Positions 1 through 64,000 are shown, counted from the stretch's first letter. The stretch: DNA of 64,000 nucleotides from an uncultured Bacteroidales bacterium (GCA_903837605.1 CAILVF010000001.1:62001-126000), one strand, 5' to 3'. Translations and numbers: made by a program. The notes: generated by a model not told the origin, from the letters alone.

Positions 1-17
1 TGCAACTCACCTATTCG

Positions 18-25
18 TATATTTG
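18..25 (+). promoter_or_regulatory. -7 promoter box of aroQ
   Basis: TATATTTG matches the Bacteroidota -7 consensus TAnnTTTG. Only five bases separate it from the aroQ ATG at 31, so the transcript would start almost at the start codon. The -33 element would lie outside the window. Confidence 0.55.
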
Positions 26-30
26 CTAAC

Positions 31-453
31 ATGAAAAAGATCCTGATCATCAACGGGCCCAACCTGAACCTGCTTGGTAAACGTGAAACTTCAGTTTACG
101 GTAATAAGAAATTTGAAGATTACCTTAAAACACTTAAACCGGTATTCCCCGATGCGGCTATTTCTTATTTCCAGAGCAATATTGAAGGTGAAATTATCGA
201 TGCCCTGCAAAAGGCCGACGGGAAATATGCGGGTGTTATCCTGAACGCCGGGGGGTATACCCATACATCGGTGGCCATCGGGGACGCAGTAAAGGCGATC
301 TCTGTTCCTGTTATCGAGGTACATATTTCAAACGTGTATGCAAGGGAACCATTCAGGCATGTTTCCTGCATTGCAGCTGCAGCAAAAGGAGTGATCAGCG
401 GTTTTGGGCTGGATTCATACAGGCTGGCAATGGAAAGCCTGCTTTACGCTTAA
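31..453 (+). CDS. aroQ: 3-dehydroquinate dehydratase, type II
   Basis: This cytosolic enzyme dehydrates 3-dehydroquinate to 3-dehydroshikimate in the shikimate pathway. The 140 residues are the normal length for the dodecameric type II family. The N-terminal NGPNLNLLG motif (8-16), the catalytic Tyr near 23 following Arg18, the NAGGYTHTS segment (72-80) and EVHISN (96-101) with the catalytic His98 are all present. The start is the ATG at 31 directly after a TATATTTG promoter box. It is convergent with the glycosyltransferase on the other strand, and the two stop codons overlap by a few bases. The identification is secure from motifs alone. Confidence 0.97.
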   Translation: MKKILIINGPNLNLLGKRETSVYGNKKFEDYLKTLKPVFPDAAISYFQSNIEGEIIDALQKADGKYAGVILNAGGYTHTSVAIGDAVKAISVPVIEVHISNVYAREPFRHVSCIAAAAKGVISGFGLDSYRLAMESLLYA

Positions 454-1469
454 TTTTTAAACCTGGAAGGTTTTAGCTGGGAGAATTTCTTTTTTCTCAG
501 GATGAAATAATCAAATACAAGGCTTCCCTTGTAGATATTTCTGACCGATCCCTGTTTTATTGATTTTCGTTTTTGCCTGGTTTTTGAAAGTGAGCGGTAA
601 AAACTGAAATGGGCCCTGGCTACAGCCCAGAAATCTTTGAAACCTGCCTGGACAAGAAATTTCATGGCGGCAACGCCGTCAAGCAGGAGCCGTACCATAA
701 AAACCCTGATAAGCCAGGATTCCGGCAGGTTCTTGTAAAGCAGTATGAAGTTATTCCTGAAATTGAGATAAGTCTTTCTCCATGAGATTTTCGGCAATGT
801 TCCACCACCTATGTGGAAAACAGTGGAGTCGGGACAATACATTATTTTGTATCCGGCGTTGTTCATCCTCCAGCAAAAATCAATTTCTTCCATATGGGCA
901 AAAAAATCCTCATCAAATCCGCCCAGTTCATGGTAAAGCTTTGATCTCACGAATAAGCAGGCTCCGGAGGCCCAGAAAATCTCGTGAACATCGTCGTATT
1001 GGCCGTGATCTTCCTCGATCTGAAGAAACATCCTGCCGCGGCAGAAGGGATACCCGTATTTGTCGATGAACCCACCGGCTGCACCGGCATATTCAAATTT
1101 CTTTGGCTCAAGATAGGACCTGATCTTGGGCTGGCATGCCCCTATCATTTCATCCTGGTCCATAATCTCTATAACCGGTTTTATCCAATTTTCGGTGACT
1201 TCAATATCTGAATTCAGAAGGATATAGTATTCCGCATCAACCTGGTTCAATGCAAGATTGTAACCACGGGCAAAACCGCCGTTTTCGGGATTGCTTATAA
1301 TTCTGATCTGCGGGAAGTTGTTTTCCAGGAAGCTGAGTGAGTCGTCGGTTGAAGCATTGTCTGCAACAATGACCCCGGTATCCGGTTCAATATGCTGCAT
1401 CAAAGCCGGAAGGAATTTCTCCAGAAATTTTTTCCCGTTCCAGTTAAGTATTACTACCGCGACTCGCAC
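450..1469 (-). CDS. glycosyltransferase family 2
   Basis: A GT-A fold glycosyltransferase of 339 residues, similar to rhamnosyltransferase-like (WbbL-type) enzymes that add sugars to surface polysaccharides. The N-terminus VAVVILNWNGKK, the DNASTDDS segment (37-44), the NSD metal-binding region (86-88) and the later GGFDEDFFAHMEEIDF stretch are typical family 2 features. No clear membrane segment is seen, so it probably acts at the cytoplasmic face. The start is a GTG at 1469 that places the conserved first strand at the N-terminus. A TATTTTTG box lies upstream on the minus strand. The acceptor and sugar cannot be told from the sequence. Confidence 0.9.
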   Translation of the reverse strand: MRVAVVILNWNGKKFLEKFLPALMQHIEPDTGVIVADNASTDDSLSFLENNFPQIRIISNPENGGFARGYNLALNQVDAEYYILLNSDIEVTENWIKPVIEIMDQDEMIGACQPKIRSYLEPKKFEYAGAAGGFIDKYGYPFCRGRMFLQIEEDHGQYDDVHEIFWASGACLFVRSKLYHELGGFDEDFFAHMEEIDFCWRMNNAGYKIMYCPDSTVFHIGGGTLPKISWRKTYLNFRNNFILLYKNLPESWLIRVFMVRLLLDGVAAMKFLVQAGFKDFWAVARAHFSFYRSLSKTRQKRKSIKQGSVRNIYKGSLVFDYFILRKKKFSQLKPSRFKN

Positions 1470-1503
1470 TCTGATAATGAAAAATAGTGTTCCAATTAAG
1501 GCC

Positions 1504-1511
1504 CAAAAATA
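1504..1511 (-). promoter_or_regulatory. -7 promoter box of the GT2 gene
   Basis: The minus strand reads TATTTTTG, a match to TAnnTTTG, about 35 bases before the GTG start at 1469. No clear TTG was found at the -33 position. Confidence 0.4.
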
Positions 1512-1555
1512 AGAATTAATCCTGAGCGGAAGAAAGAAATGACCTGCTTTGGCAA

Positions 1556-3040
1556 TTACTTACCAACATTGGTGGTGGGCAGATCCCAGGCATCTTCGGA
1601 GTAGTCACCCCAAACGCTTACTACCTGCGATTCACCGATGTCGACAGGGGAGTTCATTTTATTTCTTAAATCAACTTTCCATTTCGGATCATACTGCTCA
1701 CCGATGGCGTCGGAATGCAGCAGGATGAAATCGGCAGTCACCATATCAGGGGAATAAAAAACAAACCTTTTATTTCTCTGGCTGTTGTTCAGGGTATAAT
1801 ATTGCCATATTTCATATGGATAAGTATTCGGTTCTGCGTAATGGCCTTCCCTCGCATTTGGCGGACCATATTGAAGGAATACACGGCCGCGGTCGGTCTG
1901 GTAGCCTTTCTTTATTTTTGTAGCGAAATTGGCCTGGGCGGTGTTCACCTGGTTTTTGTATCCCAGCCATGCTTTTTCGGGTTCAGTTGCATTTCTTTGC
2001 TGCCAGAAGCTGAAAAAATATTTTTGCAGGGTAGGGAGATCTGATTTTTTCAGCTGGTATTGAATGAAATCCTTTTCGTATCCGGTTGAAACCGGGTAAG
2101 CACAACTGATAAACTCCCTGAGGGAGTCGGCATTAGTGATCTTCTCGGCAAAAGTTCCCTGGATATCGGTGGATGCAATCTGTGTGATTGAGTAAGTAGC
2201 TCTCGGGTTTGTCCTCTGGAAAAATACCCGCTTTGAAAGCAGCACTTCATTGCCGGCATTCCTTGCTTCTATAACAAGATTGTAATTTCCGGTGGCAAGA
2301 TCCTTGATATTGACTTCGGCAAGCAGTACATTGACAGCTTTGGGACTTTCTTTTTTTGCCTTGGCAAATTCGTTCAGCTTAAGGTTGTTTTCAAAACATT
2401 CGATATAATAGGAGAGAAGGAACATCTGTCCTTCGGGCAAAGCTTTATCAAGGCCGTACAGTTCAGTATAGAAACCCAGTTTGGCGTCTTCTTCGTTATA
2501 AAAATTGTAAATGCCGGGAACAAGGTCATAGCCACTCTTGGAGAGAACCGTCGATTTATCGGTCCTGGTGTAACTTTTAATCAATTCAACGCTCGACATG
2601 GAAGGTTTGTCAGCAGGAAAATCCACAGTAATTTTCTGCATATAAGGCATGGCCTGGGCCGTTTTATTTTTATCTGAAAGCTGGATTTCGAAATTATACG
2701 TCCCGTTGGCCAACTGAAATCTCTGAAGGTCTAAAAACTGGAAGTTCATGTGAGCAGTATCAGCAACATCCTTGCTGTTCAGTTCGTATTTTTTATAAGC
2801 TTTGATGTTATTATTATCCTTGAATGTCATGAGTACATTCACGGTGGCTTTATATTTGCCATTCTCCTGTTTAACCCATTTCACGCTGTTTCCGGCAATA
2901 CTCAGATATGTTTCCACATATGGACCTTCGGGGGAATTGAAAGTCGCGTAGGTAAGATATGCCCATAGATTTCTTGCCGAAGCAGATGGCCCTCCTAAAA
3001 TGAAACAGGCAAGGAACATCAGAAGTATGCTCTTTTTCAT
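1556..3040 (-). CDS. GWxTD domain-containing exported protein
   Basis: A 494-residue protein with an N-terminal signal peptide (about 1-22, MKKSILLMFLACFILGG start). The N-terminal two thirds look like beta-sandwich domains. The C-terminal region, with RVFLQYGPPN and PYEIWQYY, carries the hallmarks of the GWxTD domain family, which is found almost only in Bacteroidota and relatives and has no firmly assigned function. The family's namesake motif appears diverged here (AWLGYKNQ region near residue 355). The gene stands alone, with its own promoter at 3103-3133. It is likely periplasmic or outer-membrane associated, but this is inferred only from the signal peptide. Confidence 0.85.
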   Translation of the reverse strand: MKKSILLMFLACFILGGPSASARNLWAYLTYATFNSPEGPYVETYLSIAGNSVKWVKQENGKYKATVNVLMTFKDNNNIKAYKKYELNSKDVADTAHMNFQFLDLQRFQLANGTYNFEIQLSDKNKTAQAMPYMQKITVDFPADKPSMSSVELIKSYTRTDKSTVLSKSGYDLVPGIYNFYNEEDAKLGFYTELYGLDKALPEGQMFLLSYYIECFENNLKLNEFAKAKKESPKAVNVLLAEVNIKDLATGNYNLVIEARNAGNEVLLSKRVFFQRTNPRATYSITQIASTDIQGTFAEKITNADSLREFISCAYPVSTGYEKDFIQYQLKKSDLPTLQKYFFSFWQQRNATEPEKAWLGYKNQVNTAQANFATKIKKGYQTDRGRVFLQYGPPNAREGHYAEPNTYPYEIWQYYTLNNSQRNKRFVFYSPDMVTADFILLHSDAIGEQYDPKWKVDLRNKMNSPVDIGESQVVSVWGDYSEDAWDLPTTNVGK

Positions 3041-3102
3041 AACACCAAGATTTATGTTTTTATAATATAATAATGTTTCCTGTTGAGGATAAAATCAATA
3101 TA

Positions 3103-3133
3103 CAAATATATTGAAAATACGCTGATTTGGCAA
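3103..3133 (-). promoter_or_regulatory. promoter of the GWxTD gene
   Basis: The minus strand carries TTG (3133-3131), 20 bases, then TATATTTG (3110-3103), matching the Bacteroidota TTG-N19..21-TAnnTTTG consensus. The leader to the ATG at 3040 would be about 60 bases. Confidence 0.6.
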
Positions 3134-3198
3134 GAAAATTCTGTCAAGAGGGTAATCTGTCGGGTAAAGCACCTGATCAAGAATGTAAGAAGGCATTC

Positions 3199-3228
3199 TT
3201 GCCGGTTTGGAAAATTGTTGTAATTTTG
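3199..3228 (+). promoter_or_regulatory. promoter of tRNA-Ser(TGA)
   Basis: TTG at 3199-3201, a 19-base spacer and TAATTTTG at 3221-3228. Transcription would begin within a few bases of the mature tRNA 5' end at 3234. Confidence 0.6.
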
Positions 3229-3233
3229 CCCCC

Positions 3234-3320
3234 GGAGAGATGGCAGAGTGGTCGATTGCGGCGGTCTTGAAAACCGTTGAGGTGCAAGCCTCCGGGGGTT
3301 CGAATCCCTCTCTCTCCGCA
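3234..3320 (+). tRNA. tRNA-Ser (anticodon TGA)
   Basis: The acceptor arm GGAGAGA (3234-3240) pairs with TCTCTCC (3311-3317), followed by the discriminator G3318. The anticodon arm GCGGT-CTTGAAA-ACCGT places TGA at the anticodon. A long variable arm is present, as expected for a class II tRNA-Ser, and the T loop reads GTTCGAATC. CCA is not fully encoded. The last 14 bases of its 3' end (from 3306) are repeated exactly at 10873-10886, showing that it is the integration site of the following element; the gene remains intact. Confidence 0.97.
3306..3319 (+). repeat. attL core, 14-bp direct repeat
   Basis: CCCTCTCTCTCCGC, the 3' end of tRNA-Ser(TGA), is repeated exactly at 10873-10886 next to the integrase gene. 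It marks the left end of the integrated element. Confidence 0.85.
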
Positions 3321-3655
3321 CTTAATATCCGTAAATGCAATATTGTCAAGCGTTTACGGATTTTTCATTCCTCCCTATTCCATATTTGCACACACTTTCA
3401 TTCAGGCGTTAATTTGGTAGGTGCCTGATTAAGGGTCCCATTTTTTACGGCAAACCTCCCAAAGGTGAGATTTAACAGCCCTTTCCGTGGTACTTCATCC
3501 AGCACCCCCTAATTTTATTAAATTTTGATAAATTATTATTAACGATAGAATTGTCTATAACAAGTTTTAGAGTGAACGAATTTTTGTTATATTATTGCAA
3601 CCGAAATGGCTTGAGGTGGAAATAAAATACTTTTTTTTCAGAAACAGCAATACCC
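3321..3655. other. left end of element, no gene
   Basis: No convincing coding sequence. The stretch holds the hairpin at 3327-3366 and an AT-rich region, and ends at the promoter of the left operon. In a circular form it would be the attP arm on the Xis side, where integrase and Xis sites would be expected; none could be defined by eye. Confidence 0.5.
3327..3366 (+). terminator. terminator-like hairpin after tRNA-Ser
   Basis: ATCCGTAAA (3327-3335) and TTTACGGAT (3353-3361) form a 9-bp stem, followed by a short T run. It lies inside the element and may replace the chromosomal terminator that integration pushed to 10895-10934. Confidence 0.5.
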
Positions 3656-3687
3656 TTGACATTCCCTGGACTCTAAACGTACTTTTG
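3656..3687 (+). promoter_or_regulatory. promoter of the element's left operon
   Basis: TTGAC at 3656-3660 and TACTTTTG at 3680-3687, with 21 bases between TTG and TA, fit the Bacteroidota consensus. It would drive the HTH, nuclease-like and primase-helicase genes. Confidence 0.6.
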
Positions 3688-3732
3688 TTGCTCAATAAAT
3701 TTTAAATGTATTGTTTAACTAAAATTATCAAA

Positions 3733-3909
3733 ATGGAAGAGTTGAAGACTAAGGCTGAGATTAAGCAGATTTTGCATATTAAATCTGACACTACTATCTG
3801 GAGGCTTGAAAGGGCTGGTGTGCTCCCCTCATATCAGGCAGGGAGGCGAAAACTATATAAGGTATCAGAGGTGTTAGAAGCCTTAAAGGTCCCGCTGAAG
3901 GCGGCTTAA
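3733..3909 (+). CDS. AlpA/Xis-like helix-turn-helix protein
   Basis: A 58-residue DNA-binding protein starting MEELKTKAEIKQILHI. The pattern of an N-terminal helix-turn-helix, a short wing containing AGRRKLYKVSEV and a basic C-terminal tail fits the MerR-like HTH_17/AlpA family used as excisionases and regulators by small integrative elements. An ATG at 3706 is also in frame, but the ATG at 3733 is preceded by A-rich sequence and begins just before the domain, so it is preferred. It is the first gene of the left operon, which suits a role in excision and in controlling the replication genes. The function is inferred from family and position. Confidence 0.75.
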   Translation: MEELKTKAEIKQILHIKSDTTIWRLERAGVLPSYQAGRRKLYKVSEVLEALKVPLKAA

Positions 3910-3924
3910 TAAGATTGCCCGACA

Positions 3925-4221
3925 ATGACAGGAGAGGCATATACACTCCAACAGCGTATTATCCGCTTTTTAGAATCGGAGGGACACCAGGTTGAACTCC
4001 CTTACCGGGATGTGGCCCCCCGGGTGTGGAATTACCCCGACGGCGTTGCCAACATAGCGGCTACCATTGGGGGTAAGTCAGTAAAAATTCATGTTAAGGG
4101 CGATTATAATCAGGGACCGTCCCAGAAAGACTACCAACAGAAAGTTGAAAATGCCGGGGGTATATATACGATAGTCACTGGCTGGGAGGAGTTTCACAAT
4201 TGGTACACTAATACTTTTTAA
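3925..4221 (+). CDS. VRR-NUC-like small protein, degenerate active site
   Basis: A 98-residue protein whose second half (GVANIAATIGG, VKIHVKG, SQKDYQQ, AGGIYTIV, F..WY) follows the pattern of VRR-NUC nucleases of the PD-(D/E)xK fold that are common in Bacteroidota phages and integrative elements. Where active members have Asp in ADI and Glu in IEVK, this protein has Asn43 and His56; Lys58 and Gln67 are retained. If the alignment is right, metal-dependent cleavage is probably lost. The gene sits between the HTH gene and a second copy of the same fold, 3 bp from the latter. The family assignment is made from remembered motifs without a search. Confidence 0.6.
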   Translation: MTGEAYTLQQRIIRFLESEGHQVELPYRDVAPRVWNYPDGVANIAATIGGKSVKIHVKGDYNQGPSQKDYQQKVENAGGIYTIVTGWEEFHNWYTNTF

Positions 4222-4223
4222 TC

Positions 4224-4514
4224 ATGGTTAAAAGCACAAAAAGTCACAGAAAGGGGGCACCCCCCGTTGAGCGTTATTCCGAAATGCCTAATCCCGGCAC
4301 CCCCGGGCTTACAGACAAGGACACAAACACCCTTACTAAATATATAATCCGTTTTTTTCATCGGACGGGGCGGCGGGCAAACATAAGCACGGTCATTGAG
4401 GGAGGGTTAATAAAATTCGAGGTGAGATTAGGACAAGTAAACAAGGTGAGACCGCAAGGAGTGTCACGGGCAGGTGTGAGTAGAAGGGGGCTGGTATATC
4501 ATGACCGACCTTAA
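4224..4514 (+). CDS. second VRR-NUC-like protein, probably frameshifted
   Basis: A 96-residue reading frame starting two bases after the previous stop. LTKYIIRFFHRTGRRA resembles the N-terminus of VRR-NUC proteins, and ANISTVIEGGLIKFEVRLG aligns without gaps to the core of the upstream gene; it keeps Glu66 but has Asn in place of the usual Asp and Arg68 in place of Lys. After about residue 85 the frame looks wrong. In the +1 frame from 4480, VEGGWYIMTDLNQFYTR, ending at a TAA at 4531-4533, resembles the normal C-terminus of the family. It therefore looks like a decaying paralogue. Its product may be nonfunctional. Confidence 0.5.
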   Translation: MVKSTKSHRKGAPPVERYSEMPNPGTPGLTDKDTNTLTKYIIRFFHRTGRRANISTVIEGGLIKFEVRLGQVNKVRPQGVSRAGVSRRGLVYHDRP

Positions 4515-4591
4515 CCAGTTTTACACCCGTTAAATGAAGAGTTTCTGATAAAAAATAATGGCAACCGGGTCAGGGTTGCCAAAAAATTCAA

Positions 4592-6403
4592 ATGATGCAA
4601 GAACAAGGCAAAGATACAACATTAGAGCCAGTAAACCAAGCCCTTTCGAGGGAAGGTGACGGTAAATTTTCCTATTTTAACCCCCCAATAACGAACACAA
4701 TCCCTACCCCCGGCCCCCTTACCCTGAGCGCTGTTTTCGATATAATTACCGGAAACGAGCTAAAGGAAATAACTAAAGAGTTACGGGGGCTCCCCACAGA
4801 GGAGGAGCAAAATAAGTTTAAACTAGAACGCTGCCCGTCTGTTTGCTTTGCCGGGGTCTTTACATACAGGAATGCAGAATCATTACAAACCAGGTCGGGG
4901 TTGTTTATGTTGGACATAGACAAGCTACCAGACACCGAAAGCGCAAAACAAAAAATATTAATGACCTCCTCACCCGCTTTAATGTATGTTACACCTAAGG
5001 GGCACGGATTGAAAGTTATTTACCGTATTGACACACTTAAGGCTGATCATGGCACCTGGTTTAAAACCTTACAAACCTACTTTGATAATAAATTAGGGAT
5101 ACCGATTGACGCTGCTTGCAAGAGTGTTGCCTGGGCCAGCCTCTTGTGTCATGACGAAGAGGCACATTTTGACCCTGATGCACCGATCCTGGGAGAAGCT
5201 TTCTTGAGGGAATACCCTATTATTAGGAATGATATAATAAAAACAAAAGGGGCGGGCTCGAAGTTTGAGCCCGGGAATAGGAATAATCATGTTTTTCGGA
5301 AAGCCTCTCAGTTGCGGGGGGCCGGGATTACAAAAGAAGAAGCCCTGATTTTTTTGGGATCATTCGAACAGCCAGGTTTTGATAGGGCGGAAATCCAGCG
5401 GGCTATTAATTCAGCATATAAGGGTAATGAACCCTCTGCGTTTGATGATCTAGACGAATTATTATCCTCTGCTAAAATTGATCCATTAGCTGACATTTCA
5501 CAGCCGCCCGTTATTTTACGGTATGATAGTGTACCGTTTGCAACCCTGGGAAATTTCAGCCTTGTCACAGGAAAGCCTAAGGGCAGAAAAACAACGTTTT
5601 TAACTGCCCTGGTTGCTGCTGTATGTGATCATTCTCCATTAGACAAGCTTACGGGGAGCCTGGGCGGGCGGGACGTTCTATATATAGACACTGAACAATC
5701 ACAATTTCACGCAGCTAGGACAATTAAGCGTATTTGTCGATTAATCGAAAAGGACAATCCGGCAAACTTTGAGGCTTACGGATTACGGAGGTTTACACCG
5801 GCCCAACGGTTTGCAGTAATTGAACACAAGATTATGAAAATGGATAACCTGGGGCTGGTTATCATAGACGGTGTACGGGACTTATTGACAATTGGGATAA
5901 ATGATGAAGCCGGAGCGACCGCCCTATGTTCAAAAGTACTCAAATGGAGTTATGACAAGGAGATTCATATCTGTATGGTCCTACATCAAAACAAGGGGGA
6001 CGATAATGCCAGGGGGCACATAGGCACCGAGCTAGTGAATAAGGCTGAAACGGTTTTAAGTGTAGCTAAAGACCTTAAGAACAAAGCCGTTTCGATAGTA
6101 ACACCGGTATACACCCGGGATTTGGATTTTGAGCCGTTTGCCTTTACTATGGCCCCCGACGGATTACCCTATACCCATATACTTGAAACGCACACGGTTA
6201 AAGATGCGATCCATGAAGGCATGACAAAGGCTCTCCCTGGAACGAAGAGCCTGGGGTATAGAGAATTGGGGCAAGCGTATAAGGAGAAAGCAGGGGTATC
6301 CCTGGCAACAGCAAACCGGCATATTAAGCAAGCAATGAAAGCCGGGATAATTACTTGCTCAAATAAGGAGTATAAATTAAACACACCCCAGGAAAATGAG
6401 TAG
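4592..6403 (+). CDS. primase-helicase replication protein
   Basis: A 603-residue protein with three parts. Residues 40-210 resemble the VirE-N/BT4734 type primase-like domain, with LDID (D108, D110) and KGHG (136-139) as likely catalytic motifs. Residues 225-280 look like a small helical primase C-terminal region. Residues 310-500 form a RecA-like ATPase of the AAA_25/RepA class with P-loop GKPKGRKT (327-334), in which Arg replaces the usual second Gly, and Walker B LVIIDG (422-427). A winged helix follows (550-600). It would unwind and prime the element's DNA. The iteron array begins 15 bp after its stop, which fits an initiator acting at a neighbouring origin. Confidence 0.82.
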   Translation: MMQEQGKDTTLEPVNQALSREGDGKFSYFNPPITNTIPTPGPLTLSAVFDIITGNELKEITKELRGLPTEEEQNKFKLERCPSVCFAGVFTYRNAESLQTRSGLFMLDIDKLPDTESAKQKILMTSSPALMYVTPKGHGLKVIYRIDTLKADHGTWFKTLQTYFDNKLGIPIDAACKSVAWASLLCHDEEAHFDPDAPILGEAFLREYPIIRNDIIKTKGAGSKFEPGNRNNHVFRKASQLRGAGITKEEALIFLGSFEQPGFDRAEIQRAINSAYKGNEPSAFDDLDELLSSAKIDPLADISQPPVILRYDSVPFATLGNFSLVTGKPKGRKTTFLTALVAAVCDHSPLDKLTGSLGGRDVLYIDTEQSQFHAARTIKRICRLIEKDNPANFEAYGLRRFTPAQRFAVIEHKIMKMDNLGLVIIDGVRDLLTIGINDEAGATALCSKVLKWSYDKEIHICMVLHQNKGDDNARGHIGTELVNKAETVLSVAKDLKNKAVSIVTPVYTRDLDFEPFAFTMAPDGLPYTHILETHTVKDAIHEGMTKALPGTKSLGYRELGQAYKEKAGVSLATANRHIKQAMKAGIITCSNKEYKLNTPQENE

Positions 6404-6418
6404 CTTTTTTAATTTTAT

Positions 6419-6531
6419 ACTATCACAATATACTATCACTATCATCCCGTATCTATATATACGGGAATGATAGTTGATAGTAATGATAGTAATGATAGTA
6501 ATGATAGCATAATGATAGTAAAAATGATAGT
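6419..6531. repeat. iteron array AATGATAGT with central hairpin
   Basis: Three inverted copies (ACTATCA at 6419, 6432 and 6438) lie left of a hairpin, CCCGTAT (6446-6452) with ATACGGG (6459-6465) around a CTATAT loop. To the right lie direct AATGATAGT units at 6466, 6482, 6491, 6500 (last base C), 6511 and 6523, plus a shortened TGATAGT at 6475. Copies at 6482-6508 are head to tail with a 9-bp period. This is the geometry of binding sites for a replication initiator. Confidence 0.85.
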
Positions 6532-6650
6532 AACCCCCTTTTTCGGTGCCTTGGTGCTACAATTCCGGCTACACTTCGAGCAATGAAAAGCCGCAAACAA
6601 TTGAATAACACGCAAATACACACCGTTATAGCGGTCTCGTCAGGACTTAT

Positions 6651-6707
6651 TAGCCCTTTTTCTACAATGGATCAGGGCTAGTACGGGAGGCCTTGCCTCA
6701 TCCGTAC
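6651..6707. repeat. two adjacent hairpins
   Basis: The first is TAGCCCT (6651-6657) with AGGGCTA (6674-6680). The second is GTACGG plus AGGC (6681-6691) with GCCT plus CCGTAC (6695-6707). They are directly adjacent. They could be a single-strand origin, a nick site or a recombination substrate; none of these can be shown from sequence alone. Confidence 0.55.
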
Positions 6708-6737
6708 CTCATCTCAGTAAAGACTAAACACACCCTG

Positions 6738-6938
6738 TTACTCATAAAAGAAAAAAGTTGCTGCTTTAGATGCAGCGTATGCCGCCTTCTTAAGTACCTG
6801 AATTTCTTTTTCAAGGTTAATATCGGGTGTTTTCTCATATTTCAACTGCAATTCAGAGCAGTGCCTTGAAAGCACAAAGGCTAATGTGCACATTTCGGCA
6901 TTAGTCAAAGACAGCCTGAGTTTTTTGATATCTTCCAT
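6738..6938 (-). CDS. hypothetical protein, 66 aa
   Basis: A small, mainly helical protein, not recognised. It starts MEDIKKLRLSLTNAEMC, with an alternating hydrophobic pattern that would suit a helical bundle or a dimer, and ends in an alanine-rich helix and FFFYE. Its start lies 11 bp after the stop of the amidohydrolase-like gene on the same strand, so the two are probably cotranscribed. No signal peptide or membrane segment is visible. It could be an element-specific accessory or regulatory protein, but there is no evidence for a function. Confidence 0.6.
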   Translation of the reverse strand: MEDIKKLRLSLTNAEMCTLAFVLSRHCSELQLKYEKTPDINLEKEIQVLKKAAYAASKAATFFFYE

Positions 6939-6949
6939 AGGCCACTAGT

Positions 6950-7702
6950 TTAAATGATAACACACCGTAATTCAAAAAGGAGGTCGGTAAGGATTTGCTT
7001 TACACTTAAATATCTCAGGCTCTTAATGTTTGTCCCCTCTTCCAGGTATAATTTGCGATTAACCTCAATCATCATTGACATAACTGCTGGGTCTTTGTGA
7101 TAGAACTCTAGCGGGACAATAGTACCCGAGTAAGGGGTATCAATACCTAATGAAAGCCCGTACTTGTTGCAAAACCGCTGGGATATTTCAACCAGGACAG
7201 CCGGGGTGTGAAATATATCAGTTCCTATGTTGATATCCGGTCTACCTGGGTTTTGGTCAAGGTCACGTATCAGTGGGGTATCAGGGAATGAATGACAGTC
7301 AATAATAAAAGCCCTCCCCTGGTCCCTAAGCTGGTCGGCAATGGCCTGGGTTAACCTCTTATGGTGGGGGGTATAGTAAGATTCTATTATCCCTGAACGT
7401 AATACAGGCGAGACAGACCGCAGCGGCGAGCCGTCGTCACAGTGCGTGTAAAGAACGCCCATACCCTTCTTAGACATGTCCTCCATCTCGTCACTAGCAA
7501 ACCTCTCTACGTCGCAGAAAACCCTGGAAAAAGCAGCCCTGACGCTAATGTTAGTACCCCCCTGGAACAGTTCATCCGTATACCAGTCTGTAAGCAGTAA
7601 TAATTCATTCTCTAACCTGGTATCGCTGGCAAGGTATCCCTCCCTGGAAGGGACGTTAGTTGAGGAGTGGGGAATATTTAAAATTAGAGGGGCCTGGATC
7701 AT
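6950..7702 (-). CDS. N-formylglutamate amidohydrolase-like protein
   Basis: A 250-residue protein of the N-formylglutamate amidohydrolase (FGase, HutG-type) family, zinc hydrolases that classically release formate from N-formylglutamate in histidine breakdown. IPHSS (10-14), CDVER (63-67), DCHSFPD (135-141), GTIVP (193-197) and EVNR (213-216) match the family's conserved points, so the metal site looks intact. The ATG at 7702 was chosen because the longer reading starts with TTG inside the repeats at 7765-7796. No other histidine-degradation gene is nearby; in a mobile element the substrate may be different, such as a peptide or cell-wall amide. It is apparently cytosolic. Confidence 0.85.
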   Translation of the reverse strand: MIQAPLILNIPHSSTNVPSREGYLASDTRLENELLLLTDWYTDELFQGGTNISVRAAFSRVFCDVERFASDEMEDMSKKGMGVLYTHCDDGSPLRSVSPVLRSGIIESYYTPHHKRLTQAIADQLRDQGRAFIIDCHSFPDTPLIRDLDQNPGRPDINIGTDIFHTPAVLVEISQRFCNKYGLSLGIDTPYSGTIVPLEFYHKDPAVMSMMIEVNRKLYLEEGTNIKSLRYLSVKQILTDLLFELRCVII

Positions 7703-7764
7703 TCTGGTACCTTGTGCGGGGAGCGTGTTAATGTATAGCCTTTTTTTACACTGTATGTAAAATG

Positions 7765-7873
7765 GAAATCGTTCCAAAATCGTTCCACTTTTTGGGGTCT
7801 ATTTTTGCGTAACTCGTTGTTTTGTAACCTTATCGTAAATAGAAATCGTTCCAAAATCGTTCCACTTTTTGGG
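7765..7873. repeat. two 32-bp direct repeats, each with two 11-bp-phased sites
   Basis: A 32-bp sequence is present exactly at 7765-7796 and 7842-7873, 77 bp apart. Each copy contains ATCGTTCCA twice with an 11-bp period, giving four sites on one helical face within each copy. The block lies just upstream of the amidohydrolase-like gene and downstream of the exported protein, so it may be an operator for the former or a second iteron group. Confidence 0.85.
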
Positions 7874-7912
7874 TTTTGCCGCCCCCTTTGAGGCCCTCCC
7901 ATACCAGGCAGG

Positions 7913-8644
7913 CTATTGTTTTATTACCGGGACCTGTTTGTCCTCAGCGATATTCAGGACGGCACCCTTAAAAGGCTCAAATGAATAAAAATCGTTCTCA
8001 AGGAAATCCTTAAACTGCTGGTCGTCGTTAAAGGATTTTAATGAGAATCTCTTATTAGGGTCCATTGCCTGGGGGTTTGGTACTTCGATCCTGACACCGT
8101 ATGAAACCCCGTTTTTAATTGGTAGCTCAACCCGGGGGCCTGTAATGTTGCCATGCCGGGACGGGTCAACGGACAGCCCCCGGCGTTCAATTGTTAACAC
8201 CCCTTGAGAATATATTTTATAAGTCATTCTCATGTGGTTTCTCATGGTAGCAACCAAATTTCCGTTAAAGTATATAGGGAACGGCTGGTTTTCATCCATG
8301 CCGTAATTATATACAACGTAAATCAGGGCGAAATCAGAGCTATCCCGGGACCTGGGCGGCCCTACCCTGGCTATTGAATCCATGCTTTTTGCCATTTCTT
8401 TTTCTTTATCCTTTTGAAGCACGTCAACAAAGCCGTTAGAATATTGGATTTTAACGATATCCGCTTTACTTATTTCATAAGCGGGACCATGGGGTATTTC
8501 AGCTTTTTTATATCTAACCTTATCCAGGGTTACTTCAATTACCTTACCCCGATAAACGTTTCGATCTGTTGTATAAATTAAATCCTGGGAGCGTCCTATA
8601 AAAGCAAACCCAACAAGAACACAAATTATCACAAACTTACTCAT
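7913..8644 (-). CDS. exported protein of unknown function
   Basis: A 243-residue protein starting MSKFVIICVLVGFAFIG, a clear signal peptide cleaved near RSQD. Residues of the mature N-terminus (RGKVIEVTLDKVRYKKA followed by an ISKADIVKIQYSNG stretch) resemble a small beta domain often found at the start of Bacteroidota exported proteins. The rest is not recognised and has no membrane segment after the signal. A second possible Met lies two codons upstream (8650). It is the only exported product of the element, so it may alter the host envelope, but that is inference. Confidence 0.72.
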   Translation of the reverse strand: MSKFVIICVLVGFAFIGRSQDLIYTTDRNVYRGKVIEVTLDKVRYKKAEIPHGPAYEISKADIVKIQYSNGFVDVLQKDKEKEMAKSMDSIARVGPPRSRDSSDFALIYVVYNYGMDENQPFPIYFNGNLVATMRNHMRMTYKIYSQGVLTIERRGLSVDPSRHGNITGPRVELPIKNGVSYGVRIEVPNPQAMDPNKRFSLKSFNDDQQFKDFLENDFYSFEPFKGAVLNIAEDKQVPVIKQ

Positions 8645-8741
8645 AACCATAACTTTACCTTTAGAACAAAGGGATTACACTCCTCTAAGTTACACCTTTT
8701 CTTAAATGTACCCAGCCCATTAGCGCCCGATAGGTTCCGGG

Positions 8742-9008
8742 TTAGTTTTTACAAGCTCTGTCCAGGGCGTCAGCCGCCGCATACTTTACAAGCATTGTGT
8801 TTTGGAGGTTCTTGACTTCATTTCTATACCCCGCTAGTTCATCCATTTGCCTAATTACTTGACATGAAAGGACGACATGGGTTTGCAATCGCTTAATTTC
8901 ATGTTCGTTTGTCACCCTGGCGGCCTCCAGTTCATGGATATACTCATGTAGGTCTTGGCGAGACCAGGTGTTAAATTTCGTGTCGGGGGTTTCTCTTTCT
9001 TTAGACAT
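8742..9008 (-). CDS. hypothetical coiled-coil protein, 88 aa
   Basis: A small charged protein, not recognised. From about residue 18 to 75 it shows heptad-like spacing of hydrophobic residues (LHEYIHELEAARV, EIKRLQTHVV, VKNLQNTMLV), suggesting a coiled coil or helical hairpin. There is no signal peptide. It lies between the integrase gene and the exported-protein gene on the same strand and may be part of the right-hand operon. A structural or DNA-binding accessory role would be a guess. Confidence 0.6.
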   Translation of the reverse strand: MSKERETPDTKFNTWSRQDLHEYIHELEAARVTNEHEIKRLQTHVVLSCQVIRQMDELAGYRNEVKNLQNTMLVKYAAADALDRACKN

Positions 9009-9351
9009 ATTTCAAGTTTTTAGTGTTAATGGTCACCTTAAGAACAATTGGACCCGGGATTGCCATGTCCTTATAATAGAGGAAAGGAGAGAGACAATAG
9101 CAAACGATTTTCGGGCAACATTTTTTTTCGTCATACCGGGGGGTGGTTCGCAGTTTCCGTTTTTCGTTTCGGTCCCACTTGTGATATTATGGCATTTACT
9201 GCAAACGCAGAGGGGTACCGCTCAAAACAGCGAATCAACCTGTGTCGGGAAATAGCCTTCATTTTAAGGGTTTTAACATGGGTAAAACATAGAACAGGTT
9301 ATTGTTATTTAAATTTAGTCTAAGAATTAGTAAATTGATCCGGAGGCAGGT
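9009..9351. other. intergenic stretch within the element
   Basis: About 340 bp between the integrase stop and the 88-aa gene. Short open frames exist on the plus strand but have no start context or recognisable content. No strong hairpin or promoter box was found by eye. Confidence 0.4.
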
Positions 9352-10707
9352 TCAGTTTTTTGCATGTTGTTTGAGGTTTTTTATGCTGAAAAGCTTCATG
9401 GCGTCTTTCTTCATTTCAAGGTTTACCTGGTAATACTGCTCCATCATGGAATGGTCGCTATGTGTGGTCATTCCCATTGTTATTTCAGACTTCACTCCCA
9501 GCCAAACATTCAAGCTTATAAAAGTCTTTCTCCCTGTGTGGGTCGAAATGAGCTTATATTTAGGGGTGACCGTTTCTTTTCTTTCATTCTTATAAAATTG
9601 CACCTTACTCACCATGTCTGTAACCCCTGCATCTTTAGCAAACGCCTTAACCGCTTCATTCATTTTCTGGTTTGAAATGCAGGGAAAGGCCATTTCCTGC
9701 TTCTTGGAATTGTAATTTGGGGTATTCTTATACTTCTCCAGGATCATGCGGCTAAACTCATTAAACGGGATAATTGCAGTATCTCCAGTTTTCAGCGTGA
9801 CACACTTAATTACCCCCTGGTGGTAATCAACATCTCCCTTTTTCAAGTTTGCAATGTCAGAGAACCTTAAGCCCGTTGCACAGGCAAGGATTAGATAGTC
9901 CTTTGCCCTTTTGTGCGATTCAGAGACCGGTGAATAGTTATACATGAGCAAAAACTCCCTTATGGTTAGTGCAATGATGTTTATGTCCGCCTGTTGTTTC
10001 TTCTTGCCGGTTTCAAGTTTGCAGTACTTCCTAAAATCAGGGTTCTTGTTGTACCCCTTTTCCTCTGCCCAAATAAGGAATGATTTAATAAAGCTAAAAT
10101 TCTTCTTTATGTATGGGTTGTAAAATTTTGCGACCTCACCTTCAGGTGTGGTCTTTTTGGCATCAAAATAGAAGTCGGCCAATTTCTTAAAGAAAACCTC
10201 GTCCATTAGGTCAAAGGCAATGCCGGTATGACATTTCCTTCCAAACTCCATTAGGTGAGATTTAAGGGTAGTAAACTTTGTTGTTGTTCCCTTGGCCCAT
10301 TTTGTGCCTCCCTCCTTAATATACTCGTCAAAATACTGAAAAAAGTTCCCGGCTGACTGCTGGTTCTTTTTCAAGCGGCCCGAAATATAGGCTGGGCTTA
10401 ACCGCTCGCCTTTATCCCAGGCATCGTAGCAAACTCCCTCAAGCTCTGACTTGAGCTTACTCAGGGCCTTGTTTAGCCTCGTGGCGTGGGTGTGACTAGC
10501 TACTATCCTTTGCCCCTGCTGGTTCCAAAGGTCGGCATCTATCCTAATACCTGTAAATGACTTGTAGCGGCCCCCATATGAAACGGAAAAGATTATAGGT
10601 ACGTCCACTGTAATTACTTCGCCGTCCTTGCCTTTACGTCGCTCAAGATAGAACTTTACCCGGGGTGTGCGGACGGCCTTACGTTGGTTCTTAAAGAGTG
10701 CTACCAT
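9352..10707 (-). CDS. tyrosine recombinase integrase
   Basis: A 451-residue site-specific recombinase that would catalyse integration and excision at the tRNA-Ser site. The N-terminal arm-binding region (about 15-110) and SAM-like core-binding domain (120-215) precede the catalytic domain. The catalytic residues are visible: Arg281 in TGLRFSD, His390 and Arg393 in HTGR, His416 in THSD and the nucleophile Tyr425 or Tyr426 in EQYYQV. It resembles integrases of Bacteroidota integrative elements. The gene starts 179 bp from attR, reads inward and has its own promoter at 10730-10760. Nothing suggests truncation. Confidence 0.95.
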   Translation of the reverse strand: MVALFKNQRKAVRTPRVKFYLERRKGKDGEVITVDVPIIFSVSYGGRYKSFTGIRIDADLWNQQGQRIVASHTHATRLNKALSKLKSELEGVCYDAWDKGERLSPAYISGRLKKNQQSAGNFFQYFDEYIKEGGTKWAKGTTTKFTTLKSHLMEFGRKCHTGIAFDLMDEVFFKKLADFYFDAKKTTPEGEVAKFYNPYIKKNFSFIKSFLIWAEEKGYNKNPDFRKYCKLETGKKKQQADINIIALTIREFLLMYNYSPVSESHKRAKDYLILACATGLRFSDIANLKKGDVDYHQGVIKCVTLKTGDTAIIPFNEFSRMILEKYKNTPNYNSKKQEMAFPCISNQKMNEAVKAFAKDAGVTDMVSKVQFYKNERKETVTPKYKLISTHTGRKTFISLNVWLGVKSEITMGMTTHSDHSMMEQYYQVNLEMKKDAMKLFSIKNLKQHAKN

Positions 10708-10729
10708 ATTTCAAGTTTAAAATATCGCA

Positions 10730-10760
10730 CAAAGCTACACACATTTATAGGCAAAAACAA
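10730..10760 (-). promoter_or_regulatory. promoter of the integrase gene
   Basis: The minus strand has TTG (10760-10758), a 20-base spacer and TAGCTTTG (10737-10730). It fits the Bacteroidota consensus and gives a leader of about 20 bases to the ATG at 10707. Confidence 0.6.
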
Positions 10761-10872
10761 GTGAAAAATGATGAAGGTTGTTAACAAGTGGCAGTGTCCT
10801 AAACCCCCCGTCAATCCTGGTAAATGAAAGACGGTGAAAGCTTGTAACCCTTGACGGATTTGAAAATTGAGA

Positions 10873-10886
10873 CCCTCTCTCTCCGC
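10873..10886 (+). repeat. attR core, 14-bp direct repeat
   Basis: An exact copy of the tRNA-Ser(TGA) 3' end (3306-3319). It stands without the rest of a tRNA and marks the right boundary of the element. Confidence 0.85.
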
Positions 10887-10894
10887 CAGTCTTG

Positions 10895-10934
10895 AAAAAA
10901 ACCGCCTGAATTATTTGATTCAGGCGGTTTTTTT
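10895..10934. terminator. bidirectional terminator beside attR
   Basis: ACCGCCTGAA (10901-10910) and TTCAGGCGGT (10919-10928) form a 10-bp stem flanked by A7 and T7 runs. It can end the minus-strand T9SS gene, and before integration it was probably the terminator of tRNA-Ser(TGA). Confidence 0.85.
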
Positions 10935-10951
10935 ATGGGCTCCTGCCAGTC

Positions 10952-13900
10952 CTACCTTGTGATAATTATTTTCTGAAGATAATCCTGCTGGATGCCTCCT
11001 GCAGTTATGGCTATTTTCAGATTATAAAGGCCTTCCGGCAGGTCTTTGATCTGCAGGGTGACTCTTGCATTCCCTTTCTCAACGTGTTGCTCAGGGATCA
11101 CTGTTACTTCCCTGCCCATCACGTCCAGCAGTTTTATTCGGCAGTCTGCTGCTGAATTCAGCTGAAGTTCTAATGTGACAAAATCCCGTGCAGGGTTAGG
11201 GTAGACTTTACAGGAGCTTACCAGGTCAGCATCAGTGATACTATTTGGTTTGATGGTAAGGCTTGTAAGCTCAGCAAGCTGGATTACTTCGCCCAGGTCA
11301 TCCGCCAGTTCTGATTCGAAATCAGGAGATAAATCTATGGATTGACAGTCTCTGAAAGCTTCTTTTGCCCTGAGCTTCAGTGTCAGCAGGGTTTCACCTT
11401 CATTAAGTCTCAAACCATTGATCTCCGACCAGGCTATGCGGACCTGTCCCGGAAGAATGTTATACACCGGTTCGCCCTGGCTGATCCGGACATCCAGCAC
11501 CTCGATTAAATCCTGAGGATAAGGGATTACCAGGGAAATGGCGCTGACTGTCATGTCGCTCCCTGCTTTTACCGGGAGTTCAAATACCTGGCCGGGTTTC
11601 ACTTTGATAACACCGGCATTTGTGATTTCAACATTCCGGGAAATCCATTTGCCGGTTGAAGGAATGTTTGAGCCGTTTACATCCCCGACACATAACCCAT
11701 AAAAATTCTGGGTTACAGCGGCCCCGTTTACAATGATGGTGTCTCCTCCGCCTGGTTTTGCAAACGTCCAGTTACCGCGGTCGAACGAATTATCGAGTCC
11801 CGAAAACCTGCGTTTTATCTTGATTGCATCCGTGGCATTGATGGAGTTGCTGAGGTTAACATCAGCTGCGAGAAGTCTCACCGGTTCAGTCAGGACTTCC
11901 AGGCCTGCAAAATGCCTCTGTACCTTGATGGCATCCGTGGCATTCACACTTGACCAGGGTTTGCTCGTCCTGGCAGAAACCGTATATATGCCATTTGGTT
12001 TGCAGGCAAAAGAGTAAGCGCCTGAAAGGGCCGTCCGGGTGGAGTCGATCCGGATACTATTTTGTTTAATTACCACCCATAATGAATCAAGAGGCGTGGC
12101 CGCAGTGTTATTATAGGTGAATGTTCCGCTCATTTGCCAGCCCGGAGCGTAATATACCAAACCATTACGGTAAAAAAATGCAGTCGGAATATCAGTCAAC
12201 GGGTTTCCTACAGAATCAGCATAGGCACAATCCTGGCCGGAGTTGTCGGTGTTATTCCATATCAGGTTAGTTTCTCCGGTGTTATGAGTAAACTGGATAT
12301 CCAGCACTTTGCTTCCATAGGCAAGTGTAACAGGTGTCGGATCAGACCAGTTGATCATTACCTTGCTCAATGTTGGTGAAACGGATGTGTTTGTGACAAC
12401 CAACCCTGCCAATGCCGTGTTAATATTGGCCGGTCCTGTATAAGTCAGTGCAACAGGATTATAATCAAGGCGCAGCGAAAGACCTCTGATTTTCCTGAAT
12501 CTATCAGCTTTGACCGGGACAAATACTGTTGTATAATCGTTGATGTTGATTGTGTCGGTATATGTAAAGGGGGCGTGTTTTAATGCATTCAGAATTGTAA
12601 AAGCAGCATCGCTCACATCGAAGGCATTTGCATTTATTGTACTCGTCACTTTCACCTTGCAGGGTGTCGAAAGCGCAGTAGGAGCAGGGTTCGGAACAGT
12701 CCAGGAATAAGAGCCGGGAGTGGCAGGGGTGCTGGCGACAACCGAAGTCCAGTTTGTCCCATTATCAATAGAGTATTCAATTTTCACGTTGCTTACAGTG
12801 CCGGCATTCCAGGTTATCGGATGAACTGTGCCGCTAAGCCATATCTCGCCTCCGTTAGGTGAGATCATCTGGATGGGGTTTGCTGTAGTAAAACTTTGCT
12901 GGTCTCCGTATGAAGTCCCACCGGTATTGATTGCATATGCTCTGACATAATACAAAGTACTCCCCGATAACCCGGTCAGATTGCTGACAAATGCTCCTGT
13001 TCCGCCACCATCTGTAGTATGGCTGTCTGCAATTGTCGGGCTGGATGCTGTACTCCAGCAAACTCCTCTTGATGTTACCATTGAGCCGCCTCCAATGGCG
13101 ATGGTCCCACCACAAGTTGATGCAGTTGTAGTTATACTGCTAATTGTTGCGGTTGTCAAAGAAGGAGTGGTTACAAAAGATAGTTCATTGCCGTATGAAA
13201 TTCCGTTTGAATTCCCTGAATAGGCCTTCAAATAATACAAAGTATTCGATGAAAGACCGGTCAGATTACTTATAAATACTCCTGTTCCATTACCATTGAC
13301 GGTATGATTGCCGCTTATTGACGGACCAGGGCTTGTGCCCCAGCAAACGCCGCGGATTAACACATTGCACCCCCCGTCGGAAGTTACATTTCCCCCTGAT
13401 GTTGCCAGGGTTGATGCGATGTTTGACGCGGCGGATGTCGTAACTGTTGGGGCTGTCGTCCCTCCATTGGTGCTTTTAATGCAGCGCAAGGGGAACCCAC
13501 CCGATTTAGGGTAATTGGTCATATAACTGGCCGTAGATGTAAAATACAACAGATTGCCTGCATTACCAGCGGTAGTCTGGATGCTGCTCCAGTACATCCC
13601 CTTGACACCACGGTCGAAGAGAGTTCCATTGTTCATGTTAAGATCCCCTGCGGCATGGAACTTTAATGGGGAGTTCCAAGGCCCGTTCCAATCGGACCAG
13701 TTACCGCTTGCATCAATATTGGTTAATTCAGTATTGGTTGGAATGCGCCATCCGCATCCAAGCTCAAGTGCACAGGGGTCGTTGGCAGCTTCCCAGTCAA
13801 GGTTTTCACTGATAGAATATATCCAGGCAGTATTGGGTGTTCTGGTAGTCCCGTCATTCTTGTATCCCTGTTTGCGATTAAATTGCCAGTACCAGCCTGC

Positions 13901-15640
13901 CGAAGCCTCAGTCGCGTCGTTAACAGCAGTTGCCTGATGGTCGGCGCCAAGGTTACTGCTTATCCAGCATTTTGTTGTTTCTCCGGGGATACCTGTTACG
14001 GTTCCATAAGTCACGGTTTTATTGACCGGCGCAACACTGCCAGTTATGTGATTAACAGTGAACGAGTTGCATGCATTTAAAGCAAGTGTGGTAAAACTCA
14101 CTTCACTTCCATATACTGTTCCTACAGAGTTCGTTGCATATGCCCGTACATAATAAGTGGTACTTGCTGTTAATCCTGAGATGTTACTTGTGAATATTCC
14201 CATACCGCTGCCATCTGTTGTTTTTGCATCGGCGATGGTTGGGTTATGCGCTAAGCTCCAGCATACTCCCTTCGGGCTAACCGTTGAACCTCCGTCGCAG
14301 CTGACAGTACCTCCGCCTGTCGCAGAAGTTTCATTTATACCTGAAATTGCAGTTGTGATAACATTCGGCAAAACAGGAGCAGCAAGGGTGGGGAGGGTAA
14401 ACTGAAGCCCGTATTCTGTTCCAAGAGTGTTTGTGGCATATGCCCGGAAGTAATAGGTAGTATTTGCAGTCAATCCTGTGAGTGTACTGCTGAATGAGCC
14501 TTCACCTCCGCCGTTAACGGATTTACTATCGGCAATTGTTGGCAGCTGGGATGTACTCCAGCACACCCCTCGGGCTGTGATTGTGTCGCCTCCGTCACAG
14601 GCGATTCCACCTGCTGTTGCCGTGGTTGTTCCAATACAGGTAACTGCCGTAGTTGTAACGGTAGGGGGTATGTTAACTGCACCGCTGAGTTGTAACATAC
14701 ATACTCCCCATTGCTGCATTCCGCCGTATGATCCGCCCCAGGTCATACTATGCATCGCATAATCCCAGGTATCATGTAAGTAAACAGTATTGCTCGCATC
14801 ATCATACCCATATCCCAGCATGGTATGTCCCCATAACTGGATCAGCACAGGACGGCCGGCATTAATTTCCTGTTTAAACTGGGTAAAGCTGAACCCCTTG
14901 GTATTACTTCCATAAGGATATACAAATTGAGTATAATAATCTGCAACGGAATATCCTCTTGATAAATAGAATTGCGAAAGGCCGTATAATCCATCAGGAT
15001 AATTCCAGTTGGCCAACACCTTAACCGGAGTTCCTGTAGTATCAATCATGAAACCGGTACCTCCGTCGGTACGTTGATACGAATACTGATTTGAGTACAT
15101 ATAATCAGCAGTGCAATCATCCCAGGTATGCTGCGTCCACCCATTGGTAATATAAGGATCGGGGTCCATGCTATTATATTTAACCCAATAATCATCGACA
15201 TGCCCCCGTGTGCTTCTTCCGTCCACGCCGTTTCTTGTGGCGCTTATCGGGCATTGTTTCCGGGTTTCCCCGTTAATGACTACCGATCCCCAGGAACTGT
15301 TATCCATTGGGGCAACCCCTCCATTGGTAGGGCCGGTATAAATATTAGGACGTCCTGTACGGTCATAGTAACCAGCCATCATCGAAGCAGAAGTCGGAGA
15401 GCAACCAAACGACCAGTCATAACCCGGAACATCAGAAAGTATAACCGATCCCCTGCTTGTGTTGGCAACCGGCATTCTGAAATTGTCGGGAGGTTTCCCT
15501 GGAACTATAATGTTCACCAACAGCCTTCCTGAAGGATCGGTGTACCGTCCTGTAATGTATTTCTTAAATTCAGATGAATTCTGTCCCTGTAAGGACAACA
15601 GGCCAAAGATAAAAAGCAAAACAAGTAAAAGTTTTCTCAT
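10952..15640 (-). CDS. giant modular T9SS-secreted protein (C39-like, FISUMP, cohesin/dockerin)
   Basis: A 1562-residue secreted protein. A signal peptide (1-20) is followed by a C39-like papain-fold domain with Cys80 in FGCSPTS and His272 in GHTMLGYG. Four repeats of about 90 residues (TARGVCWS / TTYYFRAYATN pattern) are interrupted by a FISUMP-type domain (about 520-740). Then come two cohesin-like beta domains (about 1060-1170 and 1345-1460), with a dockerin-like pair between them (NATDAIKVQRHFAG and NATDAIKIKRRFSG), and a T9SS type A sorting domain (VYPNPARDFVTLEL, to the end). It would be exported through T9SS and cell-attached or released. The peptidase-like domain suggests a proteolytic role, but the substrate is unknown. 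The terminator at 10895-10934 ends it. Confidence 0.88.
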   Translation of the reverse strand: MRKLLLVLLFIFGLLSLQGQNSSEFKKYITGRYTDPSGRLLVNIIVPGKPPDNFRMPVANTSRGSVILSDVPGYDWSFGCSPTSASMMAGYYDRTGRPNIYTGPTNGGVAPMDNSSWGSVVINGETRKQCPISATRNGVDGRSTRGHVDDYWVKYNSMDPDPYITNGWTQHTWDDCTADYMYSNQYSYQRTDGGTGFMIDTTGTPVKVLANWNYPDGLYGLSQFYLSRGYSVADYYTQFVYPYGSNTKGFSFTQFKQEINAGRPVLIQLWGHTMLGYGYDDASNTVYLHDTWDYAMHSMTWGGSYGGMQQWGVCMLQLSGAVNIPPTVTTTAVTCIGTTTATAGGIACDGGDTITARGVCWSTSQLPTIADSKSVNGGGEGSFSSTLTGLTANTTYYFRAYATNTLGTEYGLQFTLPTLAAPVLPNVITTAISGINETSATGGGTVSCDGGSTVSPKGVCWSLAHNPTIADAKTTDGSGMGIFTSNISGLTASTTYYVRAYATNSVGTVYGSEVSFTTLALNACNSFTVNHITGSVAPVNKTVTYGTVTGIPGETTKCWISSNLGADHQATAVNDATEASAGWYWQFNRKQGYKNDGTTRTPNTAWIYSISENLDWEAANDPCALELGCGWRIPTNTELTNIDASGNWSDWNGPWNSPLKFHAAGDLNMNNGTLFDRGVKGMYWSSIQTTAGNAGNLLYFTSTASYMTNYPKSGGFPLRCIKSTNGGTTAPTVTTSAASNIASTLATSGGNVTSDGGCNVLIRGVCWGTSPGPSISGNHTVNGNGTGVFISNLTGLSSNTLYYLKAYSGNSNGISYGNELSFVTTPSLTTATISSITTTASTCGGTIAIGGGSMVTSRGVCWSTASSPTIADSHTTDGGGTGAFVSNLTGLSGSTLYYVRAYAINTGGTSYGDQQSFTTANPIQMISPNGGEIWLSGTVHPITWNAGTVSNVKIEYSIDNGTNWTSVVASTPATPGSYSWTVPNPAPTALSTPCKVKVTSTINANAFDVSDAAFTILNALKHAPFTYTDTININDYTTVFVPVKADRFRKIRGLSLRLDYNPVALTYTGPANINTALAGLVVTNTSVSPTLSKVMINWSDPTPVTLAYGSKVLDIQFTHNTGETNLIWNNTDNSGQDCAYADSVGNPLTDIPTAFFYRNGLVYYAPGWQMSGTFTYNNTAATPLDSLWVVIKQNSIRIDSTRTALSGAYSFACKPNGIYTVSARTSKPWSSVNATDAIKVQRHFAGLEVLTEPVRLLAADVNLSNSINATDAIKIKRRFSGLDNSFDRGNWTFAKPGGGDTIIVNGAAVTQNFYGLCVGDVNGSNIPSTGKWISRNVEITNAGVIKVKPGQVFELPVKAGSDMTVSAISLVIPYPQDLIEVLDVRISQGEPVYNILPGQVRIAWSEINGLRLNEGETLLTLKLRAKEAFRDCQSIDLSPDFESELADDLGEVIQLAELTSLTIKPNSITDADLVSSCKVYPNPARDFVTLELQLNSAADCRIKLLDVMGREVTVIPEQHVEKGNARVTLQIKDLPEGLYNLKIAITAGGIQQDYLQKIIITR

Positions 15641-15979
15641 AACACCTGGGATTGAAAAAATATACTGAATGATCTGATTGATAATACCATACTAATTACC
15701 TGTTAAAAATATAACAAAATTTTCAAAGTACAAAACTGAATTATTAACCGCAGCTATTTTTACGTAAACGCTGCCTTTTAAAAAATTATCGTCATTATTT
15801 TACACATAAACGCTGCATTCCAAAATATTATCGCTGCCATCTTCGGGTCTCCCTCAAAATGCCGGGGAATGAATCAGGTATAAAGTTTAATTTTACACTC
15901 GCAGATGAGCCGGCTTCTCATAATATGAAAAGCCCCAGCCTATACTGAAAAACCAGATGAGCGATCAAGCCTTCAAACT
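15641..15979. other. intergenic region with an imperfect 42-bp tandem repeat
   Basis: No gene seen. TAAACGCTGC occurs at 15765 and 15807, each followed by a variant of AAAATTATCG, giving two imperfect 42-bp units. The region separates two divergent genes, so it should contain both promoters, but no box matching TAnnTTTG was found for either. Confidence 0.5.
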
Positions 15980-17170
15980 ATGCCGGAACGATTCTCCCTG
16001 TCACGAAATCTAAGCTGCCTCTATCTTGTCAAGGTCGCAAAATGGATGAACCTTGTCATGCCTATCATCGTCCTCTTTTACAAGTCGAATGGGATGAGCA
16101 TGCAGGATATCTTCACACTGCAGGCTGTATATTCCTTTACCCTGATGATGCTCGAAATACCTACCGGGTATTTTGCCGATCTTGCCGGCCGCCGCACCAG
16201 TATCCTTGCAGGTTCTGTCTTTGGTTTCGGGGGGTATCTGATTTACAGCGTTTCATCAGGGTTTTGGGAGTTTGTAATTGCAGAGACCATACTGGGGGTC
16301 GGTATGAGCCTCGTTTCAGGAGCCGATTCGGCTATGTTATATGACTCCCTGATGAGTGCGAAAAAAACAGATAAATATACCCGGTATGAAGGGAGGATCA
16401 GTTCAATAGGGAATTTTGCCGAAGCTGCAGCCGGGATAATAGGGGGGCTCCTGGCTGTTTCCTCCCTCCGCACACCATATTATTTTCAGGCAGCAGTAGC
16501 TTTCATAGCAATCCCTGCGGCATTGTTCTTAAGGGAACCACCCGTTCACGGACATATCCGCAAACCTGGCTTCAGGGATGTGTATAAAATAGTGGTCAAG
16601 GTTCTGCACGGGGATAAAAGACTGACCTGGAATACGCTTTTCTCGGCGGTGACAGGGGCTTCAACCCTTACTATGGCATGGTTTGCACAGCCGTATTTCA
16701 GCAAGGTAGGCCTTCCGGTTTCCTCATTCGGGATCGCCTGGGCCATCCTTAACCTCAGTGTCGGAATTACTGCAATCTTTGCCTGGAAGATTGAAGCCGG
16801 TCTTGGTCCTCCCCGAACGGTTATACTGTTTACAGCCCTGCTCTTCCTCTCGTATACAGGCCTTGCTTTAACGAATTCCTACGCAGGCATGATCTTCCTG
16901 CTGGTTTTTTATCTTGCCCGGGGGCTGGCCACCGTCACGCTCAGGAATTACATCAATGTTATTACAACTTCCGATATAAGGGCAACCGTGTTATCGGTCA
17001 GGAATTTCATTATCAGGCTGATCTTTGTGCTTACCGGACCGTTTTTTGGATGGGTTACCGACCATTACAGCCTTAAAGCTGCAATTTTATCAGCAGGAAT
17101 GATCTTCGGCGTCTGTGGCGTCATTACGATGTACTTCTTTATTCATTACAAGACATATAAGGCAAACTAA
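15980..17170 (+). CDS. MFS transporter
   Basis: A 396-residue inner-membrane protein with about twelve hydrophobic segments. The loop between segments 2 and 3, GYFADLAGRRTSI, is the major facilitator motif A, and the family's usual length is about 400. It most resembles the drug:H+ antiporter-like single-polypeptide transporters; the substrate cannot be deduced. There is no adjacent regulator or pathway gene. The ATG at 15980 begins a short cytoplasmic N-terminus before the first membrane helix. Confidence 0.88.
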   Translation: MPERFSLSRNLSCLYLVKVAKWMNLVMPIIVLFYKSNGMSMQDIFTLQAVYSFTLMMLEIPTGYFADLAGRRTSILAGSVFGFGGYLIYSVSSGFWEFVIAETILGVGMSLVSGADSAMLYDSLMSAKKTDKYTRYEGRISSIGNFAEAAAGIIGGLLAVSSLRTPYYFQAAVAFIAIPAALFLREPPVHGHIRKPGFRDVYKIVVKVLHGDKRLTWNTLFSAVTGASTLTMAWFAQPYFSKVGLPVSSFGIAWAILNLSVGITAIFAWKIEAGLGPPRTVILFTALLFLSYTGLALTNSYAGMIFLLVFYLARGLATVTLRNYINVITTSDIRATVLSVRNFIIRLIFVLTGPFFGWVTDHYSLKAAILSAGMIFGVCGVITMYFFIHYKTYKAN

Positions 17171-17235
17171 TCCCGAATCAGGTAACAAGTTCCCGTTTTT
17201 TACGTTTAAGGATACATCAATCTTGCAGATCAACT

Positions 17236-18057
17236 ATGGGTACAAATACCAACGAAAAAGTAATTCAGGCTGTTTTCAGTTTTCTTGAAGCAGTTAACGG
17301 CAAAAAGGATGTTATAGCAAATTCGGAACTGATAAGGGGGATGATTGATGAATTGATGAAGGCGGATGACAATACGGCGGAAGCAATCACCCTGCCCTGG
17401 TCAAGGCTTGATCATGACCTCAGGTCGCCTATGAACGGCATACTTGGGTTTACCGAAATACTTCTTGATGAGATTACCGACCCTGACCTTAAATGGAAGG
17501 CTGAACAGATCAGGGTTTCGGCTGAGAAGCTGATGCAGCTGCTCAATAAAGGCAATATATATTGCTTTAAATCGTCTTCGGGAGAAGATCTCTCAAAATC
17601 ATCCCGCCCGGAAATACCTGTTGAGAAAAGAATTGTACCTGCCCATATCCCGGAAAAGCAAAAAGCCAAATCCGCAGGTAAAAAACTTCCAAACGTTTTG
17701 ATAGTTGAAGATAATATGGTTAACAGCAACCTCCTTCAGCAATATATCAAAAAATACTGCCACCTGTTCTTTTCGCAAACGGGAACAGCTGCTGTAGAGG
17801 TCGCAAAAAGGGAGAAGCTGGATGCGATATTCATGGATATAAATCTCGGCAAGGGAATGGACGGAACCCAGGCCATGCTTGAGATAAGGAAGCAGGCAGG
17901 AAATGAAAACCTTCCTGTAATAGCAGTTACAGGATTCGCAGCAAGGGAGGACAGGGAGAAATTTCTGGAAGCCGGATTTGACGAATTCATTGCCAAACCC
18001 TTTGAGCGAAAGGATGTCGTGAGTGTCATCGAAGCCCTGTTTAAGCAGGAAGACTGA
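17236..18057 (+). CDS. HisKA-REC two-component protein lacking an ATPase domain
   Basis: A 273-residue cytosolic signalling protein. Residues 50-105 form a histidine-kinase dimerisation domain with His60 in LDHDLRSPMNG. After a proline- and lysine-rich linker (110-150), residues 153-270 form a receiver domain with acidic pocket VEDN, phosphoacceptor Asp201 in FMDINLG, and the later T and K of the usual TGFA and AKPF motifs. No HATPase_c domain (N, G1, G2 boxes) is present between or after them, so it cannot phosphorylate itself. It may accept phosphate from another kinase in a relay. The two hybrid kinases at 54215-56963 are possible partners but are not linked. Confidence 0.85.
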   Translation: MGTNTNEKVIQAVFSFLEAVNGKKDVIANSELIRGMIDELMKADDNTAEAITLPWSRLDHDLRSPMNGILGFTEILLDEITDPDLKWKAEQIRVSAEKLMQLLNKGNIYCFKSSSGEDLSKSSRPEIPVEKRIVPAHIPEKQKAKSAGKKLPNVLIVEDNMVNSNLLQQYIKKYCHLFFSQTGTAAVEVAKREKLDAIFMDINLGKGMDGTQAMLEIRKQAGNENLPVIAVTGFAAREDREKFLEAGFDEFIAKPFERKDVVSVIEALFKQED

Positions 18058-18088
18058 GACGCAAGCTGAAATAACCCGAATTTTTTCC

Positions 18089-18096
18089 TATTTTTG
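18089..18096 (+). promoter_or_regulatory. -7 promoter box of tRNA-Ser(CGA)
   Basis: TATTTTTG followed by C matches the TAnnTTTG consensus, 15 bases before the mature tRNA. No clear TTG at -33. Confidence 0.5.
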
Positions 18097-18111
18097 CAGC
18101 CTCATTTTACC

Positions 18112-18202
18112 GGAGAGATGCCAGAGCGGTCGAATGGGGCGGTCTCGAAAACCGTTGACCCTCGTAAGGGGGTCCCAGGGTTCGAATCCCTGTCTCTCCG
18201 CA
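18112..18202 (+). tRNA. tRNA-Ser (anticodon CGA)
   Basis: Acceptor GGAGAGA (18112-18118) pairs with TCTCTCC (18193-18199), and the discriminator is G18200. The anticodon arm GCGGT-CTCGAAA-ACCGT gives CGA. The long variable arm (CCCTCGTAAGGGGG region) is typical of tRNA-Ser. Its 3' end differs by one base from the 14-bp att core found in tRNA-Ser(TGA). CCA is not fully encoded. Confidence 0.97.
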
Positions 18203-18210
18203 ACATTCAT

Positions 18211-18241
18211 ATAAGCCGCTTGATTGCGGCTTATTATTTTT
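18211..18241 (+). terminator. terminator of tRNA-Ser(CGA)
   Basis: ATAAGCCGC (18211-18219) and GCGGCTTAT (18226-18234) form a perfect 9-bp stem with a six-base loop, followed by a T-rich tract. It ends 5 bp before the photolyase start. Confidence 0.8.
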
Positions 18242-18246
18242 AGTAT

Positions 18247-19614
18247 ATGACAGTGCAGGAAAGGATTCACCGCTATAATGCTATCCCGACAGGCCCGGGG
18301 CCTGTAATCTTCTGGATGCAAAGGGACCAGAGAGTTAAGGACAACCGGGCTCTCGTTTATGCACAGGAAAAAGCCATTGAGATCCGTCAGCCACTCCTTG
18401 TTGCCTTTTGCCTCCTTCCGGACTTCCTCGGTTCAACCGGCCTGCAATTTCAATTCATGCTTAAAGGCTTGAATGAAGTTTCCGCCAGCCTGGGGAAAAA
18501 GAATATCAGCATGCTGATACTTAAAGGCGAGCCCGGCCAAATCATTCCTGAACTGGTCAGCAGACTGGATGCCGGATTGCTTGTGAGCGATTTCAATCCC
18601 TTACGGATTGTTCAGGACTGGAAAATGACCATAGTGAAACAGGTTGGCACTGCCTTTCATGAAGTGGATGCACACAATATCATCCCCGCGAGGTTCATCT
18701 CACAAAAGGTTGAATTCAGTGCATATACACTAAGGCGTAAAATTGAAAAAACCCTTGGCTCTTTTCTTCAGGAAGAGATCCCTCAACTTATAGTTCATCC
18801 TTATACACAGCCAGAGGCATGGCTCAATAATGATGCATTTCATGCTTTAATATTCAAGCCTGAAAGCGATTGTCCTGTTCCACAGTTTGCACAGGATATC
18901 AGCTGGGTTAAACCCGGTGAGGAAGCGGCATTTGAAGCGATGGAACAATTCATTTCCTGTAGACTTGATAGCTACGGCATTCTCAGGAATGACCCGAATG
19001 AAACAGGTCAATCGGGACTGTCGCCATATCTCCATTTCGGGCAGCTTTCTGCCGAGCGCATTGCTCTTGAGGCAAAAAAATCAAATGCTGCGGCAGGATC
19101 TAAAAAAGCCTTTCTCGAAGAACTTATTGTAAGAAGGGAACTGGCCGATAATTTTTGCCTTTACAATCCCTGGTATGATTCATTTGAAGGATTCCATTCC
19201 TGGGCAAAAGCCACCCTGAACAAGCACAGGGGAGACACCAGGGAATTTCTATATGATCTGCCTGCCTTCGAGTTGGCTGAAACCCATGACCCATTATGGA
19301 ATGCTGCCCAGAAAGAAATGCTTATTACAGGGAAAATGCATGGGTTTATGAGGATGTACTGGGCGAAAAAAATACTTGAGTGGACCGGTTCGCCAGAAGA
19401 AGCCATGACTGTAGCTGTTTACCTGAATGATAAATATGAGCTTGATGGCCGGGATCCGAATGGCTATGCCGGAATTGCATGGTCCATCGGCGGGGTTCAT
19501 GACCGTCCCTGGGGGGAGCGTAAGGTCTTTGGAATGATAAGGTATATGAATTTCCAGGGTTGCCGAAGGAAATTTGACATCAAGAGGTATATCAATTCAT
19601 GGTTAAAGGTGTAA
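18247..19614 (+). CDS. class II deoxyribodipyrimidine photolyase
   Basis: A 455-residue FAD-dependent enzyme that repairs UV-induced cyclobutane pyrimidine dimers using light. It has an N-terminal alpha/beta photolyase domain (about 25-200, with VIFWMQRDQRVKDN) and a C-terminal helical FAD-binding domain with SPYLHFGQ, EELIVRRELADNF, HGFMRMYWAKKILEW and the late DGRDPNGYAGIAW motif. These are characteristic of the class II (Phr2) branch rather than the common bacterial class I enzymes. Length is as expected. It starts directly after the tRNA-Ser(CGA) terminator and is monocistronic as far as can be seen. Confidence 0.93.
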   Translation: MTVQERIHRYNAIPTGPGPVIFWMQRDQRVKDNRALVYAQEKAIEIRQPLLVAFCLLPDFLGSTGLQFQFMLKGLNEVSASLGKKNISMLILKGEPGQIIPELVSRLDAGLLVSDFNPLRIVQDWKMTIVKQVGTAFHEVDAHNIIPARFISQKVEFSAYTLRRKIEKTLGSFLQEEIPQLIVHPYTQPEAWLNNDAFHALIFKPESDCPVPQFAQDISWVKPGEEAAFEAMEQFISCRLDSYGILRNDPNETGQSGLSPYLHFGQLSAERIALEAKKSNAAAGSKKAFLEELIVRRELADNFCLYNPWYDSFEGFHSWAKATLNKHRGDTREFLYDLPAFELAETHDPLWNAAQKEMLITGKMHGFMRMYWAKKILEWTGSPEEAMTVAVYLNDKYELDGRDPNGYAGIAWSIGGVHDRPWGERKVFGMIRYMNFQGCRRKFDIKRYINSWLKV

Positions 19615-19706
19615 GATAAAGGTATTGGCTGCTTTGCCCCGAACCTGAAATCAAATGAGGAAGCATTGCAGGTCAACCTTTATATAGAGGTTATAAAGAT
19701 TTTCCT

Positions 19707-19714
19707 TAACTTTG
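19707..19714 (+). promoter_or_regulatory. -7 promoter box of the cytochrome cassette
   Basis: TAACTTTG followed by C matches TAnnTTTG, about 75 bases before the first lipoprotein gene at 19788. Confidence 0.5.
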
Positions 19715-19787
19715 CCCGTTTTTCAGGGTATCAATACCATATCCTGAACCATCTGCGTTAATATCCAAGTTCCTAATCCACCTCAAA

Positions 19788-20474
19788 ATGAAATTTTTAT
19801 TGCCTAAGGTATTACTTGCATTTTTGGTAATATCAATAAGTTCCTGCCATCATAATGCTGACCTTTCCATTGCACCCCCGAGGCCTCCCGCTCCCGGACC
19901 GGAGTTTAAATGTTCACATGACACAATTTATTTCCGGAATTCGGTGCTGCCGGTCATCATCTCAGGTTGTGCCAAAACTGGCTGCCATGATGAATCATCA
20001 CATAAGGCCGATCATATCCTTGACAATTACGCCGGGATCATGTCGCTGGTTACACCTTTTGATCCCCAGAGCAGTAAACTTTATACGGTTCTGTTCAGCA
20101 ACTCTCAGAAAAGGATGCCTCCGGGTACTCCTTTCGTAATGGACCAGAAGAGTATTATATACTGGTGGATAGCACAGGGCGCTTATAATAATAAATGCGA
20201 TTCGGCAGGCTGTGATTCTACGAATGTAACGTATACTTCATCGATATATCCTATCACCCAGGCCTGGTGCGTTGGTTGCCACGGAGGTTCCAAACCGGCA
20301 AACAGTCTTTCACTTGAAACGTATGACGAGGTTGTGGCCTGTGCCAACAGCGACAGGCTGATGGGCGCCCTGCGTCATGATGCGGGGTTTTACCCAATGC
20401 CGAAAGGAGGGGAAATGCTGTCTCCCTGTGAAATTAATTTGTTTCAGAAATGGATCAATATTGGTAAACCATAA
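19788..20474 (+). CDS. two-domain c-type cytochrome lipoprotein
   Basis: A 228-residue exported protein with a lipoprotein signal (SISSC, Cys at about 20). It contains two cytochrome c-like halves. The first has CAKTGCH, a CX4CH haem site, and a candidate Met ligand in KRMPPG. The second has the canonical CVGCH and a candidate Met ligand in YPMPKGG. It is probably anchored in the periplasmic face of a membrane and passes electrons. It is the first gene of a run of five, followed 20 bp later by a one-haem relative. Confidence 0.82.
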   Translation: MKFLLPKVLLAFLVISISSCHHNADLSIAPPRPPAPGPEFKCSHDTIYFRNSVLPVIISGCAKTGCHDESSHKADHILDNYAGIMSLVTPFDPQSSKLYTVLFSNSQKRMPPGTPFVMDQKSIIYWWIAQGAYNNKCDSAGCDSTNVTYTSSIYPITQAWCVGCHGGSKPANSLSLETYDEVVACANSDRLMGALRHDAGFYPMPKGGEMLSPCEINLFQKWINIGKP

Positions 20475-20494
20475 TCAAACATAACCATCGTAAA

Positions 20495-20872
20495 ATGAAA
20501 AAAATAATTAATGGCATATTCATATTGTCAGCCTTCCTTTTGTTATTAAGCTCTTGCTATAATGACAATGAATATGACCTGTACCCCTTTTCGGCTGCAC
20601 AATGCGACAGTACCAATGTGTCATATTCAAAGACCATTGTCCCCATCATGGTGGCGAATTGCAATATCTGCCACTCAACTTCAAGTCCTTCGGGCAATGT
20701 GATCACCGAAACATGGTCAGGGTTGAGCCTTGTCGCAAACAATGGTAAACTATGGGGTGGTGTTAACTGGGAACCCGGTTTTGTAACCATGCCTAATCTG
20801 GGGTCTAAGTTATCAGCCTGTGACCTTGGTAAAATTAAAAACTGGATAAACCAGGGAGCCCCAAACAATTAA
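20495..20872 (+). CDS. mono-haem cytochrome c-like lipoprotein
   Basis: A 125-residue protein with a lipoprotein signal peptide (LLLLSSC, Cys near 21) and one c-type haem motif CNICH, with TMPNLG as the probable distal Met region. It is homologous to the second half of the upstream protein, sharing the C-terminal pattern in which a Cys, a helix and a W-I motif end the domain. It is probably a periplasmic electron carrier working with the upstream protein. Confidence 0.82.
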   Translation: MKKIINGIFILSAFLLLLSSCYNDNEYDLYPFSAAQCDSTNVSYSKTIVPIMVANCNICHSTSSPSGNVITETWSGLSLVANNGKLWGGVNWEPGFVTMPNLGSKLSACDLGKIKNWINQGAPNN

Positions 20873-20882
20873 ACCTGCAGCC

Positions 20883-21785
20883 ATGAAAAATATTTTTTAT
20901 TCTTTCTTTTCACTTTTCCTGGCACTTCTTGCATATACTGCAAACGCCCAGGACGATATGACCGCCCTTCTGAATAAGGACTCGAAACCGGTGATCGACT
21001 ATACCTCTGCGACTTTTAAAGCTACCAGGGTAATCGTGGGCCAGTCATGTGAGAATCCTCCAACCGGAAACCTCATCTTCATGTTTTCTCACCATTTCGG
21101 TGCGCTTAATACGGGATATGAAAACCTCTACGGTCTGAAACAGGCCCAGGTCAGGTTAGGCCTGGAATATGGTGCACTCGACTGGTTCGGTTTCGGGGTT
21201 GGACTGAACACCCTGCAGAATACCTGGGACGGTTTCCTGAAATTCAAAGTCCTCAGGCAAAGTAAAGGAGGCAGGGTGATGCCTTTTACACTGACAATTT
21301 TCGGGAGCACGTCAATATATACTACGAAATGGACAGATCCGAACCGGAAGAACTATTTCTCATCCAGGATATCATATGCTTCTCAGGTCATCCTCGCGAG
21401 AAAATTCGGACAGCGGTTTTCTTTGCAGATTGCACCTACATATGTACATGTAAATCTTGTGCCTACACCCGACGATCACAACAATGTTTTTTCGCTCGGA
21501 GCAGGAGCCCGCTTCAAGATCAGCCAGCGTGTTGCTATTAATGCCGAATATTATTACCTCTTCCCCGGGCAAATCAAATCGACTCCCGCTACCAGCGCAC
21601 TATCGGTCGGAGTTGACATAGAAACCGGGGGGCATGTTTTTCAGATATTCCTCACCAACGCAAATGGCGAAAACATGGAAAGCATAGTTACCCAGACAAC
21701 AGGTAAATGGCAGAACGGGGATATTTTCCTTGGGTTCAATATTTCCAGGATATTCACGGTTGTCAAACCAAAACAATTCAGGTAA
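20883..21785 (+). CDS. DUF5777 family beta-barrel protein
   Basis: A 300-residue protein with a signal peptide (1-22, ending NAQDD). The pattern of a conserved MFSHHFG motif, alternating polar and hydrophobic strands and a C-terminal strand fits the DUF5777 family of Bacteroidota beta-barrel-like outer-membrane proteins. It starts 10 bp after the cytochrome gene, so it is almost surely cotranscribed. Its function is unknown; in this setting it may be the outer-membrane partner of the cytochrome lipoproteins. Confidence 0.8.
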   Translation: MKNIFYSFFSLFLALLAYTANAQDDMTALLNKDSKPVIDYTSATFKATRVIVGQSCENPPTGNLIFMFSHHFGALNTGYENLYGLKQAQVRLGLEYGALDWFGFGVGLNTLQNTWDGFLKFKVLRQSKGGRVMPFTLTIFGSTSIYTTKWTDPNRKNYFSSRISYASQVILARKFGQRFSLQIAPTYVHVNLVPTPDDHNNVFSLGAGARFKISQRVAINAEYYYLFPGQIKSTPATSALSVGVDIETGGHVFQIFLTNANGENMESIVTQTTGKWQNGDIFLGFNISRIFTVVKPKQFR

Positions 21786-21856
21786 CAGGATAATTTCACA
21801 ACTCCATTTTCCGTTGAAACTTAGTGTTATTCAAATCGAACTTAAATCAGATCTGT

Positions 21857-22291
21857 ATGAAAACCTGGCTTAAAGTAGTTTCAGTGCTGGTTTTAATAGG
21901 TGTTATTGCTGCATTCCTTGCGTTTTATTTCCTCTATAACAAACCGCATCCGGATTACGAAAATATTGAAGCTGCTTATTCCCTTGCGGCTTCCGATCTG
22001 TACAAGGAATACACTGCCGATAAAACAATAGCCGGAAATAAATACAACGGAAAGGTTGTAGAAGTGGCTGGCAGGCTCTCAAAAGTAGAAGTTTCCGATT
22101 CACTTACGATCTGTGTGTTTTCATTCAATAAGGGAATGTTCGGGGATGAAGGCCTGCGCTGCACCATGCTGCCGTCTTATGCCGGGAAGGTAAAAAAACT
22201 CCTTCCGGATGCAGAAGTCAAACTAAAAGGGTACTGTACAGGGTTTAGCGATACCGATGTGATCCTTGATAAATGTTCCATTGTTAAATAA
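21857..22291 (+). CDS. OB-fold (tRNA_anti-like) membrane-anchored protein
   Basis: A 144-residue protein starting MKTWLKVVSVLVLIGVIAA, a single N-terminal membrane anchor or uncleaved signal. The rest (about 35-144) fits the tRNA_anti-like OB-fold family: GKVVEVAGRLSKVE begins the barrel, and the end VKLKGYCTGFSDTDVIL closes it. The ATG at 21857 is preferred over an upstream GTG. Despite the name, these exported OB folds are not known to bind tRNA. It sits between DUF5777 and YceI in the same cassette. Confidence 0.78.
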   Translation: MKTWLKVVSVLVLIGVIAAFLAFYFLYNKPHPDYENIEAAYSLAASDLYKEYTADKTIAGNKYNGKVVEVAGRLSKVEVSDSLTICVFSFNKGMFGDEGLRCTMLPSYAGKVKKLLPDAEVKLKGYCTGFSDTDVILDKCSIVK

Positions 22292-22306
22292 TAATCCAAA
22301 AGTTGT

Positions 22307-22858
22307 ATGAAAAAACTTGTCCTGACCCTCCTGGGTCTGCTTCTTCTCTCATTTGCCGGTTATAACCAGAAATTCATTACCAAAACAGCTCACATTAAAT
22401 TCTATTCAGATAGCCCCCTGGAGAAGATTGAAGCCCACAACCGTCAGGTAAAAGCTGGGCTGGACGCCACAACCGGAGATTTTCAGTTTATTGTTTTAAT
22501 GAAATCGTTTGAATTTGCCAAGGCGCTCATGCAGGAACATTTCAATGAGAATTACGTTGAATCAGACAAGTTCCCAAATGCAACCTTTACAGGAAAAGTA
22601 ATAAATATTAAGGATGTGAATACGTCCAAAGACGGAGCTTACGAGGCTTCGGTGGAAGGCAAACTTACAATTCACGGCATCAGCCAGCAAGTTAAAGAAA
22701 AAGGCAGTTTTGAGGTAAAGGATGGAAAAATCAACGGGAAGGCAAAGTTCAGCATATTACTTTCCGATTACAATATTAAAATCCCCGGCGCTGTCACCAA
22801 CAATATTTCCAAGTCTGTTGAAATATCGGTTGAAATGATTCTTGAAAAATTAAACTAG
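22307..22858 (+). CDS. YceI family protein
   Basis: A 183-residue exported protein with an N-terminal signal peptide (about 1-21). The lipocalin-like beta-barrel family YceI is recognisable from KTAHIKFYS, HNRQVKAGLD, FPNATFTGKV and LTIHGISQQV. Members bind polyprenoid-like or other amphiphilic ligands in the periplasm. The gene is 15 bp after the OB-fold gene and 3 bp before the next gene, so the cassette may extend further. The ligand is unknown. Confidence 0.88.
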   Translation: MKKLVLTLLGLLLLSFAGYNQKFITKTAHIKFYSDSPLEKIEAHNRQVKAGLDATTGDFQFIVLMKSFEFAKALMQEHFNENYVESDKFPNATFTGKVINIKDVNTSKDGAYEASVEGKLTIHGISQQVKEKGSFEVKDGKINGKAKFSILLSDYNIKIPGAVTNNISKSVEISVEMILEKLN

Positions 22859-22861
22859 GAG

Positions 22862-24139
22862 ATGAGAATATTTCCTGTTAATGCTCAATTGATCGACCTC
22901 GTTTTACAGGATAACGAATACATGGTTTATTACTGTAATAAGCCCCTGCTGTCGCCGGCAGGAAATGAGATCAGGAGCAGTAACCAGAGGATTCTCAAAC
23001 AACTCATCCTGGAATCCTGCCTTATGAACATCATTACCGATGAGAAAGTGTGCTTGTTCTCGCTACAGTCGGTTATTGCAGATTTCCTTATTCCCGGGCG
23101 GGATCCGTTCATGGAGCAGTTTGACGAACTTTCCGCAGCTGATCCTTTCATCCAGCTCCGAAAAGGCAGCATTACAACTGGTGAGATGAGCAAAGGAAGC
23201 AGTTTACAGTCCCTTCCCGAAAAAGAACCCATCCTTTTCAATATGGTATTTTGGGGCATTAGCGGGGCCCTGGAAGGGTTTTCGCTTTTCAGCCTTGATT
23301 ACAGGGAAAAAATCCTTTCAGGGAAAAAGATCACCGATTGGAATGATTTTCTGAAAACTGTTTATTCAGAACTTCAAAATCATCAGAAAGCCATAATAAA
23401 TATGCTTTCATATGCACATAATTCGGGAGTTGTGCTGCCGATGCTGCTTGCCTGCGGATATATTAACGGAATGGAATATGTTAACGGGCTTTCTGCAATC
23501 TACCTGCGTTCAACGGAATCCGGAGCAGGTTCTCCATTTGCAGTACCCTGTATCCAAAAACAAGCTTCGGGGTTTCTTGATGATGTCCCCTCAATTCTTG
23601 AAGATGTACGCCATGCGATTGAATTTCTTATTGCCTGCAAATCATCACAGATAAAAGGTCTTGCCGGGATTATCAGCATGGGAGAGGGGCATGACATTGA
23701 ATTCAAGTCCACCCTGAGGTGGGACCTCAGGGCCGGCAAAACAAACAACCAGGTCGAAAGAGCATGTCTGAAGACTATTTCAGCTTTTCTGAACTCAAAC
23801 GGAGGTATTCTTCTGATTGGTGTCAGGGATGACGGAAGTTTGGAAGGCATAGAAAGTGACCGTTTCACCAATACCGATAAATTCCTGCTTCACCTCTGGA
23901 CTTTGATAAGGACTTCGTTTGGGACGGATGTCAGCCCCAATATACAGGCAACACTTGAGGCGGTTGAAGGTAAAACGGTTTGTTCAGTGAAGTGCAACCG
24001 TTCGGGAAGACCTGTGTTCCTGAGGCAGCCGGGGTTTGAGGAAGAATTTTACATCAGGGTAGGGCCAGGTACCATTGCACTGGCTGTAAGCGAAGCCCTG
24101 AAATACATTTCCGACCATTTCCAGGGCACAAAGAACTGA
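22862..24139 (+). CDS. AlbA_2 (Schlafen-type) domain protein
   Basis: A 425-residue, apparently cytosolic protein. The C-terminal third (about 275-400) is an AlbA_2/Schlafen-type putative nucleic-acid-binding domain: HDIEFKSTLRWDL, KTISAFLNSNGGILLIGVRDDG and a later EFYIRVG motif. The N-terminal two thirds are mostly helical and not recognised. It starts 3 bp after yceI and may be translationally coupled. Related AlbA_2 proteins are often transcription regulators or parts of defence systems, but nothing here ties it to either. Confidence 0.75.
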   Translation: MRIFPVNAQLIDLVLQDNEYMVYYCNKPLLSPAGNEIRSSNQRILKQLILESCLMNIITDEKVCLFSLQSVIADFLIPGRDPFMEQFDELSAADPFIQLRKGSITTGEMSKGSSLQSLPEKEPILFNMVFWGISGALEGFSLFSLDYREKILSGKKITDWNDFLKTVYSELQNHQKAIINMLSYAHNSGVVLPMLLACGYINGMEYVNGLSAIYLRSTESGAGSPFAVPCIQKQASGFLDDVPSILEDVRHAIEFLIACKSSQIKGLAGIISMGEGHDIEFKSTLRWDLRAGKTNNQVERACLKTISAFLNSNGGILLIGVRDDGSLEGIESDRFTNTDKFLLHLWTLIRTSFGTDVSPNIQATLEAVEGKTVCSVKCNRSGRPVFLRQPGFEEEFYIRVGPGTIALAVSEALKYISDHFQGTKN

Positions 24140-24146
24140 ACTGATT

Positions 24147-24836
24147 TTATTGTCCGCTGAAGATATTGAACAAACTCTGGGGAACACCCTGGAAATTCAG
24201 ATCCCCAAGTCCGTGAGCATGGTATGGTGCATAAGGATTAACGTCATACGGGTTCCTGTTTTGGTTCATCTGAAAGCCTGCCTGTATAAAGAAATGTTCT
24301 CCAAGTTTATACTGCACATTCACATTAAATCCCTGGGAACCCTGCCGGGAGATGGGAGAATAGGGAGAATAGCTGAGAGATTTTCCTGAAACAGGGATTT
24401 CTTTATAAAATGCACCGCTGATAGTGAGCCGGTCATTTACAAAGTATGTTCCGCTGGCAAAAACCGTAAGGCTGGTATAATTTCCACTATATGGCTGAAA
24501 AAGATCGCCTGAAAAAAGCGGGCGGGCATTGAAGTAATTGGTGTTTGCAATGGCAAGTCCACCGCTGATCAAAAATTTCTTCCCGACAGGATAACTGACC
24601 GTGGGTATTACATACTCGGTAAATCCTGAACCGTAACCTGAGGATGTGGAAAACTCCATTCCTGCGGTCACATGAAAAACGGGTTTTTTCAGCGGATATC
24701 CCGAAAGAGACTTTGATCCCTTTTTGCTTATTGTATCCTTTGATACAGCGGCAGGTGGCATGGGATTGGAAGTTACCTGGGCTTCGCAATCTGCAAGAAG
24801 GGTTATTAGAAACAACAAAACAAGGATTCGCTTCAT
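24147..24836 (-). CDS. exported beta-rich protein, unknown
   Basis: A 229-residue protein with a signal peptide (MKRILVLLFLITLLADC). The sequence LADC could be a lipobox. The mature part consists of short amphipathic strands with many Ser, Tyr and Gly residues (VTAGMEFSTSSGYG, LTVFASGTYFVNDRLTISGAF), resembling a small outer-membrane beta-barrel. The ATG at 24836 is preferred over an upstream TTG. It is convergent with the AlbA_2 gene and lies downstream of pyrI on the same strand. No family could be named. Confidence 0.7.
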   Translation of the reverse strand: MKRILVLLFLITLLADCEAQVTSNPMPPAAVSKDTISKKGSKSLSGYPLKKPVFHVTAGMEFSTSSGYGSGFTEYVIPTVSYPVGKKFLISGGLAIANTNYFNARPLFSGDLFQPYSGNYTSLTVFASGTYFVNDRLTISGAFYKEIPVSGKSLSYSPYSPISRQGSQGFNVNVQYKLGEHFFIQAGFQMNQNRNPYDVNPYAPYHAHGLGDLNFQGVPQSLFNIFSGQ

Positions 24837-24849
24837 TAAAGCCAAACGC

Positions 24850-25317
24850 TTATTTAAATGTCATAGTGTCCTTTGCCGTAATTTTCTCGCAATAATGACA
24901 GCGCAGCTTCAGATCTTCCTTATTGACCACATCAAACCTTGTTACAACGTCTTCGACGTTCGTGATGCAGTTGGGATTGAAGCACTTGACGATCTTTTCA
25001 ACCTTGGAAGGGATTTCAACATTCTTTTTCTCGCTTACGCTGAAGTTCTTGATCAGGATAAGGGTTGCCGAAGGAGCTACGAGAGCGATCTTGTTGATCT
25101 CATCACTTTTGAAAAATTTATTGCTGACCTTGATGATCCCTTTTTTGCCCATTTTCTGGCTTTCAAGGTTCGTTCCGATAAGCAACTGGTCGTTATATTC
25201 CATCAGGTTGAGTATCCTCAGAACCTGGTAAACGCTGTGAGAGGGGATATGATCGATTACCGTACCGTTTTCAATAGCCGATACTTTTAATTCTTTCCTT
25301 TGATCTGTTTTTTCCAT
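24850..25317 (-). CDS. pyrI: aspartate carbamoyltransferase regulatory subunit
   Basis: A 155-residue regulatory chain that binds nucleotides and links the catalytic trimers of aspartate transcarbamoylase, giving feedback control of pyrimidine synthesis. The nucleotide-binding N-terminal domain (about 8-100) precedes a zinc domain with four cysteines in the CFNPNC and CHYC motifs. Length is normal for the family. It begins 15 bp after the pyrB stop, the usual pyrBI order. Confidence 0.95.
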   Translation of the reverse strand: MEKTDQRKELKVSAIENGTVIDHIPSHSVYQVLRILNLMEYNDQLLIGTNLESQKMGKKGIIKVSNKFFKSDEINKIALVAPSATLILIKNFSVSEKKNVEIPSKVEKIVKCFNPNCITNVEDVVTRFDVVNKEDLKLRCHYCEKITAKDTMTFK

Positions 25318-25332
25318 GATTCCTGATTTTTT

Positions 25333-26244
25333 TTATTCAACAACTCCAAGTATAGCTGCAAGCAATGCCTGGCGTACAAAAACCCCGTTCAGGGCCTGGG
25401 TGAAATAATATGCTTTCGGGTTGTCGTCAACGTCGTAAGTGATCTCATTGACCCTTGGCAGCGGGTGAAGGATCTTAAGGTTCGATTTGGCATCGTCAAG
25501 CATGTTGTTCCTGAGGATGTATGAATTCTTCACTTTTTCGTATTCCATAGGGTCCTGGAACCTTTCCTTCTGGATACGGGTCATATACAGTATATCGACT
25601 TTGGGAATGATATCGTGTATATCGGTGTACTGGTGGTATGCCAGCTGTTTCTCTTTGATATGCATTTTTACTGAACTAGGTAATTTCAGTTCTGCCGGTG
25701 AAACAAGGTGAAATGTGGTGTTATAATTGCACAGGGCCATCGTCAGGGAATGAACTGTACGACCGTACTTGAGATCTCCCACAAATGCTACATTGAGGTT
25801 GTCGAGGGTTCCCTGGGTTTTCCTGATCGAATAAAGATCAAGAAGTGTTTGGGTGGGATGCTGGTTTGCACCGTCCCCGGCATTGATCACCGGAACCCGG
25901 CTTACTTCACTGGCAAACCTTGCGCTGCCTTCTCTTGGATGCCGCATTACAATGATATCAGCATAATTACTGACTGTTCTTATGGTGTCCCTAAGGGATT
26001 CACCTTTCTGAACGCTGGAACTTCCGGGTTCCGAGAAACCGATTACCCTTGCCCCAAGCCTTGTCGCTGCGCTTTCAAAACTAAGCCGCGTCCTGGTCGA
26101 AGGTTCAAAAAACAAGGTTGCAACAACGTAATCTTCAAGAATGCGCTGCTTGGGACGTCTTTCAAAAGCCCCGGCCAGGTCAAGTATATGGATGTGATCC
26201 TCCCTGGAGAAATCATTGATGGAGACCAAACTTTTATTCTTCAT
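25333..26244 (-). CDS. pyrB: aspartate carbamoyltransferase catalytic subunit
   Basis: A 303-residue enzyme that condenses carbamoyl phosphate and aspartate in the first committed step of pyrimidine synthesis. The carbamoyl-phosphate loop [12 protein letters not shown], the MRHPREG motif, HPTQTLLD and the aspartate-binding HPLPR motif are present. The ATG at 26244 is preferred over an upstream TTG at 26277. It is transcribed with pyrI, after the terminator of the upstream gene, from a promoter that must lie in the roughly 40 bp between; GATATTTG there is a near match to the -7 box. Confidence 0.96.
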
Positions 26245-26272
26245 GACAGTAAAATTTATGCATAACAAATAT

Positions 26273-26305
26273 CGCAAAAAAAAATCCCGGCTAAACCGGG
26301 ATTTT
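26273..26305 (-). terminator. terminator after the cpgS-like gene
   Basis: AAAATCCCGG (26281-26290) and CCGGGATTTT (26296-26305) make a perfect 10-bp stem with a five-base loop, and on the minus strand it is followed by a run of T. It separates the cpgS-like gene from pyrBI. Confidence 0.88.
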
Positions 26306-26310
26306 AATAA

Positions 26311-27648
26311 TTATTTGATTTTATTTTTCTTCAGGAAATCATTGAGGATCCCTGTCAGGTCGGGCTGGCCGATCTCCTGCAGATCATAATAGACCCGGGT
26401 GTTGGGCTTTTTGATCTTGATGATACGGTTCAGGTCGATTGGGGTCGCAATGATGACCGAATCGCACTTTACCTTATTAACGGTAGCTTCAAGGTCTTTT
26501 ACCTGCTGGTCACCGTAACCCATTGCAGGTAACAGTGTTCCTATATTAGGATAGAGACGGAATGTCTCAGCCAGTTTACCTACTACATATGGCCGTGGGT
26601 CAACAAGTTCGGCAGCTCCGTACTTCTGTGCGGCAACAATGCCTGCTCCAAGTTTCATCTCACCGTGGGTCAATGTGGGGCCGTCTTCGATCACCAGGAC
26701 CTTCTTCCCTCGGATGATCTCGGGATTGTCAACGCGGATAGGTGAAGCTCCGTCAACTACGATAGCCTTGGGATTCAGCTTCTGGATGTTGTTGCGTACC
26801 GTTGTGATATTCTCGGGATAAGCCGAATCGATCTTATTGATTACAACTACATCGGAAATCCTTACATTCACTTCACCGGGATAATAACCAACTTCTGCAC
26901 CCGGGCGGTGAGGATCGGCAACAGTGATCATCAGGTCGGGTTTGTAAAAGGGGAAGTCGTTATTTCCGCCGTCCCACAGGATCACATCACAACCCTTGGG
27001 GTCTTTTTCAGCGGCGCGGAGGATGGCTTCATAATCCACTCCTGCATAAATTACATTCCCGCGCACAACGTGAGGTTCGTATTCTTCCATCTCTTCGATG
27101 GTGCATTTATGCTTTGCAAGATCCTTAACAGTTGCAAAACGCTGAACCTTCTGTGCAACCAGGTCCCCGTAAGGCATGGGATGGCGCACTGCGACTACCT
27201 TAAGCCCTTTTTCCATGAGGATTTCGATGACCCTGCGCGAAGTCTGGCTCTTTCCGCAACCTGTGCGTGTTGCACACACTGCGATCACAGGCTTGGTGCT
27301 TTTGACCATGGTGTCCCTGGGGCCGAGAAGCAGGAAGTTCGCTCCTGATGCATTCACCAGTGCACTCATGTTCATAACCCTTGCGTAAGGTACGTCGCTG
27401 TATGCAAAATTACAGATGTCGACCTTGAATTTCTTGATAAGTTCGGGTAATTCGGCTTCAACAAAGATTGGGATCCCTTTAGGATAGAGTTTCCCGGCTA
27501 ATGCAGCAGGATATTTCCTTCCTGCAATATCGGGTATCTGTGCTGCAGTAAAGGCAACTACATTGAAATCCGCGTTATCGCGGTAATAAGTGTTGAAATT
27601 GTGAAAATCTCTTCCGGCCGCGCCGATAATAATTACATTTTTCTTCAT
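26311..27648 (-). CDS. cyclic 2,3-diphosphoglycerate synthase-like GTPase
   Basis: A 445-residue cytosolic P-loop protein. The N-terminus MKKNVIIIGAAGRDFHNFN begins a Rossmann-like domain, and the P-loop TRTGCGKSQTSR lies near residue 130. The family is annotated as cyclic 2,3-diphosphoglycerate synthetase (CpgS), named after the archaeal enzyme, but bacterial members are common in anaerobes and their true reaction is not well established. It is divergent from argS and has its own promoter at 27683-27713. The family is recognised with good confidence, the reaction much less so. Confidence 0.82.
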   Translation of the reverse strand: MKKNVIIIGAAGRDFHNFNTYYRDNADFNVVAFTAAQIPDIAGRKYPAALAGKLYPKGIPIFVEAELPELIKKFKVDICNFAYSDVPYARVMNMSALVNASGANFLLLGPRDTMVKSTKPVIAVCATRTGCGKSQTSRRVIEILMEKGLKVVAVRHPMPYGDLVAQKVQRFATVKDLAKHKCTIEEMEEYEPHVVRGNVIYAGVDYEAILRAAEKDPKGCDVILWDGGNNDFPFYKPDLMITVADPHRPGAEVGYYPGEVNVRISDVVVINKIDSAYPENITTVRNNIQKLNPKAIVVDGASPIRVDNPEIIRGKKVLVIEDGPTLTHGEMKLGAGIVAAQKYGAAELVDPRPYVVGKLAETFRLYPNIGTLLPAMGYGDQQVKDLEATVNKVKCDSVIIATPIDLNRIIKIKKPNTRVYYDLQEIGQPDLTGILNDFLKKNKIK

Positions 27649-27682
27649 ATAGTGTGTGTTATAATGTTGTCCCGAATTTTTG

Positions 27683-27713
27683 CAAAAGTACTGATAATTG
27701 GGGAATTAAACAA
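27683..27713 (-). promoter_or_regulatory. promoter of the cpgS-like gene
   Basis: The minus strand shows TTG (27713-27711), a 20-base spacer and TACTTTTG (27690-27683). It is back to back with the argS -7 box at 27728. Confidence 0.65.
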
Positions 27714-27727
27714 AACCAAAAAACAGC

Positions 27728-27735
27728 TACTTTTG
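27728..27735 (+). promoter_or_regulatory. -7 promoter box of argS
   Basis: TACTTTTG followed by C, 18 bases before the ATG at 27754, which implies a leader of only 10-15 bases. Confidence 0.55.
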
Positions 27736-27753
27736 CAAAATATATTGAAACAG

Positions 27754-29544
27754 ATGTTTGAAAAACGCCTTCTTGAAGCAGCACAAAAAGCCATACGTGA
27801 ATTGTATTCACAGGATTTTGATTTGTCTAAACTCACTATTGAACGAACCAAAAAAGAAATAGAAGGTGATTATACCATTGTGATCTTCCCATTATTAAAA
27901 ATTTCGCGAAAAAGCCCTGAACAAACGGCAAAGGAGCTTGGCGAGGTACTTCTGAAAGAGCTGCCTGTGCTTTGCGGCTTCAACGTTATTAAAGGCTTTC
28001 TCAACCTCATCCTTTCCGATGAATACTGGCTGTCGTTCCTTGCCGGTAATTACCAACGCCAGGAATATGGCATAAGCCAGGTCATGAGGGAGGAGAAAGT
28101 TGTTCTTGAATACAGCTCTCCCAACACGAACAAACCACTCCACCTTGGTCATATCAGGAATAACCTTTTAGGGTATTCCCTTGCCAACATACTTTCGGCA
28201 AACGGTTATCCGGTAGTTAAGGTGAACCTTGTTAATGACCGCGGAATACACATCTGCAAATCCATGCTTGCCTACATGAAATGGGGTGGTGATGAAACTC
28301 CGAAATCTTCGGGTCTTAAAGGTGATAAGCTGATCGGTAAATACTACGTGCTTTTCGAAACACATTATAAAAACGAGATCAGGGATCTGATGGATAAAGG
28401 TCTCACTGAAGATGAAGCCGGGCAGCAGGCTCCGCTTATCATGGAGGCCAGGGAGATCCTGAGGAAGTGGGAGGCCCATGACCATGAGACCATTTATCTT
28501 TGGAAACAGATGAACGGATGGGCTTACCAGGGCTTTAATGAGACGTATAAAACCCTTGGAGTTGATTTCGACAGGATTTACTATGAAAGTGAAACATACC
28601 TCCTGGGGAAGGAACTTGTACTGGAAGGACTTGAAAAAGGAGTTTTGAACAGTAGGGAGGATGGAAGTGTATGGATAGACCTTAGTGCAGAGGGCCTTGA
28701 TGAAAAGCTCCTGCAGCGCTCCGACGGTACATCGGTATATATGACCCAGGATCTCGGGACCGCCCAGCTCAGGTATGACGATTATCATCCCTCCCAGATG
28801 ATCTATGTTGTAGGCAATGAACAAAATTATCATTTCGATGTTCTGAAAAGGGTTTTGCTTAAACTTGGCAAGCCTTATGCCCCGCGGATATTCCATTTAT
28901 CCTACGGTATGGTTGAACTTCCCGAGGGTAAAATGAAATCGAGGGAGGGAAAAGTTGTTGACGCAGATGACCTGATGGAAGAAATGTTTTCAACAGCCGG
29001 GGAAATGACCATGGAGCTTGGTAAAGTCAGTGAATTTCCCGGTAAGGAAGCCCGGAAGTTATTTGAAACCATCGGCCTGGGGGCTTTGAAATATTTCATA
29101 CTTAAAGTGGATCCGAAAAAAAACATGCTTTTCGATCCTAAAGAATCTATTGATTTTAACGGGAATACCGGGCCTTTTATACAATACACCTATGCCCGCA
29201 TAAACTCATTGGTTTCAAAAGCCATTGCACAGCAATTAATGCCCCATCAGGATGTTTTGCCTGCCGGAAGCAGGCTCATGCTTCAGGAAAAAGAGATTAT
29301 CAAATTACTGATGGCTTATCCCCAAATAACAAAGCAGGCTGCCGATGAGCTGAATCCTGCGGTTGTCGCCAACTATGTATATGACCTGGCTAAATCTTAT
29401 AACCATTTTTACCAGGAGATCCCTGTTCTAAAAGAGGAAAATGCAGATTTGCGGCAGCTAAGGCTTATGCTTTCTGTCTTCACTGCTTCAGTGATTGGCA
29501 AGTCCTTGAAATTGCTGGGGATCGACAGCCCTGAAAGGATGTAG
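27754..29544 (+). CDS. argS: arginyl-tRNA synthetase
   Basis: A class I synthetase of 596 residues that charges tRNA-Arg. The sequence has the N-terminal Add1 domain, the HIGH-type motif PLHLGHIRN within SSPNTNKPLHLGH, and KMKSREGKVV in place of the canonical KMSKS loop, as is usual for ArgRS. It ends with the helical anticodon-binding domain. The ATG at 27754 follows a TACTTTTG promoter box; longer in-frame extensions upstream would run through that promoter and the divergent gene, so they are rejected. Confidence 0.97.
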   Translation: MFEKRLLEAAQKAIRELYSQDFDLSKLTIERTKKEIEGDYTIVIFPLLKISRKSPEQTAKELGEVLLKELPVLCGFNVIKGFLNLILSDEYWLSFLAGNYQRQEYGISQVMREEKVVLEYSSPNTNKPLHLGHIRNNLLGYSLANILSANGYPVVKVNLVNDRGIHICKSMLAYMKWGGDETPKSSGLKGDKLIGKYYVLFETHYKNEIRDLMDKGLTEDEAGQQAPLIMEAREILRKWEAHDHETIYLWKQMNGWAYQGFNETYKTLGVDFDRIYYESETYLLGKELVLEGLEKGVLNSREDGSVWIDLSAEGLDEKLLQRSDGTSVYMTQDLGTAQLRYDDYHPSQMIYVVGNEQNYHFDVLKRVLLKLGKPYAPRIFHLSYGMVELPEGKMKSREGKVVDADDLMEEMFSTAGEMTMELGKVSEFPGKEARKLFETIGLGALKYFILKVDPKKNMLFDPKESIDFNGNTGPFIQYTYARINSLVSKAIAQQLMPHQDVLPAGSRLMLQEKEIIKLLMAYPQITKQAADELNPAVVANYVYDLAKSYNHFYQEIPVLKEENADLRQLRLMLSVFTASVIGKSLKLLGIDSPERM

Positions 29545-29566
29545 GCAGGATACAAAAAAGAATCCT

Positions 29567-29574
29567 TACCTTTG
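29567..29574 (+). promoter_or_regulatory. -7 promoter box of ffh
   Basis: TACCTTTG followed by C matches the TAnnTTTG consensus, 20 bases before the ATG at 29594. Confidence 0.5.
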
Positions 29575-29593
29575 CAGCCCAAAAAAATAAGCG

Positions 29594-30928
29594 ATGTTTG
29601 AAGGATTAAGTGATAAACTCGACAGGGCTTTTAAAGTTCTTAAGGGCCATGGGCATATCACGGAAATAAATGTGGCTGAGACGCTCAAGGATGTGCGTAA
29701 AGCCCTTCTCGACGCCGATGTCAGTTTTAAAATAGCCAAGCAGTTTACTGATCAGGTCAAGGACAAAGCCATGGGCGAAAATGTCCTTACCTCAGTTTCG
29801 CCGGGCCAGCTGATGGTTAAGATCGTGCACGACGAGCTGGTTGAACTGATGGGTGGACAAAAAACCGAGATCAACCTGAAAGCCGACCCGGCAATATTCC
29901 TGATAGCAGGCTTACAGGGATCGGGGAAGACAACTTTTTCGGCCAAACTGGCGCATTATCTTAAAACTAAGAGGGGCAGGAACCCCATGCTTATAGCCGG
30001 CGACGTTTACCGTCCCGCCGCTATCGACCAGTTAAAAGTCCTTGGTGAACAGATCGACGTTAAAGTCTTTACTGAGGACGGCAGCACTGATCCTGTTAAA
30101 ATTGTAAAACACGGCATTTCACATGCGAAGGATTACGGGCATAACGTAGTCATCATCGATACGGCAGGCCGCCTGGCTGTCGATGAGCAGATGATGGATG
30201 AAATCTATAATATTAAACAGGCGGTCAATCCTCATGAAATCCTGTTTGTGGTTGACTCGATGACAGGGCAGGATGCCGTTAATACGGCCAAAGCCTTTAA
30301 TGAGAGACTCGATTTTGACGGAGTCGTGCTTACAAAGCTTGACGGTGACACCCGCGGGGGTGCTGCCCTCAGTATCAAGTCGGTGGTTAACAAACCCATC
30401 AAATTTGTCGGTCTCGGCGAAAAGATGGATGCCCTGGATGTTTTTTACCCGGAACGAATGGCCGACCGGATCCTCGGCATGGGCGACATTGTTTCGCTTG
30501 TAGAAAAAGCCCAGGAACAATTCGACGAGGAGGAAGCCAAGAAGCTTCAGAAAAAGATTGCCAAGAACCAGTTCAATTTTGACGATTTCCTTGCCCAGAT
30601 CAAGCAGATCAAGAAAATGGGAAACGTGAAGGACCTTCTGGGCATGCTACCTGGTATGGGCAAAGCATTGAGGGATGTCGACATTGATGACAATGCTTTC
30701 AAGGGGATAGAAGCGATAATCTGCTCCATGACGGCTGCAGAACGGAGTGATCCTGCCATTCTCAATGGCAGCAGGCGTAAACGTATTGCCGAAGGCTCCG
30801 GGACTACCATACAGGATGTAAATAAACTTATCAAGCAATTTGACGATACCCGTAAAATGATGAAAATGGTTACGGCCAACAAAGGCCGCAACATGGGCAA
30901 TATCATGCGGAATATGCGCCAGAACTAA
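29594..30928 (+). CDS. ffh: signal recognition particle protein Ffh
   Basis: The 444-residue SRP54 GTPase that binds 4.5S RNA and signal sequences and delivers ribosomes to the membrane. The N domain (1-90) is followed by the G domain with GLQGSGKTT, DTAGRL and TKLDGD, and the methionine-rich M domain (about 300-444) with LLGMLPGMG and a basic C-terminus. All motifs are intact. It is followed 10 bp later by folD, so the genes are probably cotranscribed. No 4.5S RNA gene was noticed nearby. Confidence 0.97.
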   Translation: MFEGLSDKLDRAFKVLKGHGHITEINVAETLKDVRKALLDADVSFKIAKQFTDQVKDKAMGENVLTSVSPGQLMVKIVHDELVELMGGQKTEINLKADPAIFLIAGLQGSGKTTFSAKLAHYLKTKRGRNPMLIAGDVYRPAAIDQLKVLGEQIDVKVFTEDGSTDPVKIVKHGISHAKDYGHNVVIIDTAGRLAVDEQMMDEIYNIKQAVNPHEILFVVDSMTGQDAVNTAKAFNERLDFDGVVLTKLDGDTRGGAALSIKSVVNKPIKFVGLGEKMDALDVFYPERMADRILGMGDIVSLVEKAQEQFDEEEAKKLQKKIAKNQFNFDDFLAQIKQIKKMGNVKDLLGMLPGMGKALRDVDIDDNAFKGIEAIICSMTAAERSDPAILNGSRRKRIAEGSGTTIQDVNKLIKQFDDTRKMMKMVTANKGRNMGNIMRNMRQN

Positions 30929-30937
30929 TTCTATTAT

Positions 30938-31819
30938 ATGATTCTTCTCGACGGCAAAACAATATCGGAAAACATCAAATCGGAGATTGCAAAGGAGGTT
31001 AAGCTTGAGTTTATCGACAAGGGTAAACCTGCGCCTCACCTGGCAGCGGTGCTTGTAGGCGAAGATCCTGCAAGCCAGACTTATGTGACGAATAAGGAGA
31101 AATCCTGCAAAGAAGTCGGGTTTACTTCATCCGTTTATAAATATCCCGGGAATTTTACTGAAAAAAACCTGCTTGAAGTTGTAGATTTTCTTAATAATGA
31201 CGGGGATGTTGACGGTTTTATCGTCCAGCTTCCTCTCCCGAAACATATCAATGAACACAAAGTGATTGAAAGGATCAGCCCATTTAAAGATGTCGACGGT
31301 TTCCATCCGGCAAATGTCGGGCGTATGATGCTGAACCTTCCTTCATTTCTTCCTGCAACCCCTTATGGTATCATGACAATGCTTGAGCGTTATCATATTG
31401 AAACCGAGGGGAAGCATGTTGTAGTCCTTGGACGGAGTAATATCGTAGGTACGCCAATAAGCCTCATGCTTTCGAGGAAAGCAAAAAATGCGAATGCAAC
31501 GGTTACTCTCTGCCACAGTTACACCCCTGACATTAAAAAATTCAGCCTTGATGCCGACATCCTGATAGTTGCCATGGGCAAATTGGGATTTGTCACTGCC
31601 GACATGGTTAAACAGGGCGCTGTGGTGATTGATGTGGGGATGCACCGTGTACCCGCCGCTGATACAAAATCGGGCTTCAGGCTAAAGGGAGATGTGCGTT
31701 TCGACGAGGTCTCAAAGAAATGCTCTGCAATAACCCCGGTCCCGGGAGGAGTGGGGCTTATGACAATAGTTTCCCTTCTTCTTAATACCCTGAAGGCCGC
31801 AAAGAAAGAAATCAAATAA
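30938..31819 (+). CDS. folD: bifunctional methylenetetrahydrofolate dehydrogenase/cyclohydrolase
   Basis: A 293-residue cytosolic enzyme that interconverts 5,10-methylene-, methenyl- and 10-formyl-tetrahydrofolate using NADP. The catalytic region SQTYVTNKEK, VQLPLPKH, the Rossmann motif LGRSNIVGTP and the C-terminal TPVPGGVGLMT motif are all present. Length matches the family. It lies between ffh and queE with short gaps in a same-strand run. Confidence 0.97.
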   Translation: MILLDGKTISENIKSEIAKEVKLEFIDKGKPAPHLAAVLVGEDPASQTYVTNKEKSCKEVGFTSSVYKYPGNFTEKNLLEVVDFLNNDGDVDGFIVQLPLPKHINEHKVIERISPFKDVDGFHPANVGRMMLNLPSFLPATPYGIMTMLERYHIETEGKHVVVLGRSNIVGTPISLMLSRKAKNANATVTLCHSYTPDIKKFSLDADILIVAMGKLGFVTADMVKQGAVVIDVGMHRVPAADTKSGFRLKGDVRFDEVSKKCSAITPVPGGVGLMTIVSLLLNTLKAAKKEIK

Positions 31820-31825
31820 GTCTCT

Positions 31826-32458
31826 TTGGATAAGACTGCAGATATTTTATTGGACGAAGGGAAACTGCTTCCCGTTATGGAAGAATTTTATACTCTCCAG
31901 GGCGAGGGTTACAATACCGGGCAGGCGGCTTACTTTATCCGCATCGGCGGCTGTGACGTAGGTTGCAGCTGGTGCGACATCAAAGAAAGCTGGGATGCCC
32001 GGCTTTATCCGCCTGTTGATACGAATGGGGTCATTGCGAGAGCGATTGAATTCCCCGGAAAGGCCGTAGTCATCACGGGAGGTGAACCCCTTAATTACAA
32101 TCTGAATTATCTTTCACAGGGGCTGCGGCAGCATCATGTTAAAATTTATATAGAGACTTCAGGCTCCCGGCCTTTAAGCGGAGATCCTGACTGGATATGC
32201 CTTTCACCAAAAAAAAGCAGCCCTCCCCTGGACGAGATCTGCATTAAAGCAGATGAGCTAAAGGTGATTATCCAGGATGAATCAGATCTTGGCTGGGCTG
32301 AGGAAAACAAGGAAAGAGTTACGCCTGGTTGCCTGTTATATCTTCAGCCCGAATGGAGCCGGAGGAATACAATATTGCCCCGCATCATCAGTTATATCAT
32401 GGAACACCCTCAATGGAGGGTCTCATTGCAGAGCCATAAATACATGAGAATACCGTGA
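31826..32458 (+). CDS. queE: 7-carboxy-7-deazaguanine synthase
   Basis: A radical SAM enzyme of 210 residues in the preQ0/queuosine pathway, converting 6-carboxytetrahydropterin to 7-carboxy-7-deazaguanine. The cluster motif CDVGCSWCD gives CX3CX2C, preceded by EEFYTLQGEGY and followed by the GGEPL motif. The start is taken as TTG at 31826, because homologues normally have some residues before the EEFYT motif; ATG at 31877 would remove these and remains possible. Its stop codon overlaps the GTG start of the next gene. Confidence 0.93.
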   Translation: MDKTADILLDEGKLLPVMEEFYTLQGEGYNTGQAAYFIRIGGCDVGCSWCDIKESWDARLYPPVDTNGVIARAIEFPGKAVVITGGEPLNYNLNYLSQGLRQHHVKIYIETSGSRPLSGDPDWICLSPKKSSPPLDEICIKADELKVIIQDESDLGWAEENKERVTPGCLLYLQPEWSRRNTILPRIISYIMEHPQWRVSLQSHKYMRIP

Positions 32459-34407
32459 AAATCCTGTATACTGCATCCTGCATCCTTTTCATCATGCTGC
32501 TTGCCTTCGGTGCCCAGGCCCAGCAAGCGGGCAATCAGTTATCCACAAGCAATAAAAAGGCCGAAAAGGCATTTGATGCCGCGTTGCAGGCATACCAGTC
32601 GCGTGATTACAACCAGGCCATTATTGAAGTTACCCAGGCGCTCAGGGCAGATTCAAATTTCTGTGAAGCCCTGGTCCTTAAGGGAGACCTTTTTTCGGAC
32701 CTGAAAAAGCCTGCTGAAGCAATTACTGAGTATAAGAAAGTTCTCAGGATAAATCCCCTTTTCTCGAACAACCTCTATTTTATTATCGGCTCACTGGAAC
32801 TTCTTATAGGAAGATATGGTGATGCTGAACTGGATTTTTCCACTTATCTCGAAGGAAAGAATGTACCCGAAATCAAGCGGAAAAAAGCCGTTTCCCAGCT
32901 TGCAAATGCAAGATTCGGGCTTGAAGCAAGCCTCCATGCAGTTCCCTTTGAGCCGGTAAACCTTGGCGACAGCATCAATACCCGGTACGATGAATATATT
33001 AATGTTATCACTACCGACGGGGAAAAATTGTATTTCACCAGGAAGATCCCCAGGAGTGAAAAAAGTCCTGATCTCAGGGGATATGAAGAGGACTTTTATT
33101 CATCCCTCAAAGCCGATTCGGCCCATTGGAGGAATGCGATCAGCCTTGGGCGCCCGATTAATACTTCGGGTAACGAAGGTGCGTTGAACATCTCACCCGA
33201 CTTGCAATATCTCTTCTTTGCAGGATGTGACCGTCCCGACGGCCTGGGGAGTTGCGACCTTTACTGGGCGAAAAGGACCGGAGGCACGTGGACCGAGCCT
33301 GAAAACCTTGGTCCCGTTGTGAATTCCACTTCATGGGATTCACAACCCTGTTTTGCTTCGGATGGCAAAACCCTGTATTTCGCCAGTAAACGCGCCGGAG
33401 GGAAGGGCAGTTCGGATATCTGGAAAACAGAGCTGAATGCCGATGGAAGCTGGACCGAGCCTGTCAACCTGGGCGATTCTGTTAATACAGCTTTTGAGGA
33501 GATGGCGCCGTTTATCCATGGCGACGGGCAAACCCTGTACTTTTCATCCAAAGGCCATCCCGGTATGGGCGGATTTGACCTGTTCTATTCCCGCAGGAAG
33601 CCCGATAATACATGGAGCAAAGCTGTCAACCTGGGTTTCCCGATCAACACTTTTTCAGATGAAATGGTAATCGTAGTAAATTCAAGAGGGGATAAAGCGT
33701 ATATATCATCAGACAAATTCGGAGGAAGAGGCCGGCAGGATATTTACGAGTTCCCTTTGTATGCAGAAGCACGCCCCATGCCCTCAACCTATTTTAAAGG
33801 GATTGTATTCGACAGCGAGACAAAAAACAGGCTCCAGGCAAGATTTGAACTTACCAACCTGGAAGACGGGAAGATCGTTGGCAGTTCATTCTCGGATCCC
33901 GTAAACGGTGAATTCATGCTTGTCCTGCCTTCCGATAAAGATTATGCCCTCAACGTTTCTAAGGACGGTTACCTTTTTTATTCCGATAATTTCTCCCTGA
34001 AAGGACAGCATGGTATTGACAAGCCCTTCATCAGGAACATCGGCCTTAAACTTGTCAAAGTGGGTGAAACTGTAATTCTCAGGAATATTTTCTTTGATAC
34101 GGATAAATTCTCACTTAAACCTGAATCTGTTGCCGAACTTAACAAACTGCTTGACCTGCTGAAGGCAAACCCCTCGATAAAGCTTGAACTCAGCGGCCAT
34201 ACCGACATCATGGGGACACCGGCGCATAACCTTGAACTCTCTGAAAACAGGGCAAAAGCAGTCTATGAATACCTGCTTGCAAATGGAATAACAGCTTCCC
34301 GACTGAGTTTCAAAGGGTACGGACAAACACGTCCGGTTGATTCGAACGATACCGGGCAGGGCAGGGCCAACAACAGGCGCACCGAGTTCAGGGTCACCGG
34401 GAAATAA
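32455..34407 (+). CDS. PorE-like OmpA family outer-membrane protein
   Basis: A 650-residue envelope protein. A signal peptide (1-22, ending GAQAQ) is followed by TPR-like helices (35-160), a PD40 beta-propeller with repeated LYF(A/S)S motifs (170-430), a carboxypeptidase regulatory-like beta sandwich (445-530) and an OmpA C-terminal peptidoglycan-binding domain with SGHTDIMGT and ENRAKAVYEYL. This order of domains is that of the T9SS component PorE, which tethers the machine to peptidoglycan. Many paralogues with this architecture exist, so assignment to PorE itself is uncertain. The GTG start overlaps the queE stop (GTGA). Confidence 0.85.
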   Translation: MKILYTASCILFIMLLAFGAQAQQAGNQLSTSNKKAEKAFDAALQAYQSRDYNQAIIEVTQALRADSNFCEALVLKGDLFSDLKKPAEAITEYKKVLRINPLFSNNLYFIIGSLELLIGRYGDAELDFSTYLEGKNVPEIKRKKAVSQLANARFGLEASLHAVPFEPVNLGDSINTRYDEYINVITTDGEKLYFTRKIPRSEKSPDLRGYEEDFYSSLKADSAHWRNAISLGRPINTSGNEGALNISPDLQYLFFAGCDRPDGLGSCDLYWAKRTGGTWTEPENLGPVVNSTSWDSQPCFASDGKTLYFASKRAGGKGSSDIWKTELNADGSWTEPVNLGDSVNTAFEEMAPFIHGDGQTLYFSSKGHPGMGGFDLFYSRRKPDNTWSKAVNLGFPINTFSDEMVIVVNSRGDKAYISSDKFGGRGRQDIYEFPLYAEARPMPSTYFKGIVFDSETKNRLQARFELTNLEDGKIVGSSFSDPVNGEFMLVLPSDKDYALNVSKDGYLFYSDNFSLKGQHGIDKPFIRNIGLKLVKVGETVILRNIFFDTDKFSLKPESVAELNKLLDLLKANPSIKLELSGHTDIMGTPAHNLELSENRAKAVYEYLLANGITASRLSFKGYGQTRPVDSNDTGQGRANNRRTEFRVTGK

Positions 34408-34416
34408 TCCCCGCCT

Positions 34417-35544
34417 TCAGATCTTATCGCTGAACTTCTTCCCGAATAAAAAAGCAAGATTTGGAATTAAAGGGAAGCTGTTTATGGTTTTCCTGATCAC
34501 TGCATTCCTCCTTAGTTCCTTTCCAAGCCTTTTCTTTATATCAGCTTCATACGCTTTCATGGCCTGTTCGCTGAAATCCCCTGATCTGAAACATCTTAAA
34601 ACCTGCATTGCTGCTGAATTCCCGCTAACAACAGCATTTCCGATGCCGGCCCCGCTAAGAGGGTCGGCCAGGGATGCCGCATCACCTGCCAGCACAAACC
34701 GTTCGCCGGAGATTACTGGTTTACACGAGCCCAGGGGAATCCCCCGGCTTTCAAGCGGGCCGTATTGCCCGGCATGCCTGAATTTTTCATGCAAGGGTCC
34801 GTTTTCCTGCATTATTCGTGTGAAAACCTGCTTAAGATTGATGTCTGCGGATGATATTTCATCGGATAACAAACCGTAACCGGCATTCACAAGTCCGCCG
34901 TAAATGGGAAAGATCCAGAAATACCCTGAGCCGTAATGCCTTCCGGCATAGAACTCAGTAAGGTCTTCACGAACACCTGAAACCCCTTTAAAGTAAGCCC
35001 TTACCGCCGAAACATGGTGTTTCCTGCTGATTTTATTGCCTCCCAGCAAGCTCGTGGATAATCCGTTGACGCCATCGGCTCCCACGATCATTTTACAACT
35101 AATTTCCAGGCTTCCGCTTTTCGTAATTAAAGTAAAACTTTCAGCCGTCCTCTTTATTTCTGCAACATCTGATTCCTGGTATATGGTTGTCATCGGCAAA
35201 CCTGAGGCAAGTTCAAGTAAAAAGTTGTCAAAATACAGCCTCCTGCATGTGTAGGCCTCGTTCTCCCAATGCTTGTGAAAAAACCTGTTGTTGTAATGAA
35301 AGACCGATCCGCTGGTCCGGAGTTTTTGTGTTACTTTCAGGAATTCCCGGTCGAAACCGGGGACGATTTGCTTCAGGATTTTAATGGCTTCCCCGGGTAT
35401 TGCATCTCCGCAAACCTTGTCTTTCGGGAATTTCTGCTTTTCGATTAATGCTATCCGCAGTCCTGAACCCAAAAGGGAAAGGGCACAGGCGGTTCCTGCC
35501 GGCCCCCCGCCCAGGATAACCAGGTCGTAATTTTTTTCAGTCAA
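34417..35544 (-). CDS. geranylgeranyl reductase-family FAD oxidoreductase
   Basis: A 375-residue flavoprotein with the N-terminal dinucleotide-binding motif LGGGPAGTACAL, a conserved GADGVNG motif and, in the C-terminal half, the AGDAASLADPLSGAGI motif typical of the geranylgeranyl reductase/PHBH-like family. Such enzymes reduce or hydroxylate isoprenoid or lipid substrates; the substrate here is not known. It is convergent with the OmpA-type gene, the two stops being 9 bp apart, and is monocistronic. Membrane association is possible but not visible. Confidence 0.85.
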   Translation of the reverse strand: MTEKNYDLVILGGGPAGTACALSLLGSGLRIALIEKQKFPKDKVCGDAIPGEAIKILKQIVPGFDREFLKVTQKLRTSGSVFHYNNRFFHKHWENEAYTCRRLYFDNFLLELASGLPMTTIYQESDVAEIKRTAESFTLITKSGSLEISCKMIVGADGVNGLSTSLLGGNKISRKHHVSAVRAYFKGVSGVREDLTEFYAGRHYGSGYFWIFPIYGGLVNAGYGLLSDEISSADINLKQVFTRIMQENGPLHEKFRHAGQYGPLESRGIPLGSCKPVISGERFVLAGDAASLADPLSGAGIGNAVVSGNSAAMQVLRCFRSGDFSEQAMKAYEADIKKRLGKELRRNAVIRKTINSFPLIPNLAFLFGKKFSDKI

Positions 35545-35612
35545 GATCCCTTCTCATTTTCGTGTAAAAATACTGCATTTCAGAAGGATATTAAGATAAG
35601 TTGCATCGATAC

Positions 35613-35643
35613 TTGGCGGTTTCCTTAATTATATGTAATTTTG
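35613..35643 (+). promoter_or_regulatory. promoter of the thrS operon
   Basis: TTG at 35613-35615, a 20-base spacer and TAATTTTG followed by C at 35636-35643. The leader to the ATG at 35671 is about 25 bases. Confidence 0.7.
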
Positions 35644-35670
35644 CACCCCTAATTTGACAGAGGTATAGTA

Positions 35671-37614
35671 ATGATCAAGATTACTTTGCCAGACGGTTCC
35701 ATAAGAGAATACCCTAGCGGTGTCACCGGGCTGGAAGTTGCGAAAAGTATAAGCGAAGGACTGGCACGCAATGTGCTGGCTGCAAAAGTTAATAACGAGG
35801 TGTGGGATGCAACACGGCCTATCACCTCCGATTCCACCCTGAAACTTCTTACCTGGAACGATACTGAAGGAAAGTCTGCGATGTGGCATTCATCAGCCCA
35901 TTTGATGGCTGAAGCTATTGAATTCCTTTATCCGGGCGCCAAATTCGGGATTGGTCCCGACATTGAGAACGGCTTTTACTACGATATTGACTTCGGCGAC
36001 CAAACGATCTCATCCGAAGATTTTCCAAAAATAGAGGCAAAGATCCTTGAATTTGCAAAGGAAAAGCAGGTATTTTTAAGGAAAGAGGTTGCTAAATCGT
36101 CAGCCATTGATTATTTTACCACAAAAGGCGACGAGTACAAGATTGAGCTGTTAACCGACCTGGCCGACGGGGAAATCACTTTTTATGAATCCGGGCGTTT
36201 TACTGATCTCTGCAGGGGCCCGCATATACCCGATACCAGTTTCATCAAGGCTGTAAAACTTCTGAATATTGCCGGTGCATACTGGCGGGGAGATGAAACA
36301 CGCAAGCAGCTTACCCGTATTTATGGTATAACTTTCCCTAAGCAAAAGGAACTCGAAGAATACATGGTATTGCTCGAGGAAGCCAAAAAACGCGACCACC
36401 GCAAACTGGGGAAAGAACTGGAGTTGTTCACATTCTCACAGAAGGTCGGGCTTGGTCTCCCGCTATGGCTGCCGCGAGGCGCCCAGCTTCGTGAGCGCCT
36501 TGAGATGTTCCTGAAAAAGGTTCAGAAGAAAGCCGGATATGAACCTGTGATATGCCCTCATATCGGTAATGTCGAGCTATATAAGACATCAGGCCATTTT
36601 CAGAAATATGGTGAAAGCTCATTCAGACCGATAACGACCCCGGTTCCCGGCGAAGAGTTCTTTCTTAAACCAATGAACTGTCCTCACCATTGCGAGATCT
36701 ATAAACATAAGCCGCGTTCCTACCGCGACCTGCCTGTAAGGCTTGCCGAATTCGGCACCGTATACCGCTATGAACAAAGCGGGGAACTTCACGGGCTTAC
36801 TCGTGTACGCGGATTTACCCAGGACGATGCACATATTTTCTGTACACCCGAACAGGTAAAGGATGAGTTCAAGGGGGTGATGGACATCGTTATGCTGATC
36901 TTTAAAGCTCTCGACTTTAAGGATTTCATTGTACAGATTTCACTTCGTGACACCAGGAATAAGGAAAAATATATCGGGTCAGACGAAAATTGGGAGAAAG
37001 CCGAGTCGGCAATCCTCGAGGTCGCAGCTGAACGTAATCTGAATACCGTAATAGTTCCCGGGGAAGCAGCATTCTATGGCCCGAAGATGGATTTTATGGT
37101 CAAGGACGCCCTCGGAAGGAAATGGCAGCTTGGTACTATCCAGGTCGACTACAACCTTCCTGAACGGTTTGAACTGGAATATATCGGGGCCGATAACCAG
37201 AAACATCGCCCTGTGATGATACATCGTGCCCCCTTTGGGTCAATGGAACGCTTTGTTGCCGTGCTTCTTGAACATACAGCAGGGAATTTCCCCTTGTGGC
37301 TTACCCCGGATCAGGCTATCATACTGCCAATCAGTGAGAAATATACTGATTATGCAAAAAAAGTTTTGAATTTGCTGGATAATTCCGAAATTCGTGCACG
37401 GATAGATGACCGTAACGAAAAGGCCGGCAAGAAGATACGTGATGCTGAACTCTCCAAGGTGCCGTTTATGCTGGTAGTAGGTGAGAGGGAAGAATCTGAA
37501 GGCAGCGTTTCAGTGCGCAAACATACACAGGGAGACCTTGGTCCGCAGAAAGTTGAAGAATTTATTCGTTATATAAAAGAAGAAGTAAATAAAGAATTAG
37601 GCGATTTACAATAG
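35671..37614 (+). CDS. thrS: threonyl-tRNA synthetase
   Basis: A 647-residue class II synthetase with TGS (1-65) and SAD editing (about 70-240) domains, a catalytic core with [26 protein letters not shown] and a DDAHIF region, and a C-terminal anticodon-binding domain. Zinc ligands Cys and His of the core are recognisable. It leads the conserved translation cluster thrS-infC-rpmI-rplT. No T-box or thrS-like operator leader was seen; the leader is too short for one. Confidence 0.98.
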
Positions 37615-37619
37615 AGTAA

Positions 37620-37648
37620 CCAGTCACTGTTCACCAGTCACCAGTCAC
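37620..37648 (+). repeat. CCAGTCAC short repeat
   Basis: CCAGTCAC occurs three times, at 37620, 37634 and 37641, between thrS and the infC Shine-Dalgarno sequence. Its role is unknown. Confidence 0.7.
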
Positions 37649-37657
37649 TTTTTAAAA

Positions 37658-37671
37658 AAGGAGGAAATATA
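37658..37671 (+). promoter_or_regulatory. strong Shine-Dalgarno and ATA start of infC
   Basis: AAGGAGG at 37658-37664 lies four bases before ATA (37669-37671). In the infC frame there is no ATG, GTG or TTG between the thrS stop (37612-37614) and 37762, by which point conserved IF-3 residues have already been passed. This site therefore decides the start, and its strength is unusual for this genome. Confidence 0.75.
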
Positions 37672-38223
37672 GCAACACCTTATCAACATCCGAGAAGGTT
37701 CACAAGGCCGCAAAAAAAGGAGGATCTCCACAACATCAACCAGAATATCAAGTCACCGGTTGTGCGTGTGGTTGGCGAGAACATAACGCCGGGTATCTAT
37801 AACCTCAGGGAGGCTCAGAATATTGCGGAAAATATCGGCCTTGACCTGGTTGAAATATCCCCGACTGCAAATCCGCCCGTTTGCAAGGTTGTGGACTATA
37901 AGAAATTCCTTTATGAGCTGAAGAAGAAACAAAAGGAAATGAAAGCCAAAACGGCTAAGATTGTTATTAAGGAAATTCGTCTTGGGCCGAATACCGATGA
38001 CCATGATTTCAATTTCAAACTGAACCATGCAATCAAATTCCTGAAAGAAGGGGCAAAGGTCAAAGTTGACGTTTTCTTCAAAGGCCGTTCCATCATATAT
38101 AAGGAACAAGGCGAACTCATCCTCCTGAAATTTGCGCAGTCGGTCGTTGATTATGGAAAGATTGAGCAAATGCCCAGGCTTGAAGGAAAAAGAATGATTA
38201 TGATCATAGCGCCGAAGAAATGA
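37669..38223 (+). CDS. infC: translation initiation factor IF-3
   Basis: A 184-residue factor that binds the 30S subunit and proofreads initiation codons. From the ATA at 37669 the N-terminus is ATPYQHPRRFTRPQKK, then the conserved INQNIKSPVVRVVGEN of the N domain, VEISPTANPPVCKVVDY, and the C domain with KEIRLGPNTDDHDF and DVFFKGRS. The GTG at 37762 would cut into the N domain and is rejected. A non-AUG start is known for infC in several bacteria and lets IF-3 limit its own synthesis. It sits in the usual place between thrS and rpmI. Confidence 0.93.
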   Translation: MATPYQHPRRFTRPQKKEDLHNINQNIKSPVVRVVGENITPGIYNLREAQNIAENIGLDLVEISPTANPPVCKVVDYKKFLYELKKKQKEMKAKTAKIVIKEIRLGPNTDDHDFNFKLNHAIKFLKEGAKVKVDVFFKGRSIIYKEQGELILLKFAQSVVDYGKIEQMPRLEGKRMIMIIAPKK

Positions 38224-38226
38224 TTA

Positions 38227-38247
38227 GCTATGAGCCATGAGCCATGA
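38227..38247 (+). repeat. three 7-bp GCYATGA tandem units
   Basis: GCTATGA, GCCATGA and GCCATGA follow directly after infC at 38227, 38234 and 38241. Significance unknown. Confidence 0.7.
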
Positions 38248-38332
38248 GTGAAAAGTGAACTTGTTGAAACAGAATATCGTAAATGCAATTAAAAAGAACT
38301 TTTAATAACCTCAAATAATAACAAACAGAATC

Positions 38333-38527
38333 ATGCCAAAAATGAAGTCGAAATCCGGCGCAAAAAAACGGTTCACATTGACCGGTACCGGAAAAATCAA
38401 GAGAAAGCATGCTTTCAAAAGCCACATCCTGACCAAAAAGTCAACGAAACGAAAACGTAATCTTACGTATTCAACACTCGTTGATAAGGCCGATGCCGCT
38501 AATGTAAAGGAAATGCTTCAAAATTAA
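38333..38527 (+). CDS. rpmI: 50S ribosomal protein L35
   Basis: A basic 64-residue ribosomal protein. The N-terminus [14 protein letters not shown], the [14 protein letters not shown] motif and the KSTKRKRNL motif are diagnostic. It is in the universal infC-rpmI-rplT order, 109 bp after infC. Confidence 0.98.
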
Positions 38528-38599
38528 TTTATGTCGAACTTGCAACCAGCTTTAAGATCCCTGTAGAATAGGGGCGCTGATGCAAAAAAAAGTAAAAAA

Positions 38600-38947
38600 A
38601 TGCCAAGATCAGTAAATGCAGTTGCCTCCAGGGCCAGAAGGAAAAAGGTCCTCAAACAAGCAAAGGGGCAATTTGGAAGAAGAAAAAATGTTCTGACCGT
38701 AGCTAAAAACTCGGTTGAGAAAGGGCTGGGCTATGCTTATCGCGACCGCCGTACCAAGAAAAGGAACTTTCGCGGTCTGTGGATCACTCGTATTAATGCA
38801 GGTGTTCGCCAGTACGGGTTATCATATTCGGTTTTTATGGGCAAACTTGCTGAAAACAATATCGCACTGAACCGTAAAACCCTTGCCGACCTCGCCATGA
38901 ACCATCCTGAAGCTTTTAAAGCTGTTGTTGAAGAAGTCAACAAATAG
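38600..38947 (+). CDS. rplT: 50S ribosomal protein L20
   Basis: A 115-residue 23S rRNA-binding protein needed for early assembly of the large subunit. It begins [16 protein letters not shown] and continues through [23 protein letters not shown] and WITRINAG, all canonical. It ends the operon and is followed by the terminator at 38962-38995. L20 represses its own operon in other bacteria; no such leader structure was identified here. Confidence 0.98.
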
Positions 38948-38961
38948 GAATATAACTAACG

Positions 38962-38995
38962 AAAAAGGGCGCCCGAACAAGGCGCCTTTTTTTTT
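38962..38995 (+). terminator. rho-independent terminator of rplT
   Basis: GGCGCC (38968-38973) and GGCGCC (38981-38986) form a GC stem with a CGAACAA loop, followed by nine T. It touches the stop codon of the convergent TlpA-like gene and may also act on that strand. Confidence 0.88.
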
Positions 38996-40412
38996 ACCTG
39001 TCCTTTTTCCGGTAATAATTCTCCAGAAATTTCTCGATCTGTTCAACGGCGAGCCTTTTGGCGATGATCTCCTTCTGCTCGTTGAGTATATAGATAACCG
39101 GTGTGGAAATAATGTCGTACTGCCCGTGAAGTTCCCCGGTCAGGGTGCGCGGACCATTAACATTGATCCAGTTCATCTTCTTCTTTTTAATGAAGTTTTT
39201 CATTTTGACCATGGAAGAATCGGTACAAACCGCGTAAATCTCCAGGCCGAATTTTAACTGGTTCTTATCATAAAAGTCCTTCAGTTTGGGTATCTCCTGG
39301 GCACAATTTCCGCACTCCGGATCCCAGAAAAGTATGAGCAGGGTCTTTGCATTTACATTATACATTGAGACAAGCTGAAGGCTGGTGTCCTGCATGATCA
39401 TGTTGGGAGGGCGTTTCCCGATTAAAAGCGACTCCATCTTGGCAGCTTTTTTAATGATCTCCTTTTTCACAGTCTCATCCACCCATGGGGTTTGATTCGT
39501 TACGTAATATTTGTTTACTACATGGACGAAAATCTTGTCAAACCCCATGATGTCTGAATTTTCGTATTGCCTGGTGATAAACCACACCATGTATTTAAAC
39601 ATTTCAGGGTTGATCCTCGATTTTTCGATAAGGAAATCAGCTTCACTAATTATAGTATCAGGCAGTTGGGGAAGAACTTTATCGAAATATTTCACAAGTT
39701 TAGAGTGAAACACCGGTGTGCGTAAAGCCCTGTCATCGGTAAAACTTACATCGTCCCAGAAATGATTCCTGTAATACCTGTATGCAAAAGTTGAGTCCTT
39801 ACGGCCGTTCGGAAGGGTAGGGACCTGGGGTATTTCAGGTTCTTTCATTATATTTATCATGAAAGCAACAAATGATTCAGGGTGCTCCTTTACAATATTC
39901 AGCTTGTACTGGATAATGACCTTGTTGAGTTTACCAATGCTGTCGGAAAGAAATTTTACCGAGTCGGCATTCTTTGAATGTTTGTCCAGCTCTTTTTGGA
40001 AAGCCTGTACCTTGTTGTACTCCTGTTTGTTAAATTTAAGGTAATCGTAGAATAATATATTATCAGGCGAACCTTTGATACTCATTGTTTTCAGAGTGTT
40101 GGCTTTGTCAGTCTCAATGCTGAACTCCTTATCCTTGTCGATAATGAAATCAAAGTAATTCTTTTCGGAAATAATAAAAATATAAATGCCCTTAGGCAGG
40201 TCAGCAGCCGCAGAATATGTGCATTTCCCCGATTTGTCAAGCTTCAATGTGTCTTTAATGTATGTCCCGTTGCCGTAATAGTTTGCAATGAGACATGCAG
40301 TATCTCTCAGCCCTTTAATGTGGAATTGCAGTTTATATCCCTTTTGTGCTGATGATGAGATAATGCATCCGCACAAAAGAGCAAGTAATAACAGTCTTTT
40401 AAAGATTTTCAT
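38994..40412 (-). CDS. TlpA-like thioredoxin domain protein with DUF4369/DUF5106-type N-terminus
   Basis: A 472-residue exported protein with a signal peptide (1-22). The N-terminal beta domain (about 25-120) resembles DUF4369, the helical middle (130-310) resembles DUF5106, and the C-terminal 130 residues form a thioredoxin fold with the active site FWDPECGNCAQEIP (CGNC) and a cis-Pro region STPVIYILN. These multi-domain periplasmic thiol-disulfide proteins are frequent in Bacteroidota and are thought to act in periplasmic redox or stress. The substrate is unknown. Confidence 0.85.
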   Translation of the reverse strand: MKIFKRLLLLALLCGCIISSSAQKGYKLQFHIKGLRDTACLIANYYGNGTYIKDTLKLDKSGKCTYSAAADLPKGIYIFIISEKNYFDFIIDKDKEFSIETDKANTLKTMSIKGSPDNILFYDYLKFNKQEYNKVQAFQKELDKHSKNADSVKFLSDSIGKLNKVIIQYKLNIVKEHPESFVAFMINIMKEPEIPQVPTLPNGRKDSTFAYRYYRNHFWDDVSFTDDRALRTPVFHSKLVKYFDKVLPQLPDTIISEADFLIEKSRINPEMFKYMVWFITRQYENSDIMGFDKIFVHVVNKYYVTNQTPWVDETVKKEIIKKAAKMESLLIGKRPPNMIMQDTSLQLVSMYNVNAKTLLILFWDPECGNCAQEIPKLKDFYDKNQLKFGLEIYAVCTDSSMVKMKNFIKKKKMNWINVNGPRTLTGELHGQYDIISTPVIYILNEQKEIIAKRLAVEQIEKFLENYYRKKDR

Positions 40413-40430
40413 CTGGTTTCTTCAATTAGT

Positions 40431-41129
40431 TCATTTCTTCTTGAGTTCTTTTTCATATGGGCGGAAGAACATTTTAACGTAATATAAGCCTATTGCTTCA
40501 TTCATTACCTCACGAAACCCTTTGCTGGAGTGCCACCAGTTGTTTGCGTCGTAGAAGATATTCGGCAGCGAAATTATCCCGACCCTGAGCGAGTCACCCA
40601 TTGCCGCCTGGAACAGGATACGTGAACGGGCTCCGTGAACGCTCATTGTCATCAGGTTAACCGCTTTAATATCCGGCCGGTGGGCATGAAGCCAATATTT
40701 AAAAGCAAGTCCTGAATTATACGTTCTGTCATTCATGATCTCATCAGTTTCAACAACCACCAGTTTGGTGGAGTCAAACCCCAGTTTCTTCAATGATTCC
40801 GCAGCAACCCTCGCAGTGTTTTTAAATTCCGACAACAATCCCCCTGATTCAATCGGGGTCCCCGTCGTCACCAGAAGTGAATAATGGCCTTGCTTGAATT
40901 CCCTGATGGCATCGGCCAACACATAATCACTGATGAACCCTTCAAGGGCCAACACCGTTGTTTTTTCACGCTGTACCGGGGATAGTATGGAATACAGGTT
41001 CCTGAAAAAGAGAAAAGAAGGAATTGTCAGCATCAGGATGATCAGGATCCAGCCCCAGGCCGTCAATCCCCACCTGACTTTCCGGTTTATCAAAAAATAG
41101 CCCCTGCGATTTTCGTCCATTTCCATCAT
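40431..41129 (-). CDS. YdcF/ElyC (DUF218)-like membrane protein
   Basis: A 232-residue protein with one N-terminal membrane helix (about 23-45) and a soluble domain. Features such as VLALEGFISDYVLADAI, a TTGTPI motif, NDRTYNSGLAF and MSVHGARSRILFQ fit the DUF218 (YdcF, SanA, ElyC) fold linked to envelope integrity in other bacteria. Its ATG overlaps the stop of the upstream DUF4301 gene (ATGA), so the two are translationally coupled. Confidence 0.75.
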   Translation of the reverse strand: MMEMDENRRGYFLINRKVRWGLTAWGWILIILMLTIPSFLFFRNLYSILSPVQREKTTVLALEGFISDYVLADAIREFKQGHYSLLVTTGTPIESGGLLSEFKNTARVAAESLKKLGFDSTKLVVVETDEIMNDRTYNSGLAFKYWLHAHRPDIKAVNLMTMSVHGARSRILFQAAMGDSLRVGIISLPNIFYDANNWWHSSKGFREVMNEAIGLYYVKMFFRPYEKELKKK

Positions 41130-42679
41130 GCCCTGAGATGTTCCTTCCTGAGGAGGTCATTAACTGTCTTGACCGGGTTAAACGTGATGACAGGAACCTC
41201 CATGAAAACCGTCATCCAGTCGGCCATGGCCCCGTTCCACAATCCCGGTCTCTCTAACGCCTTGAGATTTTTTCCCCCGCTTGATTTTAAAGAAATAAAA
41301 CCTGTTTCTTCATCCACATACCTTGAAAGGTCGAATTTATTGCCAGCGTAATCGCGAAACGAACATACGAGGTCTACGGGATTGAAATGGGTTGCAGAAC
41401 GAAAGACCGAAAGCTGTTCGGGATCTTTTAAATTTACCTGGGAAGATTCGACGATTTGCAGTGACAGCCCGCCATTAGTGTTCTTAACCCAGTACGGACC
41501 ACCTCCGGGTTCGCCTTCATTCTTCACCATCCCGCAAACCCTCATCGGCCTGTTTAGTCTTTCATACAGCCATTTGACCTTTGCTTCCTTTGCCAAACCG
41601 GAGAAAGTTTGCGGCAAATCCAGTGACAGGTACTTCAATCCAAATTCTGTAATTTCTGATATGTCTTCCGCCTTGCAGTTTCCCTTATGAACTTTATCGA
41701 GAAATTCAAAGATGTGCTTTCTCATCCACAACAGGTAACCGCCAATCAGTTTCTTATTAAGCACGGTAGGCTCTTTTAATCGGTCGGGAACGATGTTGTC
41801 AATATTTTTCACAAAAACAATATCCGCATCTATATCGCTGAGGTTCCGGAGTAATGAACCATGCCCGCCGGGCCTGAAAAGAAGGCTGCCGCCGGCATTT
41901 CTGAATGGCTTGTTCCCCTCATCAACAGCAATGGTATCAGTAGAAGGCTTCTGAACTGAATAACTGATATCAAAGCGAACCTTTAGTAAGGATTCATAAT
42001 AAGTTCTTACATTATCGACAAGGCTTTCAAATCTTGACCTGTGCTCAGGAGAAATTGTAAAGTGCAGACTGGCTTTATGGCTGCTATTGCTAGCATATAA
42101 AGCAGCTTCCACCATATGTTCTTCTGCAGAAGTCCTTGCCCCGTAAGGATAATCGTGAAACTTTATCAGGCCTTTCGGCAGATTGGAATAATCAAGGCCT
42201 TGCCCGGCAAGGATATAGTCTATAATAGTATTGTATTCCTGGTTTTTAATCAGGTCCTGGAGATTGAGGCCATTTCGATCGAGCCTTAACGATAATTCAG
42301 AATAAAACGCTATATCCTGGAGGTGGGTGATAAAATACCATACTGAATTAAATCCTTTGTCCTTGTTAAACAGGACCTCGCCAGATGGTCCGGGTTGATA
42401 TCTCTCCCTGAATTCAAATAAATGCTTGAACATCCTGCTTGCGGCACCGGATGCAGGAACAAATTTTACAACTTCAAGATCTTCAATACCTTGCTCGTAG
42501 AATCGTACGTATTTTTCTCTTTCTGCAGTGCCTGGACAAACAATTCCATCGCCTGAAGTTGCAGGCTTTTCAAGATTTATGAACGGGAACCCATGGATGA
42601 AATGATTGATTTGGCGTTCAAGAGTTTCAACACTCATTCCCCTGTCATTTATTTGTATTAGATCACTTTCTGAAAACAT
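41126..42679 (-). CDS. DUF4301 family protein
   Basis: A 517-residue cytosolic protein of the DUF4301 family. From the chosen ATG at 42679 it begins MFSESDLIQINDRGMSVETL, followed by KFVPASGAASRMFKHLF, a motif resembling a nucleotide-binding loop, and GGHGSLLRNLSDIDADIVFVKNID later, in which an HGSLL-type motif is like those of sugar nucleotidyltransferases. The function is not established. A GTG at 42694 would add five residues. It precedes and overlaps the YdcF-like gene. Confidence 0.85.
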   Translation of the reverse strand: MFSESDLIQINDRGMSVETLERQINHFIHGFPFINLEKPATSGDGIVCPGTAEREKYVRFYEQGIEDLEVVKFVPASGAASRMFKHLFEFRERYQPGPSGEVLFNKDKGFNSVWYFITHLQDIAFYSELSLRLDRNGLNLQDLIKNQEYNTIIDYILAGQGLDYSNLPKGLIKFHDYPYGARTSAEEHMVEAALYASNSSHKASLHFTISPEHRSRFESLVDNVRTYYESLLKVRFDISYSVQKPSTDTIAVDEGNKPFRNAGGSLLFRPGGHGSLLRNLSDIDADIVFVKNIDNIVPDRLKEPTVLNKKLIGGYLLWMRKHIFEFLDKVHKGNCKAEDISEITEFGLKYLSLDLPQTFSGLAKEAKVKWLYERLNRPMRVCGMVKNEGEPGGGPYWVKNTNGGLSLQIVESSQVNLKDPEQLSVFRSATHFNPVDLVCSFRDYAGNKFDLSRYVDEETGFISLKSSGGKNLKALERPGLWNGAMADWMTVFMEVPVITFNPVKTVNDLLRKEHLRA

Positions 42680-42855
42680 TGGAAATTTTTTCACGAAGAT
42701 ACAAAACAGCTTTAATCTTGCTAAATCTTGTTTAATCCCTTGTTAATCTTTCTCCTTTAATGGATTTTTTATCACATTTGTATACTATTGCTGAATTTTA
42801 TGTGTTGTCAAACTAAACCCTCAAGAATCAAATCTTCATTGAAATAATTAAACCG

Positions 42856-44532
42856 ATGAAAAAACTGCTTACTTTAATCATGCTATTCTATGGATACACA
42901 ATATCCGCACAGGTTGCCCCGCATAAGTATTTTATAGAGTTCACCGACAAGAATCAGAACCCGTATTCACTTGATCACCCTGAACAATTTTTAACCCAGA
43001 GGGCTATACAGCGACGGCTCTCAATGGGGATAGGGTATGAGTTCAATGACATTCCGGTTACTCCAGCCTACATCCTGGCAATACAAAACGCAGGTGCTCA
43101 AATACTTAATCCAACTAAATGGCTCAATGGAACCACGATATACCTGGCTGATACAAACCTGATCAATACAATAAAAGCCTTGCCCTTTGTGAAGTCAGTA
43201 ACTAAAGCCGCCAATGGTAAAACCGGCAAATCAGTATTCCCGGATAAATTTGATATTGAAAATCAAATAATTCCGATTCCAACGCCACTGCCGTCAGTTA
43301 AAAATGCTTCAGCTTATGATTATGGTATATCCTTTGATCAGATTCATCTCGTAAACGGCGACCTTATGCATCAAAATGGTTTTCGCGGCCAGGGTAAAGT
43401 GATTGCCCAGCTTGACGCAGGTTTTTATCATGTGCCTGTTTTACCTGCATTTGATAGTTTGAGGGCTAACAATCAGATACTTGGATATAAGGACTTTGTC
43501 AAGGACGGGCTCCCTATTTTTGATGATCCTTCTGATCAGCACGGGATGTGGGTTCTGTCGATCATGGGAGGGATTATGCCAGGTTACCTCATAGGCGCTG
43601 CTCCAAGGGCAGGTTTTTGGCTTCTGAAAACCGAGGAAAAAGCATATGAGTATGAAACTGAGGAGTATAACTGGGTGTCTGGTGCGGAATTTGCAGATAG
43701 TGTAGGGGCTGATATAATTACTTCCTCATTGGGTTATAGTGTTTTTGATTCGTCTTTCAGGAATCATTCCTGCGCCGACATGAACGGGCATACTACGGTT
43801 TGTACCAGGGGGGCAAATACCGCTTTCAGCAAAGGAATCGTAGTAATCGTAAGTGCCGGAAACTCAGGAGGTGACCCTAACTGGCGATGTATTAGTGCGC
43901 CAGCCGATGCCGATTTTGCCATCGCCTGTGCAGCAGTTGACACAAACGGGGTCAGGGCAGGCTTCAGTTCATTAGGAGTGGATACTGCCGGTAGGGTAAA
44001 GCCTAACGTGGCAGCAATGGGAGTTCTCACTGTGATACAGGATGCAGGCGGGGGAATCAGCAGGGGAAGCGGCACTTCGTTCTCTGCACCTATCATCGCA
44101 GGCATGACAGCTTGTCTGATGCAGGCTGAACCGGCTTTTGCCAATACCTTTATAAAGAAGGCAATCGAACGTGCAGGTAGTCACGCTTCCACTTCTGACA
44201 GCCTTACAGGATTTGGTATTCCTGATTTTGTTAAAGCGATGAATATAATGTCAATAAATAGTTTTACTGAAAGTTATAGTTTAGGTATTTATCCAAATCC
44301 TGTATTTAGCAGGGCCACCCTTAGTTTTACTTCCGGAACAGGAGGGAAGGCATCAGTTAAACTTATTAATTCGCTTGGCCAGGATGCATGGGAGAGGGAA
44401 GTTAACATTGCAGCAGGGGAGAACAAGCTTAATATTAACGACTTGTCGGGGCTAACTCCTGGGGTGTACGTTGTATTGATCGAGTCTGACTTTTACCATG
44501 CAAGAACTAAAATGATCAAGCAGCCCGATTAA
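42856..44532 (+). CDS. T9SS-secreted subtilisin-like serine protease (S8)
   Basis: A 558-residue secreted protease. After a signal peptide (1-18) and a propeptide-like region, the S8 catalytic triad is visible: Asp in IAQLDAGF, His in DQHGMWV and Ser in GTSFSAPI, with the oxyanion Asn region in VSAGNSGG. The C-terminus (about 470-558, IYPNPVFSRATLSF) is a T9SS type A sorting domain. It would be exported to the cell surface or medium and degrade proteins. A terminator follows at 44555-44588. Confidence 0.93.
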   Translation: MKKLLTLIMLFYGYTISAQVAPHKYFIEFTDKNQNPYSLDHPEQFLTQRAIQRRLSMGIGYEFNDIPVTPAYILAIQNAGAQILNPTKWLNGTTIYLADTNLINTIKALPFVKSVTKAANGKTGKSVFPDKFDIENQIIPIPTPLPSVKNASAYDYGISFDQIHLVNGDLMHQNGFRGQGKVIAQLDAGFYHVPVLPAFDSLRANNQILGYKDFVKDGLPIFDDPSDQHGMWVLSIMGGIMPGYLIGAAPRAGFWLLKTEEKAYEYETEEYNWVSGAEFADSVGADIITSSLGYSVFDSSFRNHSCADMNGHTTVCTRGANTAFSKGIVVIVSAGNSGGDPNWRCISAPADADFAIACAAVDTNGVRAGFSSLGVDTAGRVKPNVAAMGVLTVIQDAGGGISRGSGTSFSAPIIAGMTACLMQAEPAFANTFIKKAIERAGSHASTSDSLTGFGIPDFVKAMNIMSINSFTESYSLGIYPNPVFSRATLSFTSGTGGKASVKLINSLGQDAWEREVNIAAGENKLNINDLSGLTPGVYVVLIESDFYHARTKMIKQPD

Positions 44533-44554
44533 ACCCTTCCGAAATTATTATATG

Positions 44555-44588
44555 GCCCGGTTCAGTTAATTCTCAGCCGGGTTTTTTA
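44555..44588 (+). terminator. terminator of the S8 protease gene
   Basis: CCCGG (44556-44560) and CCGGG (44577-44581) form a short GC stem, followed by six T. Confidence 0.65.
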
Positions 44589-44599
44589 TTCTCCGATAG

Positions 44600-44818
44600 T
44601 TTACAAATGTAATTACAATTGTAAACAAGCTACTATTCGTCCGCCAAATAACCCGGTAAATTAGTTTCCTTTATTATGATACCTGCCATCCGGCCTCTCC
44701 CGGACAAGCAATTGAAATATTAATATAGTTACAAATGTAATTATCGTACATTTACACTCATAATTTGATAAATGTACAATTGTAAACACGGCAAGAATCC
44801 AAAATTTACAAATGTAAA
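44600..44818. promoter_or_regulatory. five palindromic operator-like sites TTACAwwTGTAA
   Basis: TTACAAATGTAA at 44601-44612, TTACAATTGTAA at 44613-44624 (perfect palindrome), TTACAAATGTAA at 44729-44740, TACAATTGTA at 44775-44784 and TTTACAAATGTAAA at 44805-44818. The first two abut. They lie upstream of the XRE regulator at 44908 and are likely its own binding sites, by position and symmetry. Confidence 0.75.
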
Positions 44819-44907
44819 TCAATCATTATTTATAACTTTATTAATAATCATTTATCAATAAATCAATCAATTAAATATATTTAGATAAACTTCTAATTTA
44901 AGACAAT

Positions 44908-45456
44908 ATGATTCAGAGGCTTCTTGAACTTATGCGGATAAAGGACCTGACAAGTTCGCAGTTGGCTGATGCAATTAAAGTACAGCGATCGGGTATTTCA
45001 CATTTCGTTTCAGGAAGAAATAAACCCAGTATGGAATTCATCTTAAAGATTCTTTCTTACTTTCCTGACGTAAATCCCGACTGGCTTCTTTTCGGCAAGG
45101 ACCCAATGTTCAGGAAACCCGTTCAATTCTCAAAGGAAGTTTCTGTTCAGGAAAACAGGAATGAAAATGAGCCAGGTCTCATGTATGAGAGCACAGGAGG
45201 TCAGCAATCATCTTTTTTGGAAGGATTATTCCCCGGGCAGGACAGTCTGGATCTGCCACCTAAAGCAGATATTAATGAATTGTCAGAAGATCAGGCGATT
45301 AAGCAAGAAAAATCGCGCAAGAAGGAAATAAGGATCCCTAAAAAAGACCCAGGAGGAGAAGTCCAATTATCCGGCGATGAAGCTAAAGATGGATCTGCTG
45401 AAAGGATTGTGATCTTTTATAAAAACAGGTCGTTCAGGGAGTATTTTCCTGAATAA
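44908..45456 (+). CDS. XRE-family transcriptional regulator
   Basis: A 182-residue DNA-binding protein. The N-terminal 65 residues form a Cro/CI-type helix-turn-helix (LTSSQLADAIKVQRSGISHF, GRNKPSMEFILKIL). The rest is charged and probably disordered, with a KKEIRIPKKD tract and a C-terminal ERIVIFYKNRSFREYF tail that may be a small interaction motif. Five palindromes lie upstream, so autoregulation is likely. The target genes other than itself are unknown. Confidence 0.85.
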   Translation: MIQRLLELMRIKDLTSSQLADAIKVQRSGISHFVSGRNKPSMEFILKILSYFPDVNPDWLLFGKDPMFRKPVQFSKEVSVQENRNENEPGLMYESTGGQQSSFLEGLFPGQDSLDLPPKADINELSEDQAIKQEKSRKKEIRIPKKDPGGEVQLSGDEAKDGSAERIVIFYKNRSFREYFPE

Positions 45457-45475
45457 TCAGCTTGCCTTCTGAGAA

Positions 45476-45895
45476 TCAAACTCTTTCAAGCTGTGAAAAG
45501 AAGAAACTGCCTTCCCTTTCGGCGGTCAGATCGGCATCGGAACCATGAACGGCATTCTCAGTGATGCTAATACCGTACAGGTTTCTTACGGTTCCGGGCT
45601 CAGCCTTGGATGGATCCGTTGCACCAATAAGTTTGCGGAATTCGGCCACTGCGTTCTCCTTCTCCAGGATTGCTGCGATAATAGGCCCGGAAGACATAAA
45701 GCGGGTCAAATCTTCATAAAAGCCTTTGGCGCTGTGTTCGGCATAAAACTGTCCGGCCTGCTGCCTGGTTAAATGGATAAGTTTCAAGGCAAGCAGCCTG
45801 AATCCGGCTTTTTCTATCATGGCAAGGATATTTCCTGCATGTCCTGCCGATATAGCAGAAGGTTTGATCATGGTGAATGTGCGGTTTCCTGTCAT
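45476..45895 (-). CDS. ndk: nucleoside diphosphate kinase
   Basis: A 139-residue enzyme that transfers the terminal phosphate from ATP to nucleoside diphosphates. The start TFTMIKPSA, the conserved GxTDP region (GATDPSKAEPGT) and the active-site His in ENAVHGSD are present. It is divergent from the DHH phosphoesterase gene, with TACTTTTG boxes for both in the gap. The C-terminus is short but normal for bacterial Ndk. Confidence 0.97.
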   Translation of the reverse strand: MTGNRTFTMIKPSAISAGHAGNILAMIEKAGFRLLALKLIHLTRQQAGQFYAEHSAKGFYEDLTRFMSSGPIIAAILEKENAVAEFRKLIGATDPSKAEPGTVRNLYGISITENAVHGSDADLTAEREGSFFFSQLERV

Positions 45896-45922
45896 TTTCC
45901 TGAATATTGATTAAGACGGCGG

Positions 45923-45930
45923 CAAAAGTA
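45923..45930 (-). promoter_or_regulatory. -7 promoter box of ndk
   Basis: TACTTTTG on the minus strand, 28 bases before the ATG at 45895. It is the mirror image of the box at 45951-45958, 20 bp away. Confidence 0.55.
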
Positions 45931-45950
45931 AGACTATTTTTAAAATTATG

Positions 45951-45958
45951 TACTTTTG
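45951..45958 (+). promoter_or_regulatory. -7 promoter box of the DHH phosphoesterase gene
   Basis: TACTTTTG followed by T, 11 bases before the ATG at 45970, implying a leader of only a few bases. Confidence 0.55.
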
Positions 45959-45969
45959 TTCCCTCATTG

Positions 45970-47007
45970 ATGGAAAACTATTTAGAGAATACGGATTTTC
46001 ATAAGATCCAGGAGGTCCTGGCCCGATCCGGCAAAATCATTATAACCACACATACAAATCCCGACGGAGATGCTATAGGGGCAAGCCTGGCAATGTATCG
46101 TTACCTGAAAAAGAGGGATTTCGAGGCCAGGGTTATTATTCCGGACCAGTATCCTGAATTTCTTGCATGGCTTCCCGGCTCACAGGAGATTCTGATTTTT
46201 GAAGAGGATCCTGTTAACTGCAAAGCATTTATAGGGGAATCTGACCTTATTATTTGCGTTGATTTCAATAATTTAAACAGGCTTAACGAACTTGGAAGGT
46301 ATATCAGGAGTTCCGGTACGGCTAAAATTCTCATCGATCATCATTTATACCCGTCAGATGATTTCAGCTTGAAAATTTCTTTCAGCAGGATATCTTCCAC
46401 ATCCGAGCTGATATATGATTTTATCAGTGAATCAGGGTATAAGCATTTTTTAGACAAAGAAATTGCCGAATGTCTTTATACAGGAATAGCAACAGACACT
46501 GGCTCTTTTAGTTATGCCTGCAATTACGTGAAAACGTATCTTATCACTGCTGAACTTTTTAAACTCGGGATTGACGGAGAGCATATTCACAGGCTTATTT
46601 ATGACACATACTCCGAAAGCCGCTTAAGGCTTCTTGGCTATGCAGTCAGTGGCGGGCTTACTGTACTTCATGAGTTTCATACTGCATACATAATCCTCAC
46701 AAAAGAAGATCTCAAGCGGTTTAATTACAAGGTGGGCGATACTGAAGGGGTAGTCAATTATGCGCTTTCAATCAAGGATATTAACCTTGCAGCACTCTTT
46801 ATGGAAAGGGATGATGAAGTCAAGGTTTCTTTCCGTTCCAAAGGAAACTTTTCTGTTGATCGCCTGGCGCGTGAGCATTTCGGTGGGGGAGGGCACAGTA
46901 ATGCCTCAGGAGCTAACTGCTCGATGTCTGTCAAAGATACTGTTGATAGTTTCCTTGCCCTGCTTCCTGAATTCAGGGAACAGCTGACACATGTTTATAA
47001 AGACTGA
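45970..47007 (+). CDS. DHH-family phosphoesterase (NrnA-like)
   Basis: A 345-residue protein of the DHH/DHHA1 superfamily that degrades nano-RNA or dephosphorylates pAp. TNPDGDAIGAS is the first metal motif, LIDHHLYP the DHH motif, and the C-terminal GGGGHSNASGA the DHHA1 RNA-binding motif. The ATG at 45970 is chosen because a longer start would lie over the promoter box. It is followed 2 bp later by the FKBP lipoprotein gene; ndk, DHH and FKBP order is familiar from Bacteroidota genomes. Confidence 0.93.
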   Translation: MENYLENTDFHKIQEVLARSGKIIITTHTNPDGDAIGASLAMYRYLKKRDFEARVIIPDQYPEFLAWLPGSQEILIFEEDPVNCKAFIGESDLIICVDFNNLNRLNELGRYIRSSGTAKILIDHHLYPSDDFSLKISFSRISSTSELIYDFISESGYKHFLDKEIAECLYTGIATDTGSFSYACNYVKTYLITAELFKLGIDGEHIHRLIYDTYSESRLRLLGYAVSGGLTVLHEFHTAYIILTKEDLKRFNYKVGDTEGVVNYALSIKDINLAALFMERDDEVKVSFRSKGNFSVDRLAREHFGGGGHSNASGANCSMSVKDTVDSFLALLPEFREQLTHVYKD

Positions 47008-47009
47008 GG

Positions 47010-47588
47010 ATGTTCGCCAATTCCCATTCTCCTGTTTCAGGGACCTGCAAGCTGTTATTTGCAATCATTACTGCATCAGGCCTTATATTCCTTCTTACTT
47101 CCTGTGAGCCTGAAACAAGGAGGGCCAGGGCAACAGATCACATCAGGATGATGGATGAGAAACTGCTTAACTATAACCAGCAGGTTGTCAGGACTGAAAA
47201 TGATGAAATTGAGGATTACATTTCAAGGCATCAGTGGAAGATGGTTAAAACTTCGACAGGGCTCAGGTACATGGTCTATCTTAAAGGAAAAGGGGCGAAA
47301 ATCAACAAGGGCGCGGAAGTGCATCTTAAATACAAACTTACGCTTCTTAATGGCAATGAAGTGTATGATTCTGATTCAACCGGTATAAAGATTATTTATC
47401 CCGGGACTTCCGAAGGAGAAACCGGTTTACAGGAAGCCCTGATGCTTCTTAATATGGGCGATTACGCCAGGCTTGTCATCCCGTCTCATCTTGGATATGG
47501 TTTGATAGGAGATCTGAAAAAAATCCCTGCCGGCGCAAGCCTTGTTTACGATATTCAGATCCTTGATAAGGACGGGGGAATCCGTTAA
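47010..47588 (+). CDS. FKBP-type peptidyl-prolyl isomerase lipoprotein, GldI-like
   Basis: A 192-residue lipoprotein (lipobox LLTSC, Cys at about 32). The C-terminal 110 residues are an FKBP domain, recognised from KGAEVHLKYKLTLLNG, a YPGTSEGETGLQEAL segment and the closing SLVYDIQILD. The position directly after the DHH gene and the lipoprotein anchor match GldI, a protein needed for gliding and T9SS function in Flavobacterium, but no other gliding gene is seen here, so the name is not assigned. It would help fold periplasmic or exported proteins. Confidence 0.82.
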   Translation: MFANSHSPVSGTCKLLFAIITASGLIFLLTSCEPETRRARATDHIRMMDEKLLNYNQQVVRTENDEIEDYISRHQWKMVKTSTGLRYMVYLKGKGAKINKGAEVHLKYKLTLLNGNEVYDSDSTGIKIIYPGTSEGETGLQEALMLLNMGDYARLVIPSHLGYGLIGDLKKIPAGASLVYDIQILDKDGGIR

Positions 47589-47790
47589 TAACCTTTGACA
47601 AAGTGTTAATAAGTAAGCCTGATTTTATATATCCGGCTGTAACGGACTTTACTATCTTGTTCAAGTATTTAACATGTGGAAAAAGAATAATTTATTTCAA
47701 TTAAAATATTGATAATAAAATCATTACATATTAGCGATTTATACACCATTCAATTCAGAATACCAATTAAAAACAATTAAAATCAAAAAC

Positions 47791-49119
47791 ATGAAAAACA
47801 ATTTCATTAAATCGTTGGGATTTCTATCACTGCTGGCATTGACGACTTTCGCTTGTTCATCCAAATATGCCGGATATGATAAAACTGCCAATGGCTTGTA
47901 TTATAAAATTATTAAAGGTTCAAAAGACACTGTAAAGCCCAGGATGGGTGACTGGGTGTCGTTGCAGATGAAGTGGCAGTACAAAGACTCTGTCATGTTT
48001 GACAGCCGCAAGAACCAGGGCGGTACGCCGATCAGGTTTCAGTTGCCCGCTTCTGATTTTAAAGGGGATATATACGAAGGTTTAAAGCTTTTATCGGCCG
48101 GCGACAGCGCCGTGCTTCTGATCAATGCCGACTCTTTGTTTAAAAAAACCTTCCGTCAGCCTTCCCGTCCGAAATTTATTGATACGAATTCCGTAATTAC
48201 CTTCTACCTTAAGCTTCTCACGGTCGACAATCCTCAAACCCTTATTAAAAAAGAGCAGGCCGACCTTGCAAAATACATAAAGGACAAGAACATAACAACA
48301 CAACCCACAACCTCGGGTATCTTTTTCCTGGAATCTGTTGCAGGAAATGGAATTAAAATTGATACCGGTACATGGGTGAGCGTTCATTTTAAAGTTGCAC
48401 TGATCGACGGCAAACAGCTTTTCTCTTCCTATGACAAGGGTGAGCCTATTACTTTCGAGTATGGCAAGAGATTTGACACACCAGGTGTAGAGGAAGCCAT
48501 CGGTATGATGAAGAAAGGCGGGAAAGCAACAGTTGTAGTTCCTTCAAAACTTGCTTTTGGCGAAGCCGGAAGAGGTGCCGTGGTACCTCCATTCTCGACC
48601 ATGATTTATGACCTCGAGATTGTCAATGTTCAAACCAAGGCAGATCACGAAAAGACCCTTGCAGCAGATAAGAAGAAAGCAGACGAAAAACTGAAGAAAA
48701 GCAAGACTGATGAAACTGCTAATCTCAACAAATACCTGAAAGAGAAAAATATTACAGCCAAACCTACAGCAAGCGGTATTTATTACATTGAGAAAGTTAA
48801 AGGAACCGGTGCAAAGGCTGTAGCAGGTAAGACTGTTCAGGTGCATTATACGGGAACTCTTTTGAACGGAACCAAATTTGACTCAAGCCGCGACAGGAAC
48901 AAACCCTTCGACTTCACCCTGGGCCAGGGCCAGGTCATTAAAGGATGGGACGAAGGGATCGCCATGATGAATGTCGGCGGAAAAGCAATCCTGATCATTC
49001 CTTCAAGTATGGGATACGGTGACCGTGATATGGGAACCATTCCTCCTTATTCCACACTGGTTTTTGATGTCGAACTTCTCGATGTGAAAAATCCGGCACC
49101 TGCAACTCCAAAGAAGTAA
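47791..49119 (+). CDS. lipoprotein with three FKBP domains
   Basis: A 442-residue protein with a lipoprotein signal (TTFAC, Cys near 22). Three FKBP-type domains lie in tandem: about 30-150, 165-285 and 325-438. Only the third looks fully canonical (VQVHYTGTLLNGTKFDSS, GQGQVIKGWDEGI, FDVELLDV); the first two keep the fold but have changed substrate-pocket residues and may act as chaperones. A lysine-rich helical linker (about 285-325) separates domains two and three. It is 200 bp after the GldI-like gene. Confidence 0.88.
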   Translation: MKNNFIKSLGFLSLLALTTFACSSKYAGYDKTANGLYYKIIKGSKDTVKPRMGDWVSLQMKWQYKDSVMFDSRKNQGGTPIRFQLPASDFKGDIYEGLKLLSAGDSAVLLINADSLFKKTFRQPSRPKFIDTNSVITFYLKLLTVDNPQTLIKKEQADLAKYIKDKNITTQPTTSGIFFLESVAGNGIKIDTGTWVSVHFKVALIDGKQLFSSYDKGEPITFEYGKRFDTPGVEEAIGMMKKGGKATVVVPSKLAFGEAGRGAVVPPFSTMIYDLEIVNVQTKADHEKTLAADKKKADEKLKKSKTDETANLNKYLKEKNITAKPTASGIYYIEKVKGTGAKAVAGKTVQVHYTGTLLNGTKFDSSRDRNKPFDFTLGQGQVIKGWDEGIAMMNVGGKAILIIPSSMGYGDRDMGTIPPYSTLVFDVELLDVKNPAPATPKK

Positions 49120-49128
49120 ACTCCGGCA

Positions 49129-50193
49129 ATGAGGAAGATTCTGCTTGCCATTATAATATTGACCTGGTTCCTGCCCTCACAAGGGCAGGAACTTGTGGTC
49201 AATTTCACTTTTACCACTGTTTGCCTGGGAGGAACGACCCACTTCAAAAGCAGTTGTTCCGTTGATACCATCACACAACCAAGAGACACTATTACCTCAA
49301 TTGCCTGGGATCTCGACGGCGACGGAAATTTCGATAACGGCCACGATACGGTAAATTCAACCCATTTTCTTTCACCGGGTAATCATAACGTAGGCTTGAA
49401 AGCCATCACGAAAAATGGTATTGTAAAAGCAGTCTATAAACTTGTTCCGGTTAACTTCCTCACCGCTTTGTTCTCTGCCACTTCAGGTTGTATCAAGGAA
49501 CCGGCCAGGTTTACCAACCAAACCCTCATCTCCGGAGATAGTACAGCCGTTCATTATTTATGGAGTTTCGGGGACGGGAGTATGATCTCAACCGCCAAAA
49601 ACCCTACGCATTTCTATTCCCAAGCAGGTACCTACCAGGTAACCATGACGGCAAGTTTCAATGATTCATGCCAGGATTCAGCAGTGCCATTTTCTTTAAA
49701 GGTTACAGGCAATCCTGTAGTTACTATTGAATTCTCGAGGGATACCGTAATGCATCAGGGCGACACACTGATTGCAAGTGTTAACGGCACATACGACAGC
49801 GTAAAGTGGTCCACGAAAGCAAAAACATATACGATACTGATTACAAAAGCCGGTTATTACTCAGTTGAAGTATTCGACAAATCATGTTCCGGCCAGGCAG
49901 GATTTAATGTTACGGTTACAGAACCGGGTCCCGAACCTGTGATCGCCAACCTGTTTACACCAAACGGCGATGGCCTTAATGACAAATGGGAAATCCTGAA
50001 CCTTAGTGACTTTAAACCCTGCGAGGTTAATGTGTTTAACCGCTATGGAATTAAAGTATTCTCAAGCAGTAATTACAATAATGACTGGGATGGAACATTT
50101 AACGGGAAAAAGCTGGAAAATGACACTTACTATTATTTCGTCCGCTGTTATAATCAGATTCTTTATAAAGGCAGCCTGAACATATTAAAATGA
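49129..50193 (+). CDS. T9SS type B secreted protein with PKD domain
   Basis: A 354-residue secreted protein with a signal peptide (1-20), a PKD-like beta-sandwich (about 115-200, containing HYLWSFGDGS) and a C-terminal CHU_C/gliding-motility-associated domain (about 265-354) starting NLFTPNGDGLNDKW. This C-terminus is a T9SS type B sorting signal. The next gene encodes a PorP/SprF protein, which is the typical partner of type B substrates and is needed for their attachment or export. The gene starts 9 bp after the FKBP gene. Confidence 0.9.
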   Translation: MRKILLAIIILTWFLPSQGQELVVNFTFTTVCLGGTTHFKSSCSVDTITQPRDTITSIAWDLDGDGNFDNGHDTVNSTHFLSPGNHNVGLKAITKNGIVKAVYKLVPVNFLTALFSATSGCIKEPARFTNQTLISGDSTAVHYLWSFGDGSMISTAKNPTHFYSQAGTYQVTMTASFNDSCQDSAVPFSLKVTGNPVVTIEFSRDTVMHQGDTLIASVNGTYDSVKWSTKAKTYTILITKAGYYSVEVFDKSCSGQAGFNVTVTEPGPEPVIANLFTPNGDGLNDKWEILNLSDFKPCEVNVFNRYGIKVFSSSNYNNDWDGTFNGKKLENDTYYYFVRCYNQILYKGSLNILK

Positions 50194-50212
50194 ACAGATG
50201 AAGTCCTGAACT

Positions 50213-51148
50213 ATGCACAGATACCGGTTATTGCTGTTTCTTATCTCACTGTTTGCTTTGCGGATTGCCAACGCCCAGCAATACCCGGTTTTGGATGAGT
50301 ATCGCATTAATCCGGGCATTCTGGCTCCTTCATTCACCGGTATTTCTTCATTATTCCAGGTTTACCTGACCCAGAGAAATGAATGGACGGGTATCCCGGG
50401 AGCCCCTGTAACCGGAGCCGTCAATATAGAAGGGACACCATACAAGAACATGGGGGTCGGGACAAACATCATGCTTAACAAGGCAGGTATAGTCAGATAT
50501 TTCTCAATAAATTTAAATTATGCATATCATCTCCAGTTAGCTGCCGACCATTATCTTCATTTCGGCATCAGCCCCGGTTTGTACCAAAATTCAATTGACC
50601 TTTCAAATCTTATAACTGTCGATGCAAATGATCCCATGGTCAATGCTTCCGGGAAAGCTACGGAAACCTATGTTAATTGCGGCGCAAGCCTGATGTATTC
50701 ATTCAAAACCCTCAACATCTGCGTTGGATTTCCCTACCTTTTTAATAACAAATCTCTTTATCAGGAAACCCAGTATTCAAATTACCTGACGATGGGGACA
50801 AACTTCCAGGCATATGTGAATTACCTTCTTATGTTTGGCAAGGATTGGGGAATGCAGTTTGATGTGCTGTATCGCAATATGCAGGGCGCTCCCTGGCTTA
50901 TCGATGCAGGCTTGATGATTAAATACAGGGAAAGTTTCTGGTTGGGACTCCTTTACCGCAGAGGTAATACTATAGTGGCAAACGCTGGTTTCAGTATTGC
51001 CAATTCATTCATTTTAGGGTATAACTATGAATTCTCGGGCAGTGCAATGATGGGAAAAAGCGGCGGCACCCACGAAATTACACTGGGCTATACACTGCAG
51101 GGGAAAAAGCAGAAAAAAGCTAATCCTTTAAAGCTTAAAGACTATTGA
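50213..51148 (+). CDS. PorP/SprF family type IX secretion membrane protein
   Basis: A 311-residue outer-membrane beta-barrel protein with a signal peptide ending NAQQY. The start YPVLDEYRINPGILAPSFTG and the repeated TNFQAYVNYLL-type strands are typical of PorP/SprF. These proteins partner with type B C-terminal domain substrates. It follows the PKD/CHU_C gene and overlaps the start region of the next gene. It is probably the receptor for the product of 49129-50193. Confidence 0.9.
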   Translation: MHRYRLLLFLISLFALRIANAQQYPVLDEYRINPGILAPSFTGISSLFQVYLTQRNEWTGIPGAPVTGAVNIEGTPYKNMGVGTNIMLNKAGIVRYFSINLNYAYHLQLAADHYLHFGISPGLYQNSIDLSNLITVDANDPMVNASGKATETYVNCGASLMYSFKTLNICVGFPYLFNNKSLYQETQYSNYLTMGTNFQAYVNYLLMFGKDWGMQFDVLYRNMQGAPWLIDAGLMIKYRESFWLGLLYRRGNTIVANAGFSIANSFILGYNYEFSGSAMMGKSGGTHEITLGYTLQGKKQKKANPLKLKDY

Positions 51149-51150
51149 AA

Positions 51151-54100
51151 ATGATAAAAAAAGGAATACAGTACATCCTTCTGTTAATTGTTGCACTTGC
51201 GATGCTTCTGCCTTCAGCGGGAATAAGCCAGAATGCAACAAAGAGGGGAGGTATTGGCTTCAGAATAGACGAAAATCCGCCTATCAGCAAAGTCCATTCC
51301 TACGATTCCCTTTTCTCGAAATACGGGCAGAAGTATTCCTTCGCCGTCACTTCATATATACTTCCGCTGGTTCCCCAATATGTTGATACATTAAAAGCAT
51401 TATCGCTGCGCGGCATCGAACTGATGGATAATACTCCAACCCATGCCACCCAGTTTTTTAATGTTTTAAATTACCAGGACGCAAATCTCTATAGCAATAA
51501 ACCAGGTGTTGATCATATAAATGGCCAGAAGGTCTGTCTTAAATATTCAGCCTGCGATACAACACATCCACATGGAGAAGGCTATATTAATATTTTCGGA
51601 AACAAAGTGATTAGCTACGAACCAGGTGAATTTCACGACCTGCTATCACCTTCAGCCTATTTCGCGATTTATCTTGGTCATCCTGTCGACAGTTTATGTT
51701 TGTTTTATAATGTTCAATCAGTCAATACCTCTGATCCCGATACGCTTTATCTCAGGACAATCTGGGATGAAACTAAAAATTTTTCAGATCGTTGGCATTT
51801 CCTTTACCACAAGATCCAGAATAATAATGTTGTAATGCATGATTCGGCTGTAAAGATCCTGGGTAAAAGATCCCTTGACATATTTGATTCCCTGCATCTT
51901 CCCCGACCATACACCTGGATTCATCCCGACGGGCCTTATCCCTGGATCAACCCATTGAAATTACAGGCAAGCCTTGGAGTTAAACTCGGGTTTCAGCAGT
52001 CCACCTCCTTTATTAATCCTTCCTTGTTTTGTTATAACGAATTCGACCCTGGTAAAAACAAACAGTTTGCAATAAACAGCGAAGCCTTGTCAATGGAAAG
52101 TTCAAGCTTCAAATCCAACTCTCATATAATCGCGGAAGCTATTGCAAAACATTATGTCCTTTTTGATTTCGCAAGGCTGACCAATTCATACGGGGGCTGG
52201 AACGCTTATCTTCACCGAATGGACAGCCTGCTGGTCTGGTGTTCCTCAAACAACATCCCGATCAGGACATACTCCCAGTGGAAAGTCCTGCTTTACGACA
52301 GTATTGCCCAAAAGGTAGTAAATATCTTTCCAAAACTTGACGTTGATATTGATCACAATGGATGGCCCGATGGATTTGATTTTGACACCCTGAATATACA
52401 GGGAAGATTTGACGCATCGGATGGACCACCGTCAGGTGGCGGCAAAAGCTTTAAAATAGAAGGAGGGGGGACGATTTGCAAGGTCACAGGCCTTGCAGGG
52501 CTTGAAAAAAGATCGAATAAGTTAACTGTTTATACAAGATGCCTGAGGAACCACCAGAGCAATATACAGGTTGAAGTAAGCTTCCCGGGGTTCAGTCAAA
52601 CACAAACGTTTGAAATAAAATCCGACTCCACAGCATGGATGCCCTATACAAAAACTGTTGATGTCCCGGATTCGGCCAATACTGCAAATTTCACCCTCAC
52701 CCATGACACGGTTTATCACGACACGGTAAAGATCAGCGGTTTTGACTTCCGCTCTTCGGGTTTTTTAAACAAATCCAGATATCCTCTGCAGGAGGTGACC
52801 GCCAACGCACAATTCCCTCTCATCAATATGAACGACATCGTTATTGCGTCAGTTTATGACCCCTTAACTATTTCATGGACATTCAGGGGAAATCATTCCA
52901 TGCGGTTTTCAGTTGATACGGCAGGATTAATGAAAAGCCTCAAACCATCTTCATTCTGGATAGGAAAAGACAGCGTGTTCGCAATAGCCCATAGCCAGGA
53001 TGGAGCTGTCGACAGCTGCTTTTTCAGGTTCAGGTCTGATAGCATACCAACTGCCTGTGCAGGCGGAAGCATTAACATCGCAATACTCGATACCATTACA
53101 GGCTCTGATTATATTGTTTGGACTTCCAGTCCGTATGATTCGACTATGACCGACACCACAATCTACAACCCTACTGTTTCTCCTGTTAAATCGACTTTAT
53201 ACCGGGTTAAAGTGTATAACATCCTTGGGAACATTGTACGTGACAGCATTTACATCATCAGGCATCCAATCCCCGTGCCGGGGCTATTTAAAGACTCAAC
53301 AATTTGCAGGGGAGATTCCATTGTCCTTCATGCACTCGAAGGAACCCGTTTCCTTTGGAATACAGGGGATACAACGGCTTCAATAAAAGTAAGGCCTGAT
53401 TCGCTTACCATGTATACAGTCCATGTCACAACCCAATGGGACTGTTCTGCGGATGATACAACCCTGATCCATGTTGCGCCGGTTCCTGCAGTGAAACTTT
53501 CAGGACTTATTCCGCAATATTGTATAAATGACACCTCGTGTTATTTGTTGAAAGGTGACCCGGGCGCCCCTCCGGGAATTTTTGGAGGAAGTTCAGGCGT
53601 AAAGGGAAGCCAGTTCTGCCCTCAATATGCAAGGGCCGGGAAAGATACAGTATGGTACCAGGAGATAAGTCACCAGGGATGTTACAATGCCGATACCGTG
53701 TATGTAACCGTCAATGCCCTTCCCGTTATCCCTAAATTACGCGACACCACCTTGTGCACGAATAAGAGCATCTACCTGAACGGTGGGACCGGAGCTGATA
53801 ATTATTTATGGTCAAACGGAGATACGACCCAATACACAGTTATAAACTATAAGGATTATGGCCTGGGGAAGTTTATAATTGGGGTTTATGCAACAAAAGC
53901 GGGTTGTGTTTCAAAGGATACGGCTTTGATCAGTTTCATTAAATGCCCCGACGGAGTTTACGATCTGTCAGGCGATGAACAGTTTTCGGTATATCCGAAT
54001 CCTTTCAACGAAAGTATCAGCATTCTTATGAAAGACCAGGCAGGAGCAGGCGACAATGCCAGTTTGCTCGATCTCAGGGGAGAATTGGTTGCATCATGCC

Positions 54101-54213
54101 CTATAAAGGATAAAACCACTTCACTTACTGTTTCTGATATAAAAACAGGGGTTTACATTTTGCTCGTGAAGCATAATAACAGGCAGTATTATTTAAAAGT
54201 GGTGAAATTCTGA
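51151..54213 (+). CDS. large T9SS type A-secreted protein with polysaccharide-deacetylase-like start
   Basis: A 1020-residue secreted protein with a signal peptide (about 1-27). The first 350 mature residues (GIGFRIDENPP, RGIELMDNTPTHATQ, HPDGPYPWINPLKLQ) have the look of a polysaccharide-deacetylase or other barrel fold, but this is tentative. Beta-sandwich domains follow (about 560-920, with repeated DSTICRGDSI and DTTLCTNKSI motifs), and the final 70 residues are a T9SS type A sorting domain (YPNPFNESISILM). The ATG at 51151 was preferred over a TTG at 51145 that overlaps the upstream stop. It is convergent with the kinase genes. Confidence 0.78.
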   Translation: MIKKGIQYILLLIVALAMLLPSAGISQNATKRGGIGFRIDENPPISKVHSYDSLFSKYGQKYSFAVTSYILPLVPQYVDTLKALSLRGIELMDNTPTHATQFFNVLNYQDANLYSNKPGVDHINGQKVCLKYSACDTTHPHGEGYINIFGNKVISYEPGEFHDLLSPSAYFAIYLGHPVDSLCLFYNVQSVNTSDPDTLYLRTIWDETKNFSDRWHFLYHKIQNNNVVMHDSAVKILGKRSLDIFDSLHLPRPYTWIHPDGPYPWINPLKLQASLGVKLGFQQSTSFINPSLFCYNEFDPGKNKQFAINSEALSMESSSFKSNSHIIAEAIAKHYVLFDFARLTNSYGGWNAYLHRMDSLLVWCSSNNIPIRTYSQWKVLLYDSIAQKVVNIFPKLDVDIDHNGWPDGFDFDTLNIQGRFDASDGPPSGGGKSFKIEGGGTICKVTGLAGLEKRSNKLTVYTRCLRNHQSNIQVEVSFPGFSQTQTFEIKSDSTAWMPYTKTVDVPDSANTANFTLTHDTVYHDTVKISGFDFRSSGFLNKSRYPLQEVTANAQFPLINMNDIVIASVYDPLTISWTFRGNHSMRFSVDTAGLMKSLKPSSFWIGKDSVFAIAHSQDGAVDSCFFRFRSDSIPTACAGGSINIAILDTITGSDYIVWTSSPYDSTMTDTTIYNPTVSPVKSTLYRVKVYNILGNIVRDSIYIIRHPIPVPGLFKDSTICRGDSIVLHALEGTRFLWNTGDTTASIKVRPDSLTMYTVHVTTQWDCSADDTTLIHVAPVPAVKLSGLIPQYCINDTSCYLLKGDPGAPPGIFGGSSGVKGSQFCPQYARAGKDTVWYQEISHQGCYNADTVYVTVNALPVIPKLRDTTLCTNKSIYLNGGTGADNYLWSNGDTTQYTVINYKDYGLGKFIIGVYATKAGCVSKDTALISFIKCPDGVYDLSGDEQFSVYPNPFNESISILMKDQAGAGDNASLLDLRGELVASCPIKDKTTSLTVSDIKTGVYILLVKHNNRQYYLKVVKF

Positions 54214-54214
54214 C

Positions 54215-55543
54215 CTATTCGATATCAAGCATATCAATTACATCAGTGAGTTCCTTGGGCCTGTAAGGCTTTGCAAGGTATTCATCCATACCTGCAGAAA
54301 TGCATTTCTCCCGGTCGGTCATAATAACGTGGGCTGTGACCGCTATGATTTTTATTGGAGGCTTGGCGTTTGCGGGGTCTTTCTCTCTTTGCTCTTTCTC
54401 GAAATTCCTGATTACATGGGTAGATTCCAGTCCGTCCATAATAGGCATGGCAATATCCATGATGATCAGATCATAATGCTTTTCCCGGAATTTCTCAAAG
54501 GCGACTTTGCCGTTTTCTGCAATCTCAACCTGGTGCCCCGACCTGGTTAGTGTTGTAGCTGCAAATTTCTGATTGAGAATGTTGTCCTCAACCAGCAAAA
54601 TCATTAATGGCCTGCTTTTCTTTACTTTATTCTGTTTCTGGCTGATGTTATTCCTGAAAGCCTCAATGTCACCGGCTTCGTATAATAAAGTAAACCAAAA
54701 TGTTGAGCCAATGTCCTTTTTACTGGTCACACCGATTTTACCCTTCATCAGATCGATGAGATTCTTTGATATGGATAATCCTAATCCTGTACCTTCAAAT
54801 TGCTTTATCAATGGGCTGTCCAACTGGGCATATTCCTGGAACAAATTGGCTTGTTCCTCCTCGGGGATCCCAACCCCGGTGTCGGTTACTTCAAATTTCA
54901 GCAGGACAAAACCCGGAGGAAGGGAATTCATGGAGTATACTTCGTCTGGAAGATACTCGGTAAGTCTCAGATCGCTAAGCCTGTTAACATCAAGAATCTC
55001 AACGGATACAACAACAGAACCTTCAAGAGTAAATTTTAATGCGTTATTTGTAAGGTTGACCAGTATCTGATGCAGACGCACGGCATCACCGATAATGCAT
55101 TCCGGCACGGCCGACTGGATCCTGTATGAAAGTTCAATCCCCTTGCCCTTCGCCCTGAGAGATAACATCTTGATTACCTGATGAATTTCCTCGTGCAGCA
55201 GGAACGGTTTGTTTTCCAGTTTAAGCTGCCCTGCTTTTATCTTGGAAAAGTCAAGAATATCATTGATTATAGCCAGCAGATTATGACTTGAGATATTAAT
55301 GACCTCAAGAAGTTCACGTTGCTCGGGACTCAGATTTGTCTGGTCGAGTATATTATAAATTCCAATGATGCTGTTCATCGGTGTCCTGATCTCATGGCTC
55401 ATGTTTGCCAGGAAGATGGTCTTTGTTCGATCAGCATCGTACGCTCTGATCTTTGCCTTCTCAAGGTCTTTAAGGGCCTGATTGTAATTAACTTCCAATT
55501 CCTTTAAACGTAATTCGAGTTCAGTCGCTTTTAATTCATCCAT
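54215..55543 (-). CDS. hybrid histidine kinase/response regulator, cytosolic
   Basis: A 442-residue protein with an N-terminal coiled coil, a HisKA domain with His50 in MSHEIRTPMN, a HATPase_c domain (about 160-290) with the N, G1 (DTGVGI) and G2 (GTGLGL) boxes, and a receiver domain (about 313-440) with Asp in IIMDIAMP. No membrane segment or sensor domain is seen, so it probably takes its input from a partner. It starts 4 bp after the upstream kinase gene, with which it must be coexpressed. All catalytic residues appear intact. Confidence 0.92.
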   Translation of the reverse strand: MDELKATELELRLKELEVNYNQALKDLEKAKIRAYDADRTKTIFLANMSHEIRTPMNSIIGIYNILDQTNLSPEQRELLEVINISSHNLLAIINDILDFSKIKAGQLKLENKPFLLHEEIHQVIKMLSLRAKGKGIELSYRIQSAVPECIIGDAVRLHQILVNLTNNALKFTLEGSVVVSVEILDVNRLSDLRLTEYLPDEVYSMNSLPPGFVLLKFEVTDTGVGIPEEEQANLFQEYAQLDSPLIKQFEGTGLGLSISKNLIDLMKGKIGVTSKKDIGSTFWFTLLYEAGDIEAFRNNISQKQNKVKKSRPLMILLVEDNILNQKFAATTLTRSGHQVEIAENGKVAFEKFREKHYDLIIMDIAMPIMDGLESTHVIRNFEKEQREKDPANAKPPIKIIAVTAHVIMTDREKCISAGMDEYLAKPYRPKELTDVIDMLDIE

Positions 55544-55547
55544 AAAA

Positions 55548-56963
55548 TCAAAACTTATTCAGTTGGTTCTTCATTATTGAATACAGCTGCTGCTGGTTAA
55601 TTGGTTTAGAGATATAATCGTCAAAACCGGCTTCAAGCAGTTTTTCACGGTCACCCGCCATGGCATATGCGGTTTGGGCGATAAAGGGAATGGAATTGTA
55701 TTGCTTCCAGGTCTTTCGTATCTCATGCATCAGTTTTACGCCATCCCAGGGAGGAGGAAGGTTAATATCGAAGAGCATAACATCGAAGAATTTGTTCTCT
55801 GCAGCCTTCTCTTTAATTATTTTCAGGGTTTCGTCTCCATTAACAGCTGCAATGACCGTGCCCAACGACTTTGTCATTTCGGTCAGCACCAGTTTGTTCA
55901 TCATGTCATCTTCAACAATAAAGATGTCAAGGTTGTGAAGACCCCTGGCTTTCTTTTTTTGTTCCTGGGTCGAGGGTGCCGATTCCTGGGAATACGCATC
56001 GCGGGTTCGTAAAAAAAGCGTTACAGTGGTTCCAACACCCTTTTCGGACTGGATTTCCAATATCCCCTGCATCATCTCGAGAAGACTTTTAGCAAGGGGC
56101 AACCCAAGGCCTGTACCCTTACCCTCTTTTGAGAACCCTGTTGTCTCGCTTTTAAATGGAGCAAGAAGTTCCGGTATGAATGCAGGATCGATTCCCGTTC
56201 CGGTATCTTTTATACGGATGGAAACCATGTCCCTCTCCTTATGAAAATCGGTTGAGATATTGATAAAGCCCTGTTCAGTGAATTTTATGGAGTTATCAAG
56301 TACGATACTAAGTGCTTTGGACAGTCCTGCTTCGTCGGCAAGTCCTTCAGGAATATCTCCCGGTTTAAAATTCAGCTTAAGCTTCTTCTTGTTAGCCTGG
56401 AAAAGATGAACCTGGATACTGTTTGCAACGATCCCGTTTACTGAGCAGGGGATGGGTTTAAGGGTAAAATCGTTTGACTCGACCCTGCTGATATCAATAA
56501 TATTATTCAACAAGTGGAGCAGCCTGTCACCGCTTTCCAGAACGGCATGGGCATAATCGAACAATTCCTTGTTCTCGATCACGGAAAGCTCGGCTTCAAG
56601 CAGGCTTGCAAAACCGATAATGTTATTCAGAGGGGTCCTGATCTCCGAACTTACATTTGAAAGAAAAGAGTTGAGGAGGAAATTGGCATCTTCGGCTTTT
56701 TTTAAAGCTTTCTTCAACATCATATCCCTGTCCCTTTTCTCGTCATATTCTTCTTTAATGACAAGCGTTCTCTCGATAACCTGGCTGTCGATTCCCGCTT
56801 CATATTCCCTTAGCTTTGCCAGGGCATCTTGAAGTTCTCCATCCCTAACTTTAAACTTATTGTCAAAATCCGCTGATTTTTTCCTGGCAGTGATGTTCTG
56901 GAAAATTGCAATTACAATCAGCAAGCCTGATAAAATGATAAGAAAAATACTTAATGAGTTCAT
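55548..56963 (-). CDS. hybrid histidine kinase with Ser in place of the H-box His
   Basis: A 471-residue protein with one N-terminal membrane helix (about 5-25), a coiled coil, a HisKA domain, a HATPase_c domain and a receiver domain. In the H-box, NVSSEIRTP, the phospho-accepting His is replaced by Ser106 (codon TCG at 56648-56646). The ATP-binding boxes are kept (Asn224, DTGTGI, GTGLGLP), as is the receiver Asp399 in LFDINLPP. It could bind ATP but not autophosphorylate in the normal way. It is the first of two coupled kinase genes and might act on, or dimerise with, the second. Confidence 0.9.
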   Translation of the reverse strand: MNSLSIFLIILSGLLIVIAIFQNITARKKSADFDNKFKVRDGELQDALAKLREYEAGIDSQVIERTLVIKEEYDEKRDRDMMLKKALKKAEDANFLLNSFLSNVSSEIRTPLNNIIGFASLLEAELSVIENKELFDYAHAVLESGDRLLHLLNNIIDISRVESNDFTLKPIPCSVNGIVANSIQVHLFQANKKKLKLNFKPGDIPEGLADEAGLSKALSIVLDNSIKFTEQGFINISTDFHKERDMVSIRIKDTGTGIDPAFIPELLAPFKSETTGFSKEGKGTGLGLPLAKSLLEMMQGILEIQSEKGVGTTVTLFLRTRDAYSQESAPSTQEQKKKARGLHNLDIFIVEDDMMNKLVLTEMTKSLGTVIAAVNGDETLKIIKEKAAENKFFDVMLFDINLPPPWDGVKLMHEIRKTWKQYNSIPFIAQTAYAMAGDREKLLEAGFDDYISKPINQQQLYSIMKNQLNKF

Positions 56964-56969
56964 TTTTAG

Positions 56970-57776
56970 TTATTTGTAAGCAATATATAAATCTTCTTCC
57001 GGATTTATAGCATACTGATCAAGCTCAATTGGCCACTTATCCCGGTATGGGTTATGCCGCTTAACAACAAACCCTCCTTTTTCAAGCCTGCTCTGATAAT
57101 CCTGCCCGTAAATCCTGACATGGTCATATTGTCCGAAAATCTTCTCCCTTTGTTCCGGCGTTTTTACTGATGGATCTTCAAATGTTTTCTCCAGAATCTT
57201 CGAAACAGGAACCTGTAAAATTGCCCAGCCTCCGGGTTTTAACACACGGTGCAGTTCGCCTATTGCTTTCATGTCATCTTCGATATGCTCGAGAACATGG
57301 TTGCAAATAATAATATCGAATACCTCATCTTCGAATTTAAGACTGGTGATATCCAGGGTGTTTGTTGTCCTTTCGTAATAAAAACCTTCATGGTATTTCA
57401 TACCCGCTTCATATGAAATATTGGGCAAACGGTTAAGCATTGCCCTGATGCAGCCTTCAGGGGCAACATGGAAAACCTTTAAAGGTGCCGAAAGAATATT
57501 TGTCTTTTGGCTGAGGAAAAGATATACAAGGCGGTCACGGTCAAGAGAATGGCAACGAGGGCAGACGTCATTCAGACGATATCCTGCTCCAATAATCTGT
57601 TTTTCGTAGATTACCGGCAGGTCAATGCCCCCCGGACGGAATTTTCGAAAAGAATATCCGCAATAGGGGCAGTAATATACATCACCGCGTAAAATAATGG
57701 CAGAGGCCTTTTGATAGGCTCCTCTGAGCTTTTTTGCAAGCCAGAAAGGAATTAGTTTCTTCAGGGCTGGTCTCAT
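56970..57776 (-). CDS. zinc-ribbon SAM-dependent methyltransferase
   Basis: A 268-residue class I methyltransferase. The N-terminus has two Cys pairs, CPYC and CPRC, likely a zinc ribbon. The Rossmann core holds a SAM-binding region around KVFHVAPEG, and the ICNHVLEHIEDDMKAI and LKPGGWAILQVP motifs are diagnostic. It belongs to a minus-strand surface-polysaccharide run and may methylate a sugar or lipid intermediate. It lies 6 bp upstream of the sensor kinase pair on the same strand. Confidence 0.88.
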   Translation of the reverse strand: MRPALKKLIPFWLAKKLRGAYQKASAIILRGDVYYCPYCGYSFRKFRPGGIDLPVIYEKQIIGAGYRLNDVCPRCHSLDRDRLVYLFLSQKTNILSAPLKVFHVAPEGCIRAMLNRLPNISYEAGMKYHEGFYYERTTNTLDITSLKFEDEVFDIIICNHVLEHIEDDMKAIGELHRVLKPGGWAILQVPVSKILEKTFEDPSVKTPEQREKIFGQYDHVRIYGQDYQSRLEKGGFVVKRHNPYRDKWPIELDQYAINPEEDLYIAYK

Positions 57777-57795
57777 CTTGTTTTATTATGCATTA

Positions 57796-59418
57796 TTAAA
57801 ACGTACCGGCATAGATTTTCCTGTTCACCGATCGTCCGCCAAAGCGAAAAATGCAAATATAACAGGCATCGTCAAGTCTTCCAACAAATTTCTCAATTTC
57901 GACAGGGCCCGGGCCGTATATTGAATTGAAAAGAGAAGAAATATGTTTCCCCTGCAGGGAATATAAATCTGCTGAAAGGGACTCCCTTTCTTCGACTTTT
58001 AAGCTAATTTTCATCACCCCTGAAATAAAGTAACACCGGATGATTTCCAGGCCGGGGGCCACAGAGTTTTCATTTATATAAAGAAGCGATGAATCATGGC
58101 ATTCAAATGCACCGATGTCATATTTCCACGGCCATGGCCTGAACCGGCCGATTATATCTGTGTTCAATGGCAATCCGGCAACAGCAGAACCTTTGTTAAC
58201 GGCAGGGGAGGAAGGCTGGAGGTCATAGTTATCAGCGGACGGGTTAATGAACTTTACATCGCCAACGCTGGCAACCTGCAAATTATCCAGTTGGGCAAGT
58301 GTCGTCCCCGGAGCAAGTTTAATGTATGAACCAGGCACATTGGCGATAATATTGTCCGATGCCACACTGTTTACGGCTGAAGTACTCCTGAAATCGATAC
58401 CATTTGTCCTGGGCGACACTATGGTATTGAATACGATCTGATAGCCCCTGCCTGCAGCCGGGGTTTGCGTTCCGATGTAGATGCCGTGTTTCTGGCCTGA
58501 ACCGCTGAAATTCTTGCCGGGATTCACAATAAGATTATTATAAATATAGTTTCCACCCTGTCCCAGTTCATCAATGCCATCTCCCTTTCCGTCCTTTATA
58601 AAATTTGAGAAACAATTGCATGATGAACCGCCTCCGAGTAAAAAGCCGCTCATTTGCCCGCTTGCTTCGCTCTGGCTGTCAAGGTGAATAAAGTTGTTAT
58701 TTACAAAGCAGGCCGAATCAGCGCAGGAAACCTGTATGCCGTCCCATCCGGTATTTTCAACCCTGTTATTGTAGATTGTCAGTCCACGTATGAGGTGAGG
58801 GTATACCAGAGTATCTTTTCCATTGCAATGAATTGTATAGCCGCTGTAGTAGGAATGTCCTATGTACATGCCTTCATCCGCAATATCATGAAGATAATTA
58901 TCATGGATGCTTATGTTCCTCATGGTAAAATTACCCCTTGTTGACTTAAAACTGCAGTCGGGATCAGTCTTTGCGACAATTCCGGTCCAGGAAGCAGCAG
59001 ATATTTCAACTCCTGCAACCTCTATGCATGTGCTCAATCCCTGTATAGCAACTCCTGCATTGACAATACTGATTACAAATCCATAAGAGCCCGGATCAGC
59101 TGCACCAATACACCTGATCCAGGAGCAGGTATCGAATTTTATCCCGTAGTTTGAGTTTGTTAAAATGACAATCCCTCCCAGATTCTGAACAAGGATAGGT
59201 TTGGCGGATGTGCCATGAATGCTGCGAAGTAAAATATACTGGCGGGTTGATGCCGAAATATAGATCGTATCACCGGGCTTCACGGCCGATGCATTGCCCC
59301 GCCCGTCTATTACCGGTTTGTCGGGACCGAAGATGAATTGAGTGGCAAGCACAATGCCAGGAGAAAGAATTGTGAGAAGTAAGGCAAGTAAGAAGAGAAT
59401 ATATTGCTTATGTTTCAT
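57796..59418 (-). CDS. right-handed beta-helix protein
   Basis: A 540-residue exported protein with a signal peptide (1-25, ending VLATQF). The central part (about 60-400) has parallel beta-helix repeats (IRGLTIYNNRVENTGWDGIQV, NYIYNNLIVNPG) typical of polysaccharide lyases, glycosidases and epimerases. The C-terminal 80 residues are beta-rich and may be a weak T9SS sorting domain, ending in IYAGTF. In this glycan locus it may modify or cut the secreted polysaccharide, as an inference. No catalytic residues could be assigned. Confidence 0.8.
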   Translation of the reverse strand: MKHKQYILFLLALLLTILSPGIVLATQFIFGPDKPVIDGRGNASAVKPGDTIYISASTRQYILLRSIHGTSAKPILVQNLGGIVILTNSNYGIKFDTCSWIRCIGAADPGSYGFVISIVNAGVAIQGLSTCIEVAGVEISAASWTGIVAKTDPDCSFKSTRGNFTMRNISIHDNYLHDIADEGMYIGHSYYSGYTIHCNGKDTLVYPHLIRGLTIYNNRVENTGWDGIQVSCADSACFVNNNFIHLDSQSEASGQMSGFLLGGGSSCNCFSNFIKDGKGDGIDELGQGGNYIYNNLIVNPGKNFSGSGQKHGIYIGTQTPAAGRGYQIVFNTIVSPRTNGIDFRSTSAVNSVASDNIIANVPGSYIKLAPGTTLAQLDNLQVASVGDVKFINPSADNYDLQPSSPAVNKGSAVAGLPLNTDIIGRFRPWPWKYDIGAFECHDSSLLYINENSVAPGLEIIRCYFISGVMKISLKVEERESLSADLYSLQGKHISSLFNSIYGPGPVEIEKFVGRLDDACYICIFRFGGRSVNRKIYAGTF

Positions 59419-59437
59419 AACCAGGATTGAATTAAGT

Positions 59438-60616
59438 TCAGCCGCGCTTGGCCCTTTCCCAATTAACTGACTGCTGTTTCTTTATATACCTTGCAAATCC
59501 CAGGTACACGGCAAGATTCATAATAAAAAAATAGTAAGGAATATATAACAGTTTGATTTTTATCTTTCTTTCTTCAAGGAACCATCCAAGCAATGCTGTG
59601 AAATAGAACAGGAGCTGGCCCCAGAAAAGCCAGACATATATGCTGCTGAAATTGAAAAGGCCTTCGGTGAACGTGATGATACCGGAGCATACGAGCATAA
59701 TAAGAAGACCAAGAGGTGCAAGGGTCCATCGCAGAACCCGGTGTGATATATACTGGAAAGAAAGAAGGCCAAACCTGAAGGGGTTCAGGAGCTCCTTTAA
59801 CCGAATCACCGATTGAATACCTCCTGCTGATATCCGGATCTTCCGTTTTAGTTCTTCCCTGACACTTGCTGAAGGGTTTTCGATAGCGTACGCCTCAGGG
59901 TCATACTGTATTGTGTAACCCTGCTCTGCAATCCGCAGTGAAATAATAAAATCATCCAGTAATGTATCCGGCTCCACAGGTCTGAATAGTTCTGTTCTGA
60001 GAGCGAATAACTCACCTGCAGCGCCGACCACCGAATAGAGTTCGGCATCCCATTTCTTCAGGGTGGACTCATATTTCCAATAGATTCCTTCAGTAGCTGC
60101 TGCAGATTCTTTGTTGAAAACCCTTTTCTCTCCTGACACACAGCCAACGCCGGGCCTTTTGAATAAATTGACTATCCTTCTTACCGACTCCCGTCCCAGC
60201 ATGGTGTTCCCATCGGAAAAGATCACGATAGGTGTTTTTACAAACTGCATACCGCGGTTCATTGCCGCTATTTTCCCGGCTCTCAGTGGTTGATGATAAA
60301 CCTCGACACCCTCATACTTTCGTAGTATGTCAGGAGTACCGTCATCGGAACCATCGGTGATCCATACATGCCTGACCTTTTCCCTTGGGTATTCGAGTGA
60401 AAAGGAATTCCTGATCTTTTCATCCACGAAGTCCTTTTCATTATAAGCGGCAACAAACAATGTTACTTCCGGCTCATAGATTTCATCCGGAACAGTTATT
60501 TTCTTAGCTGCCATCCGCTTTATCCTGATCAGTACAAACAACAGGATCCCGTATCCCAGATAGGCATAAAATATGATGAAAAGAAAAGCCCAGACAGTAA
60601 TTTTCAGTACCAGCAT
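59438..60616 (-). CDS. membrane-bound family 2 glycosyltransferase
   Basis: A 392-residue processive-type enzyme with an N-terminal membrane helix, a cytosolic GT-A domain (about 45-270) and three or four C-terminal membrane helices. The motifs VAAYNEKDF, DGSDDGTP, FSDGNTML and DDFIISLRIAEQG, with the later RKIRISAGGIQS stretch, resemble poly-N-acetylglucosamine or cellulose-synthase-like enzymes. It would make a polysaccharide backbone at the inner membrane. It is in the minus-strand glycan run. Confidence 0.9.
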   Translation of the reverse strand: MLVLKITVWAFLFIIFYAYLGYGILLFVLIRIKRMAAKKITVPDEIYEPEVTLFVAAYNEKDFVDEKIRNSFSLEYPREKVRHVWITDGSDDGTPDILRKYEGVEVYHQPLRAGKIAAMNRGMQFVKTPIVIFSDGNTMLGRESVRRIVNLFKRPGVGCVSGEKRVFNKESAAATEGIYWKYESTLKKWDAELYSVVGAAGELFALRTELFRPVEPDTLLDDFIISLRIAEQGYTIQYDPEAYAIENPSASVREELKRKIRISAGGIQSVIRLKELLNPFRFGLLSFQYISHRVLRWTLAPLGLLIMLVCSGIITFTEGLFNFSSIYVWLFWGQLLFYFTALLGWFLEERKIKIKLLYIPYYFFIMNLAVYLGFARYIKKQQSVNWERAKRG

Positions 60617-60637
60617 AAAACAGATATTAGGTCCTAA

Positions 60638-61297
60638 TTAAATCTTTCGTTCCCATTGTTTAGTTTCAGGGTTATATGCTTTCAGCACCTTTGCAGGATT
60701 ACCGGCGACAATTGAAAAGGGTGGAACATCTTTGGTGACAATGCTGCCAGCGGCTATCACTGAATGTTTCCCGACAGTAACCCCTGCAACGATCACTGCA
60801 TTTGCTCCGATCCAGACCTCATCCTCGACCTTGATCATGGAGGTAGTCTGTTTCTGATGGCTGATTGGTTTTGTCAGATCCTCGTAGGAATGATTAAGCC
60901 CCGAAAGAACAATGTTCTGGGCAAGCATGATGTCGTTACCTATAGTTACAGGCCCGATTACAGTGCAGCTAAGGCCAATCCTTGATCGTTCACCAATATA
61001 AACCGGGCCTGCGCCGTTATTGACAGTCGCAAAATCCTCTATTGTGGAGTCTTTCCCTAGTACAAAATCATTCCAGGGGAATACGTCAATCCTGGTTCTC
61101 CTGCGGATACACGAATGACGGCCCCGTTTATGTTTGAAAGGATTCAGGAATAATTTTACCCATAACCTGGGCCTGGCCTGGTTCTTTGGCGTCAGCAGGT
61201 TAATAACGAAAAGTTTCAGTTTTGGATTGGATTTGATCCTGCTCATCAGGGATCCTCCGGCGGAAGCTCCCGGTGCTGTGCTGCTTTCCTTTTCCAT
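60638..61297 (-). CDS. left-handed beta-helix acyltransferase
   Basis: A 219-residue protein with hexapeptide repeats (VYIGERSRIGLSCTVIG, IGANAVIVAGVTVG, VIAAGSIVTKDV) typical of WcaF/maltose O-acetyltransferase-like enzymes. It may O-acetylate sugars of the surface polysaccharide using acetyl-CoA. The last residue of its start codon directly abuts the next glycosyltransferase gene's stop. The ATG at 61297 is used; an internal Met at residue 18 is another option. Confidence 0.9.
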   Translation of the reverse strand: MEKESSTAPGASAGGSLMSRIKSNPKLKLFVINLLTPKNQARPRLWVKLFLNPFKHKRGRHSCIRRRTRIDVFPWNDFVLGKDSTIEDFATVNNGAGPVYIGERSRIGLSCTVIGPVTIGNDIMLAQNIVLSGLNHSYEDLTKPISHQKQTTSMIKVEDEVWIGANAVIVAGVTVGKHSVIAAGSIVTKDVPPFSIVAGNPAKVLKAYNPETKQWERKI

Positions 61298-62488
61298 TTA
61301 TCCTATTGCTTTATAGATTTCATTGACATTTGCTTCCCAGGTGTGGCCTCTGGCAAATTTCTCACGTGCAATGATCTTCTCCCGGGAATTTTCTTCTAAT
61401 GCCAGCCCGATTAAATGCACATAATCCTCTTTCGAGTTTGCCATGTAGACATGCTCCTTAAACACGCTCATCGCCTCAGTCTGGGTAGCAACCGTGGGTT
61501 TACCCATGGCAAGATATTCATCGATCTTTCGCGGATAATTCCCTATAGTGACTTCGTTAAGTATTTGCGGATTTATCGCAACATCAAAACAGTTCAGGTA
61601 GGGGGGGAGTGAATCCGGCGGTTTGCTCCCAAGGAAGTACACATTCGGGAGTGTATGGAGATCGGAATTTTTAAATGCATCATCTTCCGGGCCTATCAAA
61701 ACTATACTCCACCCTGGTCTTTGCCTGGCAATATAGGAAATGATAGCTATGTCGAGCCTTAGTTTGTAAAGTACACCTATGTAACCTATTACCGGCCTGC
61801 TGATATCAGCGATTTCGGCCGGGACGGGTCCGGTGACCAGGTTTGAATCAAACGCGCTGACATCACAGCCCTGGCCGACATAAAATGAATTTGGATTGAA
61901 TTTTTGACAGTAGTTTGCCAGGTATACCGAATTCGTAACAGCAAGGTCTGCTTTTTTAATAAGTGCAGCCTCTATCCGCACTCCCTGCTTCTTCCACCAG
62001 TCAACGGCTATCATATTATCCCTGGAGTAGTAAATGAATTTAGCAGGTTTCAGAAGATCCTTAAGGTAAAAACTCCTGTACATATCACTGTCACAGAAAA
62101 TAATAATATTCGTGAACCCGAGAACATGCAACGCTTTGCTGATCTCTTTGGCAAACCTCCTGTTGTTGATCTTATTCAGAAAATCGAAAACCAGGTTGCT
62201 CCCGATCTGGCTGATGGATTCCAGGATAGTCCTGGGATATAAGGTCCATAAGTTGTCTTTGATTTTAACCAATGATTCCTCTTTCCCCTTTATTACTGCC
62301 AGCCTTTTAACGATATTGGGATCCTTGCGGTGGCGTATGACCGACATACGGTCTGCAGGATAATTCACATACAATACTCTGTGCTTCCTTGAAAATTCAT
62401 AAGCAAGGTTCACAGGATTGGAACCTGCAGCATAGTTGATTCCCTGCAGGCTGGTAATTACGATATCCATTCTTCCATGGTCATCCAT
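61298..62488 (-). CDS. glycosyltransferase, GT-B type
   Basis: A 396-residue GT-B family protein. The C-terminal domain includes GYIGVLYKLRLDIAI, a VLIGPEDDAFK segment, VYFLGSKPPDSLPPYL and a KIDEYLAMGKPTVATQTEAM segment, typical nucleotide-sugar-binding features. It is a close paralogue of the next gene (62501-63700), and the two share order and spacing of the motifs. Its sugar donor is unknown. A second Met six residues in (62470) may be the true start. Confidence 0.88.
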   Translation of the reverse strand: MDDHGRMDIVITSLQGINYAAGSNPVNLAYEFSRKHRVLYVNYPADRMSVIRHRKDPNIVKRLAVIKGKEESLVKIKDNLWTLYPRTILESISQIGSNLVFDFLNKINNRRFAKEISKALHVLGFTNIIIFCDSDMYRSFYLKDLLKPAKFIYYSRDNMIAVDWWKKQGVRIEAALIKKADLAVTNSVYLANYCQKFNPNSFYVGQGCDVSAFDSNLVTGPVPAEIADISRPVIGYIGVLYKLRLDIAIISYIARQRPGWSIVLIGPEDDAFKNSDLHTLPNVYFLGSKPPDSLPPYLNCFDVAINPQILNEVTIGNYPRKIDEYLAMGKPTVATQTEAMSVFKEHVYMANSKEDYVHLIGLALEENSREKIIAREKFARGHTWEANVNEIYKAIG

Positions 62489-62500
62489 TGGCGTTGGTTC

Positions 62501-63700
62501 TTATTTCTTCAGGAGCTTTACCTGCTCATAGATCTTATCGACAAAATTTGCCCAGGAATGGCTCCTGGCAACCCTGATCCTGTCCTTCCTCTTGTCAGGG
62601 CTGTCCTCTGCCAGGGCTTTCCCTATTTCAGTAATATAGTCTTCCTTGGTTGGAGCCAGATATGAATCGTTCGAGAAATAGAAGTTCATAAACCATGTCT
62701 TTGTAGCAACGACAGGTACTCCCATAGCAAGATATTCATCCAGTTTCAGGGGATAATTGATATTGGTAATCTCGTTTATAATCTGGGGATTGATGGCCAC
62801 ATCAAATCCCTTCACATAGCCTGGTAATTCCGTCCCGGGTTTTCCCCCAAGAAAATAAACATTTTTAAGCTGGTGAAGTTTGCTGTCCCTGAAGGCCTGG
62901 TCTTCGGGCCCTACAAGCACCATGCTCCAGTCGGGACGGTGCTCTGCAACATACTCAAGGAGCTCAATATCGAGCCTGATACTTGTGAGATTCCCGGTAT
63001 ACCCTATCCTTGGATGAGGTATTTTACTGAGTTCATCGGGAACCTTCAGCGTTCCATCATCATCCCGGTAAAGATCAATATCACAGCCCTGGCCGATAAA
63101 GTGGGAATTAGGATTGAATTTGCCAGCATAGTCGGAAAAGTAGGGCGAATTCGTCACGACCAGGTCGGATTTTTTAATCAGCAGTGGTTCCAGCCGCACA
63201 CCATGTCTTGCGTGATAGGCTACTTTCGTGACATGATCTCTTAGGAAATATAATTGCACTGCGGGTTTTAGCAGTTCCTTGAAGTTAAAACCATTGATCA
63301 TGGAAGTATCATTCAGAACGATATAATCCTTGAAGTGCAACCTGTCGATGGCTGTCTTAACCTGGCGGGCAAAACGTTTATCGTTCATTTTATTCAGAGA
63401 ATCGAAAAGTCCGGGATTTGAAATCCAGTTAATAGACTCAAGGACTGTCCTGGGATAAAGCACCCATAGATTCTCATTGATCTGCACCAGATCTTCATCC
63501 TGCCCGCTGAATACCTTGCGGTATTTTATACTCTCTGGTGCATCTCGTCTGAAAAGCTGAAAACTCCGTTGCAGGGGTGTATCGAGAAAGATAACCCTGT
63601 TTGTCTTGCACAGTTCCATCGTGATATATTTGAGAACGGTGGCTACGAAAGTATCCCATGGCTGAATACTGTGAACGATATAATCTCTTCCTGTTGGCAT
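62501..63700 (-). CDS. glycosyltransferase, GT-B type, paralogue of the next gene
   Basis: A 399-residue relative of the 61298-62488 protein, sharing YPRTVLESI, the KKSDLVVTNSPYFSDY and NPNSHFIGQGCDI segments and the KLDEYLAMGVPVVATKT motif. The two evidently arose by tandem duplication and have diverged. The motif order fits a GT-B glycosyltransferase that transfers sugars during polysaccharide assembly. There is a 12-bp gap between the two genes. Confidence 0.88.
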   Translation of the reverse strand: MPTGRDYIVHSIQPWDTFVATVLKYITMELCKTNRVIFLDTPLQRSFQLFRRDAPESIKYRKVFSGQDEDLVQINENLWVLYPRTVLESINWISNPGLFDSLNKMNDKRFARQVKTAIDRLHFKDYIVLNDTSMINGFNFKELLKPAVQLYFLRDHVTKVAYHARHGVRLEPLLIKKSDLVVTNSPYFSDYAGKFNPNSHFIGQGCDIDLYRDDDGTLKVPDELSKIPHPRIGYTGNLTSIRLDIELLEYVAEHRPDWSMVLVGPEDQAFRDSKLHQLKNVYFLGGKPGTELPGYVKGFDVAINPQIINEITNINYPLKLDEYLAMGVPVVATKTWFMNFYFSNDSYLAPTKEDYITEIGKALAEDSPDKRKDRIRVARSHSWANFVDKIYEQVKLLKK

Positions 63701-63710
63701 ATAAATAGTA

Positions 63711-64000
63711 TTATTTGTTTGAAATTATTTCATTGTAAACCTGTATTACACCAAGAGTCATATTTTTCCAGGTGAATTTTTTGGCCTGTTCCAGGCCTGA
63801 AGCGATTAAGCCTGTTCGCAAAGCTTGATCAGACAGCAGCCTGAACATGTTTTCGGTAATCTGTTCCGGTTTAAACGGGTCAATAAACAAAGCAGCGTTT
63901 CCAGCCACTTCCGGCATAGATGAAGTATTGGAAGTTATTACGGGTGTGCCGCATGCCATTGCTTCAAGCATGGGAATCCCAAAGCTTTCCCTTAGTGATG
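63711..64000 (-). CDS. glycosyltransferase family 4, partial
   Basis: The C-terminal part of a GT4 glycosyltransferase, cut by the window's right edge. The end-reading codons give SLRESFGIPMLEAMACGTPV, the hallmark GT4 nucleotide-binding loop, followed by a SSMPEVAGNAALFIDP region. The frame is open to the last base, so the true start is outside the window. Confidence 0.88.
   Translation of the reverse strand, partial: SLRESFGIPMLEAMACGTPVITSNTSSMPEVAGNAALFIDPFKPEQITENMFRLLSDQALRTGLIASGLEQAKKFTWKNMTLGVIQVYNEIISNK

What the first reader, a model, noticed from the sequence alone, without database searches (positions are those of the whole stretch)
3306..10886. A 7.6-kb tRNA-Ser-integrated element with replication genes but no visible transfer or packaging genes
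Seen directly: an exact 14-bp repeat of the tRNA 3' end (3306-3319 and 10873-10886), an integrase at the right end, an HTH/Xis-like gene, a primase-helicase and an iteron array. Known: int, AlpA-like and primase-replicase genes are the core of phage-inducible islands and small integrative elements. Inference: this may be an undescribed satellite-like element of Bacteroidota, possibly spread by a helper phage or conjugative element.
Basis: partly seen in the sequence, partly recalled or inferred. Interest (0 to 1): 0.8.

Follow-up and report, generated by a model that had tools for sequence, protein, structure and literature searches.

The report
Minimal tRNA-integrated satellite-like element in Bacteroidota
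A 7.6-kb piece of mobile DNA sits in a tRNA gene of an uncultured Bacteroidota bacterium; it can insert, excise and probably copy itself but has no genes for moving between cells, and its replication genes and relatives point to phage particles, not conjugation, as its likely vehicle.

Summary
A perfect 14-bp repeat of the tRNA-Ser(UGA) 3' end bounds 3306-10886, with an intact tyrosine integrase, an AlpA/Xis-like HTH gene, a PrimPol-helicase fusion and iterons inside; no relaxase, terminase or capsid gene was found. It is a mobile insertion: the closest relative (flanks 88% identical) has the empty site, and another same-genus genome carries a 6.5-kb sibling in the same tRNA with a 62%-identical integrase but a different replicase. 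A same-family genome has an 8.0-kb analogue in tRNA-Arg (51-bp repeat). The helicase domain falls in a clade separate from the relaxase-bearing NBU/Tn4555-type elements. The clade includes two prophages, and eight of its twelve members carry an iteron array within 200 bp downstream of the helicase gene (0 of 24 in the conjugative lineage). None of 43 genomes of the host family has a PF03432 relaxase, while the host genome has three phage terminase/head modules. I judge it an excisable, self-replicating minimal island most likely moved by a helper phage; packaging itself is not shown and no cos/pac match was found. It fits the known class of 'cryptic integrated elements' with PrimPol genes: a new variant, not a new kind.

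The parts
3234..3319 (+). tRNA-Ser(UGA), integration target
   Evidence: ARAGORN; Rfam RF00005; matched in the family genomes
3306..3319 (+). attL core, CCCTCTCTCTCCGC
   Evidence: exact repeat
3324..3364 (+). inverted repeat plus T run just inside the left end; probable replacement terminator for the tRNA gene
   Evidence: I23; inference
3706..3909 (+). 67-aa AlpA/Xis-like HTH protein (likely start 3733)
   Evidence: PF12728 E=6e-5 (below curated cut-off), phrog_66 excisionase E=2e-4; sibling copy 53% identical passes PF12728
3925..4221 (+). 98-aa VRR-NUC-like protein, related to phage/prophage nucleases next to PrimPol genes; the ExK motif reads HVK
   Evidence: pairwise z of 22-25 to L113/L114 proteins; 47% to an IMG/VR phage-contig protein
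4224..4514 (+). 96-aa ORF, weak similarity to the same nuclease family, possibly a degenerate copy
   Evidence: pairwise z of 3-5; weak
4592..6403 (+). 603-aa primase-helicase: BT4734-like_N PrimPol (DID motif at residue 108) + PriCT_1 + RepA-like AAA_25 + C-terminal wHTH-like
6405..6540 (.). candidate replication origin: iterons (AATGATAGT) in both orientations around a hairpin, immediately 3' of the helicase gene
   Evidence: hairpin z = -5.9; same position in 8 of 12 clade members
6738..6938 (-). 66-aa ORF, no relatives
6950..7702 (-). N-formylglutamate amidohydrolase-like cargo (FGase); the ORF is open from 7777
   Evidence: PF05013 E=6e-43; PDB 2q7s E=1e-13; a Vibrio phage carries a 33% relative
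7766..7864 (-). two 22-bp perfect repeats TGGAACGATTTTGGAACGATTT (7766-7787, 7843-7864), candidate operators or second iteron set
7913..8650 (-). 245-aa protein with N-terminal signal-like sequence, cargo; 43% relative in the sibling element, 44% in a family chromosome
8742..9008 (-). 88-aa ORF, no relatives; small ORF in the same place in the sibling
9352..10707 (-). tyrosine integrase, 451 aa, intact motifs (ATGLRFSD, HTGR, THSDH, YY)
10873..10886 (+). attR core, CCCTCTCTCTCCGC
10895..10934 (.). perfect 17-bp inverted repeat with T run, just outside attR; host terminator beyond the tRNA
   Evidence: I8

Best explanation
A minimal integrative element of phage-related lineage. Its integrase recombines a core in the 3' end of tRNA-Ser(UGA), restoring the tRNA 3' end (shown by att anatomy and empty sites). 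With the AlpA/Xis-like protein it excises as a circle (inferred from gene content). The PrimPol-helicase then starts replication at the iteron-hairpin origin at 6405-6540 (inferred, supported by comparison). It has no transfer machinery; the most likely vehicle is the particle of a helper phage that packages the replicated DNA (inferred). FGase and the secreted 245-aa protein are cargo. Rough likelihood of the steps: mobile tRNA element 0.95; replication from this origin 0.75; phage particle as vehicle 0.5-0.55.
For: att repeat and tRNA. Empty site in L064 with 88% identical flanks, and in L065, L066, L068. Sibling L063 with 16-bp repeat, 6.5 kb, integrase 62% aa identical and 64% nt while the host flank is 78% nt, so separate acquisitions. 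L087: 8.04-kb tRNA-Arg element bounded by a 51-bp repeat with the same primase/helicase gene set. AAA tree: window in a 12-row clade (96/86) without relaxase, including prophages L139 (terS, tape measure) and L142. VRR-NUC next to primase/AAA in phage-type contigs and a prophage-like element. Iterons 3' of the AAA gene in 8/12 clade members, 4/107 others, 49/2122 control windows; without the window 7/11 vs 4/107, p=2e-6. No PF03432 relaxase in 43 family genomes, none in the own genome, no TIGR03783 there, but three terminase/head modules.
Against: No cos/pac or other stretch is shared with the three phage head modules above control level. No TerS-like gene or capsid-redirecting gene. No near relative in viral contigs or phage records; only domain-level relatives. 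PF04466 terminase was found in only 9 of 43 family genomes, not in sibling host G782 nor in G792; lytic or unrecorded helpers remain possible. The VRR-NUC-like gene has lost its catalytic glutamate. Excision and replication are not observed.
Confidence: 0.55

Rival explanations
1. Degenerate prophage or cryptic remnant: a temperate phage in tRNA-Ser lost its virion genes and only int and replication genes remain, now largely immobile.
For: Replication module is of phage type; nuclease catalytic residue lost and 4224-4514 looks degenerate.
Against: att repeat is exact; int, HTH and primase ORFs are intact; a 6.5-kb sibling in the same site and an 8.0-kb analogue elsewhere also lack virion genes with different replicases or integrases, so small size is a repeated state; no virion gene relics were found.
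Confidence: 0.17
2. Conjugation hitcher (iOriT): it carries an oriT without relaxase and is mobilised by an ICE or plasmid.
For: The RepA-like AAA domain is 43% identical to that of the Tn4555-type element in Bacteroides finegoldii and Phocaeicola; hitchers with only an oriT are known (PMC11389934).
Against: Helicase clade is separate from the TOPRIM/MOB lineage; no PF03432 relaxase in any of 43 family genomes; no TIGR03783 in the own genome. Other relaxase families were not searched, and oriT cannot be recognised here.
Confidence: 0.13
3. Integrative plasmid-like element without a dedicated vehicle, spreading by transformation, vesicles or generalised transduction.
For: Iteron origin and PrimPol are plasmid-like; Kazlauskas et al. 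list 'cryptic integrated MGE' lacking conjugation or phage genes (PMC5862659).
Against: Does not explain the association of the module with phages and prophages.
Confidence: 0.12

Closest known systems
Cryptic integrated MGEs encoding PrimPol-type primases (class iii of Kazlauskas et al. 2018, PMC5862659)
   Same: tyrosine integrase, direct repeats, tRNA gene target, PrimPol-type primase fused to PriCT and a RepA-like helicase, no conjugation or phage genes
   Different: primase N-domain is BT4734-like (PF08800), supergroup membership not tested; a Bacteroidota lineage with a sibling that has swapped its replicase and an iteron array behind the helicase
PICMI (Vibrionaceae satellites of virulent phages, PMC10803314)
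   Same: 6-8 kb, int, AlpA-like, primase, no packaging or capsid-remodelling genes, direct repeats
   Different: target is tRNA-Ser not fis; primase lacks DUF3987/DUF5906; no known helper; FGase cargo
NBU/Tn4555-type mobilizable elements of Bacteroidales
   Same: tyrosine integrase, HTH, homologous RepA-like AAA protein
   Different: they pair the AAA protein with a Toprim primase, MobC and a relaxase; these are absent here, and the AAA domains form separate clades
tmRNA islands of Pseudomonas (I55 and kin, PMC12595487)
   Same: tyrosine integrase, direct repeats, AlpA in many, no autonomous transfer genes; I55 is shown to be moved by a jumbo phage
   Different: under 20 kb to over 70 kb, tmRNA target, defence cargo, other core genes
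PICI / SaPI
   Same: int, HTH, primase-replicase with origin nearby (origin placement from general knowledge)
   Different: no TerS, packaging-interference or capsid-morphogenesis genes found

Membership tests
Cryptic integrated MGE with PrimPol-type primase (Kazlauskas class iii) | integrated in tRNA or other gene, flanked by direct repeats, with integrase | tested here: met
Cryptic integrated MGE with PrimPol-type primase (Kazlauskas class iii) | PrimPol/AEP-type primase | tested here: met
   PF08800 2e-22; PADLOC PrimPol 5e-24; NCBIfam PrimPol_Db 1e-10, below its cut-off; PrimPol-PV1 supergroup assignment not tested
Cryptic integrated MGE with PrimPol-type primase (Kazlauskas class iii) | no homologues of conjugation or phage structural genes | tested here: met
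PICMI | integrase PF00589 | tested here: met
PICMI | AlpA (PF05930 or PF12728) | tested here: inconclusive
   PF12728 E=6e-5, 23.7 bits against cut-off 27; sibling copy 38 bits
PICMI | primase with DUF3987 and DUF5906 | tested here: not met
PICMI | integration downstream of fis | tested here: not met
   tRNA-Ser
PICMI | induction and packaging as a concatemer by a helper phage | not testable with these tools
   needs a cultured host and phage
NBU/Tn4555-type IME | relaxase and MobC | tested here: not met
NBU/Tn4555-type IME | AAA helicase of the TOPRIM/MOB clade | tested here: not met
PICI | terminase small subunit or capsid/packaging interference genes | tested here: not met
   only weak, chance-level head/packaging PHROG hits (E 0.03-0.12) in the element
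Phage satellite (any) | transfer in helper particles | not testable with these tools
   no reads or culture; no shared cos/pac stretch
Temperate phage | capsid, portal and terminase genes | tested here: not met

The most novel reading that the evidence does not exclude
A so far undescribed family of minimal phage satellites of Bacteroidota (6.5-8 kb, tRNA genes, tyrosine integrase + HTH + exchangeable replicase, iteron origin behind the helicase) that parasitises the compact head-module elements of roughly 18-25 kb present in several copies in the same genomes.
Probability: 0.25. Interest if true: 0.75.

Novelty: new variant of a known kind. Interest (0 to 1): 0.5.

Why it matters
I found no phage-satellite paper covering Bacteroidota in the library searched (searches with Bacteroidota/Bacteroid terms gave none or only a general review). 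If these elements are packaged by phage, they would extend minimal satellites to a phylum dominant in gut and water, with a testable origin and host set. In a family with no detectable PF03432 relaxase, such elements may be the main non-phage route of tRNA-site gene gain.

Tried and rejected
1) Near relatives of the primase and integrase in IMG/VR: none; an alignment was needed to reach distant ones. 2) genome-contig scan with the integrase alignment gave only the sibling again, a Lake Pavin MAG. 3) Shared cos/pac: a 16-17-base match (7517-7533, inside FGase) to the terS region of two head modules is no longer than a 17-base match to control DNA; rejected. 4) 'The human fecal Bacteriophage sp. 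records are packaged relatives': rejected, the 7.4-kb one is a relaxase-bearing mobilizable element. 5) Short direct-repeat search at tRNA-Gly, tmRNA and other PF08800 elements: no convincing second att. 6) AlphaFold of the sibling's 497-aa replicase without alignment: pLDDT 36, not used. 7) Could the insertion reach to 15.98 kb (1562-aa secreted protein)? Rejected: both att copies and int lie at 3306-10886; the secreted-protein gene is a separate lineage-specific difference at this site.

Full report
CHECK OF THE OBSERVATION. The 14-bp sequence CCCTCTCTCTCCGC occurs exactly twice in the window, at the 3' end of tRNA-Ser(UGA) and at 10873-10886 (none expected in shuffles). Between them lie a HTH gene, a VRR-NUC-like gene, a 603-aa primase-helicase, iterons, an FGase-like gene, a signal-peptide protein, small ORFs and a 451-aa tyrosine integrase. 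No relaxase, terminase, portal or capsid gene was found with Pfam, PHROGs, NCBIfam or PADLOC. The integrase keeps the motifs ATGLRFSD, HTGR, THSDH and YY, and the primase keeps DID.

IT IS A MOBILE INSERTION. All 43 genomes of the host family match the query at E<=0.001, in nearly all cases in this tRNA region. G783 (L064), whose flanks are 88% identical, goes from the tRNA through a terminator to the MFS gene that lies at window 15980 onwards, with no element. L065, L066 and L068 of the same genus are also unoccupied by an integrase element. G782 (L063, a Lake Pavin MAG) has a different element in the same tRNA: cores end at 4304 and 10813, a 16-bp repeat, 6.5 kb. Its integrase is 62% identical (64% in DNA), below the 78% DNA identity of the host flank, its HTH 53%, its secreted cargo 43%. 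Its replication genes are unrelated: a 497-aa protein without Pfam match that has relatives in huge-phage contigs and in a tRNA-Ser(CGA) element of G786. So the site has been filled at least twice and the replication module is exchangeable.

THE WIDER GROUP. PF08800 primases were found in 13 of 43 family genomes, and many lie beside a tyrosine integrase, several next to a tRNA or tmRNA gene. L087 (G792) is bounded by a 51-bp repeat of tRNA-Arg and is 8.04 kb, with int, HTH, PF08800 primase, AAA helicase and no relaxase. L085 and L120 have the same gene set on contig ends.

PHAGE-TYPE OR CONJUGATION-TYPE. The helicase domain also occurs in NBU/Tn4555-type elements with Toprim primase, MobC and relaxase. 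A maximum-likelihood tree of 48 AAA domains puts the window in a 12-row clade (support 96/86) apart from that lineage. Contexts of the clade show no relaxase by BLAST, and a PF03432 search of the host genomes found hits in only two of them, on other contigs. Two clade members are prophages or prophage-like: L139 has a terminase small subunit and tape measure, L142 a VRR-NUC gene and a phage-type primase match. An IMG/VR contig (L157) has HTH, VRR-NUC (47% to the window's), AAA (51%) and PF08800 primase in a row. The nearest full-length fusions of both domains are in Flavobacterium phages of the Elemovirus group, 28% identical. Limits: the tree uses one domain, and some branches are long.

ORIGIN. 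Right behind the primase-helicase gene, 6405-6540 holds AATGATAGT iterons in both orientations around a hairpin, z = -5.9. Prompted by this, I looked at relatives and then tested 119 loci: an array starts within 200 bp 3' of the AAA gene in 8 of 12 clade members, 4 of 107 others and 49 of 2122 control windows. Without the window it is 7 of 11 against 4 of 107, p = 2e-6; none of 24 TOPRIM/MOB-type rows has one. The array thresholds were slightly changed, and the idea came from the data, so p-values are indicative. The repeat unit differs in each element, as expected of specific origins.

VEHICLE. No PF03432 relaxase is found in any of the 43 family genomes, and no TIGR03783 in the own genome, though other relaxase families were not searched. 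The own genome has three terminase/head modules. Terminase_3 occurs in only 9 of 43 family genomes and not in the hosts of the two best relatives, so a resident helper is not general. No DNA stretch shared with the head modules exceeds control. Phage packaging is therefore the best-supported but unproven vehicle.

COMPARISON WITH THE KNOWN. It works like PICMIs (PMC10803314) and like the jumbo-phage-moved tmRNA islands (PMC12595487), but fails the PICMI criteria of primase type and fis site. It meets the description of cryptic integrated MGEs lacking conjugation and phage genes (PMC5862659). Hence a new variant of a known kind.

Noticed in passing
G000 C37, C42, C68 (L153-L156, L122); G786 (L316, L318, L319), G787 (L320, L321), G737 (L322); IMG/VR L323-L327: A compact, strongly conserved phage head module (terL, scaffold/protease, capsid-like, portal, two small genes, 405-aa protein, endolysin) with 3 terminases in the own genome, 4 in G786 and 5 in G804, joined in some to differing int/HTH/replicase modules; no tail gene recognised. 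Could be a small podovirus or a capsid-forming satellite. Candidate helper.
   Followed up: partly
L067 / G786 C63 from 142.2 kb: Element beside tRNA-Ser(CGA): int, HTH, replicase related (29%) to the sibling L063 replicase, exonuclease, putative methyltransferase, then the head module on the same contig.
   Followed up: partly
L110 (own genome C13), L108, L111 at tRNA-Gly(CCC); L109 at tmRNA; L112 at tRNA-Ser(GGA): Recurrent int + ~300-aa protein + PrimPol/VapE-like primase islands at these sites in the family; second att not found.
   Followed up: partly
window 10952-15640: 1562-aa secreted, probably T9SS-sorted protein between attR and the MFS gene, absent from G783; the spot between the two tRNA-Ser genes varies greatly in the family.
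   Followed up: no
L103 (G570), 1451-10735: 9.3-kb tRNA-Ala element bounded by a 17-bp repeat, with a P4-type primase-like protein and a large tail-like protein; another satellite candidate.
   Followed up: no
L117 (G807), L118 (G819): PF08800 primases, in L117 beside CRISPR-type genes, resembling CRISPR-associated PrimPol, not mobile elements.
   Followed up: no
window 6950-7702 and KU160494.1 (L148): FGase-like genes in a mobile element and in a Vibrio phage (33% identical); role in either is unknown.
   Followed up: no
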